Source: Asanoa sp. WMMD1127 | GTDB lineage: Bacteria; Actinomycetota; Actinomycetes; Mycobacteriales; Micromonosporaceae | Assembly: GCF_029626225.1 (NCBI RefSeq) | Contig: NZ_JARUBP010000001.1 | Location: 1,736,001-1,800,000, forward strand | DNA: 64,000 bases | Direction: 5' to 3' | Shown: positions 1 through 64,000 of the stretch, piece after piece | Layout: each line of letters opens with the position of its first letter | Numbering within the stretch: the first letter of the stretch is position 1 | The notes under the pieces: model-generated | What the model saw: only the letters and a program-made list of their open reading frames with translations | Databases searched by the model: none | What the model was told of the DNA's origin: nothing | Program-made: the position numbers and the translations under genes

Positions 1-1
1 C

Positions 2-322
2 CTGTCGGCCGCCCGCGGCGCGATCAAGGCGATCGAACGCGACTTCGCCGACCACCGGGTGCCGGCCGGCAACCTGCGCCTGCTCACCGTCGGCGACGGT
101 CATCCGAAGTCCGAGATCAGCAAGGCGTTGCGGCAACCGGTGATCGGTCACCTGCCGGACGACCCGCGCACGGCCGAAGTGCTGACCCACGGCGGCACCG
201 TACGCGCCAACCGGCCTCTGATGCGCGCCGCTGGTGCGCTGGAGGTGCCGGTGCACAGCCTGCTCGACCGCCGGAGGGCCAGGTTGAGCTGGCCGACCGC
301 GGAGGTGGGCCATGCGGTTTGA
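2..322 (+). CDS. CpaE/MinD-like pilus-assembly ATPase, C-terminal fragment
   Basis: The window opens inside this gene; the frame is open from base 2 to the stop at 322, giving about 106 residues. The segment PVIGHLPDD followed by a Gly-Gly turn and a helix ending in PLMRAAGALEVPV is like the C-terminal end of ParA/MinD-type ATPases of the CpaE family, which help position and assemble Tad/Flp pili. The nucleotide-binding motifs lie outside the window, so the assignment rests on this tail and on the neighbour. It overlaps the start of the CpaF gene by 11 bases, which suggests translational coupling in one operon. Confidence 0.6.
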   Translation: MSAARGAIKAIERDFADHRVPAGNLRLLTVGDGHPKSEISKALRQPVIGHLPDDPRTAEVLTHGGTVRANRPLMRAAGALEVPVHSLLDRRRARLSWPTAEVGHAV

Positions 323-1865
323 GCCCGTCGCCTATGACCCCCGCGGCCTCGACGGCGCCACCTCAACGGTTCCCCCGATCCTGCCGAACGGCCGGCACCA
401 CCAGCCGGAGCCGCCCCCGATCAACCAGCCGGTCCAGCCGCACGCGCCGGCCCAGCAACTGCCGCAGCACCGCCGCCGCCTCGACTTCGCGCTGGTCCGG
501 GAGCTGCGGCGGGAGCTCACCGAGCGGCTGACCCTCTGGCAACGCGGTCGCGACTACACGGCCGGTGAGGAGGACATCGAGCGCACCCGGCTGGCGGCCG
601 AGGTCGTCGCCGCGTACGCCGACGCGGTCCGCCGGGCCGGCACGCCCCTGCACGCCGCCGACGAGCGCGCCCTGCTCGACCAGGTCACCGCCGAGCTGGT
701 CGGCCTCGGCCGGCTGCAGTCGCTGCTGATCGACGAGTCGATCGAAGAGGTGCACATCCTCGGCTGCGACCAGGTCCGGATCACCCGGCACGGCGGCGGC
801 GTCGACTGGGGCGACCCGATCGCCGACAGCGACGACGAGATGGTGGAGATCCTCCAGGCCGCGGCGCGCCGGGCCGGCTCGACCGAACGCTCCCTGTCGA
901 CGTCGAAGCCGACGCTCGACCTGCAGCTACCCGACGGGAGCCGGCTGGCGGCGGTGTTCCTGGTGAGCCACCGGCCGTACGCGGTGATCCGAAGGCACAA
1001 CACGCTCGACGTGACGCTCGACGAGCTGGCCGGCGCCCGCGCCGACCTCGACGAGATGATCGATCCGCTGGTCCGCGACTTTCTCCGCGCGGCGATGCGG
1101 GCCGGGCTCAACATCATGGTCGCCGGGTTGGCCGGTGCCGGTAAGACGACGGTCATCCGCGCGCTGATGAACGAGATCCCGGCCGACGAGCCCTACGTGC
1201 TGCTGGAGGAGAGCCGCGAGCTCCTGCCCGCCCGCCGGCAGCTCAAGCACCGCGCGGTGATGAGCTTCGAGTCGCGCGAAGGCCATGGTGAGCGCGGCTT
1301 CGACGGTCGCCCGGCGGGTGAGGTCACGATCGCCGACCTGATCCCGGTCTCGCTGCGGATGGGCGTGCTGCGGATCATCGTCGGCGAGGTCCGGTCGCGG
1401 GAGATCGTGCCGATGCTGCAGGCGATGACCACCAGCCGCGGGTCGATGTGCACCATCCACGCGCGTACGCCCGGCGGGGTGAGCGAACGCATCATCGAGC
1501 TCGCGCTCTCCCACGGCCGGGAGATGACGGTCGACCAGGCCCGGCGGATGGCCGGCAATGCGCTCGACCTGATCGTCTATGTGACCGTCGAGGACGAGAC
1601 CGCGATCGGCGGCCGCAAGCACCGGTTCATCTCGCACATCGAAGAGGTCATCGGGGTCAGCGAGCACAACCGGATCTCGACCACGACGGTCTTCGGCCCC
1701 GGCCCCGACGGCCGCGCGATCCCCCGGCACCTCCCGGAGCGGGTCCGCGACCAGCTGCTCCGGATCGGTTACGACGCCCGGATGCTCACCCGCTACATCG
1801 AGGCGGGCGCCGGCGCCTGGCGCCGCCCGCGACACACCCAGCTGCAGCAACGGAGGGCGCTGTGA
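312..1865 (+). CDS. cpaF: CpaF/TadA-family secretion ATPase
   Basis: This 517-residue protein is the hexameric ATPase that powers Tad/Flp pilus assembly at the cytoplasmic membrane. A Pro/Gln-rich N-terminal stretch of about 60 residues precedes the all-alpha N domain. The Walker A loop GLAGAGKTT lies near residue 275, an Asp/Glu-box region LLEESREL follows, the Walker B-like strand LRIIVGEVRS is near residue 355 and the His box CTIHARTPGG near 380. Length and motif order are normal for CpaF. The start overlaps the CpaE fragment by 11 bases and the stop overlaps the next gene in GTGA, so the genes form one transcription unit. Confidence 0.92.
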   Translation: MRFEPVAYDPRGLDGATSTVPPILPNGRHHQPEPPPINQPVQPHAPAQQLPQHRRRLDFALVRELRRELTERLTLWQRGRDYTAGEEDIERTRLAAEVVAAYADAVRRAGTPLHAADERALLDQVTAELVGLGRLQSLLIDESIEEVHILGCDQVRITRHGGGVDWGDPIADSDDEMVEILQAAARRAGSTERSLSTSKPTLDLQLPDGSRLAAVFLVSHRPYAVIRRHNTLDVTLDELAGARADLDEMIDPLVRDFLRAAMRAGLNIMVAGLAGAGKTTVIRALMNEIPADEPYVLLEESRELLPARRQLKHRAVMSFESREGHGERGFDGRPAGEVTIADLIPVSLRMGVLRIIVGEVRSREIVPMLQAMTTSRGSMCTIHARTPGGVSERIIELALSHGREMTVDQARRMAGNALDLIVYVTVEDETAIGGRKHRFISHIEEVIGVSEHNRISTTTVFGPGPDGRAIPRHLPERVRDQLLRIGYDARMLTRYIEAGAGAWRRPRHTQLQQRRAL

Positions 1866-2767
1866 GACTGCCCGCCGACGTCGAGTTGATCGCGCTGCTC
1901 GCCGGCGCCGCCTGTGTGGCCGGCGCGATCCTGGCCGTGGTCGCGATCGTCGGCACCACCCGACCGGCCCGCCCCGCCTCCGGCCCGTCTGCCCTCCGTC
2001 GACTGTGGACCGGCACCAGCGACCACCCGCGCGACCGCCGGCGGCACCAGACGCTGCTCGTCTGCGCGATCGGGGCCGGGGCGCTCGCCTTCCTCGTCAC
2101 CGGCCTGCCCGTGGTCGGCCTGCTGGTCGCGATCGCCGTGCCGGGCACGCCGTGGCTGTTCACGGTCGGGCGCGCCGAACAGCGGGCGGTCGCCCGGATC
2201 GAGGCCATCGGCGAGTGGACCCGTCGCCTCAAGGACGTCTCGGGCACCGGGCAGGGCCTGCAACAGGCCATCGTCGGCACGGTCGCGACGGTGCCGGAGC
2301 AGATCCAGGAGGAGGTACGGCTGCTCGCCGCGCGACTGCAGGCCGGCTGGCAGGCGCGCACGGCGTTGCTGGCGTTCGCCGACGAGATCGCCGATCCGGT
2401 CGCCGACCAGGTGGTAGCGGCGCTGATCCTACATCTCAGCGACCGTGGCGAGCGGCTCGGCGACGTGCTGGGCTCGATCGCGTCGGCCGCCGCGGCCGAG
2501 GTCAACACCCGCCGAGAGGTGGAGGCCAAGCGCACGCAACCCCGGTTCGCGGTGCGCTTCCTGACCGGCATGGTGCTGCTGGTGCTGGGCTATGGGTTGA
2601 TCAACCCCGACTACATGGCGCCGTACGGGACACCGGTCGGCCAGATCGTCATGGTCGTGCTCGGCGCCATCTTCGTCGGTCTGCTCGCCTGGGTCCGCAC
2701 GATGAGCCTGCCGCCCAAGGCCGCCCGCTTCCTCGCCGCCCCCAAGCTCGAGGAGGCGGTCCGGTGA
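1862..2767 (+). CDS. tadB: TadB-like inner-membrane platform protein (type II secretion F domain)
   Basis: The GTG at 1862 overlaps the stop of cpaF and gives 301 residues. An N-terminal hydrophobic helix (about residues 7-30) and a second pair near 70-100 precede a cytoplasmic type II secretion F domain with the pattern GTGQGLQQAI and a conserved helix around LILHLSDRGERLGDVL. Two C-terminal membrane segments follow (MVLLVLGYGLI and VMVVLGAIFVGLLAWV). TadB pairs with TadC as the membrane platform that couples the CpaF ATPase to pilin assembly. A longer upstream frame from 1448 is only open because it runs antiphase through cpaF; the GTG overlap is the natural start. Confidence 0.88.
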   Translation: MRLPADVELIALLAGAACVAGAILAVVAIVGTTRPARPASGPSALRRLWTGTSDHPRDRRRHQTLLVCAIGAGALAFLVTGLPVVGLLVAIAVPGTPWLFTVGRAEQRAVARIEAIGEWTRRLKDVSGTGQGLQQAIVGTVATVPEQIQEEVRLLAARLQAGWQARTALLAFADEIADPVADQVVAALILHLSDRGERLGDVLGSIASAAAAEVNTRREVEAKRTQPRFAVRFLTGMVLLVLGYGLINPDYMAPYGTPVGQIVMVVLGAIFVGLLAWVRTMSLPPKAARFLAAPKLEEAVR

Positions 2768-3630
2768 TCGTCAACGTGCCGTTCGTGTCCGGCGTCCTCG
2801 GCGGGGCGCTGATCGGCGCCGGCGTGTTCGTCATCGTCCGGGAGTCGCTGCCCGCCGCGCCCGCGCTGGCGCCGGCCCTGCGCCGGCTCCACCAGTCGGG
2901 ACCGCCGGTCTCGTCGCACGCCCGGCGCAACCTCGACTGGCTCGGCGGGCTGTCCCGCTGGCTGCGCCCCCCGACCCGCGACCTGGCCCTCCTGGGCCGC
3001 ACACCCGAGCAGTACGCGCTGTCCCTGCTCGTCGCGGCCGGCGCCGGGCTGCTCGCGCCCGTCCTGCTGACCTTGACCTGCCAGGTCCTCGGCATCGGCG
3101 TGCCGTTCTTCGTCCCGGTGATCGGCAGCCTCGGCCTGGCCGCCGTCGCCGCGTTCGTGGCCCACCGCGACGTGCTCAGCAAGGCCGACCGGGCACGGCG
3201 GGAGTTCAGCCGGGCCGTGTGCACCTACCTCGACCTGGTGGCGCTGCAGCTCACCGCCGCGCACGGCCCCGTGCAGGCGCTCGAGAACGCGGCGGCGGTC
3301 TGCGACGGATGGGTGTTCGAGCGGATCCGCTCCGCGCTGCGGATGGCCCAGCTGCAGATGCACTCACCGTGGGAGGAACTGCGCGAGCTGTCCGAGGAGA
3401 TCGGCGTGCCCGAGCTGGGCGACGTCGGCGCCATCATGCAGTCCTCCGGCACCGAGGGCGCACAGGTCCACGAGACCTTGCGCAACCGGGCCGACTCGTT
3501 GCGCGACCAGATCCGCACCGACAACCTCAGCCGCGCCGAGGCGGTCACCGGCCGTCTCGACATACCCGGAGCGATGCTCGTGTTCGTGCTCATGGGCTTC
3601 GTTCTCTACCCCTTCCTGACCCGGGTCTGA
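2764..3630 (+). CDS. tadC: TadC-like inner-membrane platform protein (type II secretion F domain)
   Basis: The GTG at 2764 overlaps the tadB stop by four bases and gives 288 residues. There is an N-terminal membrane helix, a central pair of membrane segments near residues 85-135, a type II secretion F domain (EFSRAVCTYLDLVALQL, then ELGDVGAIMQSSGTEGAQV) and a terminal hydrophobic segment GAMLVFVLMGFVLYPFL. This is the usual partner of TadB. The intergenic gap to the next small gene is 27 bases and contains an AAAGGA ribosome binding site. Confidence 0.88.
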   Translation: MIVNVPFVSGVLGGALIGAGVFVIVRESLPAAPALAPALRRLHQSGPPVSSHARRNLDWLGGLSRWLRPPTRDLALLGRTPEQYALSLLVAAGAGLLAPVLLTLTCQVLGIGVPFFVPVIGSLGLAAVAAFVAHRDVLSKADRARREFSRAVCTYLDLVALQLTAAHGPVQALENAAAVCDGWVFERIRSALRMAQLQMHSPWEELRELSEEIGVPELGDVGAIMQSSGTEGAQVHETLRNRADSLRDQIRTDNLSRAEAVTGRLDIPGAMLVFVLMGFVLYPFLTRV

Positions 3631-3657
3631 CCGGGCGTCGCGAAAGGAACAACCCCC

Positions 3658-3885
3658 ATGGCGCACCTTGCCTACCTCTACACCGTCGCGCTGCGGCGAC
3701 TACGTGACATGTCCAGCGGCGGCGAAGGGGACCGGGGCGACAACCCGGTGCCGACCGCGATCATCATCGTCGGCCTGGCCCTGATGGCCGGCCTCGTCGT
3801 GGCCTGGGCCATGACGACGGCGCAGGGCTTCATGGACCAGTCCGGCAACATCGCGCCCATGCCGGGCGGCGGCGGCGACAACTGA
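3658..3885 (+). CDS. Small single-span membrane protein, Flp-pilin candidate
   Basis: A 75-residue protein with one membrane segment (PTAIIIVGLALMAGLVVAWAM, about residues 31-51), a basic N-terminal cytoplasmic part and a short Gly/Pro-rich C-terminus. Its size and its place between the TadC platform gene and the TadE-like genes are those of a Flp pilin or pilin-like subunit, but the typical Glu-Tyr pilin processing site is not evident. AAAGGA eight bases upstream supports the start. Function is inferred from position. Confidence 0.6.
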   Translation: MAHLAYLYTVALRRLRDMSSGGEGDRGDNPVPTAIIIVGLALMAGLVVAWAMTTAQGFMDQSGNIAPMPGGGGDN

Positions 3886-3887
3886 CC

Positions 3888-4331
3888 ATGATTCGACTAC
3901 CGATCCCGGGTACGGACGCGGCTTCCGCGCGCCGGCGCCCGGCCGTACACCGGGATCGGCTGTTGTCCGACCGTGGCGCCTCGCCGGTCGAGCTCGCGAT
4001 CGTCGCGCCGCTGATCATCCTGCTGCTGTTCGTGGCCATCCAGATCGCGTCGATCTTCATCGCCCGCTCCGCGGCGCTGTCGGCGGCGCAGGAGGCGGTC
4101 AGCGCGCAGCGCGCCTACCAGGCACCACCCGGCGTCGGAATCTCCAAGGCACAGGCGTTCCTGGCCAACACGAGCGAGTGGCTGGGCGCGGCCTCGGTGG
4201 TGCCGGCGCCGGCGCCGGCCGACGAGGTGGCGTTCACGGTCACCGGCCAGGCCCTGTCGGTGATCCCGGGCGTCAGCTTCCCCGTGTCGCAAACCGCGCA
4301 CGGCACCATCGAACGATTCACAGTGGACTGA
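3888..4331 (+). CDS. TadE-like minor pilin
   Basis: A 147-residue protein beginning two bases after the pilin-like gene. After a basic leader of about 30 residues comes the TadE signature, GASPVELAIVAPLIILLLF, in which a Glu sits in the first turn of the hydrophobic helix. The C-terminal part is a small extracytoplasmic domain (VAFTVTGQALSVIPGV). TadE proteins are pseudopilins of the Tad system that are processed by a prepilin peptidase. The TadE assignment is firm; whether this is a structural or an assembly subunit cannot be told. Confidence 0.8.
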   Translation: MIRLPIPGTDAASARRRPAVHRDRLLSDRGASPVELAIVAPLIILLLFVAIQIASIFIARSAALSAAQEAVSAQRAYQAPPGVGISKAQAFLANTSEWLGAASVVPAPAPADEVAFTVTGQALSVIPGVSFPVSQTAHGTIERFTVD

Positions 4332-4333
4332 CG

Positions 4334-4780
4334 ATGATCCAGTCGCGGGACCGCGGGTCGGCGTCCGTCGAGGTGGCCATCCTGCTGCCGGCGTTCATCA
4401 TGCTGATGGTGGTGGCGACGTTCGTCGGGCGGGTCACCATCGCCCAGAACGCGGTCGACCTGGCCGCCCACGACGCGGCCCGGGCGGCGTCGATCGAGCG
4501 CGAGGGCGGTCTCGCTGCCGCCGCCGCGACCGCCGCCGCCAACGACACGCTCGACGAGCTCGACGTGCTCTGCGCGACGCGGACCATCACCCCTGACGTG
4601 GCGGCCGCGTTCAGCAACGACGACTTCGGCCCGCAGGAGGGACCGCCGCCGGTGGTCACCGTGACCGTCGACTGCACCCTCGACTTCACCGGCTTCCCGT
4701 ACCTCGACTTCACGACGACGACCGTGTCCGCGCGCTACACCTCGCCATTGGACTGGTATCGCGGCCGGAGCCTCGGATGA
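4334..4780 (+). CDS. TadE-like minor pilin, second copy
   Basis: The ATG at 4334, two bases after the previous stop, gives 148 residues. DRGSASVEVAILLPAFIMLM is the TadE-type leader and hydrophobic helix with the conserved Glu. The rest is extracytoplasmic and has two Cys residues that might form a disulfide (near residues 75 and 110). Successive TadE-like genes are normal in actinobacterial Tad operons. The stop overlaps the next start (ATGA). Confidence 0.8.
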   Translation: MIQSRDRGSASVEVAILLPAFIMLMVVATFVGRVTIAQNAVDLAAHDAARAASIEREGGLAAAAATAAANDTLDELDVLCATRTITPDVAAAFSNDDFGPQEGPPPVVTVTVDCTLDFTGFPYLDFTTTTVSARYTSPLDWYRGRSLG

Positions 4781-5235
4781 ACCGGCTGCGGCACGACGAC
4801 CGCGGTCGGGTCAGCGTGTTCATCGCGGTCGCGCTGATCGGCGTGCTGGTGGTGATCGGGCTGACCTTCGACGGGATCGGCCGGATTCGCGCGTACCAGC
4901 GGGCCGCCAACATCGCCGCCGAGGCCGCCCGGGCCGGTGGTCAGGCGATCGACGTCGCCGACGCGATCGCCGGCGCACCGGCCGCGGTGGACGAGGCGGC
5001 CGCGACCGCCGCCGCGCTGGCGTTCATCGACAACCTGGACGACCCGACCGTCGTCGACCGCGCGGTGTCACTGGGCGAGGACGACGACGGCAACGAGAGC
5101 ACCCAGTTCCTCACGGTCACGGTCACGATCTCGTACGACGCGGTGATGCTCGATTTCTTCGGGTTCGCCGACACGTATCCCGTGCAGGCCGAGGCCACGG
5201 TCGAACTGGTCACCACCACCGATGCCATTCCCTAG
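4777..5235 (+). CDS. TadG-like pilus-assembly membrane protein
   Basis: A 152-residue protein starting in an ATGA overlap. DDRGRVSVFIAVALIGVLVVIGLTFDGIGRI is split between a short leader and one membrane helix and matches the N-terminal part of TadG/TadE-G-like proteins. The rest is a small, acidic, Ala-rich domain outside the membrane. It is much shorter than Gram-negative TadG, as is common in actinobacteria. It closes the run of pilin-like genes. Confidence 0.75.
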   Translation: MNRLRHDDRGRVSVFIAVALIGVLVVIGLTFDGIGRIRAYQRAANIAAEAARAGGQAIDVADAIAGAPAAVDEAAATAAALAFIDNLDDPTVVDRAVSLGEDDDGNESTQFLTVTVTISYDAVMLDFFGFADTYPVQAEATVELVTTTDAIP

Positions 5236-5243
5236 GGGGTTCC

Positions 5244-6665
5244 GTGAGCGTTTCCGCGCCCCGACGCGTGGGGCAGATCGTCACCGGCCTCGGCGCGCTG
5301 GTCGTGCTGGTCGGTCTGGTCGGCGGCGCGCCGGTCGCGCTGCTCGCCTTCGCGGGCAATCCGTTGCCTGATCACGTGCCCACGCTCGCCGAGATCGGCA
5401 CGGCCCTGACGAGCCGCGACGACGGACGCCTGTTCGTACGCGCGCTCGCCGTCGTCGGCTGGCTCGGCTGGGCGACGTTCGCCGTGTCCGTGCTGGTCGA
5501 GCTGCCGTTCCGGATCGTCCGCCGGCCGACGCCCCGACTACCCGGGCTCCGCCGCCAGCAGCGGATGGCGGCGGCGCTGATCGGATCCGCGCTGGTGCTG
5601 ATCGGCAGCCCGACCACGGCCGCGATCGCGGCGCCGAGCTACGCGCCGGTGCTGCACGTGCCGGCGTCCGCCAACGCGGCCCAGGCGCATGCGGTGGGGC
5701 AGTCACCGCTGACGCATCCAGGCGCGGCTCGCTCCGCACTTGCCGGTTCGACCGTCGCCCACTCGCCGCTGATCGCAACCGCGACAACGCACTCCACGCC
5801 GTCCGGACCCGCCACCGCGCAGTCGCCGCCGCCCGGGTCGACGGCCGTCGGCGTTCCGGCACCCGCCCGGGCGGCCGTTGGCCAGTCGCCGCTGGCCGGG
5901 TCGGCGGCCGTGGGCGTTCCGGCACAAGCCCGGGCGGCCGCTGCCCAGTCGCCGCTGGACGTGACGCCGTGGGCGTCCATGCCGGACCGGCCCAGCCACG
6001 CGCAGACGCCGACGGCCGGGGGTGCGGCGCCGAGCACCGGCGTCGCGCGGCTGCTGCCAGCCGCCGCCCAGCGACAGGACGGGGGCAACGAGGAGCCGCG
6101 CTATCAGGTCGAGCGGGGCGACTACCTGGGTGCGATCGCGGACCGGTACGTCGGCGACTTCACCGACTATCCGGAACTGGCCCGGCTCAACAAGATCGAC
6201 GATCCCGACCGCATCTATCCGGGCCAGCTGTTGCGGCTGCCGGACGAGGCGCGGGACCGCGGCTACCGGCCGCACGCGAGCGGAATGGTGATCCAGCCCG
6301 GCATCGACGACGGCCACGACCCGAGCAAGCCGCCGCCGGCCCAGCCGGAACGGCCGGCGCAGCCACCGACGCAGCCGGCGCCGATCCAGCCGAGCCCGCC
6401 CACGGTGACGGTGCCGCCGGTGCTGCCGGCGCCCGGGCCACCCAACGTGGTGCCGCTGCCACCGGCATCACCCGACGAGAACATGGCGGCCGGACCGCCC
6501 GCCCAGGGCGAATCCACCTTGCAGATCAACCGTCCGCTAGCCGTCTCAGCCGTGATCGCCGCCGCCGCGATCGTGGGCGCGCAGGTCGGCACCGTGTTCG
6601 GACTACGTCGTCGGCCGGCCGGGACCCCGGTCGACGGCGGCCGCCACCGCGCCGAGCACGACTGA
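5244..6665 (+). CDS. LysM-domain membrane protein at the end of the Tad operon
   Basis: The GTG at 5244 follows AGGGGG by six bases and gives 473 residues. Three membrane segments lie within the first 130 residues (near 12-36, 67-87 and 110-130). A low-complexity Ala/Pro/Ser region holds two near-identical 21-residue repeats built on VGVPA and QSPL (bases 5835-5960). A LysM domain spans about residues 286-336 (start YQVERGDYLGAIADRY), followed by a Pro-rich linker and a last membrane helix near 430-452. Related actinobacterial proteins often continue into a BTAD regulator domain; this one stops after the helix. It probably anchors peptidoglycan near the pilus apparatus; this is an inference from the LysM domain and position. 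Confidence 0.75.
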   Translation: MSVSAPRRVGQIVTGLGALVVLVGLVGGAPVALLAFAGNPLPDHVPTLAEIGTALTSRDDGRLFVRALAVVGWLGWATFAVSVLVELPFRIVRRPTPRLPGLRRQQRMAAALIGSALVLIGSPTTAAIAAPSYAPVLHVPASANAAQAHAVGQSPLTHPGAARSALAGSTVAHSPLIATATTHSTPSGPATAQSPPPGSTAVGVPAPARAAVGQSPLAGSAAVGVPAQARAAAAQSPLDVTPWASMPDRPSHAQTPTAGGAAPSTGVARLLPAAAQRQDGGNEEPRYQVERGDYLGAIADRYVGDFTDYPELARLNKIDDPDRIYPGQLLRLPDEARDRGYRPHASGMVIQPGIDDGHDPSKPPPAQPERPAQPPTQPAPIQPSPPTVTVPPVLPAPGPPNVVPLPPASPDENMAAGPPAQGESTLQINRPLAVSAVIAAAAIVGAQVGTVFGLRRRPAGTPVDGGRHRAEHD

Positions 6666-6676
6666 CCTGCCTGGGC

Positions 6677-6720
6677 CGCGGGTTCCCGCCGTTGTTCGGG
6701 CGGCGGCGGGAACCCGCGGT
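6677..6720 (+). terminator. Strong hairpin after the Tad operon
   Basis: Perfect 16-bp inverted repeat, arms 6677-6692 and 6705-6720, 12-base loop, starting 12 bases after the LysM gene stop. It lacks a T-run but is well placed as the terminator of the operon. Confidence 0.75.
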
Positions 6721-6755
6721 CTGTCCAGGGCCGAGACCCGGCCAGCTTGGCGGGT

Positions 6756-6990
6756 AAGCCAGGCCTCGGAGGCCGCCCAGGCCGGATTAACCTGCAGGCC
6801 AAGCCCTGGCCCAGACCCGGCCAGGTTCACCCGCAAGCCAAGCCCGGGCAAGCCTGGCCTCGGAGGCCGCCCAGGCCGGATTGACCCGCAGGCCAAGCCC
6901 TGGCCCAGACACGGCCAGGTTCACCCGCAAGCCAAGCCCGGGCCCAGACCCCGGCCAGGTTCACCCGCAGGCCAAGCCCTCGACGCCGAC
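6756..6990. repeat. 94-bp tandem repeat, about 2.5 copies
   Basis: Copy 1 is 6756-6849 and copy 2 is 6850-6943, differing at only a few bases; a partial third copy resumes with the second half of the unit at about 6944. Each unit is itself two diverged halves sharing a CAGGCCAAGCCC-type core. No gene can be supported between 6666 and 7095 on either strand, so this 430-bp gap holds the operon hairpin and this repeat. Confidence 0.85.
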
Positions 6991-7095
6991 CCAGGCCGGC
7001 CGGGTTCACCGGTTGGCAGGCCCTGAATGCAACGTGGGCCGAGACGAGCCCCGGACGCCAGTAGGTGGCGGTTGGGTCCCGCAGCAGGACAGGCT

Positions 7096-7557
7096 TTAGA
7101 ACACGCCGCGACCCAGTGCGGGCGGGAGACCGCCCTCGTTGCGCAGTTGGCGGGCCTGGCGCAGCGGCTTTGTGTGGTGGTAGACGCCGAAGCCCCAGCC
7201 GATGATCGGCCACAGTGGCCATGGATACCAGGCGCCCGTGGCCACTCCGACCGCCAGCCAGATGAAAATCATCAGGCCGCTGCCGGCGAGGTAGGCCGCC
7301 AGATGTTTGCGGGCCGATGCCTGCTGGGCGACCACCTTTTCGGCCCGGCGGCGGGACCTTTCCCAGCTGCGCACCCACTCCGGCGGAATCTCGGCGGCGA
7401 CCCGGTCGAGATCCGCCCGGGTGACCGCGCCGTAGGCCGCCGCTACGCGTCCGTCGAACTCTTCGGCCGTGAGGTAGCCGGCGCCGGTGGCATCCGCCAG
7501 CATCCGCGCGGCCGTCTCGCGCTCGGCGTGCGACACACGCTCATGAGGTTTCGTCAT
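7096..7557 (-). CDS. DUF1707 membrane protein
   Basis: A 153-residue protein. The N-terminal 55 residues (RVSHAERETAARMLADAT, then LTAEEFDGRVAAAYGAVTRADL) are the DUF1707 (SHOCT-like) domain of actinobacteria, and two membrane helices follow (near 95-118 and 121-135) in a 2TM-type domain. The ATG at 7557 is preferred because GAAGAGGGGG lies about ten bases upstream; a start 25 codons earlier at 7632 would run through the divergent promoter and operator-like repeats. Function is unknown; such proteins often respond to envelope conditions. Confidence 0.8.
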   Translation of the reverse strand: MTKPHERVSHAERETAARMLADATGAGYLTAEEFDGRVAAAYGAVTRADLDRVAAEIPPEWVRSWERSRRRAEKVVAQQASARKHLAAYLAGSGLMIFIWLAVGVATGAWYPWPLWPIIGWGFGVYHHTKPLRQARQLRNEGGLPPALGRGVF

Positions 7558-7598
7558 CTCTGGGCCCCCCTCTTCCCACCTTCCATCTTCAAGGCTAG

Positions 7599-7635
7599 TC
7601 TTGTCACCGTCAAGATATCTAGCCAGCGTCAAGAT
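7599..7635. promoter_or_regulatory. Operator-like repeats in a divergent promoter
   Basis: CGTCAAGAT occurs twice, at 7608-7616 and 7627-7635, 19 bp apart; an inverted TCTTG at 7599-7603 pairs with CAAGA at 7611-7615. The block lies between the divergent DUF1707 gene and the four-helix membrane protein. The binding protein is not identifiable from the sequence. Confidence 0.4.
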
Positions 7636-7646
7636 TAGGTGTCATC

Positions 7647-8069
7647 ATGGCCCTCACCGCACAATCTCTGGGCATCGCCGGCGCACTCCTGTTGACGATC
7701 GTGACCATCGAGACCGGCGGTTACTACCTGACGCGGGTGGCTCGCGGTGCGGTCGCGCTCACCGATTTCCAGAAGTCCTTCGCCCGCGCCGGGCACGCCC
7801 ACGCCGGCGTCTTCGTGATCCTCAGCCTCGTCGCCCTGCCGTACGCGGACGCGGCCGGCGCACACGGCTTCTGGGGCTGGTTGGCCCGCACCGCCATCCC
7901 GATCGCGGCGATCCTCATGCCCGCGGGCTTCTTCTTCTCTTCGATGGGCGCCGGCCGCACCAAGCCCAACGCCCTGATCGTCCTGCTCTGGGCCGGCGCG
8001 CTCTTCCTCGCCACGGGCGTGCTGACGCTCGGCATCCTCGTCCTCCAAGCCGCGGCCTCAACGGGCTGA
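7647..8069 (+). CDS. Four-helix integral membrane protein of unknown function
   Basis: A 140-residue protein with four predicted membrane segments (about residues 7-27, 52-72, 80-100 and 110-133), connected by short loops. The first cytoplasmic loop is basic and ends in FQKSFARAGHAHAG, with two His residues facing the second helix. I do not recognise the family. It is divergently transcribed from the DUF1707 membrane protein across a repeat-rich promoter, so the two may share control. Confidence 0.7.
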   Translation: MALTAQSLGIAGALLLTIVTIETGGYYLTRVARGAVALTDFQKSFARAGHAHAGVFVILSLVALPYADAAGAHGFWGWLARTAIPIAAILMPAGFFFSSMGAGRTKPNALIVLLWAGALFLATGVLTLGILVLQAAASTG

Positions 8070-8078
8070 GCGCACAAG

Positions 8079-8113
8079 AACGGCCCCCGGTCCACACTGG
8101 ACCGGGGGCCGTT
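8079..8113. terminator. Bidirectional hairpin terminator
   Basis: A perfect 16-bp inverted repeat (8079-8094 with 8098-8113) around a 3-base loop sits between two convergent genes, AA at one end and TT at the other. It can terminate both. Confidence 0.85.
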
Positions 8114-8129
8114 CAGGAGGGAAGAGAAG

Positions 8130-9257
8130 CTACACGTTGCTGATCCGCAGCAGCTCGCCGCGGCCCGCCGAAGTGGAGCGGTTGGTCACCCAGAGGGAAC
8201 CGTCGCCGGCGACCGCGAGCCCACCCGGCGCCGTGAGCCGACCGGGTACGAGCTCGACGTGCTGACCGCGCCGGTTGACCCGGATCAGCGCGCCGGTCTG
8301 GTCGCCGGTCGCCAGGCCGTCCCGCGAGATCTGCAACACCAGCAGCCGGCCCTGGCGGTCGAACGCCAGGTCGACGATGTTGGTGAAGCCCCGCGCGAAG
8401 ACCGTGGGCCGCTGGCCGGGCACCACCCGGTAGACGTTGGCGCCGCCGGCCGGGAACGGGAAGCCGGTCAGCTGTCCGACGTAGAAGGCGCCGTCCGGAC
8501 CGCGTACCACCGAGGTGGGCACTGCCTGCATGGACACCGGGTCGCCGTTGGGCGACCGGGCCGGCCGGTTGGGGAAGACCGCGGCCGTGGAGACCTGGCC
8601 GCGCCGGTCGATGTTCAGCAGGGTGTTGCCACCGGCGTCGACGGCCACCGCGCCACCGCGGGTGCCGAGGATGCTGTACGGGTTGGAGTCGACGCCCTGC
8701 CGGTCCGGGTCACGCCGGCCCTCGAACGCCGCCGGGTCGCCGAACGAACGCACGCTGCGCCCGTTGCGGTCGGACCGGGCGAGCACCGTCTGGCCGAGCA
8801 GCAGCCCCGCGATCCCGAGCTGGAAACGGCTCTGCGGGGTGCCGCCGAGACCGAGCGCGACCGCGTACTCGTTGCCGCCGTAGGGGGACACGTCGTGCGG
8901 GCCGACCGCCTGCGCACCGTCGCGGCCCGCGAGCGAGGGAAGACCGCCCACGATCCGCTGTTGCGTCCAGCCGCGCCTGCCCTGCGTCACCGAAGTCAGC
9001 GCGCCGGTCAGCCCGAGGCAGACCCGACCGCCCTCGGGGTTCTCGAGGCACTTGTCACTCCGGCCACCGCGGCCCGCCTCCGCCAGCACGACGGCGCCGT
9101 TGTAGCCGATCGTCACGCCGCGGGGGTTGTCGAGGCCACGGGCCACGGTTACGACCCACGGCCGGTTGTTCATCGGTGCGGCGTTGGCCACCGCCGGTGC
9201 GAGCATGGTGACCGCGAGCGCCCCGACGACAGCCGCAGCGAAGCGATGAAGTCTCAT
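8130..9257 (-). CDS. Secreted ScyD/ScyE-family beta-propeller protein
   Basis: A 375-residue protein with a clear signal peptide (MRLHRFAAAVVGALAVTMLA, cleavage after ANA-AP near residue 27). The mature part has repeated NHL/propeller-like blades, e.g. ARGLDNPRGVTIGYNGAVVLAE, VDLAFDRQGRLLVLQI and APGGLAVAGDGSLWVTN, matching the ScyD/ScyE family. The family name comes from cyanobacterial scytonemin clusters, but homologues are widespread in actinobacteria without that pathway and their role is not known. It ends at a shared terminator and is divergent from the enoyl-CoA hydratase gene. Confidence 0.78.
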   Translation of the reverse strand: MRLHRFAAAVVGALAVTMLAPAVANAAPMNNRPWVVTVARGLDNPRGVTIGYNGAVVLAEAGRGGRSDKCLENPEGGRVCLGLTGALTSVTQGRRGWTQQRIVGGLPSLAGRDGAQAVGPHDVSPYGGNEYAVALGLGGTPQSRFQLGIAGLLLGQTVLARSDRNGRSVRSFGDPAAFEGRRDPDRQGVDSNPYSILGTRGGAVAVDAGGNTLLNIDRRGQVSTAAVFPNRPARSPNGDPVSMQAVPTSVVRGPDGAFYVGQLTGFPFPAGGANVYRVVPGQRPTVFARGFTNIVDLAFDRQGRLLVLQISRDGLATGDQTGALIRVNRRGQHVELVPGRLTAPGGLAVAGDGSLWVTNRSTSAGRGELLRISNV

Positions 9258-9364
9258 AAAACCCCCGTATGGTTACAAAGGACGCAGATATGCTGGCACG
9301 AAAGATCGCGTTCGCAGGGCTGCCCCGCCGGACGTCACCCGTGCGGGTCTGTGATCGTTGACCG

Positions 9365-10114
9365 ATGACCGTCCGCATCGAACGTTCCGGCGCCGTCACC
9401 ACCGTGCTGGTCGACCGGCCCGCGCAGCGCAACGCCGTCGACGGGCCGACCGCCGCCGCCCTGGCCGACGCGTTCCGGGCGTTCGACGCCGACGACGAGG
9501 CCGCGGTCGCGATCCTCACCGGCGCGGGCGACACGTTCTGCTCCGGCGCCGACCTGCACGCGATCGGCACCGACCGCGGCAACCGGGTGGCGCCCGACGG
9601 CGACGGCCCGATGGGCCCGACCCGCATGGCACTGTCCAAACCGGTCATAGCCGCGATCGAGGGGTACGCCGTCGCCGGCGGCCTGGAGCTCGCCCTCTGG
9701 TGCGACCTGCGCGTCGCGGCCGAGAACGCGGTGCTCGGCGTCTTCTGTCGGCGGTGGGGCGTCCCCCTGATCGACGGCGGCACGGTGCGACTGCCGCGCC
9801 TGATCGGCGAGAGCCGCGCCCTCGACCTCATCCTCACCGGCCGCCCGGTCGGGGCGCCGGAGGCGCAGCAGATGGGCCTGGTCAACCGGCTCGCCCCGCC
9901 CGGCGGTGCGCTGGCCGCCGCCCGCGCGCTCGCGGAGGACCTGGCCAGGCTCCCGCAGGCGTGCCTGCGCAACGACCGCCGGGCGGTCCACGCCGGCACG
10001 ATGCAAGCCGAGTTCGCCTTGGGCCTCGAGTCCCTGGCGGCCGGCGCCGCCGAAGGCGCCGCCCGCTTCACCCGCGGCGAGGGCCGCCACGGCACGCCCA
10101 TAAGCGACCGTTAG
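9365..10114 (+). CDS. Enoyl-CoA hydratase/isomerase (crotonase) family protein
   Basis: A 249-residue crotonase-fold protein. The CoA-binding and oxyanion-hole segments are visible: GDTFCSGADLHAIG near residue 60 and EGYAVAGGLELALWCDLR near 100-118, the latter supplying the second oxyanion-hole Gly. In crotonases a Glu pair does hydration; here the position after the hole carries FCRRWGVPLIDGGTVRL, as in many CoA-linked isomerases and hydratases of unknown substrate. Located alone, so the pathway cannot be told. The last 91 bases of the gene are the first unit of a downstream tandem repeat. Confidence 0.85.
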   Translation: MTVRIERSGAVTTVLVDRPAQRNAVDGPTAAALADAFRAFDADDEAAVAILTGAGDTFCSGADLHAIGTDRGNRVAPDGDGPMGPTRMALSKPVIAAIEGYAVAGGLELALWCDLRVAAENAVLGVFCRRWGVPLIDGGTVRLPRLIGESRALDLILTGRPVGAPEAQQMGLVNRLAPPGGALAAARALAEDLARLPQACLRNDRRAVHAGTMQAEFALGLESLAAGAAEGAARFTRGEGRHGTPISDR

Positions 10115-10478
10115 GCCTCGAGTCTCCCGGCGGCCGAAGGCGCCGAAGGTGCCGCCCGCTTCACCGCGGCGAGGGCCGCCACGGCATTCGCAGGCGACCG
10201 CTATGCCTCAAGTCTTTGGCGGCCGGCGCCGCCGAAGGCGCGGCCCGCTTCACCCACGCCGAGGGCCGCTACGGCACGACCGCCGGCGGCTGTTAGGCCG
10301 CGACTCCCCGGCCGCCAGCGCCGCCGAAGGCGCCGCCCGCTTCACCGCGGCGAGGGCCGCTACGGCACGACCGCCGGCGGCCGTTAGGCCGCGACTCCCC
10401 GGCCGCCAGCGCCGCCGAAGGCGCCGCCCGCTTCCCCGCGGCGAGGGCCGCCACGGCACGCCCGCGAGCGGCCGGCAG
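10023..10478 (+). repeat. Tandem array of about 91-bp units derived from the 3' end of the crotonase gene
   Basis: Five units begin at about 10023 (inside the gene), 10115, 10205, 10297 and 10388, giving periods of 92, 90, 92 and 91 bp. Each contains a GCCGCCGAAGGCGC-type block, CCCGCTTCACC or a close variant, GCGAGGGCCGC and CACGGCAC, and most end in GTTAG or a variant. The units shift frame because the period is not a multiple of three. No gene is supported in 10115-10523 on either strand. Confidence 0.9.
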
Positions 10479-10522
10479 GAAGGCCGCCTTCCTATGCGAG
10501 AAGCGATAAGAAGGGGCCCTTC
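10477..10522. repeat. Pair of short palindromes between convergent genes
   Basis: Arms AGGAAGGC/GCCTTCCT around one base (10477-10493) and GAAGGG/CCCTTC around one base (10510-10522), separated by 16 bases. Placed just after the stop of the minus-strand lipoprotein gene and after the crotonase-derived array. Plausible as a bidirectional terminator or a dispersed intergenic repeat of this lineage. Confidence 0.55.
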
Positions 10523-10523
10523 C

Positions 10524-11279
10524 TTACACCGGGGCGTGTTCGGTGAGGAAGTCGAAGAAGGCCGCGCGCAGTTTCGGGTCGCCGCCCTCGATGACGAGCG
10601 GCACTCCGTGGATCGCGCCCGGTGTGACGACCGCCGTCGCGTCCCCGCAGGCCGCGGCCAGTTCCCGGGCGGAGTCGCCGAAGATGCCGTCGTCCTCGTG
10701 GGCCAGGAACAGCGCCGGCACGCCGACTGACGGCGCCGACTGTTGAGCACTGACGCCGCCGTAGGCCAGTGGCGCCGACACCGACACCACGCCCGCCACC
10801 GGTGGCGTGATCTTCGCGGCCGCCGCGAGCGAGAATGTGCCGCCCATCGACGCGCCGACCAGCACCACCGAGGTCGCGCCGGCGGACCGCACCACCGCGG
10901 CGGCCGCGGCCACGTCCTCGTCGAAGCCCGCCTCGCTGCTCTCCGACGCCCCGTGCCCGTGGAAGTCGAACGCCAGGACCCGGTAGCCGCGACCGATCAG
11001 CTCGTTGAAGCCCAGGATCCACTGGCACAGGTCGGCCTCGGCCTGATGGGCCAGCACGATCCCCACCGAGCCCGAGCCACCGATCAGCCCGGCCAGGTTG
11101 GTCGCGCCACCGACACCGAACCGCACCGGCGTGGCACCGACCCCCGACGCCATGCCAGGGCACGAGCCACCCGGCACCAGCGCGCTAGCACCAGGCGCCG
11201 GCGCCGGCGCCGCGGCGCCCCCGCCGCACCCGGCCATGAACAGCGCGGCCACCACAACGGCCGCCATCCCCCGTCGCAT
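10524..11279 (-). CDS. Alpha/beta-hydrolase lipoprotein
   Basis: The ATG at 11279 has GGAGG seven bases upstream and gives 251 residues; a start at 11333 is less likely. A lipobox LFMAGC puts the lipid-modified Cys at residue 18, so the enzyme should be anchored outside the membrane. The fold shows VLAFDFHGHG, the nucleophile elbow GASMGG (Ser near 144), an Asp in HEDDGIFGD near 205 and a C-terminal His in GAIHGVP, a complete catalytic triad. The substrate is not identifiable; dienelactone-hydrolase and esterase relatives are possible. Confidence 0.82.
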   Translation of the reverse strand: MRRGMAAVVVAALFMAGCGGGAAAPAPAPGASALVPGGSCPGMASGVGATPVRFGVGGATNLAGLIGGSGSVGIVLAHQAEADLCQWILGFNELIGRGYRVLAFDFHGHGASESSEAGFDEDVAAAAAVVRSAGATSVVLVGASMGGTFSLAAAAKITPPVAGVVSVSAPLAYGGVSAQQSAPSVGVPALFLAHEDDGIFGDSARELAAACGDATAVVTPGAIHGVPLVIEGGDPKLRAAFFDFLTEHAPV

Positions 11280-11297
11280 GCGAAGACCTCCAAAGGG

Positions 11298-11335
11298 GAG
11301 TGCCCCGGGGACTCGGCGTTGCCCCCGGGGCACTC
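11298..11335 (-). terminator. Hairpin after the distal GH87 gene
   Basis: Perfect 13-bp inverted repeat, arms 11298-11310 and 11323-11335, 23 bases downstream (minus strand) of the stop of the large glucanase gene. It separates the alpha-glucan locus from the lipoprotein gene. Confidence 0.75.
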
Positions 11336-11357
11336 GGTCTCGAAGAACCGAACAGAA

Positions 11358-14300
11358 TTAGTTGATGATCAACTGGAACGTGGACGTCGTGTTCTTGATG
11401 TCCTGGAAGTTGTTGCTGAACCGGAGGTTGTTGAACGTCGCCGAACCCACCGCCGGACCCTGCCCAGGTTCGGGCATCTCGTTGACCCAGATGCCGAAGC
11501 CGGACTTGGCGTCGAACGCGTCGCCGCTCTTCTGCGCACCCGAGATCGAGATGTTCGTGAAGACGGTGTCCTGCACCGGGTTCTCCGGCGTGGAACCGTT
11601 GTACTTCGTCTGGAACATGATCCCGGAGTACGTCGGATCGACGATGTCCACGTTGGATATCCGGATCGCTCTGAACTCCTTCGACGCCGAGAAGATCCAG
11701 ATCGCTCCGAAGGTCTGGTTGCCCCAGAAATGGCCACCGGACCGGACCAGCGAGATGTTGTCGAACGTGGTGATCCCTGGCCCGAACCCGACGAACGGGT
11801 AACCGAAGTCCAGCGAGCTGATCGTCAGGCCCGAGTAGGTGAGCTGGTCGGCGATGTAGAGGTTGCGGAAGGTGTTGTTCTGCCCGCCGTACACCGCCAC
11901 GCCGGCCGCTCGCCAGGTGACCGTCGCGGTCAGGTTCTCGAACACGTTGCCTGTGTTCGCTCCGCCGCCCGCGTCGGTGGCCGAGAAGAGCGCGAACGCG
12001 TCGTCGCCGTTGCCCCGGCCCTCGTTGTTGGAGATCAGGTTGTTGGTGCTGCCGTTGGTCATGTTGACCGCGTCGGCGAACGTGTTGCGGAAGCGGCTGT
12101 TGGTGATCTTCAGACCGCTCACGCTCACGCCCCAGTAGGCGCAGATCGTGTGCTCGACCCAGACGTTGTCGATCGTCATGTTGTCGACGTTCTGCAGCTC
12201 ACCCCAGACCTTGCCCGGCCCGTCCTGGCGGGACGTGTAGTTGCCGAAGAACGCGAGGTGCTCGAACGACGACCCGCTGGCCGACGCCTGCACGTCGAAG
12301 CCCGCGTTGGTGTCCTGCTGGGTCTGCGGTGTCTGGAACCGGGTGTACCAGATGCCGGCGCCGACCACCTTGATCGGCCGGAGGTAGATCTGGAACTTGT
12401 TCTGCGTCTCGTAGGTGCCCGCCGGCAGGTAGACACCGAGCGAGTTGGCGTCCTGCCGGGCCGCGTCGAACGCCGCCTGGACCTCCTGCTGGCTGGTGCC
12501 GGTGGGCACCTTGTAGCGGGCCGGGTCCGGGTTGGCCCGCGGCGCCACCTGCTCCAGGTTGACGAAGTCGACGGTCGCCTCGGTGCCGGTGTCCTTCTGC
12601 AGCCGGATCGTGGCGCCGGCCGGGATCGACGAGTTCAACATGATGTTGGCCTCGTCGTAGATGTGCCGCGGCCCGCCGGAGCCGGGCGAGTTGTTGGGGC
12701 TCGCCTCCGCGCCGTAGAGCCAGGCGTACCGCGAGTTCAGCGGGATCGCCTTGTGCAGCGTGCCGTTGACGTAGATGTTCAGCGACGAGGACTGCCCGCC
12801 GCCGCCCGCGGCGTCCGGGATGGAGAACCGGACCACGAGGGTGTTGGTCGGGTTGCGGGTCGTCCACTGCACCCACGAGCCGTTGGACGGCAGCCGCACG
12901 GCCCGCCGGCCGGACGCCTCGCCGGCGAGGTCGCCGATGGTGCGGTTCGGCGCCAGCGACTGCGCGCCGCCGCCGATCGTGCCGTCCTCGGCCTCGTACA
13001 TGTCGTAGGGCAGGTTGGCGCCACGACCCGAGAAGAACGGCCGGTCGCTGGTGTTGTTGGCCCGCTTGACCGGCAGCTCGTTGGCGTCGTCGGCCAGCAC
13101 GACCCGCACCGTGTAGCGACCGTTGGCCGCCGTCCACGTGCCCAGGTTGACCGCGGGCGCCGTGGCGCCGGCCGCGATCGCGCCGCTGTAGGAACCGGTC
13201 AGCGTGCGCACCACGGACCCGGACTCGTTGAGCACCGTGAGCGTGATGCCGTGCGCGCCGCCGGCCGAGGCGATCGTGCCCTGGTTGCGGATCGCCACCG
13301 AGAACGTGACGGTCTGCCCGGCCGACGGGTTGTTCGGCGACCAGCTCACCGAGCCGGCGACCAGGTCGGAGCTCTGCACCTGGCCGACGACCAGGTTGCC
13401 ACCGGTGAAGGTGTTGTTGGCGTCGCTCTGCTCGATCACCGTGTTGCTCTCGTCGACCTTGGCGACCAGCTGGTACGTGCCGGCGTCCCGCGGCCCGATG
13501 TTGGCGCTGACGGTGGTCTGGCCGCCGGCGGCGAGCGCACCGACGTTGGCCGTGGCGACCTTGGTCGTACCCAGGTAGAGCCCGACGGTGGTGGCGCCCG
13601 AGCCGGCGTTGCCGATGTTGCGGACCGTGGCCGACAGCGTGACCGCGTCGGTCTCGATCGGGTTGGCCGGCGACGACGTGATAGCGCTGACGGTCAGGTC
13701 CGGGTTGGGCGCCGGCGTGCCGATCACCTGGAACTCGGAGACCTGGCCGTTGGACGAGCCGCTGTTGGCCGTGAACGTCAGCCGCACGTCCGCGACGGAA
13801 CCGCTGACCGGGATCGTCACCGTGTTGCCGCCCGACGAGTTGCTGAAGCTGTACGTGGCCGAGCCCACCAGGGTGGTGAAGCTCGACGAGCTCTGCTCCC
13901 GACCGGAGATCGAGAACGTCTGCGTACGCGGACCCCATGCGCTGTCCGGTGGCAACTTGACCACCACGGAGCTGACGCTGGCGTTGGCGCCCAACGACAC
14001 GGTCAGCGTGCTCGGGTACGCGCCCGGCGCGCCCTCCCAGTAGGTGGTGGCGTTGTCGTCGTTGGCGTTGGCGGCGACGAACGTGTGGACGGTCGACGAG
14101 CCGGTGATCGGCTTGCCGACGGCGAGGTTGGTGCCGCCGGGGCCGCCGCTGCCGGCGCGGGTGACCGTGTTGCTGTTGCCGGAGACGTTGCCGGCCGCGT
14201 CCTTGGCCCGCACGTAGTACGACACCGTCGCCGTCGACGGCTGCGTGTCGGTGTAGGTCAGCACGTTGCCGGCCACGCTGCCCCGCACGGCGCCGTTGGC

Positions 14301-15650
14301 GTAGACGTCGTAACCGGTGACGCCGACGTTGTCGGTCGAGGCCGTCCAGGTCAGCCGGATCTGGTTGCTGCCGGGCTCGGTGTAGGCCAGCCCGCCGGGC
14401 GCCGACGGCGCCTGGGTGTCGGTCGAGGTGCCCTGCCGGGTGACGGTGTTGCTGTTGCCCGACTGGTTGCCGGCCGCGTCCTTGGCCCGCACGTAGTAGG
14501 ACACCGTCGCGCTGGTCGGCTGCGTGTCGGTGTAGGTGGTCACGTTGCCGACGCTGGTGCGCAACTGGCCGTTGGCGTAGATGTCGTAGCCCGTCACGCC
14601 GACGTTGTCGGTCGAGGCGGTCCAGGTCAGCCGGATCTGGCCCGACACCGGCTGGGTGAACGCGAGGTTCGTCGGCGCGCTCGGCGCCTGCGTGTCACCG
14701 CCGGAGGGGCCGTAGACCTCGAACTCCGAGATCTGGCCGGCCGGCCAGGCGGTGTTCGCGGTGATGTTCAGCCGCACGTACCGCGTCGTGGCCTGGTTGA
14801 AGGTGATCGACACGGTGTTGCCGCTGGCCGGGTCGAACGTGCGGCCGGCCGAGGGCGACAGGTCGTTGAACGTCGAGCCGTTGGTGCTGCCCTGCACGGC
14901 CAGCGTCTGGGTACGCGTGCCCCAGCCCGAGGTCGGCAGCTTCAGCACGACCCGGTTGACCGCCACGGCCGCGCCGAGGTCGACCTGCAGGTGCTCCGGG
15001 AACGAGTTGTTGGTGCTCTCCCAGTAGGTGCCCTGGTTGCCGTCGACCGCGTTGCCCGAGCCGTAGACGTCGGAGTGGCCGCTCTCGCTGGTCGCCTTGC
15101 CGAGCGCGAGGTTGGCGGACGACGTCGCGGCGCCGTACACCTCGAGCTCGGAGATCTGCGCCGCGCCCCAGCCGGTGTTGGCCGTGATGTTGACCCGCAC
15201 GTAGCGGGTGCTCGTCGCGCCGAAGTTGATGGTGACGGTGTTGTTGTTGCTGGGCGAGAACGTCTGCCCGGCCGACGACGTGATGGCCGAGAAGCTGGTC
15301 CCGTTGGTGCTGCCCTGGATCGACAGCGTCTCGGTGCGCTGCCCCCAACCGTCGGGCAGCTTGAGCACGACCTGGTCGATGCTGACCGCGCTGCCCAGGT
15401 CGACCTGACCCCACTGGGGCAGGGCGCCGGAGCTCTCCCAGTAGCTGCCCTTGTTGCCGTCGGTCAGGTTGCCGGCGACGAAGCCGCCGTTGGTGCTGCT
15501 GGCCGAGGCGGGCTTGCCGGCGGCCAGGTTGGGGCCGCCGGCCGCGGCGGCCGGGGTGCTGGACACGGCCGCGACGGCGGTGCCCACGAGCAGGGTCGAG
15601 ATGGCGCCGGCGATCAGCCGTCTGGCACGTCTGTGCGGGGATGGGGTCAT
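11358..15650 (-). CDS. Secreted multidomain GH87-like alpha-1,3-glucanase (mycodextranase type)
   Basis: A 1430-residue exported protein with a Tat/Sec-like signal (RRARRLIAGAISTLL, cleavage near residue 37). Approximate order: discoidin (F5/8 C) domains 40-175 and 178-315, fibronectin III 318-405 and 410-500, a third discoidin 507-645, two CARDB domains 648-870, a CBM6-like module from 882 (YEAEDGTIGGG), and a right-handed beta-helix from 1035 to the end. Asp-rich strands in the helix (FADAVNMTNGS, then NGDDAFALFS with the Asp pair near 1215) match GH87, whose known members cut alpha-1,3-glucan or nigeran with clustered Asp residues. Last gene of the locus. A related beta-helix polysaccharide lyase is the main alternative. 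Confidence 0.75.
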   Translation of the reverse strand: MTPSPHRRARRLIAGAISTLLVGTAVAAVSSTPAAAAGGPNLAAGKPASASSTNGGFVAGNLTDGNKGSYWESSGALPQWGQVDLGSAVSIDQVVLKLPDGWGQRTETLSIQGSTNGTSFSAITSSAGQTFSPSNNNTVTINFGATSTRYVRVNITANTGWGAAQISELEVYGAATSSANLALGKATSESGHSDVYGSGNAVDGNQGTYWESTNNSFPEHLQVDLGAAVAVNRVVLKLPTSGWGTRTQTLAVQGSTNGSTFNDLSPSAGRTFDPASGNTVSITFNQATTRYVRLNITANTAWPAGQISEFEVYGPSGGDTQAPSAPTNLAFTQPVSGQIRLTWTASTDNVGVTGYDIYANGQLRTSVGNVTTYTDTQPTSATVSYYVRAKDAAGNQSGNSNTVTRQGTSTDTQAPSAPGGLAYTEPGSNQIRLTWTASTDNVGVTGYDVYANGAVRGSVAGNVLTYTDTQPSTATVSYYVRAKDAAGNVSGNSNTVTRAGSGGPGGTNLAVGKPITGSSTVHTFVAANANDDNATTYWEGAPGAYPSTLTVSLGANASVSSVVVKLPPDSAWGPRTQTFSISGREQSSSSFTTLVGSATYSFSNSSGGNTVTIPVSGSVADVRLTFTANSGSSNGQVSEFQVIGTPAPNPDLTVSAITSSPANPIETDAVTLSATVRNIGNAGSGATTVGLYLGTTKVATANVGALAAGGQTTVSANIGPRDAGTYQLVAKVDESNTVIEQSDANNTFTGGNLVVGQVQSSDLVAGSVSWSPNNPSAGQTVTFSVAIRNQGTIASAGGAHGITLTVLNESGSVVRTLTGSYSGAIAAGATAPAVNLGTWTAANGRYTVRVVLADDANELPVKRANNTSDRPFFSGRGANLPYDMYEAEDGTIGGGAQSLAPNRTIGDLAGEASGRRAVRLPSNGSWVQWTTRNPTNTLVVRFSIPDAAGGGGQSSSLNIYVNGTLHKAIPLNSRYAWLYGAEASPNNSPGSGGPRHIYDEANIMLNSSIPAGATIRLQKDTGTEATVDFVNLEQVAPRANPDPARYKVPTGTSQQEVQAAFDAARQDANSLGVYLPAGTYETQNKFQIYLRPIKVVGAGIWYTRFQTPQTQQDTNAGFDVQASASGSSFEHLAFFGNYTSRQDGPGKVWGELQNVDNMTIDNVWVEHTICAYWGVSVSGLKITNSRFRNTFADAVNMTNGSTNNLISNNEGRGNGDDAFALFSATDAGGGANTGNVFENLTATVTWRAAGVAVYGGQNNTFRNLYIADQLTYSGLTISSLDFGYPFVGFGPGITTFDNISLVRSGGHFWGNQTFGAIWIFSASKEFRAIRISNVDIVDPTYSGIMFQTKYNGSTPENPVQDTVFTNISISGAQKSGDAFDAKSGFGIWVNEMPEPGQGPAVGSATFNNLRFSNNFQDIKNTTSTFQLIIN

Positions 15651-15703
15651 GACGGGGGTTGCACCTCTTCCGTGAGGGGATTCCGTGGAGTCGGAAGGGA
15701 TGA

Positions 15704-18700
15704 TCAGGAGGCGTAGACCTCGAACTCCGCGAGCTGGCCGGCGGGCCAGCCCGTGTTACCGGTGAACGTCAGCCGGACGTGGCGTTGCGACGTCGCCGGG
15801 AACGTGATGGTGGCGGTGTTGCCGCTGGCCGGGTTGAAGGTGCGGCCGGCGGCGCCGGACAGGGTGGTGAACGACGATCCGGTGGTGGAGCCGAGCACCG
15901 CGACCGTCTGCGTACGCGTCGCCCAGGCGGCCGCGGGCGGCAGCTTGAGCACCACCCGCGAGATCGACTGCGCGCTGCCCAGGTCGACGGTCACCGACTG
16001 CGGGAACGCGTTGTTGGCGCTCTCCCAGTAGGTGTTGGCGTTGCCGTCGACCGCGTTGGCCGCTCCGTAGACCTGGGAGTGGCTGGTCTCGGTGATCGGC
16101 CGGCCCGCGGCCAGGTTGGTCACCGGCGGCGGTGTGGTGCCACCGCTGCCGTAGACCTCCAGCTCGGAGAGCTGGGCCGCCGGCCAGACGTTGTTGCTGG
16201 CGAAGGTGAGCCGGACGTACCGACGGCTGCCGGATGGCAGGTTCACCGTCACCGACGAGCCTTGGTTGAACGTGTAGTTGGCGGCGCCGAGGATCGACGA
16301 GTACGACCCGCCGTCGGTGGAGCCGAGGACCGCGATGTTCTGCGTACGCGTCTCCCAGTTGCTGGGCAGCTTGAGCACGAGCCGGTTGACCGTCTGGGCG
16401 GTACCGAGGTCGACGGTCAGCGACTGCGGGAACTGCCCGTTGTTGCCCTCCCAGTAAGAGGCCGCGTTGCCGTCGACCACGTTGCCGGCCACGTACGGCC
16501 CGTTGTTGCTCGTCGCGCTCACCGGTCGCCCGGCGGCCAGGTTGCCGGTGCCGGGGTTGGTGCCTCCGGTGCCGTTGCCCGACAGACCGACCACCAGGTC
16601 ACCCGGCGTCGTCTGGACGAACAGCATGCCGGCGCGGTTGCCCGTGGCGGTCGGCCGGAACGTCACCGAGACGGTGCAGGTGGCGTTCGGGGCGAGCGTG
16701 GTCGGGCAGTTGTTGGTCTGCGCGAACTCGGCCGGCGAGGCCGAGATGCCGGACACCGGCGCGTTGGCGTTGCCGGTGTTGCGCAAGGTCACCGTGCGGG
16801 CCGCGCTGGTCGTGTTGACCGCCTGGTCGCCGAAGGCGACGCTGCCCGGCTCGGCCACGATCTGGCCCGATCCCGGCGGTGTGGTCGGCGGGTTGGTCGG
16901 GCCGCTGTTCCACTGTGGAGCGGGCCACGGACCGCAGGCCGGGGTCGCGGTGTACCAGCCCGAGTTGCCGGCGCCCTGGGTGATCTGGAACCCGCCGCCG
17001 ACGCAGTTGTGGATCGGCACGGGCTGCGCGATGCCGGTCGCGGTCACGTTGGTGAAGGAGACCTGGCTGGGGGCCTGCACCTGCAGCGCGTACGTGCCCG
17101 CGCCCTGGATCCGGACGTTGTTGAAGTTGATCCCGCGGGTCTGCCCCTCGATCCAGTGCAGGGCGGCGTACGAGCTGTCGAGGATGTCGGTGTCCGTGAT
17201 GTTGATCGTGGCGTCACCGGCGAACGCCTCGTTGAGCGCCGAGAACCAGATCGCGCCGACGCCGAAGTTCCAGTTGTAGTCGGAGTTCCCGGCCCGGATC
17301 GTCGTGTTGCGGGCGATGGTCCAGGTGCCGTGCACGGCCGTGGCGCCCTGCACGCCCGGATAGCGGTTGGCGACGTGGATGCCGCCGCCGTTGGTGAGCG
17401 AGTCGGCCACCACGTTGTCGCTGATCGTGATGTCCCGGCCGCCGTAGCTGACCAGGTGGTTGGCCAGCAGCGTGACGCCGATCGTGTTGCGGGTGAACGA
17501 GTTGCCGACGTTGGGCACGTTCTGCGCCCACATGGCCAGCGCGTCGTCGCCGGTGTTGCGGACGAACGTGTTGGTCACCGTCGAGTTCGTGACGCCGGTG
17601 TGGAAGTTGACCCCGTCGGCCGTCTGGTCGAGGATCCGGCTGTTGCGGATCGTGAAGTTGTTCATCGGCCCGTCCATCCAGGCGCCCACCTTGGTGTGCT
17701 GGATCCAGACGTTGTCGATGACCGAGTCGCTCATCGCCCCGCCGAACGCGTTGACCTGGTCCTCGTCGACCCGCTCGCGGATGTCGCCGATGATCGCCAG
17801 GTCGCGCACGGTCACGTTGCGGCTGGGGCCGTTGGCCTCGTGGGGCCGGATCTCACCGGTGTAGCCGCCGCCGGGCACGTACTTGCCGTAGATGCCGGCC
17901 GCCCGCTTGCGGTCGGTGGGGTGGCGGCCGCCGAGCACCGAGTACCACGGCCCGGCGCCGCGCAGCGTCACGCCGTCGACCACCACGTGGTCCCAGAGGG
18001 TGAAGTTCCCCTGGGGCACGTAGACCGGGCGGCCCTGGGCCTGGCCGGCGTTGACAGCGGCCTGGAACTTGGCGGTAGAGTCGGTGGCGCCGGTCGGGTC
18101 CGCGCCGTAGTCGGCCACCACGTCGATCGCGTTGGTCGGCTTCCCGATCGCCGCCGGCACGTTCTCGAAGTCCGCCAGGTCGATGGTGAACGTCGGCGAC
18201 TGCGCCGTCGAGTTGACCTGCAGCCGGATCTTGGTGCCGGCCGGCTGGGTCGAGCCGAACAGCGCCCGCGCCTCGTCGTAGAAGTGGTGCGGGTTCGTGT
18301 CGCCCGGGTTGTTGTTGAACGGGTAGCCACCGTAGTACCAGCCGTACTTCGAGGTGACCGGCACCGTCTTGAGCAGGGAGCCGTTGGCCCGCAGGTCGAT
18401 CGTGGCGTCGCGGCCCTGGCCCGACGGCCCGTCCGGGATGCTGTAGCGGAAGGTCACCGCGTTGGCCGGCGCGGTCAGCGTGAACTCGACATATTCGCCG
18501 ACCGCGTCCAGCGTCACCGCCTCCCGCCCGGACGCCTCGGCCGGAAGCTGGCCGTAGAACCGGGTCGGGCCGATCTTGGTGCCGTTGTGCGCGACCTCCT
18601 CCGCCTCCTGCTCGACGAAGGGCACGGTGGCGCCGCGGCCGGTGATGTCGAACGGCGAGAGCCCGGCCGCGCTGGCCGGCGCGGACAGGGTGACGACCGT

Positions 18701-18814
18701 GAGACCGGTCGCCACCAGGGCGGAGCTCGCCAGGACGGCGAGCCCCACCCGGCGGTGGCTGGTGCGCGATGCGGTGCCGGCTGTGGGCGCAGCTGCGGCT
18801 TCTGGGTGGGGCAT
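15704..18814 (-). CDS. Secreted GH87-like alpha-1,3-glucanase with choice-of-anchor and discoidin domains
   Basis: A 1036-residue exported protein; AAAGGGA seven bases upstream supports the ATG at 18814, and the signal ends near residue 49 (SAPASAAG). Approximate order: CBM6-like 61-222 (FVEQEAEEVAHNG), beta-helix catalytic domain 226-640 opening IDVVADYGADPTGATD, an ASPM/choice-of-anchor D Ig-like domain 650-750 (VAFGDQAVNTTSAARTVTL), and two discoidin domains 757-1036. The helix carries DGVNFHTGVTNS and NTGDDALAMW (Asp pair near 422), the same layout as the neighbouring protein, but here the catalytic part is N-terminal. The two enzymes therefore have the same parts in reversed order and probably act on the same glucan. 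Confidence 0.77.
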   Translation of the reverse strand: MPHPEAAAAPTAGTASRTSHRRVGLAVLASSALVATGLTVVTLSAPASAAGLSPFDITGRGATVPFVEQEAEEVAHNGTKIGPTRFYGQLPAEASGREAVTLDAVGEYVEFTLTAPANAVTFRYSIPDGPSGQGRDATIDLRANGSLLKTVPVTSKYGWYYGGYPFNNNPGDTNPHHFYDEARALFGSTQPAGTKIRLQVNSTAQSPTFTIDLADFENVPAAIGKPTNAIDVVADYGADPTGATDSTAKFQAAVNAGQAQGRPVYVPQGNFTLWDHVVVDGVTLRGAGPWYSVLGGRHPTDRKRAAGIYGKYVPGGGYTGEIRPHEANGPSRNVTVRDLAIIGDIRERVDEDQVNAFGGAMSDSVIDNVWIQHTKVGAWMDGPMNNFTIRNSRILDQTADGVNFHTGVTNSTVTNTFVRNTGDDALAMWAQNVPNVGNSFTRNTIGVTLLANHLVSYGGRDITISDNVVADSLTNGGGIHVANRYPGVQGATAVHGTWTIARNTTIRAGNSDYNWNFGVGAIWFSALNEAFAGDATINITDTDILDSSYAALHWIEGQTRGINFNNVRIQGAGTYALQVQAPSQVSFTNVTATGIAQPVPIHNCVGGGFQITQGAGNSGWYTATPACGPWPAPQWNSGPTNPPTTPPGSGQIVAEPGSVAFGDQAVNTTSAARTVTLRNTGNANAPVSGISASPAEFAQTNNCPTTLAPNATCTVSVTFRPTATGNRAGMLFVQTTPGDLVVGLSGNGTGGTNPGTGNLAAGRPVSATSNNGPYVAGNVVDGNAASYWEGNNGQFPQSLTVDLGTAQTVNRLVLKLPSNWETRTQNIAVLGSTDGGSYSSILGAANYTFNQGSSVTVNLPSGSRRYVRLTFASNNVWPAAQLSELEVYGSGGTTPPPVTNLAAGRPITETSHSQVYGAANAVDGNANTYWESANNAFPQSVTVDLGSAQSISRVVLKLPPAAAWATRTQTVAVLGSTTGSSFTTLSGAAGRTFNPASGNTATITFPATSQRHVRLTFTGNTGWPAGQLAEFEVYAS

Positions 18815-18913
18815 GGGTTCCCTTTCGAGAGGCGGGCGGTTCCCCCCGTGCGGTGTTGCCCTTGGTGCGCGTTCCCCCGTGGTCTTCAGTTGTCGTGCCG
18901 TGGAGCCGTCAGT

Positions 18914-20533
18914 TCAGGCGGTGCGGAGCCAGGCGGTGGTGTCCGGCGGCAGGCGGTCGCCGTCCAAGGGGCCGCTGGCCAGCCAGATCTCCTCGTGCTC
19001 GGGGAGGTCGACGGCCACCGGCGACAGGTTGGCGACGCAGACGAACGCCGGGTCGCGAGCGAACATCAGCACGCCCTCGGCCGAGGGCAGCCAGCTCATC
19101 CCGCCGTCGCCGAGCGCCGCGGCGTCGCGCCGGACCCGAAGCGCGCTGCGGTAGAGCTCGAGCATCGAGTGCGGGTCGCCGGTCTGCGCCTGGACGGTGC
19201 GGTCCTTCCAGTCGGCCGGCTGCGGCAGCCACGGCGCGGCGGCGCCGGCCGGGCTGAAGCCGAACGGCGACTCGACGCCGGACCACGGCAGCGGCACCCG
19301 GCAGCCGTCGCGGCCCGGGTCGACGAAGCCGGACCGGGGGTACATCGGGTCGGTCCGCATCGCCGGCGGAATGTCCTCGACCTCCCAGAGGCCGAGCTCC
19401 TCACCCTGGTAGATGTAGGCGCCGCCGGGCAGCGCGAGGCAGAGCAGCGCGGCCGCGCGGGCCCGCTGGTAGCCCAGCTGCAGGTCGGTCGGCGTGCCCT
19501 CGCGCTTGGTGGCGAAGCTGAACGTGGTGTCGGTGCGGCCGTAGCGGGTCACCGGCCGGGTCACGTCGTGGTTCGAGAGCACCCAGGTGGCCGGCGCGCC
19601 GACCAGCGCGTGCGCCTCCAACGTGCGGTCGATGCACGAGCGCAGCAGCTCCGGGTCCCAGGCGCAGCCGAGGAAGTCGAAGTTGAACGCCGCGTGCAGC
19701 TCGTCCGGCCGCAGGTAGTTGGTGAACCGCTGCGCGTCCGGCATCCACACCTCGCCGATCAGCGCCCGGTCCGGGTACTCGTCGGCGACGCGGCGCCAGC
19801 CGCGATAGATCTCGTGCACCCCGTCGAGGTCGTGGAACGGGTGCCGGGCGGCCGCGTCGACCTCCGGCAGCGCCGGGTCCTTGAGCAGCAGCGCGGCCGA
19901 GTCGATCCGGATGCCGTCGACACCCCGGTCGAACCAGAACCGCAGGATGCTCTCGAACTCCGCGCGGACCTTGGGGTGGTCCCAGTTGAAGTCCGGCTGC
20001 TCCGGCGTGAACAGGTGCAGGTACCACTCGCCCGGCGTGCCGTCGGGGTTGGTCGTGCGGGTCCAGGTGGTGCCACCGAACTCGCCGCGCCAGTCGGTCG
20101 GCATCTCGTCGCCGTCGGGGCCGCGCCCGGGGCGGAACCAGAACAGCTCCCGCTCGGGCGACCCGGGCCCGGCCGCCAGCGCGGCCTGGAACCACGGGTG
20201 CTGGTCGGAGCAGTGGTTCGGCACGACGTCGACGATCACGCGAATGCCGCGCTCGTGCGCCTCGGCGATCATCGCCTCGGCCTCGTCGAGCGTGCCGAAG
20301 ATCGGATCGATGTCCCGGAAGTCGGACACGTCGTAGCCCGCGTCCGCCATCGGCGACGGAAACCAGGGGCTGAGCCAGACCGCGTCGACCCCGAGCTCGG
20401 ACAGGTAGTCGAGGTGTGCCCGGATGCCGGCGATGTCGCCGATGCCGTCGCCACTGCCGTCGGCGAAGCTACGGGGGTAGATCTGGTAGATCACCGCCCC
20501 GCGCCACCACGGCCGGCTTTCTGCGATGGACAC
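18914..20533 (-). CDS. GH13 alpha-glucosidase / oligo-1,6-glucosidase-like
   Basis: A 539-residue cytoplasmic enzyme (no signal peptide) of the GH13 alpha-amylase superfamily. Motifs in order: VIYQIYPRSFADGSGDGIGD (start), DVVPNHCSDQHPWF (region I), GVDGIRIDSAALL with the nucleophile Asp (region II), LIGEVWMPDAQRF with the acid/base Glu (region III) and WVLSNHDVTRP with the transition-state Asp (region IV). Region II Val-to-Ala differences that separate alpha-1,4 from alpha-1,6 activity cannot be read safely. It would hydrolyse the imported alpha-gluco-oligosaccharides to glucose. Transcribed after the two permease genes. Confidence 0.88.
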   Translation of the reverse strand: MSIAESRPWWRGAVIYQIYPRSFADGSGDGIGDIAGIRAHLDYLSELGVDAVWLSPWFPSPMADAGYDVSDFRDIDPIFGTLDEAEAMIAEAHERGIRVIVDVVPNHCSDQHPWFQAALAAGPGSPERELFWFRPGRGPDGDEMPTDWRGEFGGTTWTRTTNPDGTPGEWYLHLFTPEQPDFNWDHPKVRAEFESILRFWFDRGVDGIRIDSAALLLKDPALPEVDAAARHPFHDLDGVHEIYRGWRRVADEYPDRALIGEVWMPDAQRFTNYLRPDELHAAFNFDFLGCAWDPELLRSCIDRTLEAHALVGAPATWVLSNHDVTRPVTRYGRTDTTFSFATKREGTPTDLQLGYQRARAAALLCLALPGGAYIYQGEELGLWEVEDIPPAMRTDPMYPRSGFVDPGRDGCRVPLPWSGVESPFGFSPAGAAAPWLPQPADWKDRTVQAQTGDPHSMLELYRSALRVRRDAAALGDGGMSWLPSAEGVLMFARDPAFVCVANLSPVAVDLPEHEEIWLASGPLDGDRLPPDTTAWLRTA

Positions 20534-20611
20534 TGGATACCTGCTTTCTTTGGGGTGGTTCCGCCTCGCGCGGTCGTCACTGACCGCCGTTCGTACTGCT
20601 GGAGGAACTGG

Positions 20612-21580
20612 TCAGCCCTTCATACTCCCCGCCGCCAATCCGCCGATGATGCTCCGCTGGAAGATGAGGAAAACCACGATCATCGGGACGCTGGCGATCG
20701 CCAACCCGGCCATCAGCTGGGTCGGCGGCACCTGGCTGGTGGAGGCGAGCCGGCTGAGCGCGACGCTGAGCGTCTGCGTCTCCGGGTCCTGCAGCACCAG
20801 CAGCGGCCAGATGAAGTCCTTCCAGATCGCCACGATTGAGAAGATCGACACCACGCCCAGCACCGGACGGGACAGCGGGAGCACGATGCTCCAGAGCACC
20901 CGGAACCGGCCGGCGCCGTCGAGCGCCGCGGAGTCGAGCAGGTCGTTGGGGATCTGGTCGAAGAACCGCTTCAGCACGTAGATGTTGAACGCGTTGGCCA
21001 CCGCCGGCAGCCAGAGCGCCCATGGGGTGTTGAGCAGGTTCCAGCCGAAGATCGGCACGTCGGTCACGGTCAGGTAGGCCGGAATCAGCAGCGCGGTGGC
21101 CGGCAGCATCAGGCTGGCCAGCATCGCGCCGAGCACCACCTTGCCGAACATCGGGCGGAGCTTCGACAGGGCGTACGCCACGGCGACCTGGAAGACCAGC
21201 TGGATCAGCCAGCCGCCGAACGCGTACAACGCGGTGTTGCCGAAGAACTTGGCGATCCGCATCTGGTCCCAGGCGAGCTGGTAGGTCTCCGGGACGAACG
21301 ACTGCGGGAACAGCGTCGGGTCCGGTTGCGCGTACTCCTCCGGTGTCTTCACCGCGCTGCTGAACATCCAGTAGAGCGGGAAGATGAACACGGCCAGGAA
21401 GAGCAGGAAGACCAGGGCCAGCACGATCCAGTAGAGGACGCGGCCCTTGCCCCGGCCGATCTCGGTCTCGGAGAAGAGGGTACGGGCGCCCCCGGAGCTG
21501 CTGGCGCTCCGGCGCTTGCGGGGCGGGGGCGCGACCGGCGGGGTCGCGGGCAGCGGCCGGATCGGCGTGGTGATCGTCAT
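20612..21580 (-). CDS. Carbohydrate ABC transporter permease (MalG type)
   Basis: A 322-residue permease of the CUT1 family. A basic N-terminal tail of about 55 residues precedes six membrane segments. The cytoplasmic EAA loop reads DSAALDGAGRFRVLWSIVLP, where the ATPase would dock, and the C-terminus GGLAAGSMKG is typical of MalG relatives. It starts ten bases after the MalF-type gene. No ATP-binding subunit lies in this locus, so a shared MsiK-type ATPase encoded elsewhere is likely, as is known in streptomycetes. Confidence 0.9.
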   Translation of the reverse strand: MTITTPIRPLPATPPVAPPPRKRRSASSSGGARTLFSETEIGRGKGRVLYWIVLALVFLLFLAVFIFPLYWMFSSAVKTPEEYAQPDPTLFPQSFVPETYQLAWDQMRIAKFFGNTALYAFGGWLIQLVFQVAVAYALSKLRPMFGKVVLGAMLASLMLPATALLIPAYLTVTDVPIFGWNLLNTPWALWLPAVANAFNIYVLKRFFDQIPNDLLDSAALDGAGRFRVLWSIVLPLSRPVLGVVSIFSIVAIWKDFIWPLLVLQDPETQTLSVALSRLASTSQVPPTQLMAGLAIASVPMIVVFLIFQRSIIGGLAAGSMKG

Positions 21581-21590
21581 GGCTGGCCCC

Positions 21591-22502
21591 TCAGTCCCGG
21601 TCGCGGGTGACGCGCAGGTAGATGGCGGAGAAGATGGCCAGCACCACGAACAGCAGCACGCTCATCGCGGCGGCCATGCCGAAGTCCTGGTTGACGGTGA
21701 ACGCGTAGCGGTAGATCAGCACCATCACCGTCACGGTGTCCGGGTTCGAGGTGCCGGTCAGCTGGTAGGGCTCGATGAACACCTGCATGGTCGCGATGAT
21801 CTGGAGCAGCAGCAGGACCAGCATGATGAACCGCAGCTGGGGCAGCGTGACGTGGCGCAGCCGGCGCCAGGCGCTCGCGCCGTCGAGCTCCGCCGCCTCG
21901 TAGAGGTCGCCGGGGATGCTCTGCAGCGCGGCCAGGTACATCAGCGTCGCGCCGCCGAGGTTGGCCCAGGTGGAGACCAGAACCAGCGAGATCATCGCGG
22001 TCGACGACGACTGGGTCCACTGGGACTCGGGCAGGCCGACCCCGCGCAGCACGGTGTTGAACAGGCCGAACCCCGGGTCGTAGAAATAGCGGAAGAGCAG
22101 CACGCCCACGATCGGCGGGAGCATCACGGGCAGATAGACGGCGACCCGGAAGAAGCCCTTCAGGTGCCGCATCTCGTTGATCAGGATCGACAGCACCAGC
22201 GGTACGGCGAAACCGAAGATCAGCGCGATCCCGGTGAAGACGAGCGTGTTCTTCCAGGCCGTGGCGAACAGCGGGTCCTCGAAGATGGCCGTGAAGTTGT
22301 CGGCGCCGACCCAGTACGGGTCCGTCACGAAGTTGATCTGCTGGAAGCTCAGGATCACCCCGCGGACCAGGGGATACCACGAGAAGAGCGCGAAGCAGGC
22401 GATGCCTCCGGCCATGAAGGCGTACGCCATGAGGTTGTCCTGGATCTTCCGGCTCAGGCGGCTGCGGAAGGCAGTCCGTCGGCCGGCGGTGGCGACCGCC
22501 AT
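21591..22502 (-). CDS. Carbohydrate ABC transporter permease (MalF type)
   Basis: A 303-residue CUT1 permease with six membrane segments; the first is MAYAFMAGGIACFALFSWYP. The EAA loop EAAELDGASAWRRLRHVTLP lies near residues 195-215. It precedes the MalG-type gene by ten bases and follows the binding-protein gene by 70 bases, forming the standard importer order. Confidence 0.9.
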   Translation of the reverse strand: MAVATAGRRTAFRSRLSRKIQDNLMAYAFMAGGIACFALFSWYPLVRGVILSFQQINFVTDPYWVGADNFTAIFEDPLFATAWKNTLVFTGIALIFGFAVPLVLSILINEMRHLKGFFRVAVYLPVMLPPIVGVLLFRYFYDPGFGLFNTVLRGVGLPESQWTQSSSTAMISLVLVSTWANLGGATLMYLAALQSIPGDLYEAAELDGASAWRRLRHVTLPQLRFIMLVLLLLQIIATMQVFIEPYQLTGTSNPDTVTVMVLIYRYAFTVNQDFGMAAAMSVLLFVVLAIFSAIYLRVTRDRD

Positions 22503-22572
22503 CTCCAGCGTCCTCTTTCAGGGTTTGTCGGGCCGCCGCCGGCCGTGCTCGGGCCGGCGGCGGCCACGATGG

Positions 22573-23940
22573 CTACTTGACGCTGGCGAGGATGCTGTTG
22601 ACCTGGGTCTCGGCGTCCGAGAGCAGCTTGGCGATGTCGGCGTTCTTGTCCGTCAGCACCTTCTGCATCGGCACGTCGAGCACCGCGTAGATCTGCTGGG
22701 CGTTCGGCGGCTCGACCTTCAACGGGATGTTGGCGGTCGCGTCGGCGAACGGCTTGTAGTTCTCGACCGGCAGGTTCTTGAGCTTGTCGATGGCCGCCTG
22801 CTGCTTGGCCTTCGCGTCACCCGTCCACAGCGCCGGCTCGGGCAGACCGACCGGGGTCTTCTGCTCGGCGGCCCACTGGTATTCCGCCTCGATCCGGTCC
22901 GGGTTGTTCCACCAGTAGGTCAGCCACTTGAGACCCGCGCGAATCTTCTCGGGCGTCGCCTTGGCGTTGAACATGTAGCCCTCGCCGCCGGCCAGGGTGG
23001 CGGTGCCGTTGGGGATCGGGCCCAGGCCGTACTTGTTGAAGTCGCCCTTGAACTGGTTGACGATCGTCTCGACGTTGTCGGGCGCCGCGACGTACATGCC
23101 GAGCTTGCCGGAGCCCATCATCTGCAGGAGGTCGGCCCACTCGAGGAGCTGGCGCGAGCCCATGCTGTTGTCGGTCCAGCGCATGTCCTTGAGCTGCTGG
23201 AGGACCTGGGTGCCCTTCTCGTTGTTGAACGCGGCCTTCCAGGTGCCACCCTCGTTGACGGCGATGTCGCCGCCGAGCGAGTACATCTCGGCGGTGAAGT
23301 GCCAGCCGCCGGTGTTGTTCTTGCTGTAGTCGCCGTAGCCGACGTAGTCCTTGCCCAGGCCGGCGATCGCCTTGGCGGCGGTGCGCACCTCGTCCCAGGT
23401 CTTCGGCGGGTTGTTCGGGTCGAGCTTGGCCTTCTCGAACAGCTCCCGGTTGTAGAGCAGGCCCAGGGAGTAGTTCTTGGCCGGCAGGCCGTAAACCTTG
23501 CCGCCGTCGTCCGAGAAGATCTTCATCAGCTCGGGGCGGATCTCCTTGGTCGAGGGGAACTCCTCGAGGTACTTGCTGATGTCGGCGACCTGGCGCTTCT
23601 GGATCAGGCTGGCCGGGTCGGTGAAGTAGACGTAGAAGACGTCCTCGAGCTGGCCACCCGCGAGCTTCGACTGGAAGGTCTGCGGGTCCATCTTGCCTTC
23701 TTTGGCATCGACGTCGATGTTCGGGTTGAGCTTCTCGAACTCGGCGACGTTGTCGAGGAAGTGCTTGCGGTTGACCGCCTCGGTGTCCGGCGGCAGACCG
23801 TTGATGACGAGCGTGACCTTGGCATTGGGGTCAGAAGCCGGCGCTTCGCCGCCGTCGTCGGAGCCGCAGGCGGCCGCTGACAACGCGACCCCGGCGACCA
23901 GCAGCAGCCCGACGGCGCTACGCAGCCTGGATCTGTTCAT
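22573..23940 (-). CDS. Sugar ABC transporter substrate-binding lipoprotein
   Basis: The ATG at 23940 has GGAAGGG about ten bases upstream and gives 455 residues; an upstream in-frame extension lacks a ribosome site. The lipobox LSAAAC places the modified Cys at residue 25, followed by an Asp/Ala linker. The mature part is a class I CUT1 binding protein (NPNIDVDAKEGKMDPQTF, LAGGEGYMFNAKATPEK, and many surface Lys). It should capture alpha-gluco-oligosaccharides released by the two glucanases. First gene after the operator region. Confidence 0.88.
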   Translation of the reverse strand: MNRSRLRSAVGLLLVAGVALSAAACGSDDGGEAPASDPNAKVTLVINGLPPDTEAVNRKHFLDNVAEFEKLNPNIDVDAKEGKMDPQTFQSKLAGGQLEDVFYVYFTDPASLIQKRQVADISKYLEEFPSTKEIRPELMKIFSDDGGKVYGLPAKNYSLGLLYNRELFEKAKLDPNNPPKTWDEVRTAAKAIAGLGKDYVGYGDYSKNNTGGWHFTAEMYSLGGDIAVNEGGTWKAAFNNEKGTQVLQQLKDMRWTDNSMGSRQLLEWADLLQMMGSGKLGMYVAAPDNVETIVNQFKGDFNKYGLGPIPNGTATLAGGEGYMFNAKATPEKIRAGLKWLTYWWNNPDRIEAEYQWAAEQKTPVGLPEPALWTGDAKAKQQAAIDKLKNLPVENYKPFADATANIPLKVEPPNAQQIYAVLDVPMQKVLTDKNADIAKLLSDAETQVNSILASVK

Positions 23941-24072
23941 GAGGTGAACGCCCTTCCTGGGTGGAGCGGGGATTCTCGGGTGTGATGTGGGTCTCGCACG
24001 TGCATGTTTCGTGGCGATGACGATACAAAGACCGACTACCCGCCGCAAGAAGCCGACTGGTCTCAGAAAAAA

Positions 24073-24098
24073 CAAGACTTGCTGTGGGAGCGCTCCCA
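24073..24098. promoter_or_regulatory. LacI-family operator region upstream of the binding-protein gene
   Basis: A 14-bp perfect palindrome TGGGAGCGCTCCCA lies at 24085-24098 and a CAAG-A-CTTG palindrome at 24073-24081. The 14-mer is identical to the published operator of CebR/CelR-type LacI repressors for cellobiose. It sits between the regulator's terminator and the importer operon, about 145 bp upstream of the start codon, with further GCAAG half-sites nearby (e.g. 24045-24049). Confidence 0.8.
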
Positions 24099-24112
24099 GC
24101 CTGGTCGCAAAA

Positions 24113-24140
24113 ATGGGGCGGACCGTTAGGTCCGCCCCAT
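24113..24140 (-). terminator. Rho-independent terminator of the lacI-type gene
   Basis: A perfect 12-bp stem (24113-24124 with 24129-24140) with a 4-base loop; on the minus strand it is followed by a run of T. It ends the regulator gene ten bases after its stop and isolates it from the importer promoter. Confidence 0.9.
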
Positions 24141-24149
24141 CGACGCAGG

Positions 24150-25157
24150 TCAGCGCGAGCCGGCTGGGCCCGTCGACCCGCGTACGACCAGCTCAGGCTC
24201 GAAAAGAAGCTCGTCGGTGTTGACGCCGACGCCCTCGATCTGGTTGACGAGGATGTCGACGGCCGCCTGGCCCATCATCTCGATCGGCTGGCGGATCGTG
24301 GTCAGCGGCGGGTCGGTGCAGGTCATCAGGCCGGAGTCGTCGAAGCCGATGACCGAGATGTCGTCGGGCACCTGCTTACCGAGCCGGCGGACGGCCCGGA
24401 TGGTGCCGAGCGCGATCACGTCGCTGGCGCAGATCAGGCCGGTGGCGCCCTTGTCGATCAGCTTGGTCGCGGCGACCCGCGCGCTCTCCATGGAGAAGCT
24501 GGTGCGACCGACCCACCGCTCGATGTCGTCGCCCTTCCAGCCCGCGGCGTCGGCCATGGCGGCCAGCTTGCGCCGTGACGGCACGTGGTCCTCGGGGCCG
24601 AGCACGAGGCCGATCTGCTCGTGGCCGAGCGAGCGGAGGTGACCGAACGCCTGCTCCACCGCGACCGCGTCGTCGGTCGAGACCCGCGGAAAGGGCAGGT
24701 CGTCGACGCCGGCGTTGACCAGCACGACCGGCAGGCCGCGATCGGTCAGCTGGCGGTAGTGCTCGTGCTTGGCGTCGGCGAGCGCGTAGGAGCCACCGGC
24801 GAAGATGACGCCGGAGACCTGGTGGTCGAGGAGCATGTCGACGTAGTCGGGCTCCGAGATGCCACCGATCGTGCGGGCGCAGAGGGCAGGGGTCAGGCCG
24901 CGCTGGGCCAGCGAGCCGGTCACGACTTCGGCGAGGGCGGGGAAGATCGGGTTCTGCAGCTCGGGCAGCACGAGCCCGACGAGCCGGGCGCGTTCGCCGC
25001 GGAGCTTCGTCGGTCGCTCGTAGCCCAGCACGTCGAGCGCGGTCAGCACCGCGGTGCGCGTCGACTCGGAGACACCGTCACGGCCGTTGAGCACCCGGCT
25101 CACGGTCGCCTCGCTGACGCCGGCCTTGCGCGCGACCTCGGTCAGTCGTCTGGTCAC
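24150..25157 (-). CDS. LacI-family repressor, MalR-like
   Basis: A 335-residue repressor. The N-terminal helix-turn-helix TEVARKAGVSEATVSRVLNG and hinge ERPTKLRGERARLVGLVLPE are followed by a periplasmic-binding-protein-like sensor domain with SGVIFAGGSYALAD and the C-terminal VIGFDDSGLMTC. The hinge and core resemble the maltose repressor MalR of streptomycetes, which fits control of an alpha-glucan locus. It is transcribed upstream of, and terminated before, the importer operon; TTGCAAG on its own upstream side (near 25181) may allow self-control. Confidence 0.88.
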   Translation of the reverse strand: MTRRLTEVARKAGVSEATVSRVLNGRDGVSESTRTAVLTALDVLGYERPTKLRGERARLVGLVLPELQNPIFPALAEVVTGSLAQRGLTPALCARTIGGISEPDYVDMLLDHQVSGVIFAGGSYALADAKHEHYRQLTDRGLPVVLVNAGVDDLPFPRVSTDDAVAVEQAFGHLRSLGHEQIGLVLGPEDHVPSRRKLAAMADAAGWKGDDIERWVGRTSFSMESARVAATKLIDKGATGLICASDVIALGTIRAVRRLGKQVPDDISVIGFDDSGLMTCTDPPLTTIRQPIEMMGQAAVDILVNQIEGVGVNTDELLFEPELVVRGSTGPAGSR

Positions 25158-25291
25158 GCCGCAAAGCGTACGTCATCTTTTTGCAAGAACATGACAGCCA
25201 TTTGCCCGACCCCGACAGCCACCGGTTATCCACAGGTTGTAATCGACCAAACGCAGATGCAACGCTGACCCCGTAGAAAGGAGGCGTGACA

Positions 25292-25849
25292 GTGACGATC
25301 CCCTATCACCCCGCCCGCTCCGGTGCCGACTTCACCGTCGGCGAGCTGTTCGACATGCCCGACGACGGTTACCGGCGCGAGATTTTCAATGGGAGCCTGC
25401 TGGTGACGCCTCCTCCGCCGCTTCCGCACGCGGTGACGACCGCCAACCTCCGTGATCGACTCTACGACCAGGCGCCGCGACATTTCCGCGTGCTGGAGGG
25501 AGTCGGGGTCTATCCCGATGAACGCAACTACTTCATCCCCGATGTGGTCGTGATTCCGCAGGAGGTAGCTGTCAGCAACGCTCCCGGCGCGCGTCCGCAC
25601 GAGACGCTGCTGGTCGCCGAGGTTGTCTCACCGTCCAACGCTGACAACGACCTAGTCATAAAGCGAGAGTTCTACGCCCGCGTCCGCATCCCCGAATACT
25701 GGATCGTCGACCGCCGCGACCGGTCGCTGACCATCCTGCAACTCGCCGACGACGGAAAATACGCTGAGCGCGCGGTCCTCCACGCCGGGCAGACGTGGCG
25801 AAGCGGCTTCCCGTTCGCGCTCCAGATCGACCCAGCAGACTTGTTCTAG
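25292..25849 (+). CDS. Uma2-family nuclease-fold protein
   Basis: The GTG at 25292 stands seven bases after AAAGGAGG (25277-25284); a GTG at 25286 is too close. The 185-residue product has the Uma2 (PD-(D/E)XK) core: NYFIPDVVVIP with the Asp, LVAEVVSPSN with the Glu, then DLVIKREFYARVRIPEYWIVD with the Lys and the family Tyr-Trp. Uma2 proteins are common multi-copy actinobacterial and cyanobacterial proteins of unknown role. The second copy follows directly. Confidence 0.88.
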   Translation: MTIPYHPARSGADFTVGELFDMPDDGYRREIFNGSLLVTPPPPLPHAVTTANLRDRLYDQAPRHFRVLEGVGVYPDERNYFIPDVVVIPQEVAVSNAPGARPHETLLVAEVVSPSNADNDLVIKREFYARVRIPEYWIVDRRDRSLTILQLADDGKYAERAVLHAGQTWRSGFPFALQIDPADLF

Positions 25850-25906
25850 CACGGTGAAGCTTCGGCTGACCCTGCTACGTCCGGTGATGGGTGACAGACG
25901 GGAGGC

Positions 25907-26317
25907 GTGACGTCGCTTGCGTCGCATCCTCGAGCGGCAGGCACACCCTCGCTCGCCGTCGTGACCGAGGGCTGGGGCGTCTATGCCAACGAGAGCAACT
26001 ACTACGTGCCTGACCTACTGATCGCCGAGGCCGCGCAACTCGCTAGCGGCGGCAAGGGCATCGATCCGAAGGGCGTGCGACTCGCGGTCGAGGTCGTGTC
26101 TCCGTCGAATCCCGGAAATGATCTATTGCTCAAGCGCATCGTCTACGCCGATCTCGGCATCCACGAATATTGGATCGTGGACGGCCGTCATTCGCTGCTG
26201 ATCGTCCTTCAGCTAGGCGAGAGCGGCTATCTCGAAGCGGCGGTGTGCAAGCCGGGGCAGCGATGGTCGGCCAGCACGCCTTTCCCGCTAGAGGTCGACC
26301 CGGCGGAAATTTTCTAA
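25907..26317 (+). CDS. Uma2-family protein with an internal N-terminal deletion
   Basis: The 136-residue frame starts at a GTG after GGGAGGC, the same start context as the upstream Uma2 gene, but after about 18 residues jumps to VVTEGWGVYANESNYYVPDLL, which aligns with residues about 70 onward of its neighbour. The N-terminal beta-meander (about 50 codons) is missing, while the catalytic segment (NYYVPDLL, AVEVVSPSN, KRIVYADLGIHEYWIVD) is kept. A recent tandem duplication followed by deletion explains this; the product is probably unstable or inactive. Its stop overlaps the convergent reductase gene. Confidence 0.7.
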   Translation: MTSLASHPRAAGTPSLAVVTEGWGVYANESNYYVPDLLIAEAAQLASGGKGIDPKGVRLAVEVVSPSNPGNDLLLKRIVYADLGIHEYWIVDGRHSLLIVLQLGESGYLEAAVCKPGQRWSASTPFPLEVDPAEIF

Positions 26318-27672
26318 GCAAGGTTGCGGAGGGCGTCCTCGACGGCGCGGTGGAAGGTGGGGTAGGCGTAGACCATGCTGCGGAGTTGAGACAGGGGCAC
26401 CCGGGCGTGGACGGCTAGGGTCAGCATGCTCAGGACCTCGCCGCCCATCGGGCCTACTGACGTCGCGCCGACCAGGAGGTCGCCGTCGGCGATCAGTTTG
26501 ATGAGGCCGGCGTTGCCTTCCTTGTGGATCCAGCCGCGGGCCGACGTCGTGAGGTCTGTCTGTCCTACTCGGACGTTCAGGCCGCGGTCGCGGGCCTCCG
26601 CCTCCGTCAGGCCGACCGAGCCCAGCTCCGGGTCCGTGAACGTCACCCGCGGCACGGCGCGATAGTCCGCCGGCGGGCCCTCCTGACCCAGGATGTCGCG
26701 GATCGCGACCCCGGCCTCGTACATCGCCATGTGGGTGAAGGCGCCGTTCCCCGTCACATCGCCGACCGCCCAGATGCCGTCGGCCGCCCGCATCCGCTCG
26801 TCGGTGGCCAGCCACCGCGCCTCCGCGTCGAGGCCGGCCGCCTCCAGACCCAGGTCGGCCACCCGGGCCTTGCGGCCCGTGGCCACCAGCAGCCGGTCGC
26901 CGGTCACCTGGCCCGCGCCGTCGGCCAGCTCGACCGCGAAGCCGTCCGCTTCGCTGTGCAGCACCCGGGCCGCCTTGACCCCGGTGCGCACGGTCACCCC
27001 GTCGGCCTCCAGCGCGGCCTGCACCAGCGCCGACGCCTCCGGCTCCTCGATCGGAACCAGCCGGTCCGCCGCCTCGACCACCGTGACCCGCACACCGAAG
27101 CGGGCGAAGACCTGGGCCAGCTCGATCCCGATCGCGCCGCCGCCGAGCACGATCAGCGAGACCGGCAGGTCTTCGACCTCGATCGCTTCGCGGTTGGTCC
27201 AGTACGGCGTGCCGGCCAGGCCCTCGATCGGCGGCGCGCTGGGCTCGGTGCCGGTGGCGATCACCAGCGCGCGGGTGGCCTCGTACTCCTCGTCGCCGAC
27301 GGTCACCGTGCGCGCACCGGTCAGCACTCCGTAGCCGCGTACGAACCGGCCGCCCTTGCCGACGAACCGGTCCACCGCGACCGTGTCGTCCCAGTCGTCG
27401 GTGGCCTCCTCGCGGATCCGCTTGGCGACCGGGGTCCAGTCGGGGTGCACCGTTGCCGTCCCGCCGAGCTGCGGGATCCGCCGGGCCTCGGCGAGGGCGT
27501 TGGCGGCCCGGATCATCATCTTGCTGGGCACGCACCCCCAGTAGGGGCACTCGCCGCCCACCAGGTTGCTCTCGATGCCGACGACCGACAGCCCGGCCTC
27601 GGCCAACTTGCCGGCGACCTCCTCGCCACCGACGCCCAACCCCACCACGACCACGTCAACTCGCTGCGCCAC
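26314..27672 (-). CDS. FAD-dependent pyridine nucleotide-disulfide oxidoreductase
   Basis: A 452-residue flavoprotein. The FAD-binding start is VVVVGLGVGGEEVAGKLAEA, the redox-active disulfide is CPYWGC near residue 42, the NAD(P)-binding motif is VLGGGAIGIELAQ near 178 and the dimer domain starts at RAVPRVTFTDPELGSVG. It belongs with dihydrolipoyl-dehydrogenase/mercuric-reductase relatives. The C-terminal His-Glu dyad normally found as HxHPTxxE is replaced by YAYPTFHRAVED, so a classical lipoamide dehydrogenase is unlikely. The electron acceptor is unknown. Confidence 0.83.
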   Translation of the reverse strand: MAQRVDVVVVGLGVGGEEVAGKLAEAGLSVVGIESNLVGGECPYWGCVPSKMMIRAANALAEARRIPQLGGTATVHPDWTPVAKRIREEATDDWDDTVAVDRFVGKGGRFVRGYGVLTGARTVTVGDEEYEATRALVIATGTEPSAPPIEGLAGTPYWTNREAIEVEDLPVSLIVLGGGAIGIELAQVFARFGVRVTVVEAADRLVPIEEPEASALVQAALEADGVTVRTGVKAARVLHSEADGFAVELADGAGQVTGDRLLVATGRKARVADLGLEAAGLDAEARWLATDERMRAADGIWAVGDVTGNGAFTHMAMYEAGVAIRDILGQEGPPADYRAVPRVTFTDPELGSVGLTEAEARDRGLNVRVGQTDLTTSARGWIHKEGNAGLIKLIADGDLLVGATSVGPMGGEVLSMLTLAVHARVPLSQLRSMVYAYPTFHRAVEDALRNLA

Positions 27673-27688
27673 CCCGCCATTAAAGCCC

Positions 27689-27853
27689 AGGGCCTAGCTG
27701 GTGGATTACGGCGGAGTCGCGGCGAGGCCCAGACGGTGTCCGGGCGTGCGCGACGGACGTCTGAATACCGGTGTTGTATTCAGATGGCCGGCGCGTGCGG
27801 TCGGGCGCCGTCTGGGTCCGGCGCGGCCCGTCGTAATCCACCAGCTAGGCCCT
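27689..27853. repeat. Nested inverted-repeat (MITE-like or structured leader) element, copy 1
   Basis: The ends are a perfect 22-bp inverted repeat (27689-27710 and 27832-27853; outer end AGGGCCTAG). A 9-bp second-level repeat, CCCAGACGG with CCGTCTGGG, lies inside. The centre is an 8-bp hairpin CTGAATAC/GTATTCAG (27761-27768, 27776-27783) around CGGTGTT. It ends 12 bases before the ATG of the serine-hydrolase gene. See copy 2 at 35384-35547, which has different bases but the same paired architecture. Confidence 0.85.
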
Positions 27854-27865
27854 AGAGTGGCGGCC

Positions 27866-28960
27866 ATGTCGCAGGTGACCGGTCACAGCGAAGCGGATTT
27901 CACACCGGTCCGCCGGCTCTTCGAGAGCTTCTTCACCGACGGCCGGGACACCGGCGCGGGCCTCGCCGTGGTGCACCGCGGCCGCCTGGTGGTCGACCTC
28001 GTCGGCGGTTGGCGCGACGACGACCGCCGGCGACCGTGGACGCCCGACACCGTCGTCGCGGTCTACTCGGTGAGCAAGCCGTTCGCCGCCGCCTGCCTGA
28101 TGATCCTGGTCGACCGTGGCCGGGCCGGCCTCGACGACCCCGTGCACCGGCACTGGCCCGAGTTCCCCGACGACGGCACGACCGTGCGGCACGTCCTCGC
28201 CCACACCGCCGGCCGCCCGGTCTTCCCCACGCCCCGGCCGGCCACCGCGTGGTCCGACTGGCCGACCCTGACCGCCGACCTGGCCGTCGCACCTCCGATG
28301 TGGACCCCCGGCACGATGGCGGCCGAGCACGCGCTGACCTACGGCCACCTCGTCGGCGAGCTCGTGCGCCGCGTCGACGGCCGGTCGATCGGAGCCTTCC
28401 TCACCGAGGAGATCGCCACACCGTGGCGGCTGGACCTCGCCTTCGGCGCCGGCGACCGGCCGGCGATCGCCGACCTGACCTTCGGCGACCCGGAGTGGCC
28501 GACCACGACCGTCGGCGCGCCCGGCAGCCTGCGCCACCGTGGCCTGACCAACCCGGACGGCTGCCGCGACCTGACGGTGCTCAACGGTCCACTGTGGCGA
28601 GACACCGAGGTGCCCGCCGTCAATATGCACGCCACCGCCACTGCGGTAGCCCGCTTCTATCAAGGCCTCCTGGCCGGCGGCACCCTCGACGGCCAGCAGA
28701 TCCTGAGCGCCGAGGCCACCGCCGAAATGATCCGCGTGCAGCACGACGGCCCGGACCTGCTGCTGGACCGCTCGGTCAGGTGGTCGCTCGGGTTCCAGGT
28801 CGAGGACGACGGCAGCTTCGGCATGGGCGGCATCGGCGGCAGCTGCGGCTACGCGTTGCCCAGCGCCGACCTGGCGATCGGCTTCGTCACCCGGCATCTC
28901 GCCGACTTCGACCGGATCGGCGAGATCGACGACACGGTGATGGCGATCGTTCAGGCGTAA
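27866..28960 (+). CDS. Serine hydrolase, beta-lactamase/esterase EstB family
   Basis: The ATG at 27866 gives 364 residues. The class C beta-lactamase-like motifs are SVSK (nucleophile Ser and Lys, near residue 72) and LTYGH (Tyr-x-Asn equivalent, near 155), with GGIGGSCGY near the end as a possible third motif. Such enzymes are esterases or peptidases rather than lactamases. No signal peptide is seen, so it probably acts inside the cell. It ends by overlapping the photolyase gene by ten bases in convergent orientation. Its ribosome site lies next to the inverted-repeat element. Confidence 0.83.
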   Translation: MSQVTGHSEADFTPVRRLFESFFTDGRDTGAGLAVVHRGRLVVDLVGGWRDDDRRRPWTPDTVVAVYSVSKPFAAACLMILVDRGRAGLDDPVHRHWPEFPDDGTTVRHVLAHTAGRPVFPTPRPATAWSDWPTLTADLAVAPPMWTPGTMAAEHALTYGHLVGELVRRVDGRSIGAFLTEEIATPWRLDLAFGAGDRPAIADLTFGDPEWPTTTVGAPGSLRHRGLTNPDGCRDLTVLNGPLWRDTEVPAVNMHATATAVARFYQGLLAGGTLDGQQILSAEATAEMIRVQHDGPDLLLDRSVRWSLGFQVEDDGSFGMGGIGGSCGYALPSADLAIGFVTRHLADFDRIGEIDDTVMAIVQA

Positions 28961-30147
28961 CGCGCGACGTACTCCCCGGTCGGGTCGTAACGCTCCCGCT
29001 GCCGTTCCGGGTTGAACCGCCGGTAGGGCCGCGTGTCGTTGCCGGTCCCGGCCACCCACTGCCAGTTGCCCGAGTTGTTGGGCACGTCGCCGTCGAGCAG
29101 CCAGCGGTAGAACTCGCCGAGCCCGCGCCGCCAGTCGACGCCGAGGTCCTTGGTCAGATAGGACGCGGTGACCAGTCGGGCCCGGTTGTGCATCCATCCC
29201 TCGCGGCGCAGCTGGTGCATGCCGGCGTCCACGATGGGCACTCCGGTGCGCCCCTCGGCCCAGCGCTGGAACGCCTCCTCGTTGTCGCGCCAGCCCTCGG
29301 TGGCCCCACGCCGATAGGCCTTGTGGGAGATCTCCGGGAACGCGTACGCCACCTGGTAGTAGAAGTCGCGCCAACAGAGCTGACGGACGAAGGGGTCGCT
29401 GCCGGGCTTCCCCAGCGCGGCATGCGCGAGCTCGAGCGGTGACAGGCAACCGAAGCGGAGGTACGGGCTGAGCCGCGACGTGCGGTCGCCGGCGAGGTCG
29501 TTGTGCCCGTCGTCGTACTCCTCGACGTTGCGCAACCAGCCGCGCAGCCGTTGCCGGGCCGCGGTCTCCCCACCCGGCGCGGCATCCGGCGACGCGCCGG
29601 CCGGCGCCGCCGGCAACCGACCGACCTGCACACCCGGCGGCAGCGGCACCTTCTTCGGGACACCCACCTCGTCGCGCCACTTGGCCGCGGTCCAGGACCG
29701 GTGGTACGGCGAGAACACCCGGTAGTGGTCGCCACCGCCCGGCTGGAGCGCACCCGGGTCCACAATGGTGAGTCCTGGGAAGAACCGCACCGAGAGCCGA
29801 TGCCGCTCCCCCTCGGCGGTCAACCGCCGCTCCCGCCGACGCGCGTAGTTGCTGACGTCCGCCGCCGCGGCCACCCCCTCCGCGCCCACCTCGCCGGCCA
29901 GCCGGACGGTCTCCGCGACCGGGTCGCCCTGGCGCACCACCAGGTCGCTGCCCCGGCTCCGCAGGATCTCGCGCAGGTCGGTGACGCTCTGGTGGAGGAA
30001 CCGGTCCCGGTTGGGCGAGCGGCCGGCCAGCTCCGGGTCGAACACGAACAGCGGCACGACCTGCTCCGCGGTGGCGCACGCGCTGGCCAGCGCCGGGTTG
30101 TCGTGCACCCGCAGGTCACGGGTGAACAGCACGATCGCGGTGCGCAT
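28951..30147 (-). CDS. phr: Deoxyribodipyrimidine (CPD) photolyase, class I
   Basis: The ATG at 30147 overlaps the crtB stop by one base and gives 398 residues. The N-terminal alpha/beta photolyase domain starts IVLFTRDLRVHDNPAL, and the FAD-binding C-terminal domain shows RLSPYLRFGCLSPLEL, FVRQLCWRDFYYQV, PIVDAGMHQLRREGWMHNRAR and VPNNSGNWQWVAG, all diagnostic. It repairs UV pyrimidine dimers in light. Its coupling with crtB under the LitR locus matches the light-induced carotenoid and photolyase arrangement known in streptomycetes. Confidence 0.95.
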   Translation of the reverse strand: MRTAIVLFTRDLRVHDNPALASACATAEQVVPLFVFDPELAGRSPNRDRFLHQSVTDLREILRSRGSDLVVRQGDPVAETVRLAGEVGAEGVAAAADVSNYARRRERRLTAEGERHRLSVRFFPGLTIVDPGALQPGGGDHYRVFSPYHRSWTAAKWRDEVGVPKKVPLPPGVQVGRLPAAPAGASPDAAPGGETAARQRLRGWLRNVEEYDDGHNDLAGDRTSRLSPYLRFGCLSPLELAHAALGKPGSDPFVRQLCWRDFYYQVAYAFPEISHKAYRRGATEGWRDNEEAFQRWAEGRTGVPIVDAGMHQLRREGWMHNRARLVTASYLTKDLGVDWRRGLGEFYRWLLDGDVPNNSGNWQWVAGTGNDTRPYRRFNPERQRERYDPTGEYVARYA

Positions 30148-31088
30148 CAGGCGGCCCCCACCGGCATCCGGGACGCCGTTCGCAGGTTCGTCGGCGGCAC
30201 GGCGATGGGTGCGTCCCCGGCGGCGAGCAGCGCGCGGGCGGCGACCGCGGCCCGCCGGCGGTTGGGCACGGTGGCCCGGCGGACGAACACGTCGTAGTCG
30301 GCGGCCACCACCTCGTCGAGGATCCCGCCGTAGAGGGTGTAGGCGGCCCGGATGCACGACCGCGACCCGGGCGCCAGCATCGCGACACCGGGCGCCGCGG
30401 CGGCGTAGTGCAGGCGGGCGCGCTCCACCTCGTACGCGATGAGGTTCTTGATCTGCGGTGTGGCGGCCCGCCGGGTGACGGCGCCGGCGAGGTCGGCCCG
30501 GCTGACGCCGAACCGGTCGAGGTCCTCGTCGGGAAGGTAGGTGCGGCCGCGGTAGAGGTCCTCGCCCACGTCACGGATGAAGTTGGTCAGCTGGAAGGCG
30601 AGGCCGAGCTCGCGGGCCGGCCCGCGCGCGGCAGCCGGGTCGGAGCTGCCCAGGATCGGCAGCATCATCGTGCCGATCACCGCCGCCGAACCTTCCATGT
30701 AGTCGAGCAGGTCGTCGTAGGTCGCGTAGCTCGTGACCGTCAGGTCCATCGCCATGCTCCGCAGGAAGCTCGCGAAGTCACCGCGGTCGAGGTCGAAGAC
30801 GGCGATGGTGTGCAGCACCGCGGGCAGCAACGGGTCGTCGACCGGCGCACCGTGCAAGCCGGCGACGAAGCTCTCGGACCACTGGCTCAGCTGGTCGGCG
30901 CGCGCGGCCGGCGGCAGATCGTCGGTGCGGTCGACGATCTCGTCCGCGTAGCGGGTGAAGCCGTATAGCGCGTGCACATGTCGCCGTTTCCACGCGGGCA
31001 ACAGCCGAGTCGCGAGATAGTACGTGCGACCGTGCTGTTTGTGCAGCTCACGGCAGCGTTCGTAGGACACCGCCAGGGCCTCGTCCAC
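30147..31088 (-). CDS. crtB: Phytoene synthase
   Basis: A trans-isoprenyl diphosphate synthase that condenses two GGPP to phytoene. The start at the GTG 31088 (or 31091) is preferred because GGGAGG lies just upstream and family members begin at this point; an upstream ATG at 31127 would crowd the divergent crtE promoter. Asp-rich motifs are YADEIVD near residue 50 and NFIRDVGEDLYRGRTYLP near 155. Length of about 313 residues is normal. It leads the minus-strand pair with the photolyase. Confidence 0.92.
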   Translation of the reverse strand: MDEALAVSYERCRELHKQHGRTYYLATRLLPAWKRRHVHALYGFTRYADEIVDRTDDLPPAARADQLSQWSESFVAGLHGAPVDDPLLPAVLHTIAVFDLDRGDFASFLRSMAMDLTVTSYATYDDLLDYMEGSAAVIGTMMLPILGSSDPAAARGPARELGLAFQLTNFIRDVGEDLYRGRTYLPDEDLDRFGVSRADLAGAVTRRAATPQIKNLIAYEVERARLHYAAAAPGVAMLAPGSRSCIRAAYTLYGGILDEVVAADYDVFVRRATVPNRRRAAVAARALLAAGDAPIAVPPTNLRTASRMPVGAA

Positions 31089-31155
31089 CACGCCTCCCGA
31101 CCAGAACCGACTCAGCAATCGACGCAACTCGCAAGTCTAGGGTACGCTCACCGTC
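31089..31155. promoter_or_regulatory. Divergent crtB/crtE promoter region
   Basis: These 67 bases separate the two divergent carotenoid transcription units and must hold both promoters. A TAGGGTACGCT stretch around 31137-31147 is a possible -10 region for crtE. LitR sites are not identifiable by eye. Confidence 0.4.
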
Positions 31156-32277
31156 GTGGCCAACGACACGCTCGCGGGGGATACCCGTGACGCGCTGATC
31201 CTGAGCCCGCCGCCGCAACGGCACATGCCGCCGGTCGACGGGCGGTTCCGCGCGGCGATCGACACCACCCTCACCGAGTTCCTCCGGCACGAATGCGCCC
31301 TTCTCGAGTCCACCGACGCCGCGCTGCGACCGTTCGCCGCACAGGCCCACGACAGCGTGCTGGCCGGCGGAAAGCGACTCCGGCCGACCTTCGCGCACTG
31401 GGGCTGGCGCGGCGTCGTCGGTCCCACGCCCGCCGTCGAGCCGGTGCTACCCGCTTTTGCCGCGCTCGAACTGCTGCATTCCTTCGCCTTGATCCACGAC
31501 GACGTGATGGACGAGTCGGCGACCCGGCGCGGGCGGCCCACGGCGCACGAGACGTTCGCGGCGCAGCACGTCCGGGCGGGCCGGGTCGGTCCGGCCGAGC
31601 GGTTCGGCACCGCGGGCGCCGTGCTGGCCGGCGACCTGTGCCTCGTCTGGGCCGATCGGCTGCTCGCTCGCGCCGACGTGCCGGCGGAGGCGCTGCTGGC
31701 CGCCCGGCGCTGCTACGACGAGATGCGCGTCGAGGCCATCGCCGGCCAGTTCCTCGACGTGTTGGGCGACGCCGAGCCCGACCGCTGGTCGGTCGACCGC
31801 GCGCTGCGGGTCGCCCGGCTCAAGACCGCCGCGTACACCGTGACCTGGCCGTTGCTCTTCGGCGCCGCGCTCAGCGGTGGCGGGGCGGCACTGACCGACG
31901 CCTACCGGCGCTACGGCGCCGCGGTCGGCGAGGCGTTCCAGCTCTGCGACGACCTGCTCGGCGTGTTCGGCGACCCGGCGGTGACGGGCAAGCCCGCCGG
32001 CGACGACCTGCGCACCGGCAAGCCCACGGTGCTGCTGTTACTCGCCCGCCAGCTGGCCACCCCGGCCCAGGCGGCCCACCTGACCCGCAATGCCTGCGCC
32101 GACATCGAACACCTCGCGAAAATCGTCGCCGACACTGGCGCGGTGGCCGCGGTCGAGGCCATGATCGACAACCGGGTCAGCGCGGCGCTGGCCGTGCTGG
32201 ACGAGGCGCCGATCGACCCCACCACGCACGCCGCGCTGCGCGACCTCGCGGTGACGGCCACGCACCGGTGGTCATGA
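31156..32277 (+). CDS. crtE: Geranylgeranyl diphosphate synthase (polyprenyl synthetase)
   Basis: A 373-residue E-type polyprenyl synthase that makes the C20 precursor of phytoene. GGKRLRP near residue 72, the first Asp-rich motif LIHDDVMDESATRRGRPT near 115 and the second CDDLLGVFGDPAVTGKP near 260 are all intact. It starts at a GTG and lies 17 bases before crtI. Confidence 0.93.
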   Translation: MANDTLAGDTRDALILSPPPQRHMPPVDGRFRAAIDTTLTEFLRHECALLESTDAALRPFAAQAHDSVLAGGKRLRPTFAHWGWRGVVGPTPAVEPVLPAFAALELLHSFALIHDDVMDESATRRGRPTAHETFAAQHVRAGRVGPAERFGTAGAVLAGDLCLVWADRLLARADVPAEALLAARRCYDEMRVEAIAGQFLDVLGDAEPDRWSVDRALRVARLKTAAYTVTWPLLFGAALSGGGAALTDAYRRYGAAVGEAFQLCDDLLGVFGDPAVTGKPAGDDLRTGKPTVLLLLARQLATPAQAAHLTRNACADIEHLAKIVADTGAVAAVEAMIDNRVSAALAVLDEAPIDPTTHAALRDLAVTATHRWS

Positions 32278-32293
32278 CGGCTAACTTCAGGAG

Positions 32294-33778
32294 ATGCGCG
32301 TGCGAACCGTGACCGGACCCAGCGAGCGGGTGGTGGTGGTCGGCGCCGGCCTCGGCGGCCTGGCCGCGGCCCTGCACCTGGCGGGCGCGGGCCGGCAGGT
32401 CACCGTGGTCGAGCGGGAGGCCGTCCCGGGCGGCCGGGCCGGCCGGCTAAGCCTCGACGGCTACGAGTTCGACACCGGCCCCACCGTGCTCACCATGCCC
32501 GACCTCATCGCCGAGGCGCTGGGCGCGGTCGGCGAGGAGCTCGGCGACTGGCTCGACCTGGTCCCCCTGGACCCGGCCTACCGGGCGCACTACCCCGACG
32601 GCTCGACGCTCGACGTCATCACCGACACCGCGCGGATGGCGGCCGAGATCTCCCGCGTGTGCGGCCCCCGTGAGGCCGACGGCTACCTGCGCTTCGTCGA
32701 CTTCGCCCGCGACCTCTGGCGGCTCGAACGGGCCGACTTCATCGCCCGCAACTTCGACGCGCCGCGGGACCTGCTCACCGGCAACCTGCTGCGGCTGTTC
32801 GCCACGGGCGCGTTCCGCCGCCTGCAGACCAAGGTCAACCAGTTCTTCCGCGATCCGCGTACCCGCCGGATCTTCTCCTTCCAGGCCATGTACGCGGGCC
32901 TGGCGCCGCACGACGCCCTCGCCATCTACGCCGTCATCGCATACCTCGACTCGGTGGCCGGCGTGTTCTATCCGCGCGGGGGCATCCACGCGGTGCCGCG
33001 CGCGCTGGCCGGCGCGGCCGAGAAGCACGGCGTGCAGATCCGTTACGGGACGGCGGTGACCCGGGTCGAGACCGCCGGCGGCCGCGCGGTTGCCGTGCAC
33101 ACGGCCACCGGCGAGCGCATCCCGGCCGACGTCGTGGTGCTCAACCCGGACACGGTCGCGGCCAACACGCTGCTCGGCGAGGCGGCGCACCGGTCGCTGC
33201 GCTACTCGCCGTCCGCCGTGGTGCTGCACGTCGGCTCCCGCCAGGGCTACTCGAAGATCGCCCACCACAACATCCACTTCGGTCGGGCCTGGCGGCGCAC
33301 CTTCGCCGAGATCATCGACCGCGGCGAGCTGATGTCCGACCCGTCGTTGCTGGTCACCAACCCGAGCCGCACCGAGCCCACGGTGGTGCCGGCCGGCCGG
33401 CACAGCTACTACGTGCTGGCGCCGGTCCCCAACCTCGACCGGGCGCCGCTGCACTGGCGCGGCCCGCTCGGCGACCGCTACGCGGGCGAGCTCATGACCA
33501 CCCTGGAGCAGCGTGGCTACCACGGGTTCACGGCCGGCGTCGAGGTGTCGCGGGTGATCACGCCGGCCGACTGGGCCGCCGCCGGCTTGGCCGCGGGCAC
33601 CCCGTTCGCGGCCGCCCACAGCCTCTTCCAGACCGGGCCGTTCCGCCCGGGCAACCTGCACCGCACACTGTCCAACGTGGTTTATGTCGGCTCCGGGACC
33701 CAGCCCGGCGTCGGCGTGCCGATGGTGCTCATCTCCGGCAAGCTCGCCGCTGGCCGGATCGTCGGAGGACTGACATGA
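32294..33778 (+). CDS. crtI: Phytoene desaturase
   Basis: A 494-residue FAD enzyme that introduces the conjugated double bonds converting phytoene toward lycopene. The dinucleotide-binding start is VVVVGAGLGGLAAALHL, then REAVPGGRAGRLSLDGYEFDTG, and the C-terminal bacterial-type crt signature YVGSGTQPGVGVPMVLISGK. ATG 32294 lies directly against GGAG; the GTG at 32300 has better spacing and may be the true start. Overlaps idi by four bases (ATGA). Confidence 0.94.
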   Translation: MRVRTVTGPSERVVVVGAGLGGLAAALHLAGAGRQVTVVEREAVPGGRAGRLSLDGYEFDTGPTVLTMPDLIAEALGAVGEELGDWLDLVPLDPAYRAHYPDGSTLDVITDTARMAAEISRVCGPREADGYLRFVDFARDLWRLERADFIARNFDAPRDLLTGNLLRLFATGAFRRLQTKVNQFFRDPRTRRIFSFQAMYAGLAPHDALAIYAVIAYLDSVAGVFYPRGGIHAVPRALAGAAEKHGVQIRYGTAVTRVETAGGRAVAVHTATGERIPADVVVLNPDTVAANTLLGEAAHRSLRYSPSAVVLHVGSRQGYSKIAHHNIHFGRAWRRTFAEIIDRGELMSDPSLLVTNPSRTEPTVVPAGRHSYYVLAPVPNLDRAPLHWRGPLGDRYAGELMTTLEQRGYHGFTAGVEVSRVITPADWAAAGLAAGTPFAAAHSLFQTGPFRPGNLHRTLSNVVYVGSGTQPGVGVPMVLISGKLAAGRIVGGLT

Positions 33779-34368
33779 CCGACTCTCGCGAACGACACCT
33801 CGTCGAGCTCGTCGACGACGACGGCCTGCCGATCGGCAGTGAGACCGTCGAGGTGGCGCACCAGCGTCCCGGGCTGCTGCACCGGGCGTTCTCGGTGGTG
33901 CTGATGGACCCCGATGGGCGGGTCCTGCTGCAACGCCGAGCCGCGGTGAAGACGCGCTTCCCGCTGCGCTGGGCCAACACCTGCTGCGGCCACCCCGCGC
34001 CGGGCGAGGAACTCGCGGTCTCCGCCAACCGGCGGCTCAAGGAGGAGCTCGGCGCCGCGCCGGTGTCGCTCACCGAGGTCGGCGTCTACGTCTACTACGC
34101 GGAGGACCCGACGACCGGGCGGGTCGAATGGGAGTACGACCACGTGCTGCTCGGCCAGGTCGGCGGCGACGAAACCATGCTGCCCGACCCGGACGAGGTC
34201 GCCGAACTGGCCTGGGTCGACCCGGACGTGCTGCCGCGGGCCATCCGGGCGGAGCCGACCCTCTACTCGCCCTGGCTCGCCGGTGTGATCAACAAGGTCG
34301 CGACGGCCCGCTCGGTCGGCGCGGCCGCCGCCGACGGCGACACCGCGGAGCGGTCGGGTGGCCGATGA
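33775..34368 (+). CDS. idi: Isopentenyl-diphosphate delta-isomerase, type I
   Basis: A 197-residue NUDIX-fold enzyme that interconverts IPP and DMAPP. NTCCGHPAPGEE provides the catalytic Cys near residue 68, RRLKEELGA the NUDIX helix and WEYDHVLLG the catalytic Glu near 118. Its position between crtI and litR (ATGA with crtI, 11-base overlap with litR) shows co-transcription with the carotenoid genes, increasing precursor supply. Confidence 0.94.
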   Translation: MTDSRERHLVELVDDDGLPIGSETVEVAHQRPGLLHRAFSVVLMDPDGRVLLQRRAAVKTRFPLRWANTCCGHPAPGEELAVSANRRLKEELGAAPVSLTEVGVYVYYAEDPTTGRVEWEYDHVLLGQVGGDETMLPDPDEVAELAWVDPDVLPRAIRAEPTLYSPWLAGVINKVATARSVGAAAADGDTAERSGGR

Positions 34369-35269
34369 GGGCCTGAGCGCCGGGGCCGTCGCGCGGCGCC
34401 TCGGCGTCGCCGTCACCACGCTGCGCACGTGGCACCAGCGCTACGGGCTGGGGCCGAGCCGACACGTGCCCGGCCACCACCGGCGCTACACCCCGGAGGA
34501 CCTGTCGCGGCTCGAGGTGATGCGCCGGCTCACCGCCGAGGGCATTGCCCCGGCCGAGGCGGCCCGCTGGGCGCGCTACGCGCCGGACCTGCCACCCCGC
34601 AGCGAGGCCGCCCCCGCCGCCGTCCGGGCCGGTGGTGGTTTCGCCATCCCCGTCGGGCGGGCCGGTCCGGCCGCGCGCGGCCTCGCCCGGGCCGCCATCC
34701 GCCTCGACGTCGTCGCGATGCGCGACATCATGACGCGGGCCGTCGCCGCGGACGGCGTGGTGTCCACGTGGGACGGCGTGCTGCGGCCCGTGCTGGCCGG
34801 GATCGGTGAGCGGCACATGGCGACCAAACGGCTGATCGAGGTCGAGCACCTGTTCTCGCGTACGGCCACCGAGGTGTTCGCCGCCATGCCGCGGCCACGG
34901 AACGGGGAACCGCCCCGCGTGCTGCTGGCCTGCACCGACGAGGAGCAGCACAGCCTGCCGCTGGAGGCGCTGGCCGCCGCGCTCGCCGCCGACGGGGTGG
35001 GCAGCCGGCTGCTCGGGGCGCGGGTGCCCCCGACGGCGTTGAGCGACGCGGTCGAGCGTACGGGCCCGGATGTGGTCATGCTCTGGTCGCACGCGCCCGA
35101 GACCGCGCACGTGGCGCAGTTGGTGGCGCTGCAGGAAGCGCCCCGCCGACCGGTGATGATCGTCGCCGGCGGTCCGGGGTGGACGGTCGACGCGCTCCCC
35201 GCCGGTGTAATCGCGCCAACCACGCTCGGTGAGGCGCTGCAGCTCATCGAGACGTGGGTGCGCCGTTAG
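34358..35269 (+). CDS. litR: LitR/CarH-like MerR regulator with a B12-binding photoreceptor domain
   Basis: The GTG at 34358 overlaps idi by 11 bases and gives 303 residues. The MerR helix-turn-helix is SAGAVARRLGVAVTTLRTWHQRYG, written here in two parts, with the wing LGPSRHVPGHHRRYTPEDL. A cobalamin-binding domain follows: an H-x9-EH motif (ERHMATKRLIEVEH; Trp is usual in place of the first His), then EEQHSLPL with the His expected to bind cobalt and the Rossmann part to the end. LitR/CarH represses carotenoid genes in the dark and releases DNA in light. It is likely to control this cluster and the photolyase. Confidence 0.87.
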   Translation: MADEGLSAGAVARRLGVAVTTLRTWHQRYGLGPSRHVPGHHRRYTPEDLSRLEVMRRLTAEGIAPAEAARWARYAPDLPPRSEAAPAAVRAGGGFAIPVGRAGPAARGLARAAIRLDVVAMRDIMTRAVAADGVVSTWDGVLRPVLAGIGERHMATKRLIEVEHLFSRTATEVFAAMPRPRNGEPPRVLLACTDEEQHSLPLEALAAALAADGVGSRLLGARVPPTALSDAVERTGPDVVMLWSHAPETAHVAQLVALQEAPRRPVMIVAGGPGWTVDALPAGVIAPTTLGEALQLIETWVRR

Positions 35270-35383
35270 CTCTCGGGTCATACTTTCGGGAGTCGAAACT
35301 CGGCTTTTCGTCCGCTACCGTGTGTGCGGTCCTCGCCGGTTCGGCCGGTGCCCCTAGGGAGCACGCCCCCGCTCCCGCCGCCC

Positions 35384-35547
35384 AGGGCCTGTCCTGCCGA
35401 TCAACGTGAGCCGAGACGGAGTCCAGGTGTCGTCTGGTGGTGGCCCGGAATTGCCCGGATACCGGTGTCGTATCCGGGTGATTCCGGGACGCCGCCAGGC
35501 GGCAGCTGGGCCCGTCGCAGGCCGCGTTGATCGGCAGGACAGGCCCT
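35384..35547. repeat. Nested inverted-repeat (MITE-like or structured leader) element, copy 2
   Basis: Perfect 23-bp ends (35384-35406 and 35525-35547; outer end AGGGCCTGTCC) enclose a 9-bp central hairpin CCCGGATAC/GTATCCGGG (35454-35462, 35470-35478) around CGGTGTC, extended by CCGGAAT with ATTCCGG. The bases in the stems differ from copy 1 while pairing is kept, and the flanks share GCCC on the left and TAG(G)AGTGG on the right. It ends 11 bases before the deacetylase start. The 289-bp gap 35270-35558 holds only this element. Confidence 0.85.
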
Positions 35548-35558
35548 AGGAGTGGACG

Positions 35559-36371
35559 ATGACGAGACGCGTCGCGGTCGCCGCCGCGCTGGTCGTCCTC
35601 ACGCTGCTGGTGGGCTCACGCTGGGTGACCAATCGGTCGGCGGTGTTGGCCAACGAACGCGTCCCCTCCTCGCCGAGGCCGTCGGTCGCCCCGGTGGTGC
35701 CGCCGCCCACGCCGTCTCCCTCGACCTCGCCGTCGAAGCAGGTCGCGGCGCCGAAACCCAAGCCGAAGCGGCCCGGGAGTGGCCCCTTCGGCAGCCTCAA
35801 GTTGACCGGGCGCAAGCAGGTGGCGCTGACGTTCGACGACGGGCCGCACGCGGTCTGGACGCCGCAGGTGCTCGACCGGCTCAAGGCGGCCAAGGTCAAG
35901 GCCACGTTCTGCGTCGTCGGCTCCCAGGTGAAGAAGCACCCCGAGCTGGTCCGGCGGATCGTCCGCGAGGGCCACACCCTCTGCAACCACAGCTGGAACC
36001 ACGAGCTCGACCTCGGCACGAAGAAGCCCGCCCAGATCAAGGCCAACCTCGAGGCCACCAACCGCGAGATCCGCAAGGCGGTGCCGAACGTGAAGATCAA
36101 GTACTTCCGGCACCCGGGCGGCAAGTGGACCGCCAACGCCGTCAAGGTCGCCGACGAGCTCGGCATGCAGCCGCTGGACTGGGACGTCGATCCGCGCGAC
36201 TGGGAGGCGAAGGACGCGAAACTGATCGGCTCCCGCGTCATCGGCGGCGCCCGCTCAGGCTCGATCATCCTGATGCACGACGGCGGCGGCGACCGCAAAG
36301 CCACCCTCGGCGCCTGCCCTAACGTGATCAAAAACCTGAAATCCCGCTTCGGCATCGCGCTGCTCCGCTGA
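35559..36371 (+). CDS. Polysaccharide deacetylase (NodB/CE4 family)
   Basis: A 270-residue protein with an N-terminal membrane anchor or signal (about residues 4-21) and a Pro/Ser-rich linker before the NodB domain at about 80. The catalytic motifs are TFDDGPH (Asp-Asp), HSWNHEL (metal His pair), RHPGGKW and LMHDGGG with the C-terminal His. This is a complete CE4 active site, so it probably removes N-acetyl groups from peptidoglycan or an exopolysaccharide. The start lies behind the inverted-repeat element. Confidence 0.9.
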   Translation: MTRRVAVAAALVVLTLLVGSRWVTNRSAVLANERVPSSPRPSVAPVVPPPTPSPSTSPSKQVAAPKPKPKRPGSGPFGSLKLTGRKQVALTFDDGPHAVWTPQVLDRLKAAKVKATFCVVGSQVKKHPELVRRIVREGHTLCNHSWNHELDLGTKKPAQIKANLEATNREIRKAVPNVKIKYFRHPGGKWTANAVKVADELGMQPLDWDVDPRDWEAKDAKLIGSRVIGGARSGSIILMHDGGGDRKATLGACPNVIKNLKSRFGIALLR

Positions 36372-36414
36372 CCTGGTGGGGTTTCGGCGGGTTTGCGGTA
36401 CCGCTGATACCGGT

Positions 36415-36444
36415 TTGGAGAGGGAGTCGGGCATCGCGTATGCT
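36415..36444 (+). promoter_or_regulatory. Probable tRNA promoter
   Basis: TTGGAG (36415-36420) and TATGCT (36439-36444) are 18 bases apart, a sigma-70-like pair about 80 bases before tRNA-Glu. Confidence 0.5.
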
Positions 36445-36524
36445 TTCGAAGCCTCCGGCGGGGCCGGATGGGAGCACTGCCGCAGATTCGCGCCTGGATC
36501 CTCATGTGCGATGATTGCGGGGCC

Positions 36525-36597
36525 GCCCTCATCGTCTAGCGGCCCAGGACGCCGCCCTTTCAAGGCGGTAGCACGGGTTCGAATCCCGTTGGGGGCA
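36525..36597 (+). tRNA. tRNA-Glu (TTC)
   Basis: Acceptor GCCCTCA pairs with TGGGGGC (one T-G), the T-arm is GGGTTCGAATCCC and the anticodon loop CTTTCAA contains TTC. CCA is not encoded. First of a three-tRNA cluster. Confidence 0.93.
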
Positions 36598-36634
36598 CGG
36601 TAGGACCCCGGTTCCGGCCGGGGAGCAAGAGCAA

Positions 36635-36708
36635 GGTCCTGTGGAGCAGTCGGAGTGCTCGCCGCCCTGTCAAGGCGGAGGTCGCGGGTTCAAGTCCCGT
36701 CAGGACCG
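36635..36708 (+). tRNA. tRNA-Asp (GTC)
   Basis: Acceptor GGTCCTG with CAGGACC, T-arm GGGTTCAAGTCCC, anticodon loop CTGTCAA containing GTC. No encoded CCA. Confidence 0.94.
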
Positions 36709-36721
36709 CGTTTAGCACCAC

Positions 36722-36795
36722 GGCCAGGTAGCTCAGTTGGTACGAGCGTCCGACTGAAAATCGGAAGGTCGGCGGTTCGACCCCGCCCCTGGCCA
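36722..36795 (+). tRNA. tRNA-Phe (GAA), integration target
   Basis: Acceptor GGCCAGG with CCTGGCC, T-arm CGGTTCGACCCCG, anticodon loop CTGAAAA with GAA. The 3' half from 36753 is repeated at 54011, so this tRNA is the attachment site of the adjacent element; the gene itself stays intact. Confidence 0.95.
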
Positions 36796-36860
36796 CATAG
36801 CCTTTCGCCGGGCTACAGCAGCGTCCACCAGCGGAAACGCGTCGGTGGGCGTTTTGCTTT
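36753..36860 (+). repeat. attL: 108-bp direct repeat at tRNA-Phe
   Basis: From the anticodon loop of tRNA-Phe through its terminator, identical to 54011-54118 except at 36839 (G here, A at 54097). Crossover must lie within this identity. Confidence 0.95.
36822..36855 (+). terminator. tRNA-cluster terminator (duplicated in attR)
   Basis: Stem CGTCCACC/GGTGGGCG (36822-36829, 36844-36851) followed by TTTT. The whole structure recurs at 54080-54113 within attR. Confidence 0.8.
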
Positions 36861-36925
36861 CTGTGGCTCTTCGTGCGGTCTGGAGATCGTTTAGGGCTGG
36901 ATTGTCAGGGCGTTGTCAGGGTCGG

Positions 36926-38266
36926 TCAGGCTGTCCGGCCGCGGGCGACGTAGCCGCGGGTCTTCTTGGCAAGATCCATTGCGGCCTGCTCCTGGAGTGA
37001 GCCGTAGATGTCGCTCGTGATCGCGATTGACTTGTGTCCGAGGGTCTTGCTGACCACCGCGATGTCCGTGCCCATGGAGATCAACCATGCGGCCCGGAAG
37101 TGGCGGAGCGCGTGCAGCTTGGCTGCCGGGATGTTGGCTCGCCGCAGCAGCCGCGAGACGACCTTGGTGATGTAGTCGGGGTGGTACGGCGTGCCGTCCT
37201 CCCTCGTGAAGATGTAGCCCGCGTCGTGGTAGTCGGTGCCCCACGCGAGGCGCTCCTTGGCCTGCTTCGCGCGCCAGGCGGAGAGGTCTTTGCGCGCGTC
37301 GGCGTCGAGGTAGACGACCCGGTCCTGGCCCGCCTCCGTCTTGGCCTCGCGTTCGACCACCTGGTAGCCGACGCTGACGCGCTGTCGGCGGACGACGAGG
37401 CGACCCGTCTTGAGGCTGACGTCCTCCCACTTGAGGCCGGCGAGTTCGCCTCGGCGGAGACCGGAGTAGCCGGCGACGACCACGAGCGGGAACAGCCGCT
37501 CGTTGACGATCCGGTCCAGGAGAGCCGCGTACTGCTCTGGCTCCGGTGGCGTGACCTTGTGCCGGTCGACGCGCGGCAGTTCGGCGTCCATGGCGACGTT
37601 GCGCGGGATGAGTCCCGCCTTGACGGCGCTTTTGAGCGATCCTGACAGGCAGGCGTGGATACGGGCGACGCTGGCGGACGAGATCGGTCGCGGGACCGCG
37701 ACCCGCTTCGGCGCGACCATGCGGATCTTGCCGGCCGCTTTCCGTTTCGCGTTGACCCGCTCGGCCTCGTCTTTGTGGATCTTGTTCTTGGCTTCGGCCG
37801 CCGCGATCTCTTCGCGCCGCTCGCGCTGGATCTCCGCGTACGCGCGGGTGATGTCCAGCCCGCGCAGCTCGGCGAGCTTGCGATGGCCGAGCTTCGGGAC
37901 GAGATGGTTCTTGATGTTGTCGGCGTAGCCGCGCGCCGTGGTGTCCTCGATCTCGTCGCGCTTGATCTTGCCGTCGAGCCACTCGGGCAACCACTCACCG
38001 AGCGTCTTCTTGGTGTCGCTCGGGAGCGTGCCGGTCGCGTGCCGACGGACTGTCTCGGCGCGAGCTTCGGCCGCGTCCTTGACGCTCTTGTAGCCGTCCT
38101 TGCCGAACTGGCGCCGCTTGCCGTTGGCGCCAGCCGATGCCTCGAACCGCCACGAGAACGTGTGCGTCCGGCAGCGTTCGCCCTTGGGCGGGCACGCCTC
38201 GGTGCAGCGCTGGTACACCCCCTTCTGGCGGGGTGCCGGTCTGTACCACGTCTTTGCCAAGGTCAT
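36926..38266 (-). CDS. int: Tyrosine-recombinase integrase
   Basis: The ATG at 38266 follows AAAGGAG by about five bases and gives 446 residues. The N-terminal part is a zinc-ribbon-like Arm-binding region with several Cys and His (YQRCTEACPPKGERCRTHTF), then the SAM-like core-binding domain from about 80 and the catalytic domain with YSGLRRGEL (Arg), LHALRHFRAAW (His-x-x-Arg) and the tyrosine in SDIYGSL. It catalyses integration and excision at tRNA-Phe. It ends 65 bases from attL, the normal position. Confidence 0.93.
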   Translation of the reverse strand: MTLAKTWYRPAPRQKGVYQRCTEACPPKGERCRTHTFSWRFEASAGANGKRRQFGKDGYKSVKDAAEARAETVRRHATGTLPSDTKKTLGEWLPEWLDGKIKRDEIEDTTARGYADNIKNHLVPKLGHRKLAELRGLDITRAYAEIQRERREEIAAAEAKNKIHKDEAERVNAKRKAAGKIRMVAPKRVAVPRPISSASVARIHACLSGSLKSAVKAGLIPRNVAMDAELPRVDRHKVTPPEPEQYAALLDRIVNERLFPLVVVAGYSGLRRGELAGLKWEDVSLKTGRLVVRRQRVSVGYQVVEREAKTEAGQDRVVYLDADARKDLSAWRAKQAKERLAWGTDYHDAGYIFTREDGTPYHPDYITKVVSRLLRRANIPAAKLHALRHFRAAWLISMGTDIAVVSKTLGHKSIAITSDIYGSLQEQAAMDLAKKTRGYVARGRTA

Positions 38267-38284
38267 TTGCTCCTTTCGATATGT

Positions 38285-38325
38285 GAGGTGTACCCACACC
38301 GTACGCCCAGGTGTGGGTACACCTC
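38285..38325. promoter_or_regulatory. 16-bp inverted repeat between int and xis
   Basis: Perfect arms 38285-38300 and 38310-38325 (core GTACCCACAC/GTGTGGGTAC) separated by nine bases, 19 bp upstream of the integrase start. It is either a regulator's operator or an attenuating hairpin controlling int. Confidence 0.6.
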
Positions 38326-38392
38326 AACCTTTTGATCAGGGATCGGACGCTGATCTCCTGAGCTGGGTCAACTCAGCGTTGTCAGGTGGATG

Positions 38393-38602
38393 TCAGGCGG
38401 CCGGTTGCTCCGGGATGCCGAGCGCCCGCATGATCGAGGCGCGGGTTACGCGTAGCCGGCCGCCCAACTCCAGTACGGGAACGGGAAACTGTCGCGTTCG
38501 TGCGAGTGCGTAGGACGCATCGCGCCCGAGTCCCCAGCATCGGCCCGCTGTCGGAACGTCTACTGTGGCCTTGAAGTGACGAATCTCTTCTGTGCTCGGC
38601 AC
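38393..38602 (-). CDS. xis: Excisionase-like small HTH protein
   Basis: A 69-residue protein with a GTG start. TAGRCWGLGRDASYALARTR and VLELGGRLRVTRASIMRAL form the winged helix-turn-helix of the MerR/AlpA-like excisionases next to AICE integrases. It directs the integrase toward excision. A 127-bp gap with the inverted repeat separates it from int. Confidence 0.82.
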   Translation of the reverse strand: MPSTEEIRHFKATVDVPTAGRCWGLGRDASYALARTRQFPVPVLELGGRLRVTRASIMRALGIPEQPAA

Positions 38603-38786
38603 GTTTACAACGCGCCTTTCTTGTTGCCTCCCCTCGTCTGTCGTGTCTCCGTTGGCAGTGATCGTGGCTCACCTCCTTCCGCTGGTGTCGTCGGTTTGTG
38701 CGTCTCGTTGTCCGTCCCGTCGTCCGTCCGCGCGCTGATCTGCGCAGACGCGCGCGAGCGGACGGACGTCCGTGCGGACGATCGGG

Positions 38787-40541
38787 TCAGGCGCGCCAGC
38801 GGCCGCGGGCGACTTGGCGGGCGCGGCCCGCGGCCGCGTGGACCTGGAGCCGGTCGTAGATCCACGTACGCCGCATGCCAGTGATCCTCATCAGTTCAGG
38901 CACGGCGAGGCCGTCATCCGGCGCTTGCTCCAGTGCCGACAGCAGCGTCCGGTCTGGGTCCACGGTCGAATGCGGGTCGATGATCTCGCTCGGCTCGATC
39001 GGTGTCGTGGTGTGGTCGATCGCTGCTTGGGAGAGCGGATCGAGGTCGGGCCGCGTGCTGGAGTAACGCGCGGCCGTCGCGCTGACGTGGTCGTCGGTAA
39101 CCAGGTAGGCCCGCGCACGACGCGGCTGTGTGTGGCCGTCGGCGAGCACGTAGAACTTGCCTGGGGCGTCGAGGGTATGAGCGTGCCAGCCAGCGGCCAG
39201 CAAGCCCTTGTCGAGGATGAGATCGACGTCCCGGCGTTCCCGGACCCGTAGGCAGACGCGGACGCTCATCTGCGAGCGCAGTGCCCCGCCTCCCATGGCC
39301 TTCTGCGTCGGGCGCTGAGTTGCGGCGAGCAGGTCAACGGCGACGGCCCGTCCGCGTCGGGCGATGGACTCGGCGTGCGCTACAGCCTCCGGGGCGGTGT
39401 CGGCAAGCTCGGCGTACTCGTCGATCACGATCACGAGCGCCGGTGCCGCCGCGGTGGGCTGCCACACGCGGCTGTTGTCCCGGCTGGACGCGTGGGCGCG
39501 GGCTTCGAGCACGGCGACGGCATCGGCTAGGAGGCGGGTCGCCTCGGCTGGCGTGGTCGCCAGCCGCGCGAGACACGGCGCCCACGGACGTAGCTCCATG
39601 CCTCCCTTGAGGTCGATGCCCCACAGGACCACGTCGGGGCACGCGGCGAGGTTGCCGAGGATGACGTTCAGTACGCCGCTCTTGCCGGAGTCCGTCGTGC
39701 CGCCAATCAGCGCGTGGCGCCGCTGGAGCGGGACGCGGACAGTGGTCGCGTCTTCGAACACGCCGAGTTCGATCGGATCGGCGAGGGATCGGGCGGTTGG
39801 CCCGGGCCACGGGATGGCGCCGGCGTGCGGATCGGCGGCGAGCACGCGCATCACGAACCGACCAGCGTGCGCCGGGTCCTGCTCGACGCGGACCGCACCG
39901 GGTCGGGTGCCGAGTGCGGATTCGATCGCGGGAACGTGGGCGATGACGTCCGCGACCGTCTGACCGGGTCGTAGCGACATCCGGGCGCGCCAGCCCCACG
40001 TGTCGACCACGGCCGACCGGATGCGCGAGCCCGTGAGGCCGATCGCCTCCGCGATGTCGGGCCAGGCGTGGATGACCCGGTCGACCTTTACGCGGGCGCG
40101 GCGGCGCCGGTGGGTCCACCAGGGCACGGCGAGCACGACCGTGCCGAGGACGAGGACCATGAAGAGCGGTCCGCTCCCCGGGCCGTACGCGGTCGCTGCG
40201 CTGAGCCAGGCGCCAGCGGCGGCACTCGCGATTGCCGCGTAGACGCGTTCCTCGGTGCGTTTGATGCCCCACGGCAGACCGCGCAGCCCGGCGGCGAGCG
40301 TCGCAGCGACGGTTGCCAGCGAGACCCACGGCCACGCGTAGGCGTGCGCGTGGTGCAGCCACACCGAGGCGATGCCAAGCACCAGCGCGGTCGTCAGGGG
40401 TGCGAGTTCGGAGCGGTAGCGGAACAGGCCACGCCCGATCGCGGCAATCGCGATGAGGAAGAGCGGCTCGTCAGGCACGAGGAGCAGCGGCTGCGGGTTG
40501 CGACGGCTCCACCGGCGGTGCCGCCGTCCGTATGCCCTCAT
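38787..40541 (-). CDS. FtsK/SpoIIIE-type DNA translocase (TraB-like transfer protein)
   Basis: The ATG at 40541 overlaps the next gene in ATGA and gives 584 residues. Three or four membrane segments lie in the first 150 residues. The motor domain starts near 200, with Walker A GGTTDSGKSG near 285 and Walker B LVIVIDEYAEL near 375, then QRPTQKAMGGGALRSQM. A winged-helix segment (DDGLAVPELMRITGMRRTW) closes the protein. In AICEs such hexameric motors move double-stranded DNA between mycelia. Length fits a conjugative FtsK-like protein. Confidence 0.9.
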   Translation of the reverse strand: MRAYGRRHRRWSRRNPQPLLLVPDEPLFLIAIAAIGRGLFRYRSELAPLTTALVLGIASVWLHHAHAYAWPWVSLATVAATLAAGLRGLPWGIKRTEERVYAAIASAAAGAWLSAATAYGPGSGPLFMVLVLGTVVLAVPWWTHRRRRARVKVDRVIHAWPDIAEAIGLTGSRIRSAVVDTWGWRARMSLRPGQTVADVIAHVPAIESALGTRPGAVRVEQDPAHAGRFVMRVLAADPHAGAIPWPGPTARSLADPIELGVFEDATTVRVPLQRRHALIGGTTDSGKSGVLNVILGNLAACPDVVLWGIDLKGGMELRPWAPCLARLATTPAEATRLLADAVAVLEARAHASSRDNSRVWQPTAAAPALVIVIDEYAELADTAPEAVAHAESIARRGRAVAVDLLAATQRPTQKAMGGGALRSQMSVRVCLRVRERRDVDLILDKGLLAAGWHAHTLDAPGKFYVLADGHTQPRRARAYLVTDDHVSATAARYSSTRPDLDPLSQAAIDHTTTPIEPSEIIDPHSTVDPDRTLLSALEQAPDDGLAVPELMRITGMRRTWIYDRLQVHAAAGRARQVARGRWRA

Positions 40542-40849
40542 CGGCCGAGGCTCGCGTCGGGCGCCCACGGCTTGTGCTCGGCGACCTGGTCCCGGAGATA
40601 GGCGAGCGGGTCGGCTTCGCCGTCCTTGTCGGCGTCGAGCGTGGCGCGGGTGGCGGCGAGCAGGTCAGCGAAATCCCACCTGGCGCGGGACAGGAGCGAG
40701 GCGAGCCGGTCGAGCTCGGCGAGCAGGACCGGGATGTCAGCGATGGCGGTCCAGATGTGGGTTGGTGTCAGGCGGGTCTGTGCGGCGTGCAGGTGAGCAG
40801 TGATGGCCTCCGGGTCGACTGTGGGTCGTGGCACGTACGGCGTGGTCAT
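40538..40849 (-). CDS. Small AICE protein of unknown function
   Basis: A 103-residue helical protein (HLHAAQTRLTPTHIWTAIADI, then a Leu-rich segment around LLAELDRLASLLS) with no membrane segment or known motif. It overlaps both neighbours by four bases (ATGA), so its product is made with the translocase. Similar small proteins occupy this slot in other AICEs; the role is not known. Confidence 0.75.
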   Translation of the reverse strand: MTTPYVPRPTVDPEAITAHLHAAQTRLTPTHIWTAIADIPVLLAELDRLASLLSRARWDFADLLAATRATLDADKDGEADPLAYLRDQVAEHKPWAPDASLGR

Positions 40850-41535
40850 CGGTTGGTCTGAGCCTCCTTCCGGTCGGTGGTTCCGGTGGTCTCGGCGGCG
40901 AGGCGACGACGGATCTCGGTCGCTTTAGGCCCGGCGATGTGGAGCGTCGAGCGCAGCGCGTCGCGGGTGATCGCTCGGCCGTCGTGAGCGGCGCGGTACC
41001 GGGCGTCGGCCTCCCGCGCGGCCTTCATGAGCGCGTCGTCGGTCCGTGGACCAGGTCTGCCTGGTCGCCTCCGGGGACGGGACTGAGTCCGGGACTCGGG
41101 ACGGTCCTGCGCGGCTGTCGCCGTCCCGCGGATCGCTCGCAGGGCGTGCAGGTGAGCGGTCAGGCCGAGGACGGCTGCGGGCACCGCGCCCACGAGAACG
41201 ACGATCGGCCACGAGATCGTGAGCAGTCCCGCGGCAACCAGGTGGTATCCGGCGTTGCCGACGATGCTCGTACTGATGGCGCCGACGGCGTTCGCGCGGG
41301 CGAAGCGCTGCGCGCGCCCGGCGTTCGACGGCTCGGCGAGCCAGACGCGCGCCGACGTCATGGCGTACGCGTCGATGGTGATCGGCAACAGCCAGGCGAG
41401 CCGGTCGGGCCAGCCGGCGACCTCGGCCAGCCCACGCAACCCGGCAAAGCTCGCGATTGCAGCGGACGCGGCGGCGACGGCCATGCCGGCCATCACCCAC
41501 CCGTCGCGCTGTGCGGTGTTGACGTGGCGCCCCAC
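40846..41535 (-). CDS. DUF2637 membrane protein (Spd-like)
   Basis: The GTG at 41535 gives 229 residues and stands one base from the previous stop; a further-upstream start is possible. Four membrane segments lie in the first 135 residues, then a basic, Arg/Pro-rich region and a C-terminal helix-turn-helix-like part (ITRDALRSTLHIAGPKATEI). DUF2637 proteins are a regular component of AICE transfer operons and are taken to assist spread of plasmid DNA within mycelium. Here that is inferred from context. Confidence 0.82.
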   Translation of the reverse strand: MGRHVNTAQRDGWVMAGMAVAAASAAIASFAGLRGLAEVAGWPDRLAWLLPITIDAYAMTSARVWLAEPSNAGRAQRFARANAVGAISTSIVGNAGYHLVAAGLLTISWPIVVLVGAVPAAVLGLTAHLHALRAIRGTATAAQDRPESRTQSRPRRRPGRPGPRTDDALMKAAREADARYRAAHDGRAITRDALRSTLHIAGPKATEIRRRLAAETTGTTDRKEAQTNR

Positions 41536-41536
41536 G

Positions 41537-41731
41537 TCAGAGGTCCAGTCCGGCGATGAACCGAGCCAGGGACCGGAGGCCGTTCCCGATCTCGGGGCCG
41601 ATCGAGGACGACGCAAGGAAGTAGCCGAACGCGGCGCAGATCGCGGCTTGCCAGAGCGGGAGCTGGGCGTACCGCCACAGCAGGTAGACGAAGACGCCCA
41701 GCAGGAGCACTGCTGATACGGCGATTGTCAC
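41537..41731 (-). CDS. Small two-helix membrane protein of the transfer operon
   Basis: The GTG at 41731 overlaps the zinc-ribbon gene stop (GTGA) and gives 64 residues: IAVSAVLLLGVFVYLLW, a short loop, then WQAAICAAFGYFLASSS and a helical tail. A longer frame from 41854 exists, but the overlap makes this start likely. It resembles the small Spd-type membrane proteins of AICEs. Confidence 0.65.
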   Translation of the reverse strand: MTIAVSAVLLLGVFVYLLWRYAQLPLWQAAICAAFGYFLASSSIGPEIGNGLRSLARFIAGLDL

Positions 41732-41991
41732 CGTGTGCCGCCGTGAGATTCGCGGCGGCCGGACCGGCGGCGCCGTAGCCGGCTGGCGCGGTCGAGGTCG
41801 GCGTTGCTCAGGCGCGTGCGGTGCCGCCGGTTCCAGCGCTGGCGGGCAACGCACTTGCGGCAGAGGGTCGGATGGTCGGCGTCGAGCTGGGCACCGCAGG
41901 GACAGGTCGGCTCCGCGGACTGGTTGTTAGGTGTGATCGTTGATCCCTCCTCTCGGGCAATGCCGATCGCGTCGGTCGCATCGGCTGCCAT
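41728..41991 (-). CDS. Small zinc-ribbon protein, first gene of the transfer operon
   Basis: An 87-residue protein starting at ATG 41991. A CxCGxx...CRKC zinc ribbon (CPCGAQLDADHPTLCRKC) lies in the middle, followed by a strongly basic C-terminus, suggesting nucleic-acid binding. The ribosome site is weak, and GAGAGGAGGG lies a little downstream, so the start is uncertain. It leads the minus-strand operon across a promoter gap from the divergent HTH gene. Confidence 0.55.
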   Translation of the reverse strand: MAADATDAIGIAREEGSTITPNNQSAEPTCPCGAQLDADHPTLCRKCVARQRWNRRHRTRLSNADLDRASRLRRRRSGRRESHGGTR

Positions 41992-42097
41992 CGAGAGTGC
42001 TGGGAATAGACGGGACGTAATCAGGTCGTGGCTGGACGTGTCAGAGATGTCTCGCCTATCGTGGTGCGGTCGCGGGGACGTCTTGACTGGGGAGACG

Positions 42098-42841
42098 ATG
42101 GCGAACGATCGACTACGCACTGCGATGCTCGAACGTGGCGTCACTCCGCAGGACCTGGCGGAGAAGCTGAACGTCGACCCCAAGAGCGTCGAGCGGTGGG
42201 TCAACGGACGGACGCCGTACCGGCGACACCGGTACGCGGTCGCGGCACACCTCGGCGTGGACGAGGCCTACCTATGGCCCGACGCCCTCACCAGGGATCA
42301 AGCGGCGAACGCCAGCGAGAGCGAGATCATCAATATTTTCCCGCACCGCTGGACAGTGCCCACGGACTTGTGGCGGAACTTCTTCGACACCGCAGAGGAC
42401 GAGATAGGTGTCCTGGTGTTCAGCGGCCTGTTCATCCCGGAGGACGCAGGAATCCTGCGCGTCTTCCGCCGCAAGGCCGACGATGGCGCCCGCGTGCGCA
42501 TCCTGCTCGGCGACCCAACCAGCGAGGTCGTGGCTCAACGCGGCTTGGACGAGGAGGTCGACGACCTCCAGGCGGCGCGAATCAGGAACTCGATCGCGCT
42601 CTACCGGTCGCTACGCGACGTCGAGGGGATCGAGTTCCGCTTGCACCGGACCGTCCTCTACAACTCGATCTATCGCGCGGACAACCAGTTGCTTGTGAAC
42701 TCCCACATCTACGCCCTTCCCGCGTCGAGCGCACCCGTGCTGCAACTCCGCGCGGTCGCAGGCGGCAGCATGGTCACCACCTACATGGAGAGCTTCGAAC
42801 GCGTCTGGATGGGCGCCACGCCGCTGGAATGGGAGAGCTGA
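42098..42841 (+). CDS. HTH regulator with C-terminal DUF5919/PLD-like domain, paralog 1
   Basis: The ATG at 42098 follows GGGGAGA and gives 247 residues. An N-terminal XRE-type helix-turn-helix (LAEKLNVDPKSVERWVNGRT) is followed by a domain from about 85 (RWTVPTDLWRNFF, EIGVLVFSGLFIPEDA, RVRILLGDP) with the shape of a phospholipase D-like fold; the HKD-like segment reads LHRTVLYNSIYRAD, lacking the Lys, so enzyme activity is doubtful. It likely represses the divergent transfer operon, as in AICEs where such proteins sit beside NUDIX genes. A second copy is at 44731. Confidence 0.8.
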   Translation: MANDRLRTAMLERGVTPQDLAEKLNVDPKSVERWVNGRTPYRRHRYAVAAHLGVDEAYLWPDALTRDQAANASESEIINIFPHRWTVPTDLWRNFFDTAEDEIGVLVFSGLFIPEDAGILRVFRRKADDGARVRILLGDPTSEVVAQRGLDEEVDDLQAARIRNSIALYRSLRDVEGIEFRLHRTVLYNSIYRADNQLLVNSHIYALPASSAPVLQLRAVAGGSMVTTYMESFERVWMGATPLEWES

Positions 42842-42843
42842 CG

Positions 42844-43320
42844 GTGGCTCGGCGGATCGACTTCTACGACGATCCCGAGGCGCCCGCAGCCAACAGCCTC
42901 GTCCCGTCCGCGAACGTCGTTGTGGTGAACGATGCGGGCGAGCTGCTGCTGATTCGCCGTTCGGACAACGAGAACTGGGCGTTGCCGGGTGGGGCGATGG
43001 ACCTGGGCGAGTCGCTGCCGGACACGGCGGTCCGCGAGACGCTGGAGGAGACAGGCGTCCGGGTCGAGATCACGGGCTTGGTCGGCATCTACACCGACCC
43101 GCGGCATGTACTGCTCTACACGAGCAACGGCGAGGTCCGGCAAGAGTGCTCGATCGTGTTCGTGGCCCGGCCGACCGACGGCACGCCGACCCCAAGCGCC
43201 GAGTCGGCCGAGGTCCGCTGGACGGCCCCAAGCGACGCCGCGACTCTGCCGATGGACCGCTCCATGCGGATGAGGATCGACCAGTTCCTCAAGTCGCCTG
43301 GCGCGGTCCACATTGGATAG
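42844..43320 (+). CDS. NUDIX hydrolase
   Basis: A 158-residue protein starting at GTG 42844, two bases after the regulator. The NUDIX box is complete: GGAMDLGESLPDTAVRETLEETGV, here seen as the pattern GxxxxxE...REtxEEtG. Such genes recur next to AICE regulators, probably hydrolysing a nucleotide-diphosphate signal; the substrate is unknown. It is co-transcribed with the regulator and the next small gene, which overlaps its stop. Confidence 0.87.
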   Translation: MARRIDFYDDPEAPAANSLVPSANVVVVNDAGELLLIRRSDNENWALPGGAMDLGESLPDTAVRETLEETGVRVEITGLVGIYTDPRHVLLYTSNGEVRQECSIVFVARPTDGTPTPSAESAEVRWTAPSDAATLPMDRSMRMRIDQFLKSPGAVHIG

Positions 43321-43777
43321 CGACGCAATCGGTGCCGCCGCCGATGTCTTCTCGGCCATTGGCACCGTAGGCGCTCTGCTCCTGGGACTCTCCTTGCTGC
43401 GCCGCGAGTTGCGGCGCGAAGCCTCCCGCGTAGAGGACGAGCGCCGCGCGCAGGCCGAACGGATCAGCGCATGGGTAGAAGCCGTCCGGACGGTGGACGG
43501 CAAGCGCGAGCTGGCGTTCCACATCCACAACGCGAGCGGCATGCCCATCTACGAAGTCGAGTTGCCGTTGCCCGCCCACGAGGGCGAAGAGCAGGGTTCG
43601 GAGTTCGTCGGTCTGGTGCCTCCGGGGCAGACGGTCAAGCGACCCGCACCGCACGAGTGGCTGCGCTCCTACGTCGAGCCTGAGCCGGTTCAGATCGAGT
43701 TCCAGGACAGCGCCGGGCGCCGCTGGAATCGAGACGAGCAGGGCACGCTGTCGCGCGCCGACGACGACCGCGACTGA
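43313..43777 (+). CDS. Single-span membrane protein of unknown function
   Basis: A 154-residue frame starting at TTG 43313, overlapping the NUDIX stop by eight bases. One N-terminal membrane segment (FSAIGTVGALLLGLSLLR), a charged coiled-coil-like helix (residues 29-55) and a small acidic soluble domain. No family is recognised. Rare TTG start, so the boundary is uncertain. Confidence 0.6.
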   Translation: MDSDAIGAAADVFSAIGTVGALLLGLSLLRRELRREASRVEDERRAQAERISAWVEAVRTVDGKRELAFHIHNASGMPIYEVELPLPAHEGEEQGSEFVGLVPPGQTVKRPAPHEWLRSYVEPEPVQIEFQDSAGRRWNRDEQGTLSRADDDRD

Positions 43778-43779
43778 CG

Positions 43780-44328
43780 CTACGAGCCGTTGACGAGCGC
43801 TCGTATCGTTTGGACAGAACCGACGATCCTCGAACTCGCCTCTCGGATCGACTCGGCGACGACATCGCCGTTGCCGTACCGGGAAAGGATCTCCGCGAGG
43901 CGCTGGTGAACGTCGACCGGATCACCGTCCGGACTCGTGGTCATGTCCGCGTAGGTCAGCGCGTCGGAAACCAGCCCGTCGACCTCGGGGAACTCGGTGA
44001 GAAGCTGCTCGTCGAGATCCCGGTTGCGCGCCTCGATGGCGGCACACGAGTGGTGGGCAACGAGGCGACACACGAGGCTGTCGACCTGGGCGACGTCCCG
44101 CAGATATCGCGCGCCGTCGAGCTGATGCAGTCCAGTGCGCACCAGGTCTGGCGCATAGCCCACGTCATGGAGCCAGGCGGCGCGCACCAGAGCCTCGGCC
44201 TGATCGCCAACCAGATGAGCGACGGCCTCGGCCTTACGCCCAACACCCTGACTGTGCGCCCAACGACGCGGCAGCGACTCGGCCAGCAGAAGGCGCGCAA
44301 GGTCCCGCGCACGTTCAGCCGCCTCCAC
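43780..44328 (-). CDS. HD-domain hydrolase
   Basis: A 182-residue HD phosphohydrolase: RRWAHSQGVG (first His), AAWLHDVGYA (His-Asp), LVAHHSC (His) and TYADMTTSP (terminal Asp) form the metal-binding set. Such small HD proteins hydrolyse nucleotides or phosphoesters. Convergent with the preceding gene, and downstream of an 82-residue gene on the same strand. A role in the element's own signalling is only inferred. Confidence 0.83.
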   Translation of the reverse strand: MEAAERARDLARLLLAESLPRRWAHSQGVGRKAEAVAHLVGDQAEALVRAAWLHDVGYAPDLVRTGLHQLDGARYLRDVAQVDSLVCRLVAHHSCAAIEARNRDLDEQLLTEFPEVDGLVSDALTYADMTTSPDGDPVDVHQRLAEILSRYGNGDVVAESIREASSRIVGSVQTIRALVNGS

Positions 44329-44374
44329 GGAGACAGGCTAGCGAACGCGCTCGTTGCGCAGGTGTCTGCTGGAT

Positions 44375-44623
44375 CTACCTACCAGCCTCCTCGATAAGGC
44401 TTATGCCGCACTCGGCGGCGCGGGACAGAACGAGCGCGAGCCGATCCGCCGTAGCCGACCCGATGTCACCGAGGCGGACGACCGCTATGCCGTGCCGCCC
44501 CATGGTGTGGTGGAGCGCGCCGAACTCCTGACCGACGTCAAAGCCCACGTCTTCGAGCGCCAACGCGAGCCGGTCCGCCGACGCCTGCGCGTCGCCTGTC
44601 CCGCCCCGTTCGTCGCTCGTCAT
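44375..44623 (-). CDS. Small acidic AICE protein of unknown function
   Basis: An 82-residue protein from ATG 44623 with AGGAG about ten bases upstream. Two short regions (ADRLALALEDVGFDVGQEF and RHGIAVVRLGDIGSATADRL) are repeated-looking helices; no motif is recognised. It precedes the HD gene by 46 bases and probably shares its transcript. Confidence 0.6.
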   Translation of the reverse strand: MTSDERGGTGDAQASADRLALALEDVGFDVGQEFGALHHTMGRHGIAVVRLGDIGSATADRLALVLSRAAECGISLIEEAGR

Positions 44624-44693
44624 CGGGAGTGCTCCTGTCGGCTCGAATTGACGCCGAGTCTTCACGTTTCGTAACGGACGGTGAACCACACGG

Positions 44694-44713
44694 TAGGGAC
44701 GTCTAGGGACCTC
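44694..44713. promoter_or_regulatory. Tandem TAGGGAC operator upstream of paralog 2
   Basis: TAGGGACGTC and TAGGGACCTC stand head to tail (44694-44703, 44704-44713), one DNA turn apart, 18 bases before the start codon. They lie between divergent genes and are a likely binding site for one of the element's two HTH proteins. Confidence 0.5.
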
Positions 44714-44730
44714 TTCGATACGATGGCTCC

Positions 44731-45501
44731 GTGAACGGTCCGCTCGCACGAGCACTGCGCAGCGCCGGCCTCGACGCCACCGGCGCCGCGGCGCGGCTGG
44801 GCGTCGATCCAAAGACTGTGCAGCGGTGGATGGCAGGAAGAATGCCGTACCCGCGGCATCGCGACGCCCTCGTGCGCCTGACCCGATGGGCACCACACGA
44901 CCTATGGCCGAACCTTCCCCACCCGGCAGAACCGGCCAGGGCGGACGACGAGGTCCGGATCGTCTACCCGCACCGATCGTCGGTGCCGACCGACGCGTGG
45001 ACGCGGCTGCTCGGCAGCGCCGAGCAGGAGATCGGCGTGCTCGCCTACAGTGCTCTCTTCCTAGCCGAGGACGCATCGGTCCCGCATATCCTCCGCGAGA
45101 AGGCGCAAGCAGGAGTGCGGGTCCGAATCGCACTTGGAGACCCAGAGAGCGAACACGTCGCACGCCGAGGTGACGAGGAGGGCATCGGCGACGGAATGAG
45201 CGCCCGCATTCGCACGGCGCTCGTGGGCTTCCAGCCGCTCACTGAGGAGCCCAACTTTCGGATCCGTCTCCATGACACGGTGCTCTACAACTCGATCTAC
45301 TGGGCGGACCACGAGTTGCTCGTCAATACTCACATCTATGGCCGGCCAGGTGCGCATGCGCCGGTCCTACACCTCAGACAGGTACGACTGGACGGCATGG
45401 TCACCACGTATCTTGCCTCGTTTGAGCGCGTCTGGTCAGCGGCGCGAGACGCCGCAAGCGGCGCGTACCAAGGCCACGAGGTCCCGGCCCGCGGAGCCTG
45501 A
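44731..45501 (+). CDS. HTH regulator with C-terminal DUF5919/PLD-like domain, paralog 2
   Basis: A 256-residue GTG-start protein with the same order as paralog 1: XRE-type HTH (AARLGVDPKTVQRWMAGRM), then RSSVPTDAWTRLLGSAEQEI, RVRIALGDPESEHVARRG and the Lys-less LHDTVLYNSIYWADHELLV. The two proteins are clearly homologous yet far from identical. In this element one may govern transfer and the other the HD/82-residue unit. Divergent from the latter across the TAGGGAC repeat. Confidence 0.78.
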   Translation: MNGPLARALRSAGLDATGAAARLGVDPKTVQRWMAGRMPYPRHRDALVRLTRWAPHDLWPNLPHPAEPARADDEVRIVYPHRSSVPTDAWTRLLGSAEQEIGVLAYSALFLAEDASVPHILREKAQAGVRVRIALGDPESEHVARRGDEEGIGDGMSARIRTALVGFQPLTEEPNFRIRLHDTVLYNSIYWADHELLVNTHIYGRPGAHAPVLHLRQVRLDGMVTTYLASFERVWSAARDAASGAYQGHEVPARGA

Positions 45502-45538
45502 CCGACACCCGCATGTCACCGCGGGCAGCTCGCCGGCT

Positions 45539-45823
45539 TCACCTCTGGCGGCCAGCCTCGGACTCCTCGTGCAAAGTTACGAGCGAACGGATCGCATGCT
45601 CGACCAAGATAACCTGGTCGAGGGGGAGCACGTGAGACTCCACCTCATCGTCAGCTAAGAAGTCGATCCGCATCACGGGCAATCCCGAGCTAACGGCAAG
45701 GTCAATCAGAGTGAGACGCACGTCGACTAGGTCGGTCTCACGCGACGCTCGCGCCTCATTCGAGCGATGGGCTGCGCCATGCGGCTCACCACCGGCGCAC
45801 CAATATGGGTGCTCAATGTTCAC
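45539..45823 (-). CDS. Small CxxxH-type protein (DUF6907-like)
   Basis: A GTG at 45823 with GGAGG four bases upstream gives 94 residues. IEHPYWCAGGEPHGAAHRS resembles the Cys/His start of DUF6907 proteins, common in actinobacterial mobile DNA; the rest is a soluble helical-strand domain (RIDFLADDEVESHVL). Function is unknown. The family call is tentative because only one Cys is seen. Confidence 0.6.
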   Translation of the reverse strand: MNIEHPYWCAGGEPHGAAHRSNEARASRETDLVDVRLTLIDLAVSSGLPVMRIDFLADDEVESHVLPLDQVILVEHAIRSLVTLHEESEAGRQR

Positions 45824-46529
45824 GATGCCTCCTCGGGCTTGGGCGAGGCGCGGGAAAGGGTCATGCCGTCGGCGCACGACCTGTGCAGACCAGGCGTCGC
45901 GACCCCAAACCGTCAGTCGCCACAATTGAGAACTTTGCAGATCAGGCCCAGGCCGACGGCCGATCAATGACGTAGCGGCCCATGTCAGTAGGTGACCAAC
46001 CGGACGGAACCATGCATCTGTCGCTTACCGCTGAGTGTCCTGTCCTCCGCCGATCCTCACCCCACCCTGTACCTGCAGCCCGGCCGCCCGGAGGCTGTTG
46101 TCACGGACGGCCGGGGCCTCAGGAGTGGATAACCACCGCCGGGACGTGGCGTTCCGCCCCAAGAAGAGTCGCGGCGTCAGCACAAATGCGGAACCGCATC
46201 TTCACGGACGTCCCGGGACACTTCGCTGTCCCGGACGGAGTACACGATGGCCGGCGCCAGGCACGGGGATTGGTGTCGGCTCGTTGCGACCTTTTGGTAG
46301 AGGCCGACCGGCTCATTCCTTAGACGTCGCGGCAGAGTTGGCCACTATCCACAAGGGTGTGCCGCCGATCGGCATCCGTCGGAAGCTGCTAGTCCGCGCA
46401 CCTGGACACTTGCAGAACAGTCGGCAAAGTTGAGATACTGAGAGTAGGTGACCGCGTTCGGCTGCGGAGATGCGTGCCAAACCTCCATAGGAGAACACGT
46501 CGCCAATATCGACCTGAGGCGGCCCGACC
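45824..46529. other. Long intergenic stretch without a supported gene
   Basis: About 700 bp between the DUF6907-like and the pyruvate-kinase-like gene. Several short frames exist on both strands but none has a ribosome site or a recognisable product. It may be decayed coding sequence or regulatory; a GTCCCGGGAC-type short palindrome near 46209 and an inverted copy near 46229 are the only motifs seen. Confidence 0.5.
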
Positions 46530-47552
46530 CTAACGCATCCGCAGAGATTTCCAGCGGTCAGCGATCGTCCTAACTACGCGTACAGCCTCCACCGGCTTCG
46601 AACCAAATGCCGACTCATATGACAACATGAGCCCGGCACAGCCGGAGTCGAGCCAATGCCAGATGTCACAAATCTCGGCACGAGTAGGAATGGAGAAGCG
46701 CTCAAGGCCCTCAACCAATTGAGTTGCGAGGACCCACGGAACGTCAGCTTGAACCGCCGCTTGTGCAATCTTCTCGACGTAGAAAGGCAATTCCGCCCAG
46801 TGCGCGGACAGAGCGAGGTCTCCACGAGCGGCCATCACGAAGTCAGACACCGCGCAGATAGAGTCCAGCCTTTCTATCCCCCGCATGGTCTCAATCTTGG
46901 CCACGATTTTCAGATGAGGCGCGCGTTTCGCCAGAAGATCGCGGAGGTCGTGAATATCCGCATCGTTTGATGCAAAGGACAGGGCAACTGCATCGAAACA
47001 GCCACTGTTGGCGATGAAGTCAATCGCTGCAAGATCTTTTTTACAAAGGGACCGCGGAACGTACCCACCGCCCTGGATCGTTAATCCTCTAGACTGTTCA
47101 ACCGTGCCGCTAGCAGCCAGATGAACCATTGCGCTCCTTAGATCAGCGCCAATGGCGTCAACCACTAATAAAGCACCGCCATCGCCAACCACCACATGAT
47201 CGCCCACACTGAGGTTTGCGAAGAATGCCTGGTCAGTCACTGGCAACTCGCGAGACACCGCCACGTCAGATCGCGCACCATGGACGAGTCTCAAGGACTT
47301 TCCTGCCTCCAGTTTGACGGACAGACCCTCGTCGAACCGGCCCAGCCTGAACTTCTCCCCTGGAAGGTCCGCAACTACAATAGAACTGACATCATTCCGA
47401 TCGGCATACTTTTTGAACGTCAGCGCAGTTCTTTCATGCACTTCATAGGCATCGTAAGAGAACCCCAGCCGAACACCAGTTGCGCCTGCTTCAACGAGCG
47501 CTTCCTCCTTGCCTGAAGCCGCAGGGCCAGCCGTGTACCAGAGCATCGACAC
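46530..47552 (-). CDS. Pyruvate-kinase-like protein lacking the C domain
   Basis: A 340-residue protein with the pyruvate-kinase A and B domains only. R28 and F31-S32 correspond to the RLNFS site, but the Asn is Gly30 and the His is Tyr33. The B domain holds ADLPGEKFRLG (Asp62). Downstream K219 and E221 in KIET, RGDL (243-246), T277 in ATQL and TRAE (290-293) match catalytic and metal residues. The allosteric C-terminal domain is absent. It could transfer phosphate between PEP or another acid and a nucleotide, but the altered K+-site residues make a true pyruvate kinase uncertain. Last gene of the cargo operon, with an 80-bp gap upstream. More A/T than the host genes. Confidence 0.8.
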   Translation of the reverse strand: MSMLWYTAGPAASGKEEALVEAGATGVRLGFSYDAYEVHERTALTFKKYADRNDVSSIVVADLPGEKFRLGRFDEGLSVKLEAGKSLRLVHGARSDVAVSRELPVTDQAFFANLSVGDHVVVGDGGALLVVDAIGADLRSAMVHLAASGTVEQSRGLTIQGGGYVPRSLCKKDLAAIDFIANSGCFDAVALSFASNDADIHDLRDLLAKRAPHLKIVAKIETMRGIERLDSICAVSDFVMAARGDLALSAHWAELPFYVEKIAQAAVQADVPWVLATQLVEGLERFSIPTRAEICDIWHWLDSGCAGLMLSYESAFGSKPVEAVRVVRTIADRWKSLRMR

Positions 47553-47632
47553 GTAGTTACTCTACATCCCCGCGCCAACGTACGGCCTACACCAGGCGCC
47601 AATATAGGTGCAAAGCGTCCGCACCAACCGTG

Positions 47633-48700
47633 TCATTCAATCAAACTAGCCCCGAGAAGACGCGATACGTAGGCTTCAAGGCCAGCCGTAAACCACGAGT
47701 CAGCAGCGAACCGCTCGGAATCCAGCGTGAGGAGCCGACCCGAATGTCCCTCGTGTACTAGGTGGACGCCTTCTTCATCGATCACCTCTCCTACGTGGTG
47801 CACAGGCACGCCAAGCAGCGAACATGCGTCCTCGATCATATGAACGCTACCGGCAGCGGCGGTGGCAACCAGTTGCCAATCTCCCCAGCCCAGCGCTAAT
47901 CGTACCGGGTCAACGTCAAGCTCTGCCGCTACAGCTAAGACCTCCTCAGAGAAGCCCACTGCGGAAAAGTTCAGCCTAACGCCCACACGACTTGCATGAC
48001 ATAGACCGTTCAAGGACGGGAAAAGGCCATCCGAGTTGTCCATGACTGCGGTTACCAATGAGGCTCTAGCGAGCGCCGAGCCGACTGCGACCTTGGGCTG
48101 AGGCGTTAATACGTTGCGCAAGAGTCGATTCCTGTATCGCCGCAGGCTTTCCAAGCCACGTGTAACGGAGAGATACCCGGCCCAAAATAGGCCAAGGTCG
48201 CCAAGGACGAGCACTACATCACCAACTTTCGCCCCCTTCCGGCTGAGTGGCTGCCCGAGACAGGTGCCAATAGCCGTTCCTGAGAGAGCGACCTCCTTCG
48301 CCTCCTTTAAATTGCCGCCGACAACTGCCGCCCCACTCTTGGCGCAGCACTCGTCCAAGCCATCGAGTATTCGAAGAAACTGCTTCAACAGCATCGACCT
48401 AGGTAGTTCGTATGAAGCGAGAAAACTTCGCGGGACCGCGCCGGCGGCTGCAATGTCGCTAAGGTTGATTACACCGAGAAGCCAGCCCCAGTAGTAAAAG
48501 TCATCAAAGCCAAGCAGCGATGCGACCGGAATGGGGCACGGGTCAGTGGATGCGACCACAGGCCCGAGCAATTCCTCAACCTCAAGAACACGAGCACAGT
48601 CATCACCGAAATGGTCGTTGGCAGCGCCATACCGGGGAGCAAGAACCTGAGAAATCAACGCTCGCTCTCCGATATCACCCAACGCGACATCGTCCTTCAT
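47633..48700 (-). CDS. ThiL-like (AIR-synthase-superfamily) protein
   Basis: A 355-residue protein of the PurM/ThiL fold. FGDDCARV, VASTDPCPIP, INLSDIAAAGAVP near residue 78 and VVGGNLKEAKEVALSGTAIG follow the ThiL order; TAVMDNSDGLFPSL near 218 is the second-domain active-site strand. ThiL phosphorylates thiamine phosphate, but no thiamine genes are near and several binding residues differ, so an ATP-dependent kinase with another substrate is likely. ATGA overlap with the methyltransferase gene shows operon coupling. Confidence 0.8.
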   Translation of the reverse strand: MKDDVALGDIGERALISQVLAPRYGAANDHFGDDCARVLEVEELLGPVVASTDPCPIPVASLLGFDDFYYWGWLLGVINLSDIAAAGAVPRSFLASYELPRSMLLKQFLRILDGLDECCAKSGAAVVGGNLKEAKEVALSGTAIGTCLGQPLSRKGAKVGDVVLVLGDLGLFWAGYLSVTRGLESLRRYRNRLLRNVLTPQPKVAVGSALARASLVTAVMDNSDGLFPSLNGLCHASRVGVRLNFSAVGFSEEVLAVAAELDVDPVRLALGWGDWQLVATAAAGSVHMIEDACSLLGVPVHHVGEVIDEEGVHLVHEGHSGRLLTLDSERFAADSWFTAGLEAYVSRLLGASLIE

Positions 48701-49878
48701 GTGTCTGCATTATTTCTCGCCAGAATGATCCGCTCTTCGTGTACCTGCGGCTTCATAACTCGGCGTTTTGAGACGTTCCGGGTAAGGCGCGCCTCAACAG
48801 TGAACCCAATCTTCGCGAGGTCAATCTCGAAGTCGTCCAGATACGTATCTCGATTAGGCGACTCCCCAATCACAATGGCACACATAGCACCAACCTTCAG
48901 AACGCGCGCGATCGCCATAAAGGATTTCCCCATGTCACTCATGTATTCAGACAGAGCGGTTAAGCGACGCCGCCTGTATCGTGCGCCTGTCTCGTCAGCT
49001 CGGCAGTCTTCCAAACTCCACTCGAACCAAAGAAATGTGAGTCGCTGCGAGCGGACGTAGTCGGTCATCCCGAAGTACGGAGGCGAAGTCACGACCAAAT
49101 CGACCGAACGCGGGGGCAAGCCGGCAAGAACGGTAGCGCAAGAGCCTCGTACTACATGTGCGACCGGCGCCTGCATGTCAGCCGTTTCCTGACCTAGATG
49201 TAGTTCTGCAGCGGAGGTCGCGTACTGTTCAAGCCGCTGAAAGAAGAGAGTCATTGCCGACTTGTACACAAACTCCTTCGGCCACACGTTGTCACAAATC
49301 CAGCCCCAATGTTTGGTCTGACTGCAGGCGAATCGCAGAATGGCCGAAAAGGTGGCCTCTGCAACGAGACGATACTCGCTATCCTGTGCCCGAATCGCTT
49401 GCCATATAGCGGATAGTTCGGCTAGAGTGTCTGGGTGATACCACTTTGCGTTTTCTAGGTAGTTTGGAACCTCTTCGGAGATGGTTGCCCAGTTCGACTT
49501 CCCCCCTCGGACGAAGAAGTGCTGGCAGGAATGCTTAAGGGAGTCTCTAAAACTCTTCCAGCCTTCCCGTTCAAAAGGTATGAGCTTGGCAGAACTCATC
49601 AACGTCGCGGCCGGGTTGGTGTCAACCCCTAAAGATGAGCGACCGAGTCTATGTGCCTCTACAAGAGTTGTGCCACTCCCACAGAACGGATCGAGGACCA
49701 CCTCACCTGGTCTGCTGAAGTAGCCGATAAGCACACCAGGAACATTAGGCACGAACCTAGCTGGGTACCAGTGGTACCCAGCTAGGCCGGTGTTTCCGCT
49801 TGCGCCGTCGAAGTCCCAGTCAAGACCGCGCAGCTCAGAAAGGTAGTTCTGCCTGACCAGCGATTTCATATACTCCAC
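48697..49878 (-). CDS. DNA methyltransferase, N4-cytosine/N6-adenine type
   Basis: A 393-residue protein (GTG 49878; an ATG at 49869 is also possible). The AdoMet motif is VLDPFCGSGTT near residue 61-71 and the catalytic motif IV is TSPPYFGMTDY near 268. SPPY is usual in N4-cytosine and some N6-adenine enzymes, with the target domain between the two. It has no partner nuclease in this block, so it may mark DNA for a system other than classic restriction. Its start overlaps the HD gene by 44 bases. Confidence 0.87.
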   Translation of the reverse strand: MEYMKSLVRQNYLSELRGLDWDFDGASGNTGLAGYHWYPARFVPNVPGVLIGYFSRPGEVVLDPFCGSGTTLVEAHRLGRSSLGVDTNPAATLMSSAKLIPFEREGWKSFRDSLKHSCQHFFVRGGKSNWATISEEVPNYLENAKWYHPDTLAELSAIWQAIRAQDSEYRLVAEATFSAILRFACSQTKHWGWICDNVWPKEFVYKSAMTLFFQRLEQYATSAAELHLGQETADMQAPVAHVVRGSCATVLAGLPPRSVDLVVTSPPYFGMTDYVRSQRLTFLWFEWSLEDCRADETGARYRRRRLTALSEYMSDMGKSFMAIARVLKVGAMCAIVIGESPNRDTYLDDFEIDLAKIGFTVEARLTRNVSKRRVMKPQVHEERIILARNNADT

Positions 49879-51121
49879 GCTTCGATGGGATAGGACTTCT
49901 TCGGTCCGGCGCCAAGCCGAACTCTTCCAAAACCTCGATAGCCTTCTCTTGCATCCATCGGACCGGCTTTACATGCCTTCTGCTCGTAAAGACTCCTGCC
50001 AGAGTAGAAACTGATGTCTGACCGATCTCCTCAGGTACCCAACCGTCCCGGCCTATTATCCGAAGAGAAAGCCTCTTTTCGAAGGTGCCACGATCATAGA
50101 AGACGTAAGGAACGCAGGGAATTCTCAGCCGCTCCTCGAGACGGGCACGCAGCTCTGCTCGGGGCTCCGGGGCCCTCAGGTCCACGTCCCCCATAGGTTG
50201 CCTGTACCAGCCCACAAAGACGGTAGAAAAGAAGTCACCGACAAAGAACCGCTGAACTATTGACGAAACCCCTTTGACCTTCGGCCGCATCCCAGCAAGG
50301 TACTTGAGTATATCTTCGTCTGTGAGGCTCCAGTGCTCTTCTCCGAGGAGGCCGGCGTCGATGGCGGCGGTGAAACACTCGGTAAGCATTGCCTGGCTTT
50401 GAAGCGTCGGCTCATCAAATGCCAGGATCTCATAAGCCTTCCTACGCCACTTCCGCCATAGGTGGAGGTGTTTGAGGGCGGATTGCGATACACCTAGCGT
50501 CGTTTCGTCTGGGAAGAGGCCTTGAGCCAGGCTCGTCGCTGCCCCTATGTCCGGTTGAAATCCCAGACTGACGGACATTCTGTATACGTTGTCGATATTG
50601 TCGAGATCGACCGAGCCAGCGACGAGCCTTCCTAGAGGCCCCACGCCCATCACCATGTCCACAACAGACTTCGGGTCGATCTGCATGGTCTCCAGGATCG
50701 CCTTTAGCCTCAGTCCTTGCCCATGGTAAACCTGGTGATAAATCGATTCCGGGCGGTAATCGCCCTCGATTATGTGCACCAACATGGACTCGTGAGTCCA
50801 GCCGCCGGTTGACTTAAGGATGTATTCAAATAGATGGGCGAAAGCCGGACTACCAACATCATGCAACACCACTGCGGCTAAGAACGTTTCCACGTCCTCC
50901 TTCGTGTGCTCTTGACGTAACCTGGGCGCCAGCCTTAGACCGAGCGCGAGGACTCCTAACGTATGGGCATACCGCCGGACGTCGCTTAGCGCAGCGAGAT
51001 TGGGTGTCGAGGTGTTGATTAGTCGAACTTCACGCAGGCGCTGAACCTCCGGCGCAGCTAAGAGGGAGGTAATTCCGTCAGGCACGCTGAAGGGACCGTA
51101 CAGCGGATCGGCAACAAACAC
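49835..51121 (-). CDS. SAMHD1-like HD-domain (d)NTPase
   Basis: A 428-residue protein beginning at GTG 51121, directly after the stop of the upstream gene, with GGAGG seven bases before. The start ADPLYGPFSVPDGITSLL and RRYAHTLGVLALG (H53), LHDVGSPAFAHLFEY (H87-D88), WTHES (H110-E111) and SVDLDNIDN (Asp172-177) form the HD metal site of dNTP triphosphohydrolase relatives (SAMHD1/Dgt). The canonical second His after HDxG is Ser91, so activity may differ. dNTP depletion is a known anti-phage strategy, but here it is only inferred. Confidence 0.85.
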   Translation of the reverse strand: MFVADPLYGPFSVPDGITSLLAAPEVQRLREVRLINTSTPNLAALSDVRRYAHTLGVLALGLRLAPRLRQEHTKEDVETFLAAVVLHDVGSPAFAHLFEYILKSTGGWTHESMLVHIIEGDYRPESIYHQVYHGQGLRLKAILETMQIDPKSVVDMVMGVGPLGRLVAGSVDLDNIDNVYRMSVSLGFQPDIGAATSLAQGLFPDETTLGVSQSALKHLHLWRKWRRKAYEILAFDEPTLQSQAMLTECFTAAIDAGLLGEEHWSLTDEDILKYLAGMRPKVKGVSSIVQRFFVGDFFSTVFVGWYRQPMGDVDLRAPEPRAELRARLEERLRIPCVPYVFYDRGTFEKRLSLRIIGRDGWVPEEIGQTSVSTLAGVFTSRRHVKPVRWMQEKAIEVLEEFGLAPDRRSPIPSKRGVYEIAGQAELPF

Positions 51122-52348
51122 CTATTTTCCTCCGATCCACTTCCAAATTGCTGTCGCAAGTACTCCGAGCATTACTGCTGCCGCAACTCCCCCGGCGACC
51201 CGTAGCCATGCCCAGATATCGGCATCGATGGATATCGCTGTTCCCGCTAGCCCTATGGCAAGCAATGCCAGAGCCGTAAGAGCTTGTCGGATTCGAGTGT
51301 GAGAGACGACCTGCGCCACCCGCGGGACCACGTTTCGAGGCGACCGCTTCACGGCTGCTTCGAAGGCGTCGAAGAGGCGACTCGCCCAAAGTTGATCCAC
51401 CGTTGCAATGCGGTGGCTCGAACGTGCGCGAAGTCCGCCGTTGGCTTTCACGTTGGTTGAGGCATACCTAACAACGTCAAGCGTGTACTCGCGGGTTGCC
51501 TGGGGATTACCAGCTTGGATTAACGCTAGGGCGACCAATATGTCAGTCGGGTAGAAGACGTAGTGGTTGCGTTGACCGGCCTTTTCCCGAACCGAGTAGT
51601 GATAAGACCGGCTTTCTCCGATGACTTGAGGCTGACGACCACCTGCCCAGTTCAGAAGGCGACTAACTGCCATATCATGCGCCGCATCAAATTCGTGGAC
51701 GGCGGATTTAAACCCTTGATAGTCTGCGAGCGCAAGGACCGCTAGGGCTAGCTCATCTGGTTGCAGATCAGCGTCTTCTGAAAGTTCTCGACATATCCAG
51801 GCCGTGACGTGTTCCGCGTCTGCGGAGGTTTTAAAAATTCGCGAATGACGGAGGCTATACATGGCTTGAGCAGTGGCTAAGAACTTGGGTGACGTGTCTC
51901 TGTCGTCGTCATCGTAGTAGTAGTATCCCCAGCCGCGACCGTCGATAATTTTGCTTTTCAAAAGCCTCTCGAATGGTCTCAAATTGTCGCTTTGTCGACC
52001 CGCATACTCAGCGTCGACCAGCGCGGCTAGCTTAAAGGTGATGCCAAGGTCGGCCAAGTCGTATGCAGGCGACTTTGACGTCGGAGAAGAGGCATCAGGC
52101 ACGCCCCCCCAAGCTTGACGAATAAGACGATTATCTGGAGCCATCCCGGCGATCGTAAGTATTTCGATGGCTGCCGACGTCCCGTAGAATCCGAACTGAC
52201 TTACTTGACGCGAATCGTCCAGGAATTGCCCCCAAGCAACGGCATCACCGATATTGAGGGCCGTCGCTTGCACCAGCTCCCCGATTCGATACCGAGACTC
52301 TCGCGCCTGCTGAGCAAGGCGATTGACGTGCCGCGCGGTAGCGATCAC
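51122..52348 (-). CDS. Alpha-toroid-like protein with two C-terminal membrane helices
   Basis: A 408-residue GTG-start protein with GGGAGCG upstream. The first 340 residues look like an (alpha/alpha) barrel: QFGFYGTSAAIEILTIAG, GRGWGYYYYDDDDRD followed by SPKFLATAQAMYSL, and LQPDELALAVLALADY are repeats like those of terpene cyclase/prenyltransferase-type barrels. Two membrane helices end it (near 355-372 and 379-402). No catalytic DxDD motif is seen. It is probably a membrane sensor or scaffold and leads the five-gene operon. Confidence 0.65.
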   Translation of the reverse strand: MIATARHVNRLAQQARESRYRIGELVQATALNIGDAVAWGQFLDDSRQVSQFGFYGTSAAIEILTIAGMAPDNRLIRQAWGGVPDASSPTSKSPAYDLADLGITFKLAALVDAEYAGRQSDNLRPFERLLKSKIIDGRGWGYYYYDDDDRDTSPKFLATAQAMYSLRHSRIFKTSADAEHVTAWICRELSEDADLQPDELALAVLALADYQGFKSAVHEFDAAHDMAVSRLLNWAGGRQPQVIGESRSYHYSVREKAGQRNHYVFYPTDILVALALIQAGNPQATREYTLDVVRYASTNVKANGGLRARSSHRIATVDQLWASRLFDAFEAAVKRSPRNVVPRVAQVVSHTRIRQALTALALLAIGLAGTAISIDADIWAWLRVAGGVAAAVMLGVLATAIWKWIGGK

Positions 52349-52633
52349 CTCTCGCTCCCGTCTAGATTGTGATCTCTGGCGCTTGGGATTGCTGGGGTTT
52401 GTCAGCGTCAGGGTACGTGATCAGGTCCGATGACGTCAGAGCTGGGTCTCCATGGCGTGGGTCCACGGAAGCTCGTGTTGGCATCTTAAGTGGCGTCCCG
52501 GCTCCGGCCTAGCGGCCTGCTCAACGAGATTGACCCGACCACGAAGCGGCATCTCCGGCCCTAGGCGCAGATCTTGCTGAGCAGGGCGTGCAGCCCTACA
52601 CTTTCTACATCGGACGGTAGGGCGGTCGTGATC
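52349..52633. other. Divergent promoter region with a decayed frame
   Basis: 285 bp between the cargo operon and the HIT-family gene. A short frame around 52490-52570 reads SRLRPSGLLNEIDP, then a stop, reminiscent of an IS110-type transposase fragment, but the match is too short to rely on. Promoters for both divergent units must lie here. Confidence 0.4.
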
Positions 52634-53230
52634 ATGGAGCGAGACTGCGACTTCTGCGAGCGGTTAAGCGGTGCTCATCACAGCCGACCATGGTACGACT
52701 TCAAGATCTTGGATGCCGACGACGCCTTCGTCGTGGTAGCGGCTCTTGGAGCGTTGGCGCCTGGCCACATCATGGTCGTCACGAGAGATCATCTTGAAAG
52801 CATGGCCGAGTTGTCTGTCGAAAACATCCACAGATTAGAAGCGGTCGCAACCAGATGGACTGACAAAGTACGTGAGCGCTGGGGTTGTGCGTTTCTCTTT
52901 GAGCACGGAGGTCGCACGTCCGGCGGCGCATGCATTTCCCACGCGCATCTCCAACTCTTGCCGCTTGCCAGCCCGCCCCAATTCGCTGGCCAGGCCCTTA
53001 GTTCGCTTGCCGACTTACGGGACGTATGTGGAGGAGGCAGGTCGTATGTCCTCGTCTGGGACGATAACGGCATTAGGCTCGATCCTGATCGAAAACCTGG
53101 CGCGAGATCGCTGCGCCGTCTCATCGCTCACTCGCTCGGAAGGCCGGACGAGTGGGATTACCTGGTCTTCCCTAACCTAGATAACGTGCGTCGCACGATC
53201 GAGGGTCTAGAACCGCCGCGCGTGTCGTGA
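52634..53230 (+). CDS. HIT-superfamily protein of the GalT/Ap4A-phosphorylase type
   Basis: A 198-residue protein starting at ATG 52634 (a GTG at 52628 is possible). Cys5-Asp-Phe-Cys8 is a CxxC zinc motif. The active site is SHAHLQLLP with H103 and H105 and Gln in the third position, so HxHxQ instead of HxHxH. HxHxQ is the hallmark of the nucleotidyl-transferring branch (GalT, Ap4A phosphorylase), pointing to nucleotide transfer rather than simple hydrolysis. It is divergent from the five-gene operon and shares its low-GC character. Confidence 0.83.
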   Translation: MERDCDFCERLSGAHHSRPWYDFKILDADDAFVVVAALGALAPGHIMVVTRDHLESMAELSVENIHRLEAVATRWTDKVRERWGCAFLFEHGGRTSGGACISHAHLQLLPLASPPQFAGQALSSLADLRDVCGGGRSYVLVWDDNGIRLDPDRKPGARSLRRLIAHSLGRPDEWDYLVFPNLDNVRRTIEGLEPPRVS

Positions 53231-53272
53231 CGCCGCGCGGTTATGCCCTGCTCTAGCAAAGGCCTTGACGTG

Positions 53273-53572
53273 TCAATAGCGGACGTACGGCTGGCTGTAG
53301 CGAACCAAGACTGTCCTATCAGTTGGCCGCGTAAGAATCGGACCCCATACCTCGCCGTACTTGCATCCGAAGCGCTCCATTGCCGATTCCACAGCTATCT
53401 CTGCCGCACCCTTGTCGGCGCACCAGGCAACAGTCTCCCAGCCAGGGCCTTCTAGATCGCCTCTCGATGATCTGACTACCTTGCGCCATACCCGAGCCTC
53501 GTAGATGCGGTCGGCCGCCGGTGGTCGTGTTGCGGGAGCAGAACGCGGAAAGTCCAGGTCATCGAAGCGCAT
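53273..53572 (-). CDS. Small protein of unknown function at the right end of the element
   Basis: An ATG at 53572 gives 99 residues with a strand-rich middle (RIYEARVWRKVVRS, GWETVAWCADKGAAEIAVE) and a Tyr-rich end. I do not recognise it. A longer frame to 53836 exists but its extra part does not look like protein. It faces the HIT gene and ends 42 bases from it. Confidence 0.5.
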   Translation of the reverse strand: MRFDDLDFPRSAPATRPPAADRIYEARVWRKVVRSSRGDLEGPGWETVAWCADKGAAEIAVESAMERFGCKYGEVWGPILTRPTDRTVLVRYSQPYVRY

Positions 53573-54010
53573 GAGGCTAGGGTACGTTGATTCCCCTTGC
53601 GCCAACAGGCTCAGCAGTCGCACCTGCCTTGATGGGACCGCTGATAAGGCCTGCGGCTCGGGTGTGCCGACGCTACCTTGAGAGGTCTGGATGCCGAACC
53701 AGCCCAAGACGCCGCTTAGGCGAATTCGCTGCGACGAGTCTTTGTGGAACCGGTTCGGTGAGCTAGCGGAGCCTGACCGGTCGGCTGCGCTCCGCCAGTT
53801 CATGCGTTGGTACTGCCGCGAGCCGGGGGTCGTCATGCCTAAGAGGCCATCCGGAGATCGGAGCTGAGGCCCTCGTTGTTAGGACGGTGTCAGGAAACCG
53901 CGCCGAACTTGTACGAGCGGATCCGGACCACTTCGCGTGGAAGTCGACGCATGCACATGCTAGAGCTGGTGCTGGGCCATGGAAGGGCGGAGCCGGACCG
54001 CCAGCGTAGA
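53573..54010. other. Right-end noncoding stretch before attR
   Basis: Roughly 440 bp without a supported gene between the last cargo gene and attR. Nothing recognisable was found. Confidence 0.4.
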
Positions 54011-54118
54011 ACTGAAAATCGGAAGGTCGGCGGTTCGACCCCGCCCCTGGCCACATAGCCTTTCGCCGGGCTACAGCAGCGTCCACCAGCGGAAACACGT
54101 CGGTGGGCGTTTTGCTTT
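54011..54118 (+). repeat. attR: 108-bp direct repeat
   Basis: Copy of the tRNA-Phe 3' half and terminator (36753-36860, one mismatch at 54097). It lacks the 5' half of the tRNA and so is not a gene. Chromosomal sequence, the methyltransferase gene stop, begins at its right edge. Confidence 0.95.
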
Positions 54119-54749
54119 ATCCGCGGGCCAGCACGCTCACCCGGCCCGGTTCGCTGTCCCGTTCGACGACGGTCAGGCCCTCGTCCTCCAGCAGATGCGT
54201 GAGCGAGTTGTCGTTGTAAAAGCGGACCGCGCCGGGCACTACGCGGTAGGACGCCGCACGCAGCCGCCAGTACCAGCTCGGTGACGTCTGCCGGGTGCCG
54301 TCGCGGGTGGGAGCGGTGATCAACAAGTGCCCGCCCGGGCGGAGGCAGCGGCGGATCTCGGCGATGAAGGCCGCCGGCTGCGGGAGATGCTGGAGCACCA
54401 GGACGGCGAGGACGCCACCGAGCGATCCGTCCGGGAAGGGCAGCGGCGCGCGGACATCGTGCGCGGCGAAGGCCGCTGCTGTCGCGTCGCGGGCGGCGCG
54501 CGCTCGTGCGACCTCGACCATGCGAGGCGAACCGTCGAGGCCCGTCACGTCGTAGCCGCGGCGCGCGAGGGCCAGGGCGTGCGCGCCGGGTCCGCAGCCG
54601 AGGTCGGCCACCGGTCCGGGCGGTGTGACCAACCTGGCGAGCGCGTCCGCGGTCCGCTCGACGAGCTCTCGGTGGTCATCGCGGCGCCGTTCCCAGGCTG
54701 CGCTCTCCCGGTCGTACATGAAGCGAAAGAACCACTGCGGTGCCGGCAT
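54117..54749 (-). CDS. Class I SAM-dependent methyltransferase
   Basis: A 210-residue protein with VADLGCGPGAHALALA (AdoMet motif I) near residue 48, GLDGSPRMVEVARARA and LVLQHLPQPAAFI. This is a generic small-molecule methyltransferase; the C-terminal lid is short. Its stop codon uses two bases of the attR repeat, and the gene is complete, so the element insertion has not damaged it. Confidence 0.83.
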   Translation of the reverse strand: MPAPQWFFRFMYDRESAAWERRRDDHRELVERTADALARLVTPPGPVADLGCGPGAHALALARRGYDVTGLDGSPRMVEVARARAARDATAAAFAAHDVRAPLPFPDGSLGGVLAVLVLQHLPQPAAFIAEIRRCLRPGGHLLITAPTRDGTRQTSPSWYWRLRAASYRVVPGAVRFYNDNSLTHLLEDEGLTVVERDSEPGRVSVLARG

Positions 54750-54806
54750 GGCCGTAACGCTATTTCGGTTGGGTGCGTGGTCAGCCCTTGGTTACCGTCC
54801 TCGTCT

Positions 54807-55529
54807 GTGACACGCCCGGATTTCGACTCCTACCTGATCTGCGCGACGCCCCGCTCCGGCAGCACCTTGCTGTGCGGTCTGCTGGACTCGTCCGGAGTTG
54901 CTGGTCACCCGGCCTCCTACTTCAACCGCAAGACCCTGGATCAATACGCCGGTGAGTGGCGGATCGCCCGGCCGCGGGACGGGCGGATCGACGAAGCGTT
55001 CGTACGCGCGGCGCTGGTCGCCGGCCGGACTCCGAACGGTGTTTTCGGCGGGCGGATCATGGCGGAGACGATGCCGGAGCTGATCAGCGACCTCGCCGAC
55101 GGGGCGGCCGAGACAATCGACCTGCTGAGCGCCCAGTTCGGTCGCCTCAAATTCGTCCACCTGCGGCGGCGCGATCCCGTGGCCCAGGCGGTGTCGTGGG
55201 CGAGGTCGTTGCAGACGCACTTCTGGCATCCGGGGGAAGCCGTCGAGCCCGGCGGCCAGGATCCTTACTACGACGAAGAGCTTATCGGTGGGCTGGTCGA
55301 CAGCATCGAGCAGTACGAGGCGGATTGGTCAGCCTGGTTCGCCGCGCACGGCATCGCGCCCTGCGAGGTGACGTATGAGGAGTTGGCGGCAGATCCGCTC
55401 GGCACCGCGGAGCAGGTGCTCGGCTATCTCGGTCTGACCGTCCCGCCGGATCGGCAGCTGGTCGTCGGCCACCGTCGACAGGCGGATCAACTCAACGCCG
55501 AGTGGATCGCGCGCTTCAAAGCTCGCTGA
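54807..55529 (+). CDS. Stf0-family sulfotransferase
   Basis: A GTG at 54807 gives 240 residues. CATPRSGSTLLCGLL is the PAPS 5'-phosphosulfate loop; GRIMAETMPEL, KFVHLRRRDPVAQAVSWARS (3'-phosphate loop) and EVTYEELAADP follow the Stf0 pattern. Stf0 in mycobacteria sulfates trehalose; the acceptor here is unknown. Divergent from the methyltransferase. Confidence 0.86.
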   Translation: MTRPDFDSYLICATPRSGSTLLCGLLDSSGVAGHPASYFNRKTLDQYAGEWRIARPRDGRIDEAFVRAALVAGRTPNGVFGGRIMAETMPELISDLADGAAETIDLLSAQFGRLKFVHLRRRDPVAQAVSWARSLQTHFWHPGEAVEPGGQDPYYDEELIGGLVDSIEQYEADWSAWFAAHGIAPCEVTYEELAADPLGTAEQVLGYLGLTVPPDRQLVVGHRRQADQLNAEWIARFKAR

Positions 55530-56052
55530 TCTGCTCGCGCAGGGCGTGGTCGAGCTCGCGGATCAGCTCCCCGACCCGCCCGCCACCGGTCGGCGCCGCC
55601 GGATAGCGGCGCAGCACCTCGATCACGAGCGGCGCCGCCCGCCTCGCCGCGCGCGCGAGCTGTTCGTCCGCGTCGCCGCCCAGCAGCTCGGCCGCCCGGG
55701 CCGCGTGGGCGGCGGCGCCCAGGATGTGCTTGACCTGGGTGGCGTTGGCCAGCGGGTGGAGATATGCGGCGCCGGCGGCGGCCATCGCCGCGCGGACGGC
55801 CTCGCCGGCCGCCGAGGTGTTCGCCGCACCGGCCGCTTTCAGGGCGGCCCAGGCGGTGTCGCGCAGAACCTTCCCGCGCTTGCCGCCGGCGGCGAACGCC
55901 GAAGCGGCCTCGATCGCCTCCCGGGGCCGCGGGTCGCCGGGCTGGGCGCGCTCGTAAATCTCCAACGCCGCCAGGGCACAGTCCGCGGCGAAGCCCGCGA
56001 CCGCCCGCAGCTCCGCCATGGTCAACTCGATGTCGCCGGATCCACCCGCCAC
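55516..56052 (-). CDS. Imm5-like putative immunity protein
   Basis: A GTG at 56052 gives 178 residues; an ATG at 56019 is possible. The protein is a helical, Ala-rich repeat: AELRAVAGFAADCALAALEI, YLHPLANATQVKHILGAAAH with the conserved His pair, and a C-terminal helix. It fits the putative immunity protein family related to Imm5, but no toxin gene is adjacent. Converges on the sulfotransferase with a 14-base overlap. Confidence 0.6.
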   Translation of the reverse strand: MAGGSGDIELTMAELRAVAGFAADCALAALEIYERAQPGDPRPREAIEAASAFAAGGKRGKVLRDTAWAALKAAGAANTSAAGEAVRAAMAAAGAAYLHPLANATQVKHILGAAAHAARAAELLGGDADEQLARAARRAAPLVIEVLRRYPAAPTGGGRVGELIRELDHALREQISEL

Positions 56053-56212
56053 GGCTCGCCATCCTCGCCTGCCAGGCGGGCGCGAGCCAACGATTGCGCA
56101 GCGGAGATCGGGTTTCGGTTCACGAGCGGTTCGGCACGCCGGCCTCGCGGGCGCGGCCGCCCCTCTCCTGCTGTCCCAGTCCCTTCCGACCACCTTGTCG
56201 GCGCCCAGGAAA

Positions 56213-56767
56213 TCAACGCTTCTTCGTGCACGTCAGCACGATCAGGCCACCCGGTTCCACCTTCGACCCGGCCTTCTCCGACTGCTTTGTGACCGTCCAG
56301 TTCGCCGGCAGGATCACGAACGTGTCCATCTCGTCCTGGGAACCCAACTCGATCTGCTCCGGCGGCCAACCGAGCCGCTCCAGCTTGTCCTGTGCGACCG
56401 CCGCGTTGAGGCCGACAAGGTCTGGCATCCGCACCGTGACGGGTGGTGCCGGGGACAGGTCGTCCTGCGCTGCTTCGGGCGGCTCGGTTTCGGCCACCGG
56501 GGCCGGGACGTAGGGCTCCTTCTGCTGCCGCGTCTCCGTCGGCTCGCTGCTCGCCACCGCGGCCTCGTTCCCGGTCGTGGTGGTGTCGCCGTTGAGCGCC
56601 GCGATCCCGATGCCGCCGCAGCACAAGGCGAGGAGAACGACGCCGCCCACGATCCACGGCGTTTTGGAGCGCCGCCGTGGAATCGGCGGGCCGTAGTGGG
56701 GCACGCCGGGTGGTGGCGGGAATGCGGGGCCATGGTTCGGCGGCGGCGGCGGGGGCTGGTAGGTCAT
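56213..56767 (-). CDS. PASTA-domain membrane protein
   Basis: A 184-residue protein: a Pro-rich cytoplasmic N-terminus (residues 1-33), one membrane helix (PWIVGGVVLLALCCGGIGIAAL), an acidic linker and a PASTA domain from about 113 (VRMPDLVGLNAAVAQDKLERLG). PASTA domains bind peptidoglycan fragments. A single PASTA without kinase suggests an envelope sensor or adaptor. Confidence 0.8.
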   Translation of the reverse strand: MTYQPPPPPPNHGPAFPPPPGVPHYGPPIPRRRSKTPWIVGGVVLLALCCGGIGIAALNGDTTTTGNEAAVASSEPTETRQQKEPYVPAPVAETEPPEAAQDDLSPAPPVTVRMPDLVGLNAAVAQDKLERLGWPPEQIELGSQDEMDTFVILPANWTVTKQSEKAGSKVEPGGLIVLTCTKKR

Positions 56768-56992
56768 CGTGGTGCTCCGGTTCTGGATCGCGCCTCTTGG
56801 GCGTGCTGGCGACTTGGGGTATCTTGCCCGCTTTTGTCACCAACGCGACATCGAGAACACGTGCCTAGCTGCACGACGACAAGCGGCGTTGAAAATCCCT
56901 CGGCCAGCCGTGGGCCTGAAACGGCGGAGTGCGACTTCGGATCGGCTGACCCCGGTCGAGTGATCACGGGGCGGGCGGTCAGCCGGGCGGCG

Positions 56993-57739
56993 TCAGTGCG
57001 GACGCCAGGCGTGTTCGATCACGTCACCGAAGGGTTGGAAGCTGAGGCGTTCATAGAGGCTGACCGCGCCCTGTGCCGCCTGCAGGACCGCGATGTCATG
57101 GCCCTCCGCCGCCGCGAGGTCCAGGCCGAAGCTGAGCAGCGCGCTCGCCCAGCCCTGCCGCCGCGCCCCCTCCAGCGTGCAGACGTTGTAGAACCCCGCC
57201 ACTCCGCCGCCGTAACAAAGCTCCGCCGCGGCGACCGGAACGTCGTCGGCGTACCCGATCAAGTAGCGCGACGTGCTCACGAGCGCCCACGGCGCCGCCC
57301 GCGCGAAGAACTCCACCACCGTCCCCGACGGCGGCGTCCAGTTGGCGGCCACCACGCCCGCCCAGTCCGCCAGCTCGAGCGACGTCGACGCCACCCGGAC
57401 CGGGCGGTCGACCAACCGCCGGCCGGTCGGGCACCACATCGCCACCTCGCGCTCCGGGATCGGCAGACCAGCCGCCAGCAGCCGATCCGACAAATCCGCG
57501 GGTGCCGAGCCAGGACCGACCCACCAGGTGTACGGCCGGTCGAGCAGCGCCAGCACCGACGCGATTCGCGCATCCACGTCGCCGTCGAAGCGGGCCGCGG
57601 CCACGGTGTTGAACGTGTCGTCCGCCAACCCGCTGTCACAGACGACCACATCGCCGGTGGCCAGCAGCCGCATGCCCGGCGCGAACCGGTGCAGGTGCGA
57701 CGCGTGCCACGCGAGGTTGTCGTCGAGCGCGCGGTTCAC
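56993..57739 (-). CDS. GNAT N-acetyltransferase
   Basis: A 248-residue protein whose C-terminal half has the GNAT core: AGFYNVCTLEGARRQGWASALL (acetyl-CoA pyrophosphate loop) and AVLQAAQGAVSLYERLSFQPF. The N-terminal 120 residues are a less-conserved acceptor-binding domain. ATGA overlap with the upstream DUF2786 gene indicates co-translation. The acceptor is unknown. Confidence 0.82.
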   Translation of the reverse strand: MNRALDDNLAWHASHLHRFAPGMRLLATGDVVVCDSGLADDTFNTVAAARFDGDVDARIASVLALLDRPYTWWVGPGSAPADLSDRLLAAGLPIPEREVAMWCPTGRRLVDRPVRVASTSLELADWAGVVAANWTPPSGTVVEFFARAAPWALVSTSRYLIGYADDVPVAAAELCYGGGVAGFYNVCTLEGARRQGWASALLSFGLDLAAAEGHDIAVLQAAQGAVSLYERLSFQPFGDVIEHAWRPH

Positions 57740-58437
57740 GGCAACGCCGACCGCGAGCCGCCCCGAACCCCCACGCCTCCGCCGAGGTCAGCGCTCGTGC
57801 CGGCCGCGTACCCCGACGCCCCGCCATCCCCGCTGAGCCGCCGCGGCCGCGCCATCCGGGCCGTCGGATAGGCCTCGTCCCGGCGCCGCTCCACCGCGCC
57901 CGACCGGTCCGCCAGCACGAGGTCCATCGACGGCACAGCCGAGGAGGCCGCCGACTCCGCCGCGCGCAGCCGGGTCGAGACCGCCGCGGCGAAGCCCGCC
58001 AGCCACGACCGCCGGAACGCGGCCGGGTGCTGGCCCCACGGCACCGGCGTGGCCGACAGCCCGTGGGCCGCCTGCACCAGCAGCGACGTGAAGAGCAGCT
58101 CCGCCCGGGTCACGTCGCTGTCGAAGCCGAACAGGTGCACCGCGATCGAACCGTTTCTGGTCAGCCGGACCGTGCGGCAGCGCAACGGGATCGCCACGCC
58201 GACCAGCAGGCCGGCCTTGTCGGTGGCGTACGGCGCCGGCACGTCGATCAGGCGGTCGACCACCGGGTCGCGGGCCGGATCCCGGGCGGCCAGCAGCGCC
58301 TGGTCGACGCCGTACTTCGCGATCAGCTCCGTCGCCTTCGCGGTCAGCGCCTCGGCCTCGGCCGGCGAGCAGGCCGGGTCCTCGGCCTTCGCCAGCAGCT
58401 TGCGCACCTTGTCAAGCACGAGGTCAAGAGATAGCAC
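57736..58437 (-). CDS. DUF2786 protein
   Basis: A 233-residue protein with the DUF2786 start LDLVLDKVRKLLAKAEDPAC, then AEALTAKATELIAKYGVDQALL. The C-terminal Gly/Arg-rich tail (about 60 residues) is disordered. Actinobacteria carry several such genes with no known role. It overlaps the GNAT gene. Confidence 0.8.
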   Translation of the reverse strand: MLSLDLVLDKVRKLLAKAEDPACSPAEAEALTAKATELIAKYGVDQALLAARDPARDPVVDRLIDVPAPYATDKAGLLVGVAIPLRCRTVRLTRNGSIAVHLFGFDSDVTRAELLFTSLLVQAAHGLSATPVPWGQHPAAFRRSWLAGFAAAVSTRLRAAESAASSAVPSMDLVLADRSGAVERRRDEAYPTARMARPRRLSGDGGASGYAAGTSADLGGGVGVRGGSRSALP

Positions 58438-58520
58438 ATCGTCGGAAACGACTGTCAGACATGGATGCTCGTCAGTACGCTGAGCCCCGGCCCGCGATGA
58501 TCCACCCTGGAGGTCCCGCG

Positions 58521-58940
58521 ATGCGACTGCTCCGCGTTCTGCTCGCGTTCACCGTCACCGTTTTCGGTCTCGTCGTCGCCAGTCCGGCGGCCCGTGCCGA
58601 GCCCGTCCCGCTCACCGCCGCCGACCAGGCCGCCGCCGCAACCTGTTATGGGGGTTACGTGCGCAAGACGTTGACCCGCGGCGGCAACGGCTTCGACGCC
58701 GGCCCCTACACCACCTCGTCGCGCTGCCGGGACATCAACGTCCGCAACGGAAGCGTCTACCCCTACAAGGTCTGCGTGATCTTCGTGTCCGTCGGCTCGT
58801 GCAACTACTGGACGAGTGTGCCGACCGGCGGCAGCTGGCGGGTCGCGGCGACCAACGTGCGCGACAACACCCGCTTCTACGTGCGGGTGGTCACGGCCGA
58901 ATACAAGTACGAGCCGTTGGTGATCGACACCGCTTACTGA
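58521..58940 (+). CDS. Small secreted protein of unknown function
   Basis: An ATG at 58521 after GGAGG (nine bases) gives 139 residues. The signal peptide is RLLRVLLAFTVTVFGLVVA with cleavage near residue 27 (ARA-EP). The mature part of about 110 residues has four Cys that could form two disulfides and is rich in aromatic residues and Asn. No family is recognised. Confidence 0.72.
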   Translation: MRLLRVLLAFTVTVFGLVVASPAARAEPVPLTAADQAAAATCYGGYVRKTLTRGGNGFDAGPYTTSSRCRDINVRNGSVYPYKVCVIFVSVGSCNYWTSVPTGGSWRVAATNVRDNTRFYVRVVTAEYKYEPLVIDTAY

Positions 58941-59323
58941 GAACGGCGGCGCAGGGTCGCCACGGCCGACCCCGCCAGCGTCAGCAAGCATTCCGGCAAC
59001 TGACCGTCGGCCAGCGCGGCGCCGAACAGCGCCTCGCCGGTCGACGCGTCGCTGTTGGCGTAGGCGCTGACGAACCGGGCCACCCAGCGGGTGTCGTACC
59101 CGGCCTCGTCGATGTTCGGGAAGTCGAGCGTCCACCGACCGACCGGCACGCCCTCACCGACCATCGTCGCGGCGAGGCACCACGCGACGTCGTAGGCGCC
59201 GACCACGCCGGACCGGTCGACCACCGCGTCGAAGGCGTTGGCGACCGCGTCGCTGTCGCCGTCGAGGGCGAGCCGCAACACCTGCGCGGCGTCGTCGACC
59301 GCATCCGGGGGAACCTCGACCAC
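58934..59323 (-). CDS. Hypothetical protein
   Basis: A 129-residue protein starting at a GTG. Helical, acidic N-terminal part (VDDAAQVLRLALDGDSDAVANAF) and a conserved-looking WCLAATMVGEGVPVGRWTL. Not recognised. It overlaps the convergent secreted gene by seven bases. Confidence 0.65.
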   Translation of the reverse strand: MVEVPPDAVDDAAQVLRLALDGDSDAVANAFDAVVDRSGVVGAYDVAWCLAATMVGEGVPVGRWTLDFPNIDEAGYDTRWVARFVSAYANSDASTGEALFGAALADGQLPECLLTLAGSAVATLRRRSQ

Positions 59324-59368
59324 GGGCGAACTCTACGACCCGGCGTCAACTCCGACCACCGGAACGAG

Positions 59369-59770
59369 TCAGCTCGGCGCGCGCAGCAGACAGGTGAGCC
59401 GGGCGGTGCAGACGCGGTCGCCGCTCTCGTCCGAGATGACGATCTCGTACGTCGCCATGCTGCGCCCCCGATGCGCGGGTGTGGCGACACCGGTGACCGT
59501 GCCCTCCCGCAGCGCCTTGTGGTGGGTGGCGCTGATGTCGACACCCAGGGCCAGCGGGCGGCCGACGGTCTGCCCGTGCAGGGCCGCGCCGTAGGAACCC
59601 AGCGTCTCCGCGAGCACGCAGGACGCGCCGCCGTGCAGCAGCCCGTACGGCTGGGTGTTGCCGTCGACCGGCATGGTGGCGACGACCCGCTCCGGGGTCA
59701 TCTCGGTGACCTTGATGCCCATCCGCTCAGCGAGCGCGCCGGGGCCGTGGTCGAGGGGTGATGTTGACAC
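59369..59770 (-). CDS. PaaI-type hotdog thioesterase
   Basis: A 133-residue hotdog-fold protein: YGLLHGGASCVLAETLGSY with the HGG motif and catalytic Glu position, then GVDISATHHKALREGTV and a C-terminal strand. It fits 1,4-dihydroxy-2-naphthoyl-CoA/phenylacetyl-CoA thioesterase relatives. Starts at GTG 59770. Confidence 0.86.
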   Translation of the reverse strand: MSTSPLDHGPGALAERMGIKVTEMTPERVVATMPVDGNTQPYGLLHGGASCVLAETLGSYGAALHGQTVGRPLALGVDISATHHKALREGTVTGVATPAHRGRSMATYEIVISDESGDRVCTARLTCLLRAPS

Positions 59771-59881
59771 GCAGTCACGTTACCTGCCGGTAGACCGGCT
59801 TTCGTCGGGCGCTATCCCACATATCGACTGCGGCACGCTACTGTGCCCCTGACCTTCAGGGGAGGAAGGACGGACACCCCC

Positions 59882-61231
59882 ATGCTCGTCTCCCGCGGAG
59901 CGCGCCACGTGGCCATCGCCACGTGTGCCGCCCTCGTGCTGACCATCGCCGCCTGTGGCAAGGACACACCGGCGCCGCAGACCACCGAGACGGCCGCCAC
60001 CCCGGCCCGGCTCTACGGCACCGACGGCAACATGATCAACTCGTTCGCCGACGAGTTCAAGGACAAGGCGGGCATGCTCGCCGGAATGAAGGGGACCACC
60101 CCGCTCACCCGGCTGTCCGAGGACTTCAAGGCGCGGCTCAAGGGGCTGCGACCGAGTCTCACGGACTACTCGTACGCGGGTGAGACCTATGACGCGATGG
60201 TGATCAGCGCGCTAGCGGCGCAGCAGGCGGGCTCCACCGCACCGGACGCGATCGCCAACCAGATCAACTCGGTCACCACCGGCGGCACCGAGTGCGAGAC
60301 GGCCAAGGACTGCCTGGCGCTGGCCCGCGACGGCGCCGACCTGCAATACCGAGGTGTCTCGCTGACCCGCGGTGGGTTCACCGACGTGGGCGAGCCGTCC
60401 ACCGCCAGTTACGCGACGCTGCACTTCGGGCCGTCGGACCGGCTCGACGACAGCAAGACCGAATATGTGGGCGCCGGCGACGAGTCGGCCACCACGACCA
60501 AGAAGCCGCCGGCCGGCGGGTCCGACGCGAAGGCCGAAGACCTCGACCCGCTGAAGATCGGTGGCCTGCTGCCGGAGACCGGTGACCTGGCGCTCGCGTA
60601 CCCGCCGATGGAGGCGGCCGCCGCGCTCGCCATCAAGGAGATCAACGCGGCCGGCGGCGTCTTCGAAAAGGACGTCGAGTGGGTGCCCGGCGACGACGGC
60701 ACCAACCCCGACGTCGCCAAGGAGACGGTCGCCAAGCACGTCAAGGCCAAGGTCAGCGTGATCATCGGCGCTGGCGCGTCCAGCATCTCGCGGGCCGTGC
60801 TGCCCGACGTGATCAAGGCCGGGCTCGTCCTCTTCTCGCCGTGCAACACCGACGCCGGGCTGAGCACGTTCGACGACAAGGGCCTCTATTTCCGCACGGC
60901 GCCGTCCGACATCCTGCAGGGCCGGGCGCTGGCCGACGTGATCCTGCGCGACGGACCGCACAAGATCACGATCGTCGCCCGCAACGACTCCTACGGCACC
61001 GGCCTCCAGGGCAACGTGAAGGCCGAGTTGGAGCGCGCCGGCTTCCCCGCCGACCAGATCCAAACGTTGGTGTACGAGCCTCCGACGCCCGCCGCGCCGG
61101 ACATCGACTTCGCCGCCGGCGCCGACCAGATCCGCAGCAGTGGGCCCGACGGCATCCTGGTGATCGGCTTCGGTGAGTCGGCACAGATCATCAAGGCGCT
61201 CGACAAGGTCGGGGTCCAGATCCACCACTGA
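59882..61231 (+). CDS. Substrate-binding lipoprotein with circularly permuted halves
   Basis: An ATG at 59882 with GGAGGAAGG upstream gives 449 residues; the lipobox LTIAAC puts the lipid Cys at 25. In Leu/Ile/Val-type binding proteins the mature chain begins KIGxLLPxTG and ends after GTPLTxL...YDAxVISALAA. Here the C-terminal half comes first: LYGTDGNMINSF near 44, GMKGTTPLTRL, YDAMVISALAAQQAG to about residue 190. A Lys/Pro/Thr linker follows, then KIGGLLPETGDLALAYPP near 225 and the N-terminal half to the end, GFGESAQIIKALDKVG. This is a circular permutation of the fold. No permease genes are adjacent. Ligand unknown. Confidence 0.85.
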   Translation: MLVSRGARHVAIATCAALVLTIAACGKDTPAPQTTETAATPARLYGTDGNMINSFADEFKDKAGMLAGMKGTTPLTRLSEDFKARLKGLRPSLTDYSYAGETYDAMVISALAAQQAGSTAPDAIANQINSVTTGGTECETAKDCLALARDGADLQYRGVSLTRGGFTDVGEPSTASYATLHFGPSDRLDDSKTEYVGAGDESATTTKKPPAGGSDAKAEDLDPLKIGGLLPETGDLALAYPPMEAAAALAIKEINAAGGVFEKDVEWVPGDDGTNPDVAKETVAKHVKAKVSVIIGAGASSISRAVLPDVIKAGLVLFSPCNTDAGLSTFDDKGLYFRTAPSDILQGRALADVILRDGPHKITIVARNDSYGTGLQGNVKAELERAGFPADQIQTLVYEPPTPAAPDIDFAAGADQIRSSGPDGILVIGFGESAQIIKALDKVGVQIHH

Positions 61232-61251
61232 TCGTCGTGGCACGTTTCCGG

Positions 61252-61275
61252 GAGCCGGCGCGTCAGCGCCGGCTC
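61252..61275. terminator. Hairpin after the binding-protein gene
   Basis: GAGCCGGCGC/GCGCCGGCTC, 10-bp perfect stem with a 4-base loop, 20 bases after the stop. Confidence 0.7.
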
Positions 61276-61287
61276 TAGGTTCAGCTC

Positions 61288-61758
61288 ATGAGCGAGTGGG
61301 ATTCCTCCTTTCTGGCCAGTGACCAGGATCCGGGTCCGGTTGACGGGTTCGGTTCGTCGTCCGAGGCGCCGCAGTCCATCGTGGAGCTCGAGGCCGACGG
61401 CGGTCGGCGCTACATCACCGACGACGACGGAGACGGCTACGCGGACCTGGTCGCCGTCGACGGCGACCACGACGGCGTGATCGAGACGGCCTACAGCGAC
61501 GCCAACGGCGACGGCCGGCTCGACACCACGATGCGGGACTACGACGAGGACGGCCTCGCGGACCAGCTGCTCCACGACGCCAACGGCGACGGCCGCACCG
61601 ACGCGGTCGCCTCGGACCACAACAACGACGGCCGGATCGACGCGGTCTCCTTCGACACCGACTTCGACGGCCGCAACGACACCTGGGTACGCGACACCAA
61701 CTACGACGGCGTACCGGACATGGCGACGATGCGCGCGTACCCGTACGTGAGCAACTAG
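61288..61758 (+). CDS. Asp/Gly-rich calcium-loop repeat protein, longer copy
   Basis: A 156-residue protein with about eight copies of a 12-to-13-residue unit of the type DxDxDGxxD (DDDGDGYAD, DGDHDGVIE, DANGDGRLD, DYDEDGLAD, DANGDGRTD, DHNNDGRID, DTDFDGRND, DTNYDGVPD) after a 45-residue leader. Such loops bind calcium as in dockerin or thrombospondin type 3 repeats. No signal peptide is visible. Function unknown; the smaller copy follows. Confidence 0.8.
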   Translation: MSEWDSSFLASDQDPGPVDGFGSSSEAPQSIVELEADGGRRYITDDDGDGYADLVAVDGDHDGVIETAYSDANGDGRLDTTMRDYDEDGLADQLLHDANGDGRTDAVASDHNNDGRIDAVSFDTDFDGRNDTWVRDTNYDGVPDMATMRAYPYVSN

Positions 61759-61841
61759 CTTTGGTCTCGGCTCGCGCCCGGGGCTTGTGGGCCGTAGGTT
61801 GTGCGGCGGAACGCACACTTGCACCCGCGCGAGGAGATCCG

Positions 61842-62093
61842 ATGAGCGAGTCCGAAGAGGTAGTCGAGACCCGCGGCGACGAGCACGTCGAACTCTTGAC
61901 GGCCGACGCCAACAACGACGGCAAGACCGACGTGTGGGTGGTCGACACCGACGGCGACGGCAAGCCCGACCTGTTCCAGTTCGACACCGACGGCGACGGC
62001 CAGGTCGACGTGACGATGGTCGACCTCGACGAGGACGGCAAGCCGGACGAGATCGTCGACGGCGACGGCGGCCACCCGCCGGTGACTGTCTAG
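61842..62093 (+). CDS. Asp/Gly-rich calcium-loop repeat protein, shorter copy
   Basis: An ATG at 61842 after GAGGAG gives 83 residues with four DxDxDG units (DANNDGKTD, DTDGDGKPD, DTDGDGQVD, DLDEDGKPD). It starts MSESEE, like MSEWD of the previous protein, so the pair arose by duplication. It overlaps the selA stop by four bases on the other strand. Confidence 0.75.
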   Translation: MSESEEVVETRGDEHVELLTADANNDGKTDVWVVDTDGDGKPDLFQFDTDGDGQVDVTMVDLDEDGKPDEIVDGDGGHPPVTV

Positions 62094-63388
62094 CTTTGTT
62101 TTGCCGCTGACAGGACGGCGGCGGCCAGATCGTCGTCGTCCTGCGGCGCCACCGTGCGCAGGTCCAGCAGGCACCGACCCGACGCGACGCGACCGACCAC
62201 GGGCGGATCACCCTGGCGGAGCAACGCGGCGTACGCCGTCGGCAGGCTCAACGCGACGCTCGGCAGCACGACCCCCGGCGCGCCGCCCCCGCCCACCGTC
62301 GACCCGGAGTCGACCACCTCGGCCTCGACGCCGGCGTCGGTCAGCGCGCCCGCCAGCCGCCGGGCCCGTTCGCGGAGGGCCGTCACCGGCGTACGCAGCG
62401 CCACGGTCGTCGGCGGCAGCGGGCCACGCACGGTGGCCTCCAACGCGGCGAGCGTCAGCTTGTCGACCCGCAGCGCGCGGGCCAGCGGATGGCGTGCCAG
62501 CTGGCTGACGAGGTCGGCGCGACCGAAGATCAAACCGGCCTGCGGCCCGCCGAGCAGCTTGTCGGCGCTCGCGGTGACGAGGGCGGCCCCACTGGTGAGC
62601 GCCGAAGCGGCGTCCGGCTCGTCGGGCAGCAGCGGCTCCGGCGCGAGCAACCCGGAGCCGATGTCATAGACGACGGGCACGTCGAGGCTGGCCAGCTCCG
62701 CCAGCGTGGGCGCGGCGGTGAACCCCGTGACCCGGTAGTTGGAGGGATGCAGCCGCATGACGAGCGCGGTCTCGGACCCGATCGCGTCGGCGTAGTCGGC
62801 CAGCCGCGTCCGGTTGGTGGTGCCCACCTCGCGGAGCTTCGCACCGGCCGCGACGAGCAACTCCGGGATCCGGAATCCGTCGCCGATCTCGATCAGCTCC
62901 CCGCGACTGACCACGACCTCACGGCCGCCCGCCAGCGCGAACACGATCAGCGCGAGCGCGGCGGCGTTGTTGTTGACGACGTGCACCGCCTCGGCGCCGG
63001 GCACGGCGGCCCGCAGCGCGCTGAGGACATCGACCCCACGCTTAGCTCGTACGCCGGCTGCCAGGTCGAACTCGACGTCGGTGTAACCGGCGGCGTCGGT
63101 GACGGCGGCCACCGCGGCGGTCGACAGCGCGGAGCGGCCGAGGTTGGTGTGCACGATGACGCCGGTCGCGTTGATCACGCGGCGCATGGACGCGGCCGAG
63201 GCGGGGAGCGCGGCAACGGCGACATCGGCGGCGGCGTGGGCCGGCAGCCGCCCGGACCGCACCTCGTCGAGCGCGCGGGTCACGGCGGCCCGCACGAGCT
63301 GGGGACCCAACCGCTCGGCGGCCGCGACCAGCCGCGGATCGGCAAGCACGGCATCGACCCGCGGCGTCGCGCGGCGAGGATCGTTCAT
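62090..63388 (-). CDS. selA: L-seryl-tRNA(Sec) selenium transferase
   Basis: A PLP enzyme that converts Ser-tRNA(Sec) to Sec-tRNA(Sec) using selenophosphate. The ATG at 63388 gives 432 residues. RRVINATGVIVHTNLGRS and VNNNAAALALIVFALAGGREV lie in the first 160 residues, and the PLP Lys is in SADKLLGGPQAG near residue 280. Its transcript continues from the adjacent tRNA-Sec, the expected partner. selB and selD are not in the window. Confidence 0.94.
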   Translation of the reverse strand: MNDPRRATPRVDAVLADPRLVAAAERLGPQLVRAAVTRALDEVRSGRLPAHAAADVAVAALPASAASMRRVINATGVIVHTNLGRSALSTAAVAAVTDAAGYTDVEFDLAAGVRAKRGVDVLSALRAAVPGAEAVHVVNNNAAALALIVFALAGGREVVVSRGELIEIGDGFRIPELLVAAGAKLREVGTTNRTRLADYADAIGSETALVMRLHPSNYRVTGFTAAPTLAELASLDVPVVYDIGSGLLAPEPLLPDEPDAASALTSGAALVTASADKLLGGPQAGLIFGRADLVSQLARHPLARALRVDKLTLAALEATVRGPLPPTTVALRTPVTALRERARRLAGALTDAGVEAEVVDSGSTVGGGGAPGVVLPSVALSLPTAYAALLRQGDPPVVGRVASGRCLLDLRTVAPQDDDDLAAAVLSAAKQS

Positions 63389-63408
63389 CCCACCCCTGAG
63401 CTGCACGT

Positions 63409-63504
63409 TGGCGGAGGCGTACGGGAATCGAACCCGCCTGACCCGGATGCCGGGCCACGCCGGTTTTGAAGACCGGGAGGGCCACCAGGCGCCCACTCAC
63501 CTCC
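63409..63504 (-). tRNA. selC: tRNA-Sec (TCA)
   Basis: On the minus strand GGAGGTG pairs with CGCCTCC at the acceptor (one T-G), the anticodon loop CTTCAAA holds TCA (reads UGA), a long variable arm (CCCGG/CCGGG) and T-arm GCGGGTTCGATTCCCGT are present. CCA is encoded (63409-63411). Long variable arm, extended D-stem and UGA anticodon together identify selC. Confidence 0.93.
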
Positions 63505-63627
63505 GGCGCAGAGCTTAGGCGACGAACAGGCCCGCAGCACGGCGAACGGCGCAGGAGGTCGTCGGCGGTACTGTCTTCTCGGGCCGAGACAGCGAACCAG
63601 CGATGTAATTAGGCAAACGACAAACTG

Positions 63628-63999
63628 CTACGTTAGGTCGCGACCTCGACGCTTCAGGTATTTCACCATTCGATTGACCGAGTCAACGCTCAGACCAAAG
63701 AGGTCTTGCGCTTCCTCAATGTCGTAGATCTTCTCTGGGTGTTGCGTAGGGTTTCGAAACCCGACCCGCAAGCCATCAAGGTTATTCAGCAGGATTAGCG
63801 GAGGTGGATCCAATTTATCACGCAGGTGCGCAACCATCGGCCCCCACAACAATGGCGAGACCTGATCTTCAATAAGCGTCCGATAGAACGACTTGAGTAC
63901 GTCCTCAGTCCCGCGCATTAGATGGAACGCCGCTGCCGTGGGGAGCTCGAAAGCAATGCACCGGCCGGCCTCGCCGAAGTCATACTTGGCGACTTTCGG
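63628..63999 (-). CDS. Unknown protein cut by the window edge
   Basis: The minus-strand frame is open to the window end; at least 123 residues are visible. It reads KYDFGEAGRCIAFELP at the edge, then SFYRTLI, LLNNLDGLRVGFRNPTQHPEK and YDIEEAQDLFGLSVDSVNRM. The last part looks like a helix-turn-helix-like helical bundle. A/T-richer than nearby genes. Family not recognised. Confidence 0.5.
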   Translation of the reverse strand, partial: PKVAKYDFGEAGRCIAFELPTAAAFHLMRGTEDVLKSFYRTLIEDQVSPLLWGPMVAHLRDKLDPPPLILLNNLDGLRVGFRNPTQHPEKIYDIEEAQDLFGLSVDSVNRMVKYLKRRGRDLT

Positions 64000-64000
64000 C

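Follow-up and report, generated by a model that had tools for sequence, protein, structure and literature searches.

Does a compact block of genes in the actinomycete Asanoa sp. WMMD1127, whose products resemble enzymes of nucleotide handling and DNA methylation, constitute one system, and if so, what might that system do? The block lies within the window, by which we mean the whole 64,000-nucleotide stretch analysed, inside an element of about 17.3 kb inserted at a tRNA-Phe gene and flanked by a 116-bp att repeat that spans the final 52 bases of that gene. The features of the element are as follows:

36745-36860, no strand, attL repeat overlapping the 3' end of tRNA-Phe (36722-36796)
36926-38299, minus strand, tyrosine integrase (Phage_integrase, 1.4e-19), 96% identical to the copy in the sister element of congener G005
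38787-40568, minus strand, FtsK/SpoIIIE-type transfer protein (FtsK_SpoIIIE, 4.6e-12), 94% identical to the G005 copy
46119-53681, no strand, cargo cassette, in which blastn (E up to 1e-5) finds no similarity to the G005 sister element
54003-54118, no strand, attR repeat, identical to the attL repeat (36745-36860) at 112 of 116 positions

The element shares with pSAM2-type actinomycete ICEs a tyrosine integrase, an FtsK-type transfer protein and att repeats at a tRNA 3' end. Its backbone recurs at tRNA-Phe in G005 (87.7% DNA identity, 9.1 kb) with different cargo: the long blastn match extends to about 45814, a 42-bp match covers 46078-46118, and similarity begins again at about 53682. The attR sequence has two copies in G005 and one each in four of five congeners. 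At the equivalent cargo position, the G005 element encodes a protein kinase (best PADLOC model PD-T4-6, 8.5e-36) and an AAA-type ATPase (best PADLOC model HEC-04, 5.4e-13), matches that may be generic, reflecting broad kinase and ATPase domains. The six window genes fill a swappable cargo cassette of the tRNA-Phe element; a preliminary description of this DNA had taken them for the cargo of an integrative element, as the att repeats, the integrase and the congener backbone bear out, and had called the block A/T-richer than host DNA, in agreement with a G+C content of 0.564 in the cargo block, 0.682 in the element backbone and 0.709 outside the element.

All six open reading frames of that description were confirmed at their positions:

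46530-47552, minus strand, pyruvate-kinase-like (PK-like) protein (Pfam PK barrel, 1.4e-46 over 7-324), seen in this locus only
47633-48700, minus strand, ThiL-like protein of AIR synthase fold (AIRS, 1.4e-16; AIRS_C, 4e-12)
48697-49878, minus strand, permuted DNA amino-methyltransferase, core gene (Pfam N6_N4_Mtase, 1.6e-18, in two pieces)
49835-51121, minus strand, SAMHD1-fold HD protein, core gene (Pfam HD, 8e-8; profile; model)
51122-52348, minus strand, alpha-toroid-like protein with C-terminal hydrophobic segments, whose relative was found in L029 only
52574-53230, plus strand, HIT-superfamily protein, with a likely start at the ATG at 52634, which fits its relatives better

On the minus strand, the toroid and HD genes follow one another without a gap, the HD and methyltransferase genes overlap by 44 nt and the methyltransferase and ThiL-like genes by 4 nt, with 80 bp separating the latter from the PK-like gene. 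Promoter and terminator scans of the window yielded nothing clear relative to shuffled sequences, and none of the six proteins matched a restriction endonuclease.

Evidence that most of these genes belong together comes from L029, a phage-type contig with tape-measure and tail genes, which carries HIT, toroid-TM, HD, methyltransferase and ThiL-like genes in the order of the window, the HIT gene being flipped in strand relative to it. These five genes form a unit; viral scans with the ThiL-like and the toroid protein each returned the L029 contig only. The preliminary description, which proposed a joint unit of all six genes and named conservation of at least four in a different mobile element as its test, is accordingly upheld for five and finds no support for the PK-like gene; this is absent from the 247 bases between ThiL and the end of the L029 contig and is not counted as part of the conserved unit. 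The PK-like protein is 32% identical to the host pyruvate kinase, with barrel segments that align to the enzyme, and scores 222.1 bits against the pyruvate kinase equivalog TIGR01064, below the cut-off of 306.4; that match runs out at residue 333 of 476 model positions, so the protein has no C domain, as had been described.

The ThiL-like protein is 49% identical to its L029 counterpart, with motifs identical in kind: GGN and GWGDWQ replace GGD and GG[DE]D in both copies, unlike in five ordinary ThiL proteins compared, and the score against the ThiL equivalog TIGR01379 (175.9 bits) stays under the cut-off of 184.15. Ordinary ThiL being nearly universal, the gene matched in 98 of 101 related genomes and was dropped as a marker for relatives; nine plasmid records matched by it also look like ordinary ThiL, as judged from one neighbourhood. 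The HIT protein reaches 21.1 bits against Pfam HIT (4.8e-4; cut-off 21.5) and has relatives in L029 and in Rhizobium leguminosarum (L014); relatives in the phylum are weak (4/296, including the window's own). Its HxHxQ signature, correctly reported beforehand, is not conserved: L029 has HxHxL and the Rhizobium relative HxHxH, and a conserved HxHxQ transferase is rejected on account of this varying final residue. For the toroid protein, which lacks a Pfam match at the curated cut-off, a weak model (pLDDT 65, from a 2-row alignment) best resembles transcobalamin and complement-type toroids at E of about 0.05, with no structural match at 0.001 or better, and a simple hydropathy scan gives two segments at its C-terminal end.

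One explanation would be that the element picked up unrelated metabolic cargo by chance, in the form of genes descended from housekeeping ones. The ThiL and PK families are indeed housekeeping ones, and PK occurs here only; set against the five-gene order on L029, the ThiL-like motif changes common to both copies and an invariable pairing of the HD and methyltransferase genes (below), this explanation is very improbable. Plain housekeeping metabolism is contradicted for the HIT, toroid, HD, methyltransferase and ThiL-like genes, and may still account for the PK-like gene.

Beyond L029, the recurring core consists of the HD and methyltransferase genes, the other genes being exchangeable. The two adjoin in all eight distinct loci counted as the family, a count that rests on a score gap, with weaker HD relatives left out and few of their neighbourhoods read, and they overlap in at least five. 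These loci were reached both from HD-side searches and from a methyltransferase-side search. A single profile search separated family HD proteins (at least 498 bits) from other HD relatives (at most 88); among 80 generic-methylase control loci (L036-L115), kept from the 352 relatives of a loosened methyltransferase scan, none carries an HD-family match, and their methyltransferases score at most 123 bits, compared with at least 458 for seven family loci. The family is rare in the databases scanned, and a genome contig scan queried with just the HD protein of the window gave no match. A mirror test of HD against methyltransferase distances over seven loci showed no overall correlation (r = -0.075; 2722 of 5040 permutations as high), despite agreement of some clades.

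Several candidates were set aside. Weak HD matches in G345, G129, G413, G496 and G644 were dropped as family members, those in G413, G496 and G644 (41.8 to 47.4 bits) covering the first hundred residues only; L010 looks like an ordinary dGTPase, and L024, as read, has no such methyltransferase beside its HD gene. Lower matches of the R. etli HD protein (11 plasmid records besides R. etli and 7 phage records) were treated as general HD relatives, the Natrinema neighbourhood being the one read. The preliminary description had missed the HD-methyltransferase pair as a recurring core.

The model of the window HD protein (pLDDT 81) superposes on human and fungal SAMHD1 with TM-scores up to 0.73, and SAMHD1 accounts for 49 of the 50 PDB matches listed, the remaining one bearing the label Cullin4; together with a profile match to 9mr6 (5.5e-21), this model gives the protein a SAMHD1 fold through most of its length. 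Residues H53, H87-D88, H96, H110 and D172 are invariant in all eight loci, so that the H..HD..D metal site (H53, H87-D88, D172) is kept. The second histidine of HDxGH, H210 of SAMHD1, is replaced in every family member (S, T, T, A, S, I and I in seven loci; S in L121, as read), and because S, T, A or I stands there, the dNTPase activity may be altered or lost. The PADLOC dGTPase model fits poorly (window 0.0063; R. etli 1.4e-4; L121, no match at 1e-4), and a convincing defence-model match was not obtained for these three HD proteins. By predicted fold and metal site, the HD protein is probably a SAMHD1-type phosphohydrolase and a putative dNTPase.

In the window methyltransferase, motif I (DPFCGSGTT) precedes motif IV (TSPPY); the pattern DPFxGxG[TS]T with [TS]SPPY holds in seven of seven family members, and L121 reads DPYAGIGTT and TSPPY. 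Like Type II restriction-modification methyltransferases, the protein has motifs I and IV and matches PADLOC MTase_II models over its length (best 1.9e-29); unlike in those systems, which include a restriction endonuclease, no nuclease partner was seen beside it, the neighbour being the HD gene in 8/8 loci. A methyltransferase without a visible restriction nuclease, together with recurrent membrane proteins and nucleotide enzymes and an H210-equivalent loss suggestive of a non-standard substrate, would also suit a DNA methylation module of mobile elements, orphan or regulatory, whose HD protein would be a signalling phosphohydrolase acting on a nucleotide messenger that the accessory enzymes produce. 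We regard this as improbable: none of the neighbours tested matched a cyclase or signalling nucleotidyltransferase in Pfam, and nothing supports regulation of the carrier.

Around the core, four accessory sets were distinguished: HIT/toroid/ThiL; PP-loop/TM/second methylase; an FAD protein with a guanylate-kinase/dCTP-deaminase-like/TM fusion; and P-loop kinase/TM. In every set, one locus or more encodes an enzyme that handles nucleotides or ATP, consistent with the nucleotide-handling families named in the preliminary description. L023 and L121 have the fusion in common, and a viral scan with it returned L121's contig and one partial match, L126; its deaminase-like domain seems, from its sequence, to have no catalytic residues. 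For the L031 kinase, PADLOC gives a match to its dCTPase model (3.6e-10) at positions 156-327 of 630. HAD, P-loop and guanylate-type kinase, PP-loop, FAD and deaminase-like proteins recur among the neighbours. Carriers of the pair include phage-type contigs, a plasmid and an integrative element, with three loci on contigs with phage tail genes and two more on contigs classed as viral; two directly follow type I restriction genes (L121 after hsdS and hsdM, L015 after hsdS).

Such surroundings could also indicate a DNA or nucleotide modification system, whose accessory enzymes would build a modified nucleotide or base adduct and whose kinases would raise it to the triphosphate, while the normal dNTP that competes with it would be destroyed by the HD protein and the methyltransferase-like enzyme would act on the base, leaving element DNA resistant to host restriction. 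The recurrent kinases and PP-loop, FAD, HAD and deaminase-like proteins, the five phage-associated or viral loci of eight and the R. leguminosarum HIT relative, which sits in a gene run that reads as biosynthetic, favour it, as does phage S-2L, where the HD dATP triphosphohydrolase DatZ excludes a normal base (PMC8065100). Both the Z-genome DatZ/PurZ set and the family described here pair an HD phosphohydrolase with nucleotide genes (PMC8065100); the latter differs in its DNA methyltransferase core and its presence on a plasmid and an integrative element, which require no whole-genome replacement, and a reading of the immediate neighbours brought to notice no PurZ-like synthase, polymerase or base hydroxymethylase. 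Since the methyltransferase moreover retains ordinary motifs I and IV and two loci follow type I restriction genes, a modification system is possible, if doubtful.

Among known nucleotide-targeting defences, dGTPase and dCTP-deaminase (AvcD-type) depletion systems likewise involve dNTP-directed families (here the partial dCTPase match of the L031 kinase and the deaminase-like domain of two loci); the window family differs in being multi-gene, with a methyltransferase and a membrane protein. In Clover, the HD dGTPase CloA acts in phage defence and was studied with an active-site mutant at H126/E129, an H-x-x-E spacing like that of H96/E99 in the window protein (PMC12265719). Clover has the nucleotidyltransferase CloB; here the partners are a DNA methyltransferase and other accessory genes, and no nucleotidyltransferase was found beside the HD gene among the neighbours run against Pfam, those of L029 being homologues of window genes. 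No description of an HD and DNA-methylase combination was listed in an open-access library. The recurrence of the pair with other nucleotide enzymes on phage-type contigs and a plasmid suggests a so far unrecognised nucleotide-targeting defence system.

In summary, gene content and sequence lead us to favour, with modest confidence, a mobile and modular cassette for defence against phages or between elements, acting on deoxynucleotides. In such a cassette, the HD protein would hydrolyse deoxynucleotides or a modified nucleotide and thereby keep an incoming phage or element from synthesising its DNA; the methyltransferase would mark resident DNA or sense foreign DNA and hold the HD protein in check; accessory kinases and HIT, FAD, PP-loop and deaminase-like proteins would make or remove a nucleotide that switches or feeds it; and the membrane protein could be an anchor of the complex or a second effector. 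The window's accessory set would be the HIT, toroid-TM and ThiL-like proteins, perhaps with the PK-like one. More tentatively, and as a proposal we hold to be rather unlikely, the loci might represent a new class of immune systems of mobile elements, with a SAMHD1-type hydrolase coupled to a methyltransferase that reports the identity of DNA; methylation state, instead of a receptor protein or cyclic messenger, would then decide on nucleotide destruction, with interchangeable enzymes supplying the controlling nucleotide.

SAMHD1-like enzymes, among them the antiviral protein SAMHD1 of humans, deprive viruses of nucleotides in animals and in bacteria. The loci described here constitute a testable module, with one recurring pair and several exchangeable accessory sets, short enough to clone; if the favoured reading is true, a bacterial SAMHD1-like enzyme tied to a DNA methyltransferase would link DNA marking to nucleotide starvation and would provide a mechanism for conflict between mobile elements.

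The constant part of this block is a pair of adjacent genes, for the HD protein and the DNA amino-methyltransferase (MTase), found together in the window, on R. etli plasmid pA (L012), in a Phycisphaerae MAG (L015), in a genome of the window's phylum (L023), on the IMG/VR contigs L029, L031 and L033, and on the viral-collection contig L121. The two genes adjoin each other in all eight distinct loci counted as the family (L032, a near copy of L031, is counted with it once), a figure that takes in HD scores of at least 498 bits and leaves out weaker HD relatives of at most 88 bits, a few of whose neighbourhoods were read. Their frames overlap in the window (by 44 nt), L012, L029, L031 and L121; an 8-bp gap separates them in L015 and L033, and in L023 the overlap hinges on the start codon. 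The pair was present in 4/4 confirmed relatives from the MTase scan and 5/5 from the HD scan, on partly the same contigs, and no HD gene stood beside generic methylases among the matches listed (0 of 80 loci, from 352 relatives).

The modelled HD protein (pLDDT 81) has a SAMHD1 fold, SAMHD1 accounting for 49 of the 50 PDB matches listed, with TM-scores up to 0.73. All eight loci keep its metal-site residues, H96 and H110 unchanged, and seven keep E99 (Q in L121, by reading); none retains the second histidine of HDxGH (L121 by reading). This pattern points to a hydrolase that is active but altered, an inactive protein being a conceivable alternative.

All six genes of the window block lie where the preliminary description had placed them: those for an alpha-toroid-like membrane protein (toroid-TM), the HD protein, the MTase, a ThiL-like protein and a pyruvate-kinase-like (PK-like) protein on the minus strand, and a divergent HIT gene. 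Toroid-TM and HD genes have no spacing, the MTase and ThiL-like frames overlap by 4 nt, and 80 bp separate the ThiL-like and PK-like genes. Pfam recognises the PK barrel, an HD domain, an N6/N4 methylase in permuted form and, in the ThiL-like protein, both halves of an AIR synthase; the HIT protein falls slightly below the cut-off, and related proteins occur in L029 and R. leguminosarum. On plasmid pRL1 of the latter (L014, 1608-13344) the HIT relative sits within about 12 same-strand genes resembling a biosynthetic cluster in an unannotated record, with, by sequence reading, a nucleotidyltransferase, oxidoreductases and thymidylate-kinase-like, PRTase, PfkB, NifS-like, TrpD-like and PhyH-like genes.

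That these genes form a joint unit held for five of them. On the viral-collection contig L029 (IMG/VR 3300035099_000516), HIT, toroid-TM, HD, MTase and ThiL-like genes follow one another in the same order, with products 21%, 29%, 35%, 40% and 49% identical, respectively, to the window proteins; all are on one strand, where the window has HIT on the opposite one. Upstream on this contig are a tape measure gene (5e-44) and genes that match a major tail protein (1.1e-11) and a baseplate hub (4e-8). Membership of the PK-like gene was not borne out, because the 247 bases between the L029 ThiL gene and the contig end contain no PK. In a comparison with the motifs of five ordinary ThiL proteins, GGD has become GGN and GG[DE]D has become GWGDWQ in both the window and L029 copies; given these changes, the protein is likely a ThiL-family kinase with a different substrate. 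The PK-like protein retains the barrel segments aligning to pyruvate kinase and is 32% identical to that of the host.

The core is accompanied by exchangeable accessory sets. HIT, toroid-TM and ThiL-like genes make up the first (window and L029; PK in the window only), and a PP-loop protein, a TM protein and a second methylase the second (L015 and L033, with pairwise E-values of 1e-27, 1e-6 and 5e-30), to which L033 adds a P-loop kinase. A third includes an FAD-type protein in L012, L023 and L121 (identity 42% for L012-L121, 21% for L012-L023) and a guanylate-kinase/dCTP-deaminase-like/TM fusion in L023 and L121 (34%). The fourth, in L031, consists of a small methylase and, on the opposite strand, a P-loop kinase matching the PADLOC dCTPase model (3.6e-10) and a multi-TM protein. 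In L012, 316 bp upstream of the FAD-type, HD and MTase genes, a 516-aa protein (9239-10789) has a C-terminal nucleoside-phosphorylase domain (1.2e-15) and matches the PADLOC PN-superfamily effector (8.4e-14). One accessory protein per locus, L012 excepted, bears a membrane-like segment in a simple hydropathy scan that also marks three soluble-looking proteins (L121 by reading).

The loci are mobile. L031 adjoins a phage tail protein and endolysin, and L033 phage replication proteins, an HNH nuclease and a ParB-methylase; the L015 contig encodes a tape measure protein at least 5 kb away, and L121 has RusA-like and DnaC-like neighbours by sequence reading. Type I hsdS and hsdM immediately precede L121 and hsdS immediately precedes L015, with hsdR in the former and hsdM and hsdR in the latter assigned by reading. 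Separately, the 24.9-kb record of Micromonospora terminaliae pLB1 (L013) repeats several of its proteins in mirror order, which would fit an inverted duplication or an assembly artefact.

The window block is a swapped cargo cassette. A 116-bp repeat (112/116 identical) forms attL at the tRNA-Phe 3' end and attR at 54003-54118, flanking an element with a tyrosine integrase and an FtsK-type protein; among the matches listed, congeners G001-G004 have one att copy each and G005 two, the latter with a sister element adjoining tRNA-Phe. Backbone identity with G005 is 87.7% across 9.1 kb (Int 96%, transfer protein 94%), and the last blastn match, of 42 bp, ends at 46118, with none thereafter to 53681 and similarity resuming at the right end; this interruption of a common backbone identifies the cassette and agrees with the earlier view of the block as element cargo. 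So does composition with its reported A/T-richness (G+C 0.564, vs 0.682 in the backbone). In the G005 cargo (L135, G005:C34:32500-50500, 1393-6956) are genes for a protein kinase (Pkinase 4e-24), an ATPase of the AAA_21 type (1.3e-6) and two products, of 394 and 201 aa, that lack family matches; the cargo site of the tRNA-Phe element is a possible hot spot for defence-like genes. The backbone also holds two related regulator-like genes (41804-42841 and 44731-45501; 82% and 75% identical to their own counterparts in the sister element, cross-matches about 46%) and, outside the cargo, a small HD-like protein by sequence reading (43780-44328; 90%); a tRNA-SeC gene (63409-63504) lies close to the window end.

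The family is rare. In overlapping samples from the window's phylum, 5 of 396 genomes match at 1e-10 (its own, G622 at 6e-80 and three weak partial ones), its own genome is the sole match among 394 of the class at 1e-25, and 3 of 296 class genomes match the HD protein at 0.001, two weakly; the source genome is likewise alone among 294 of the L015 phylum (1e-20) and 40 of the L023 class. No description of the HD-MTase pair was found among the matches listed from mainly open-access literature.

Against a simple reading stand a mirror-tree test of HD against MTase that gave no support, the poor fit to PADLOC's dGTPase model and the altered HDxGH histidine. The main rival of defence, modification of nucleotides or DNA, seems to us rather unlikely, and on balance we lean slightly towards defence: the HD protein would attack deoxynucleotides, its presumed substrate, and the methyltransferase and accessory nucleotide enzymes would control this attack, with a putative trigger and a putative role for methylation.
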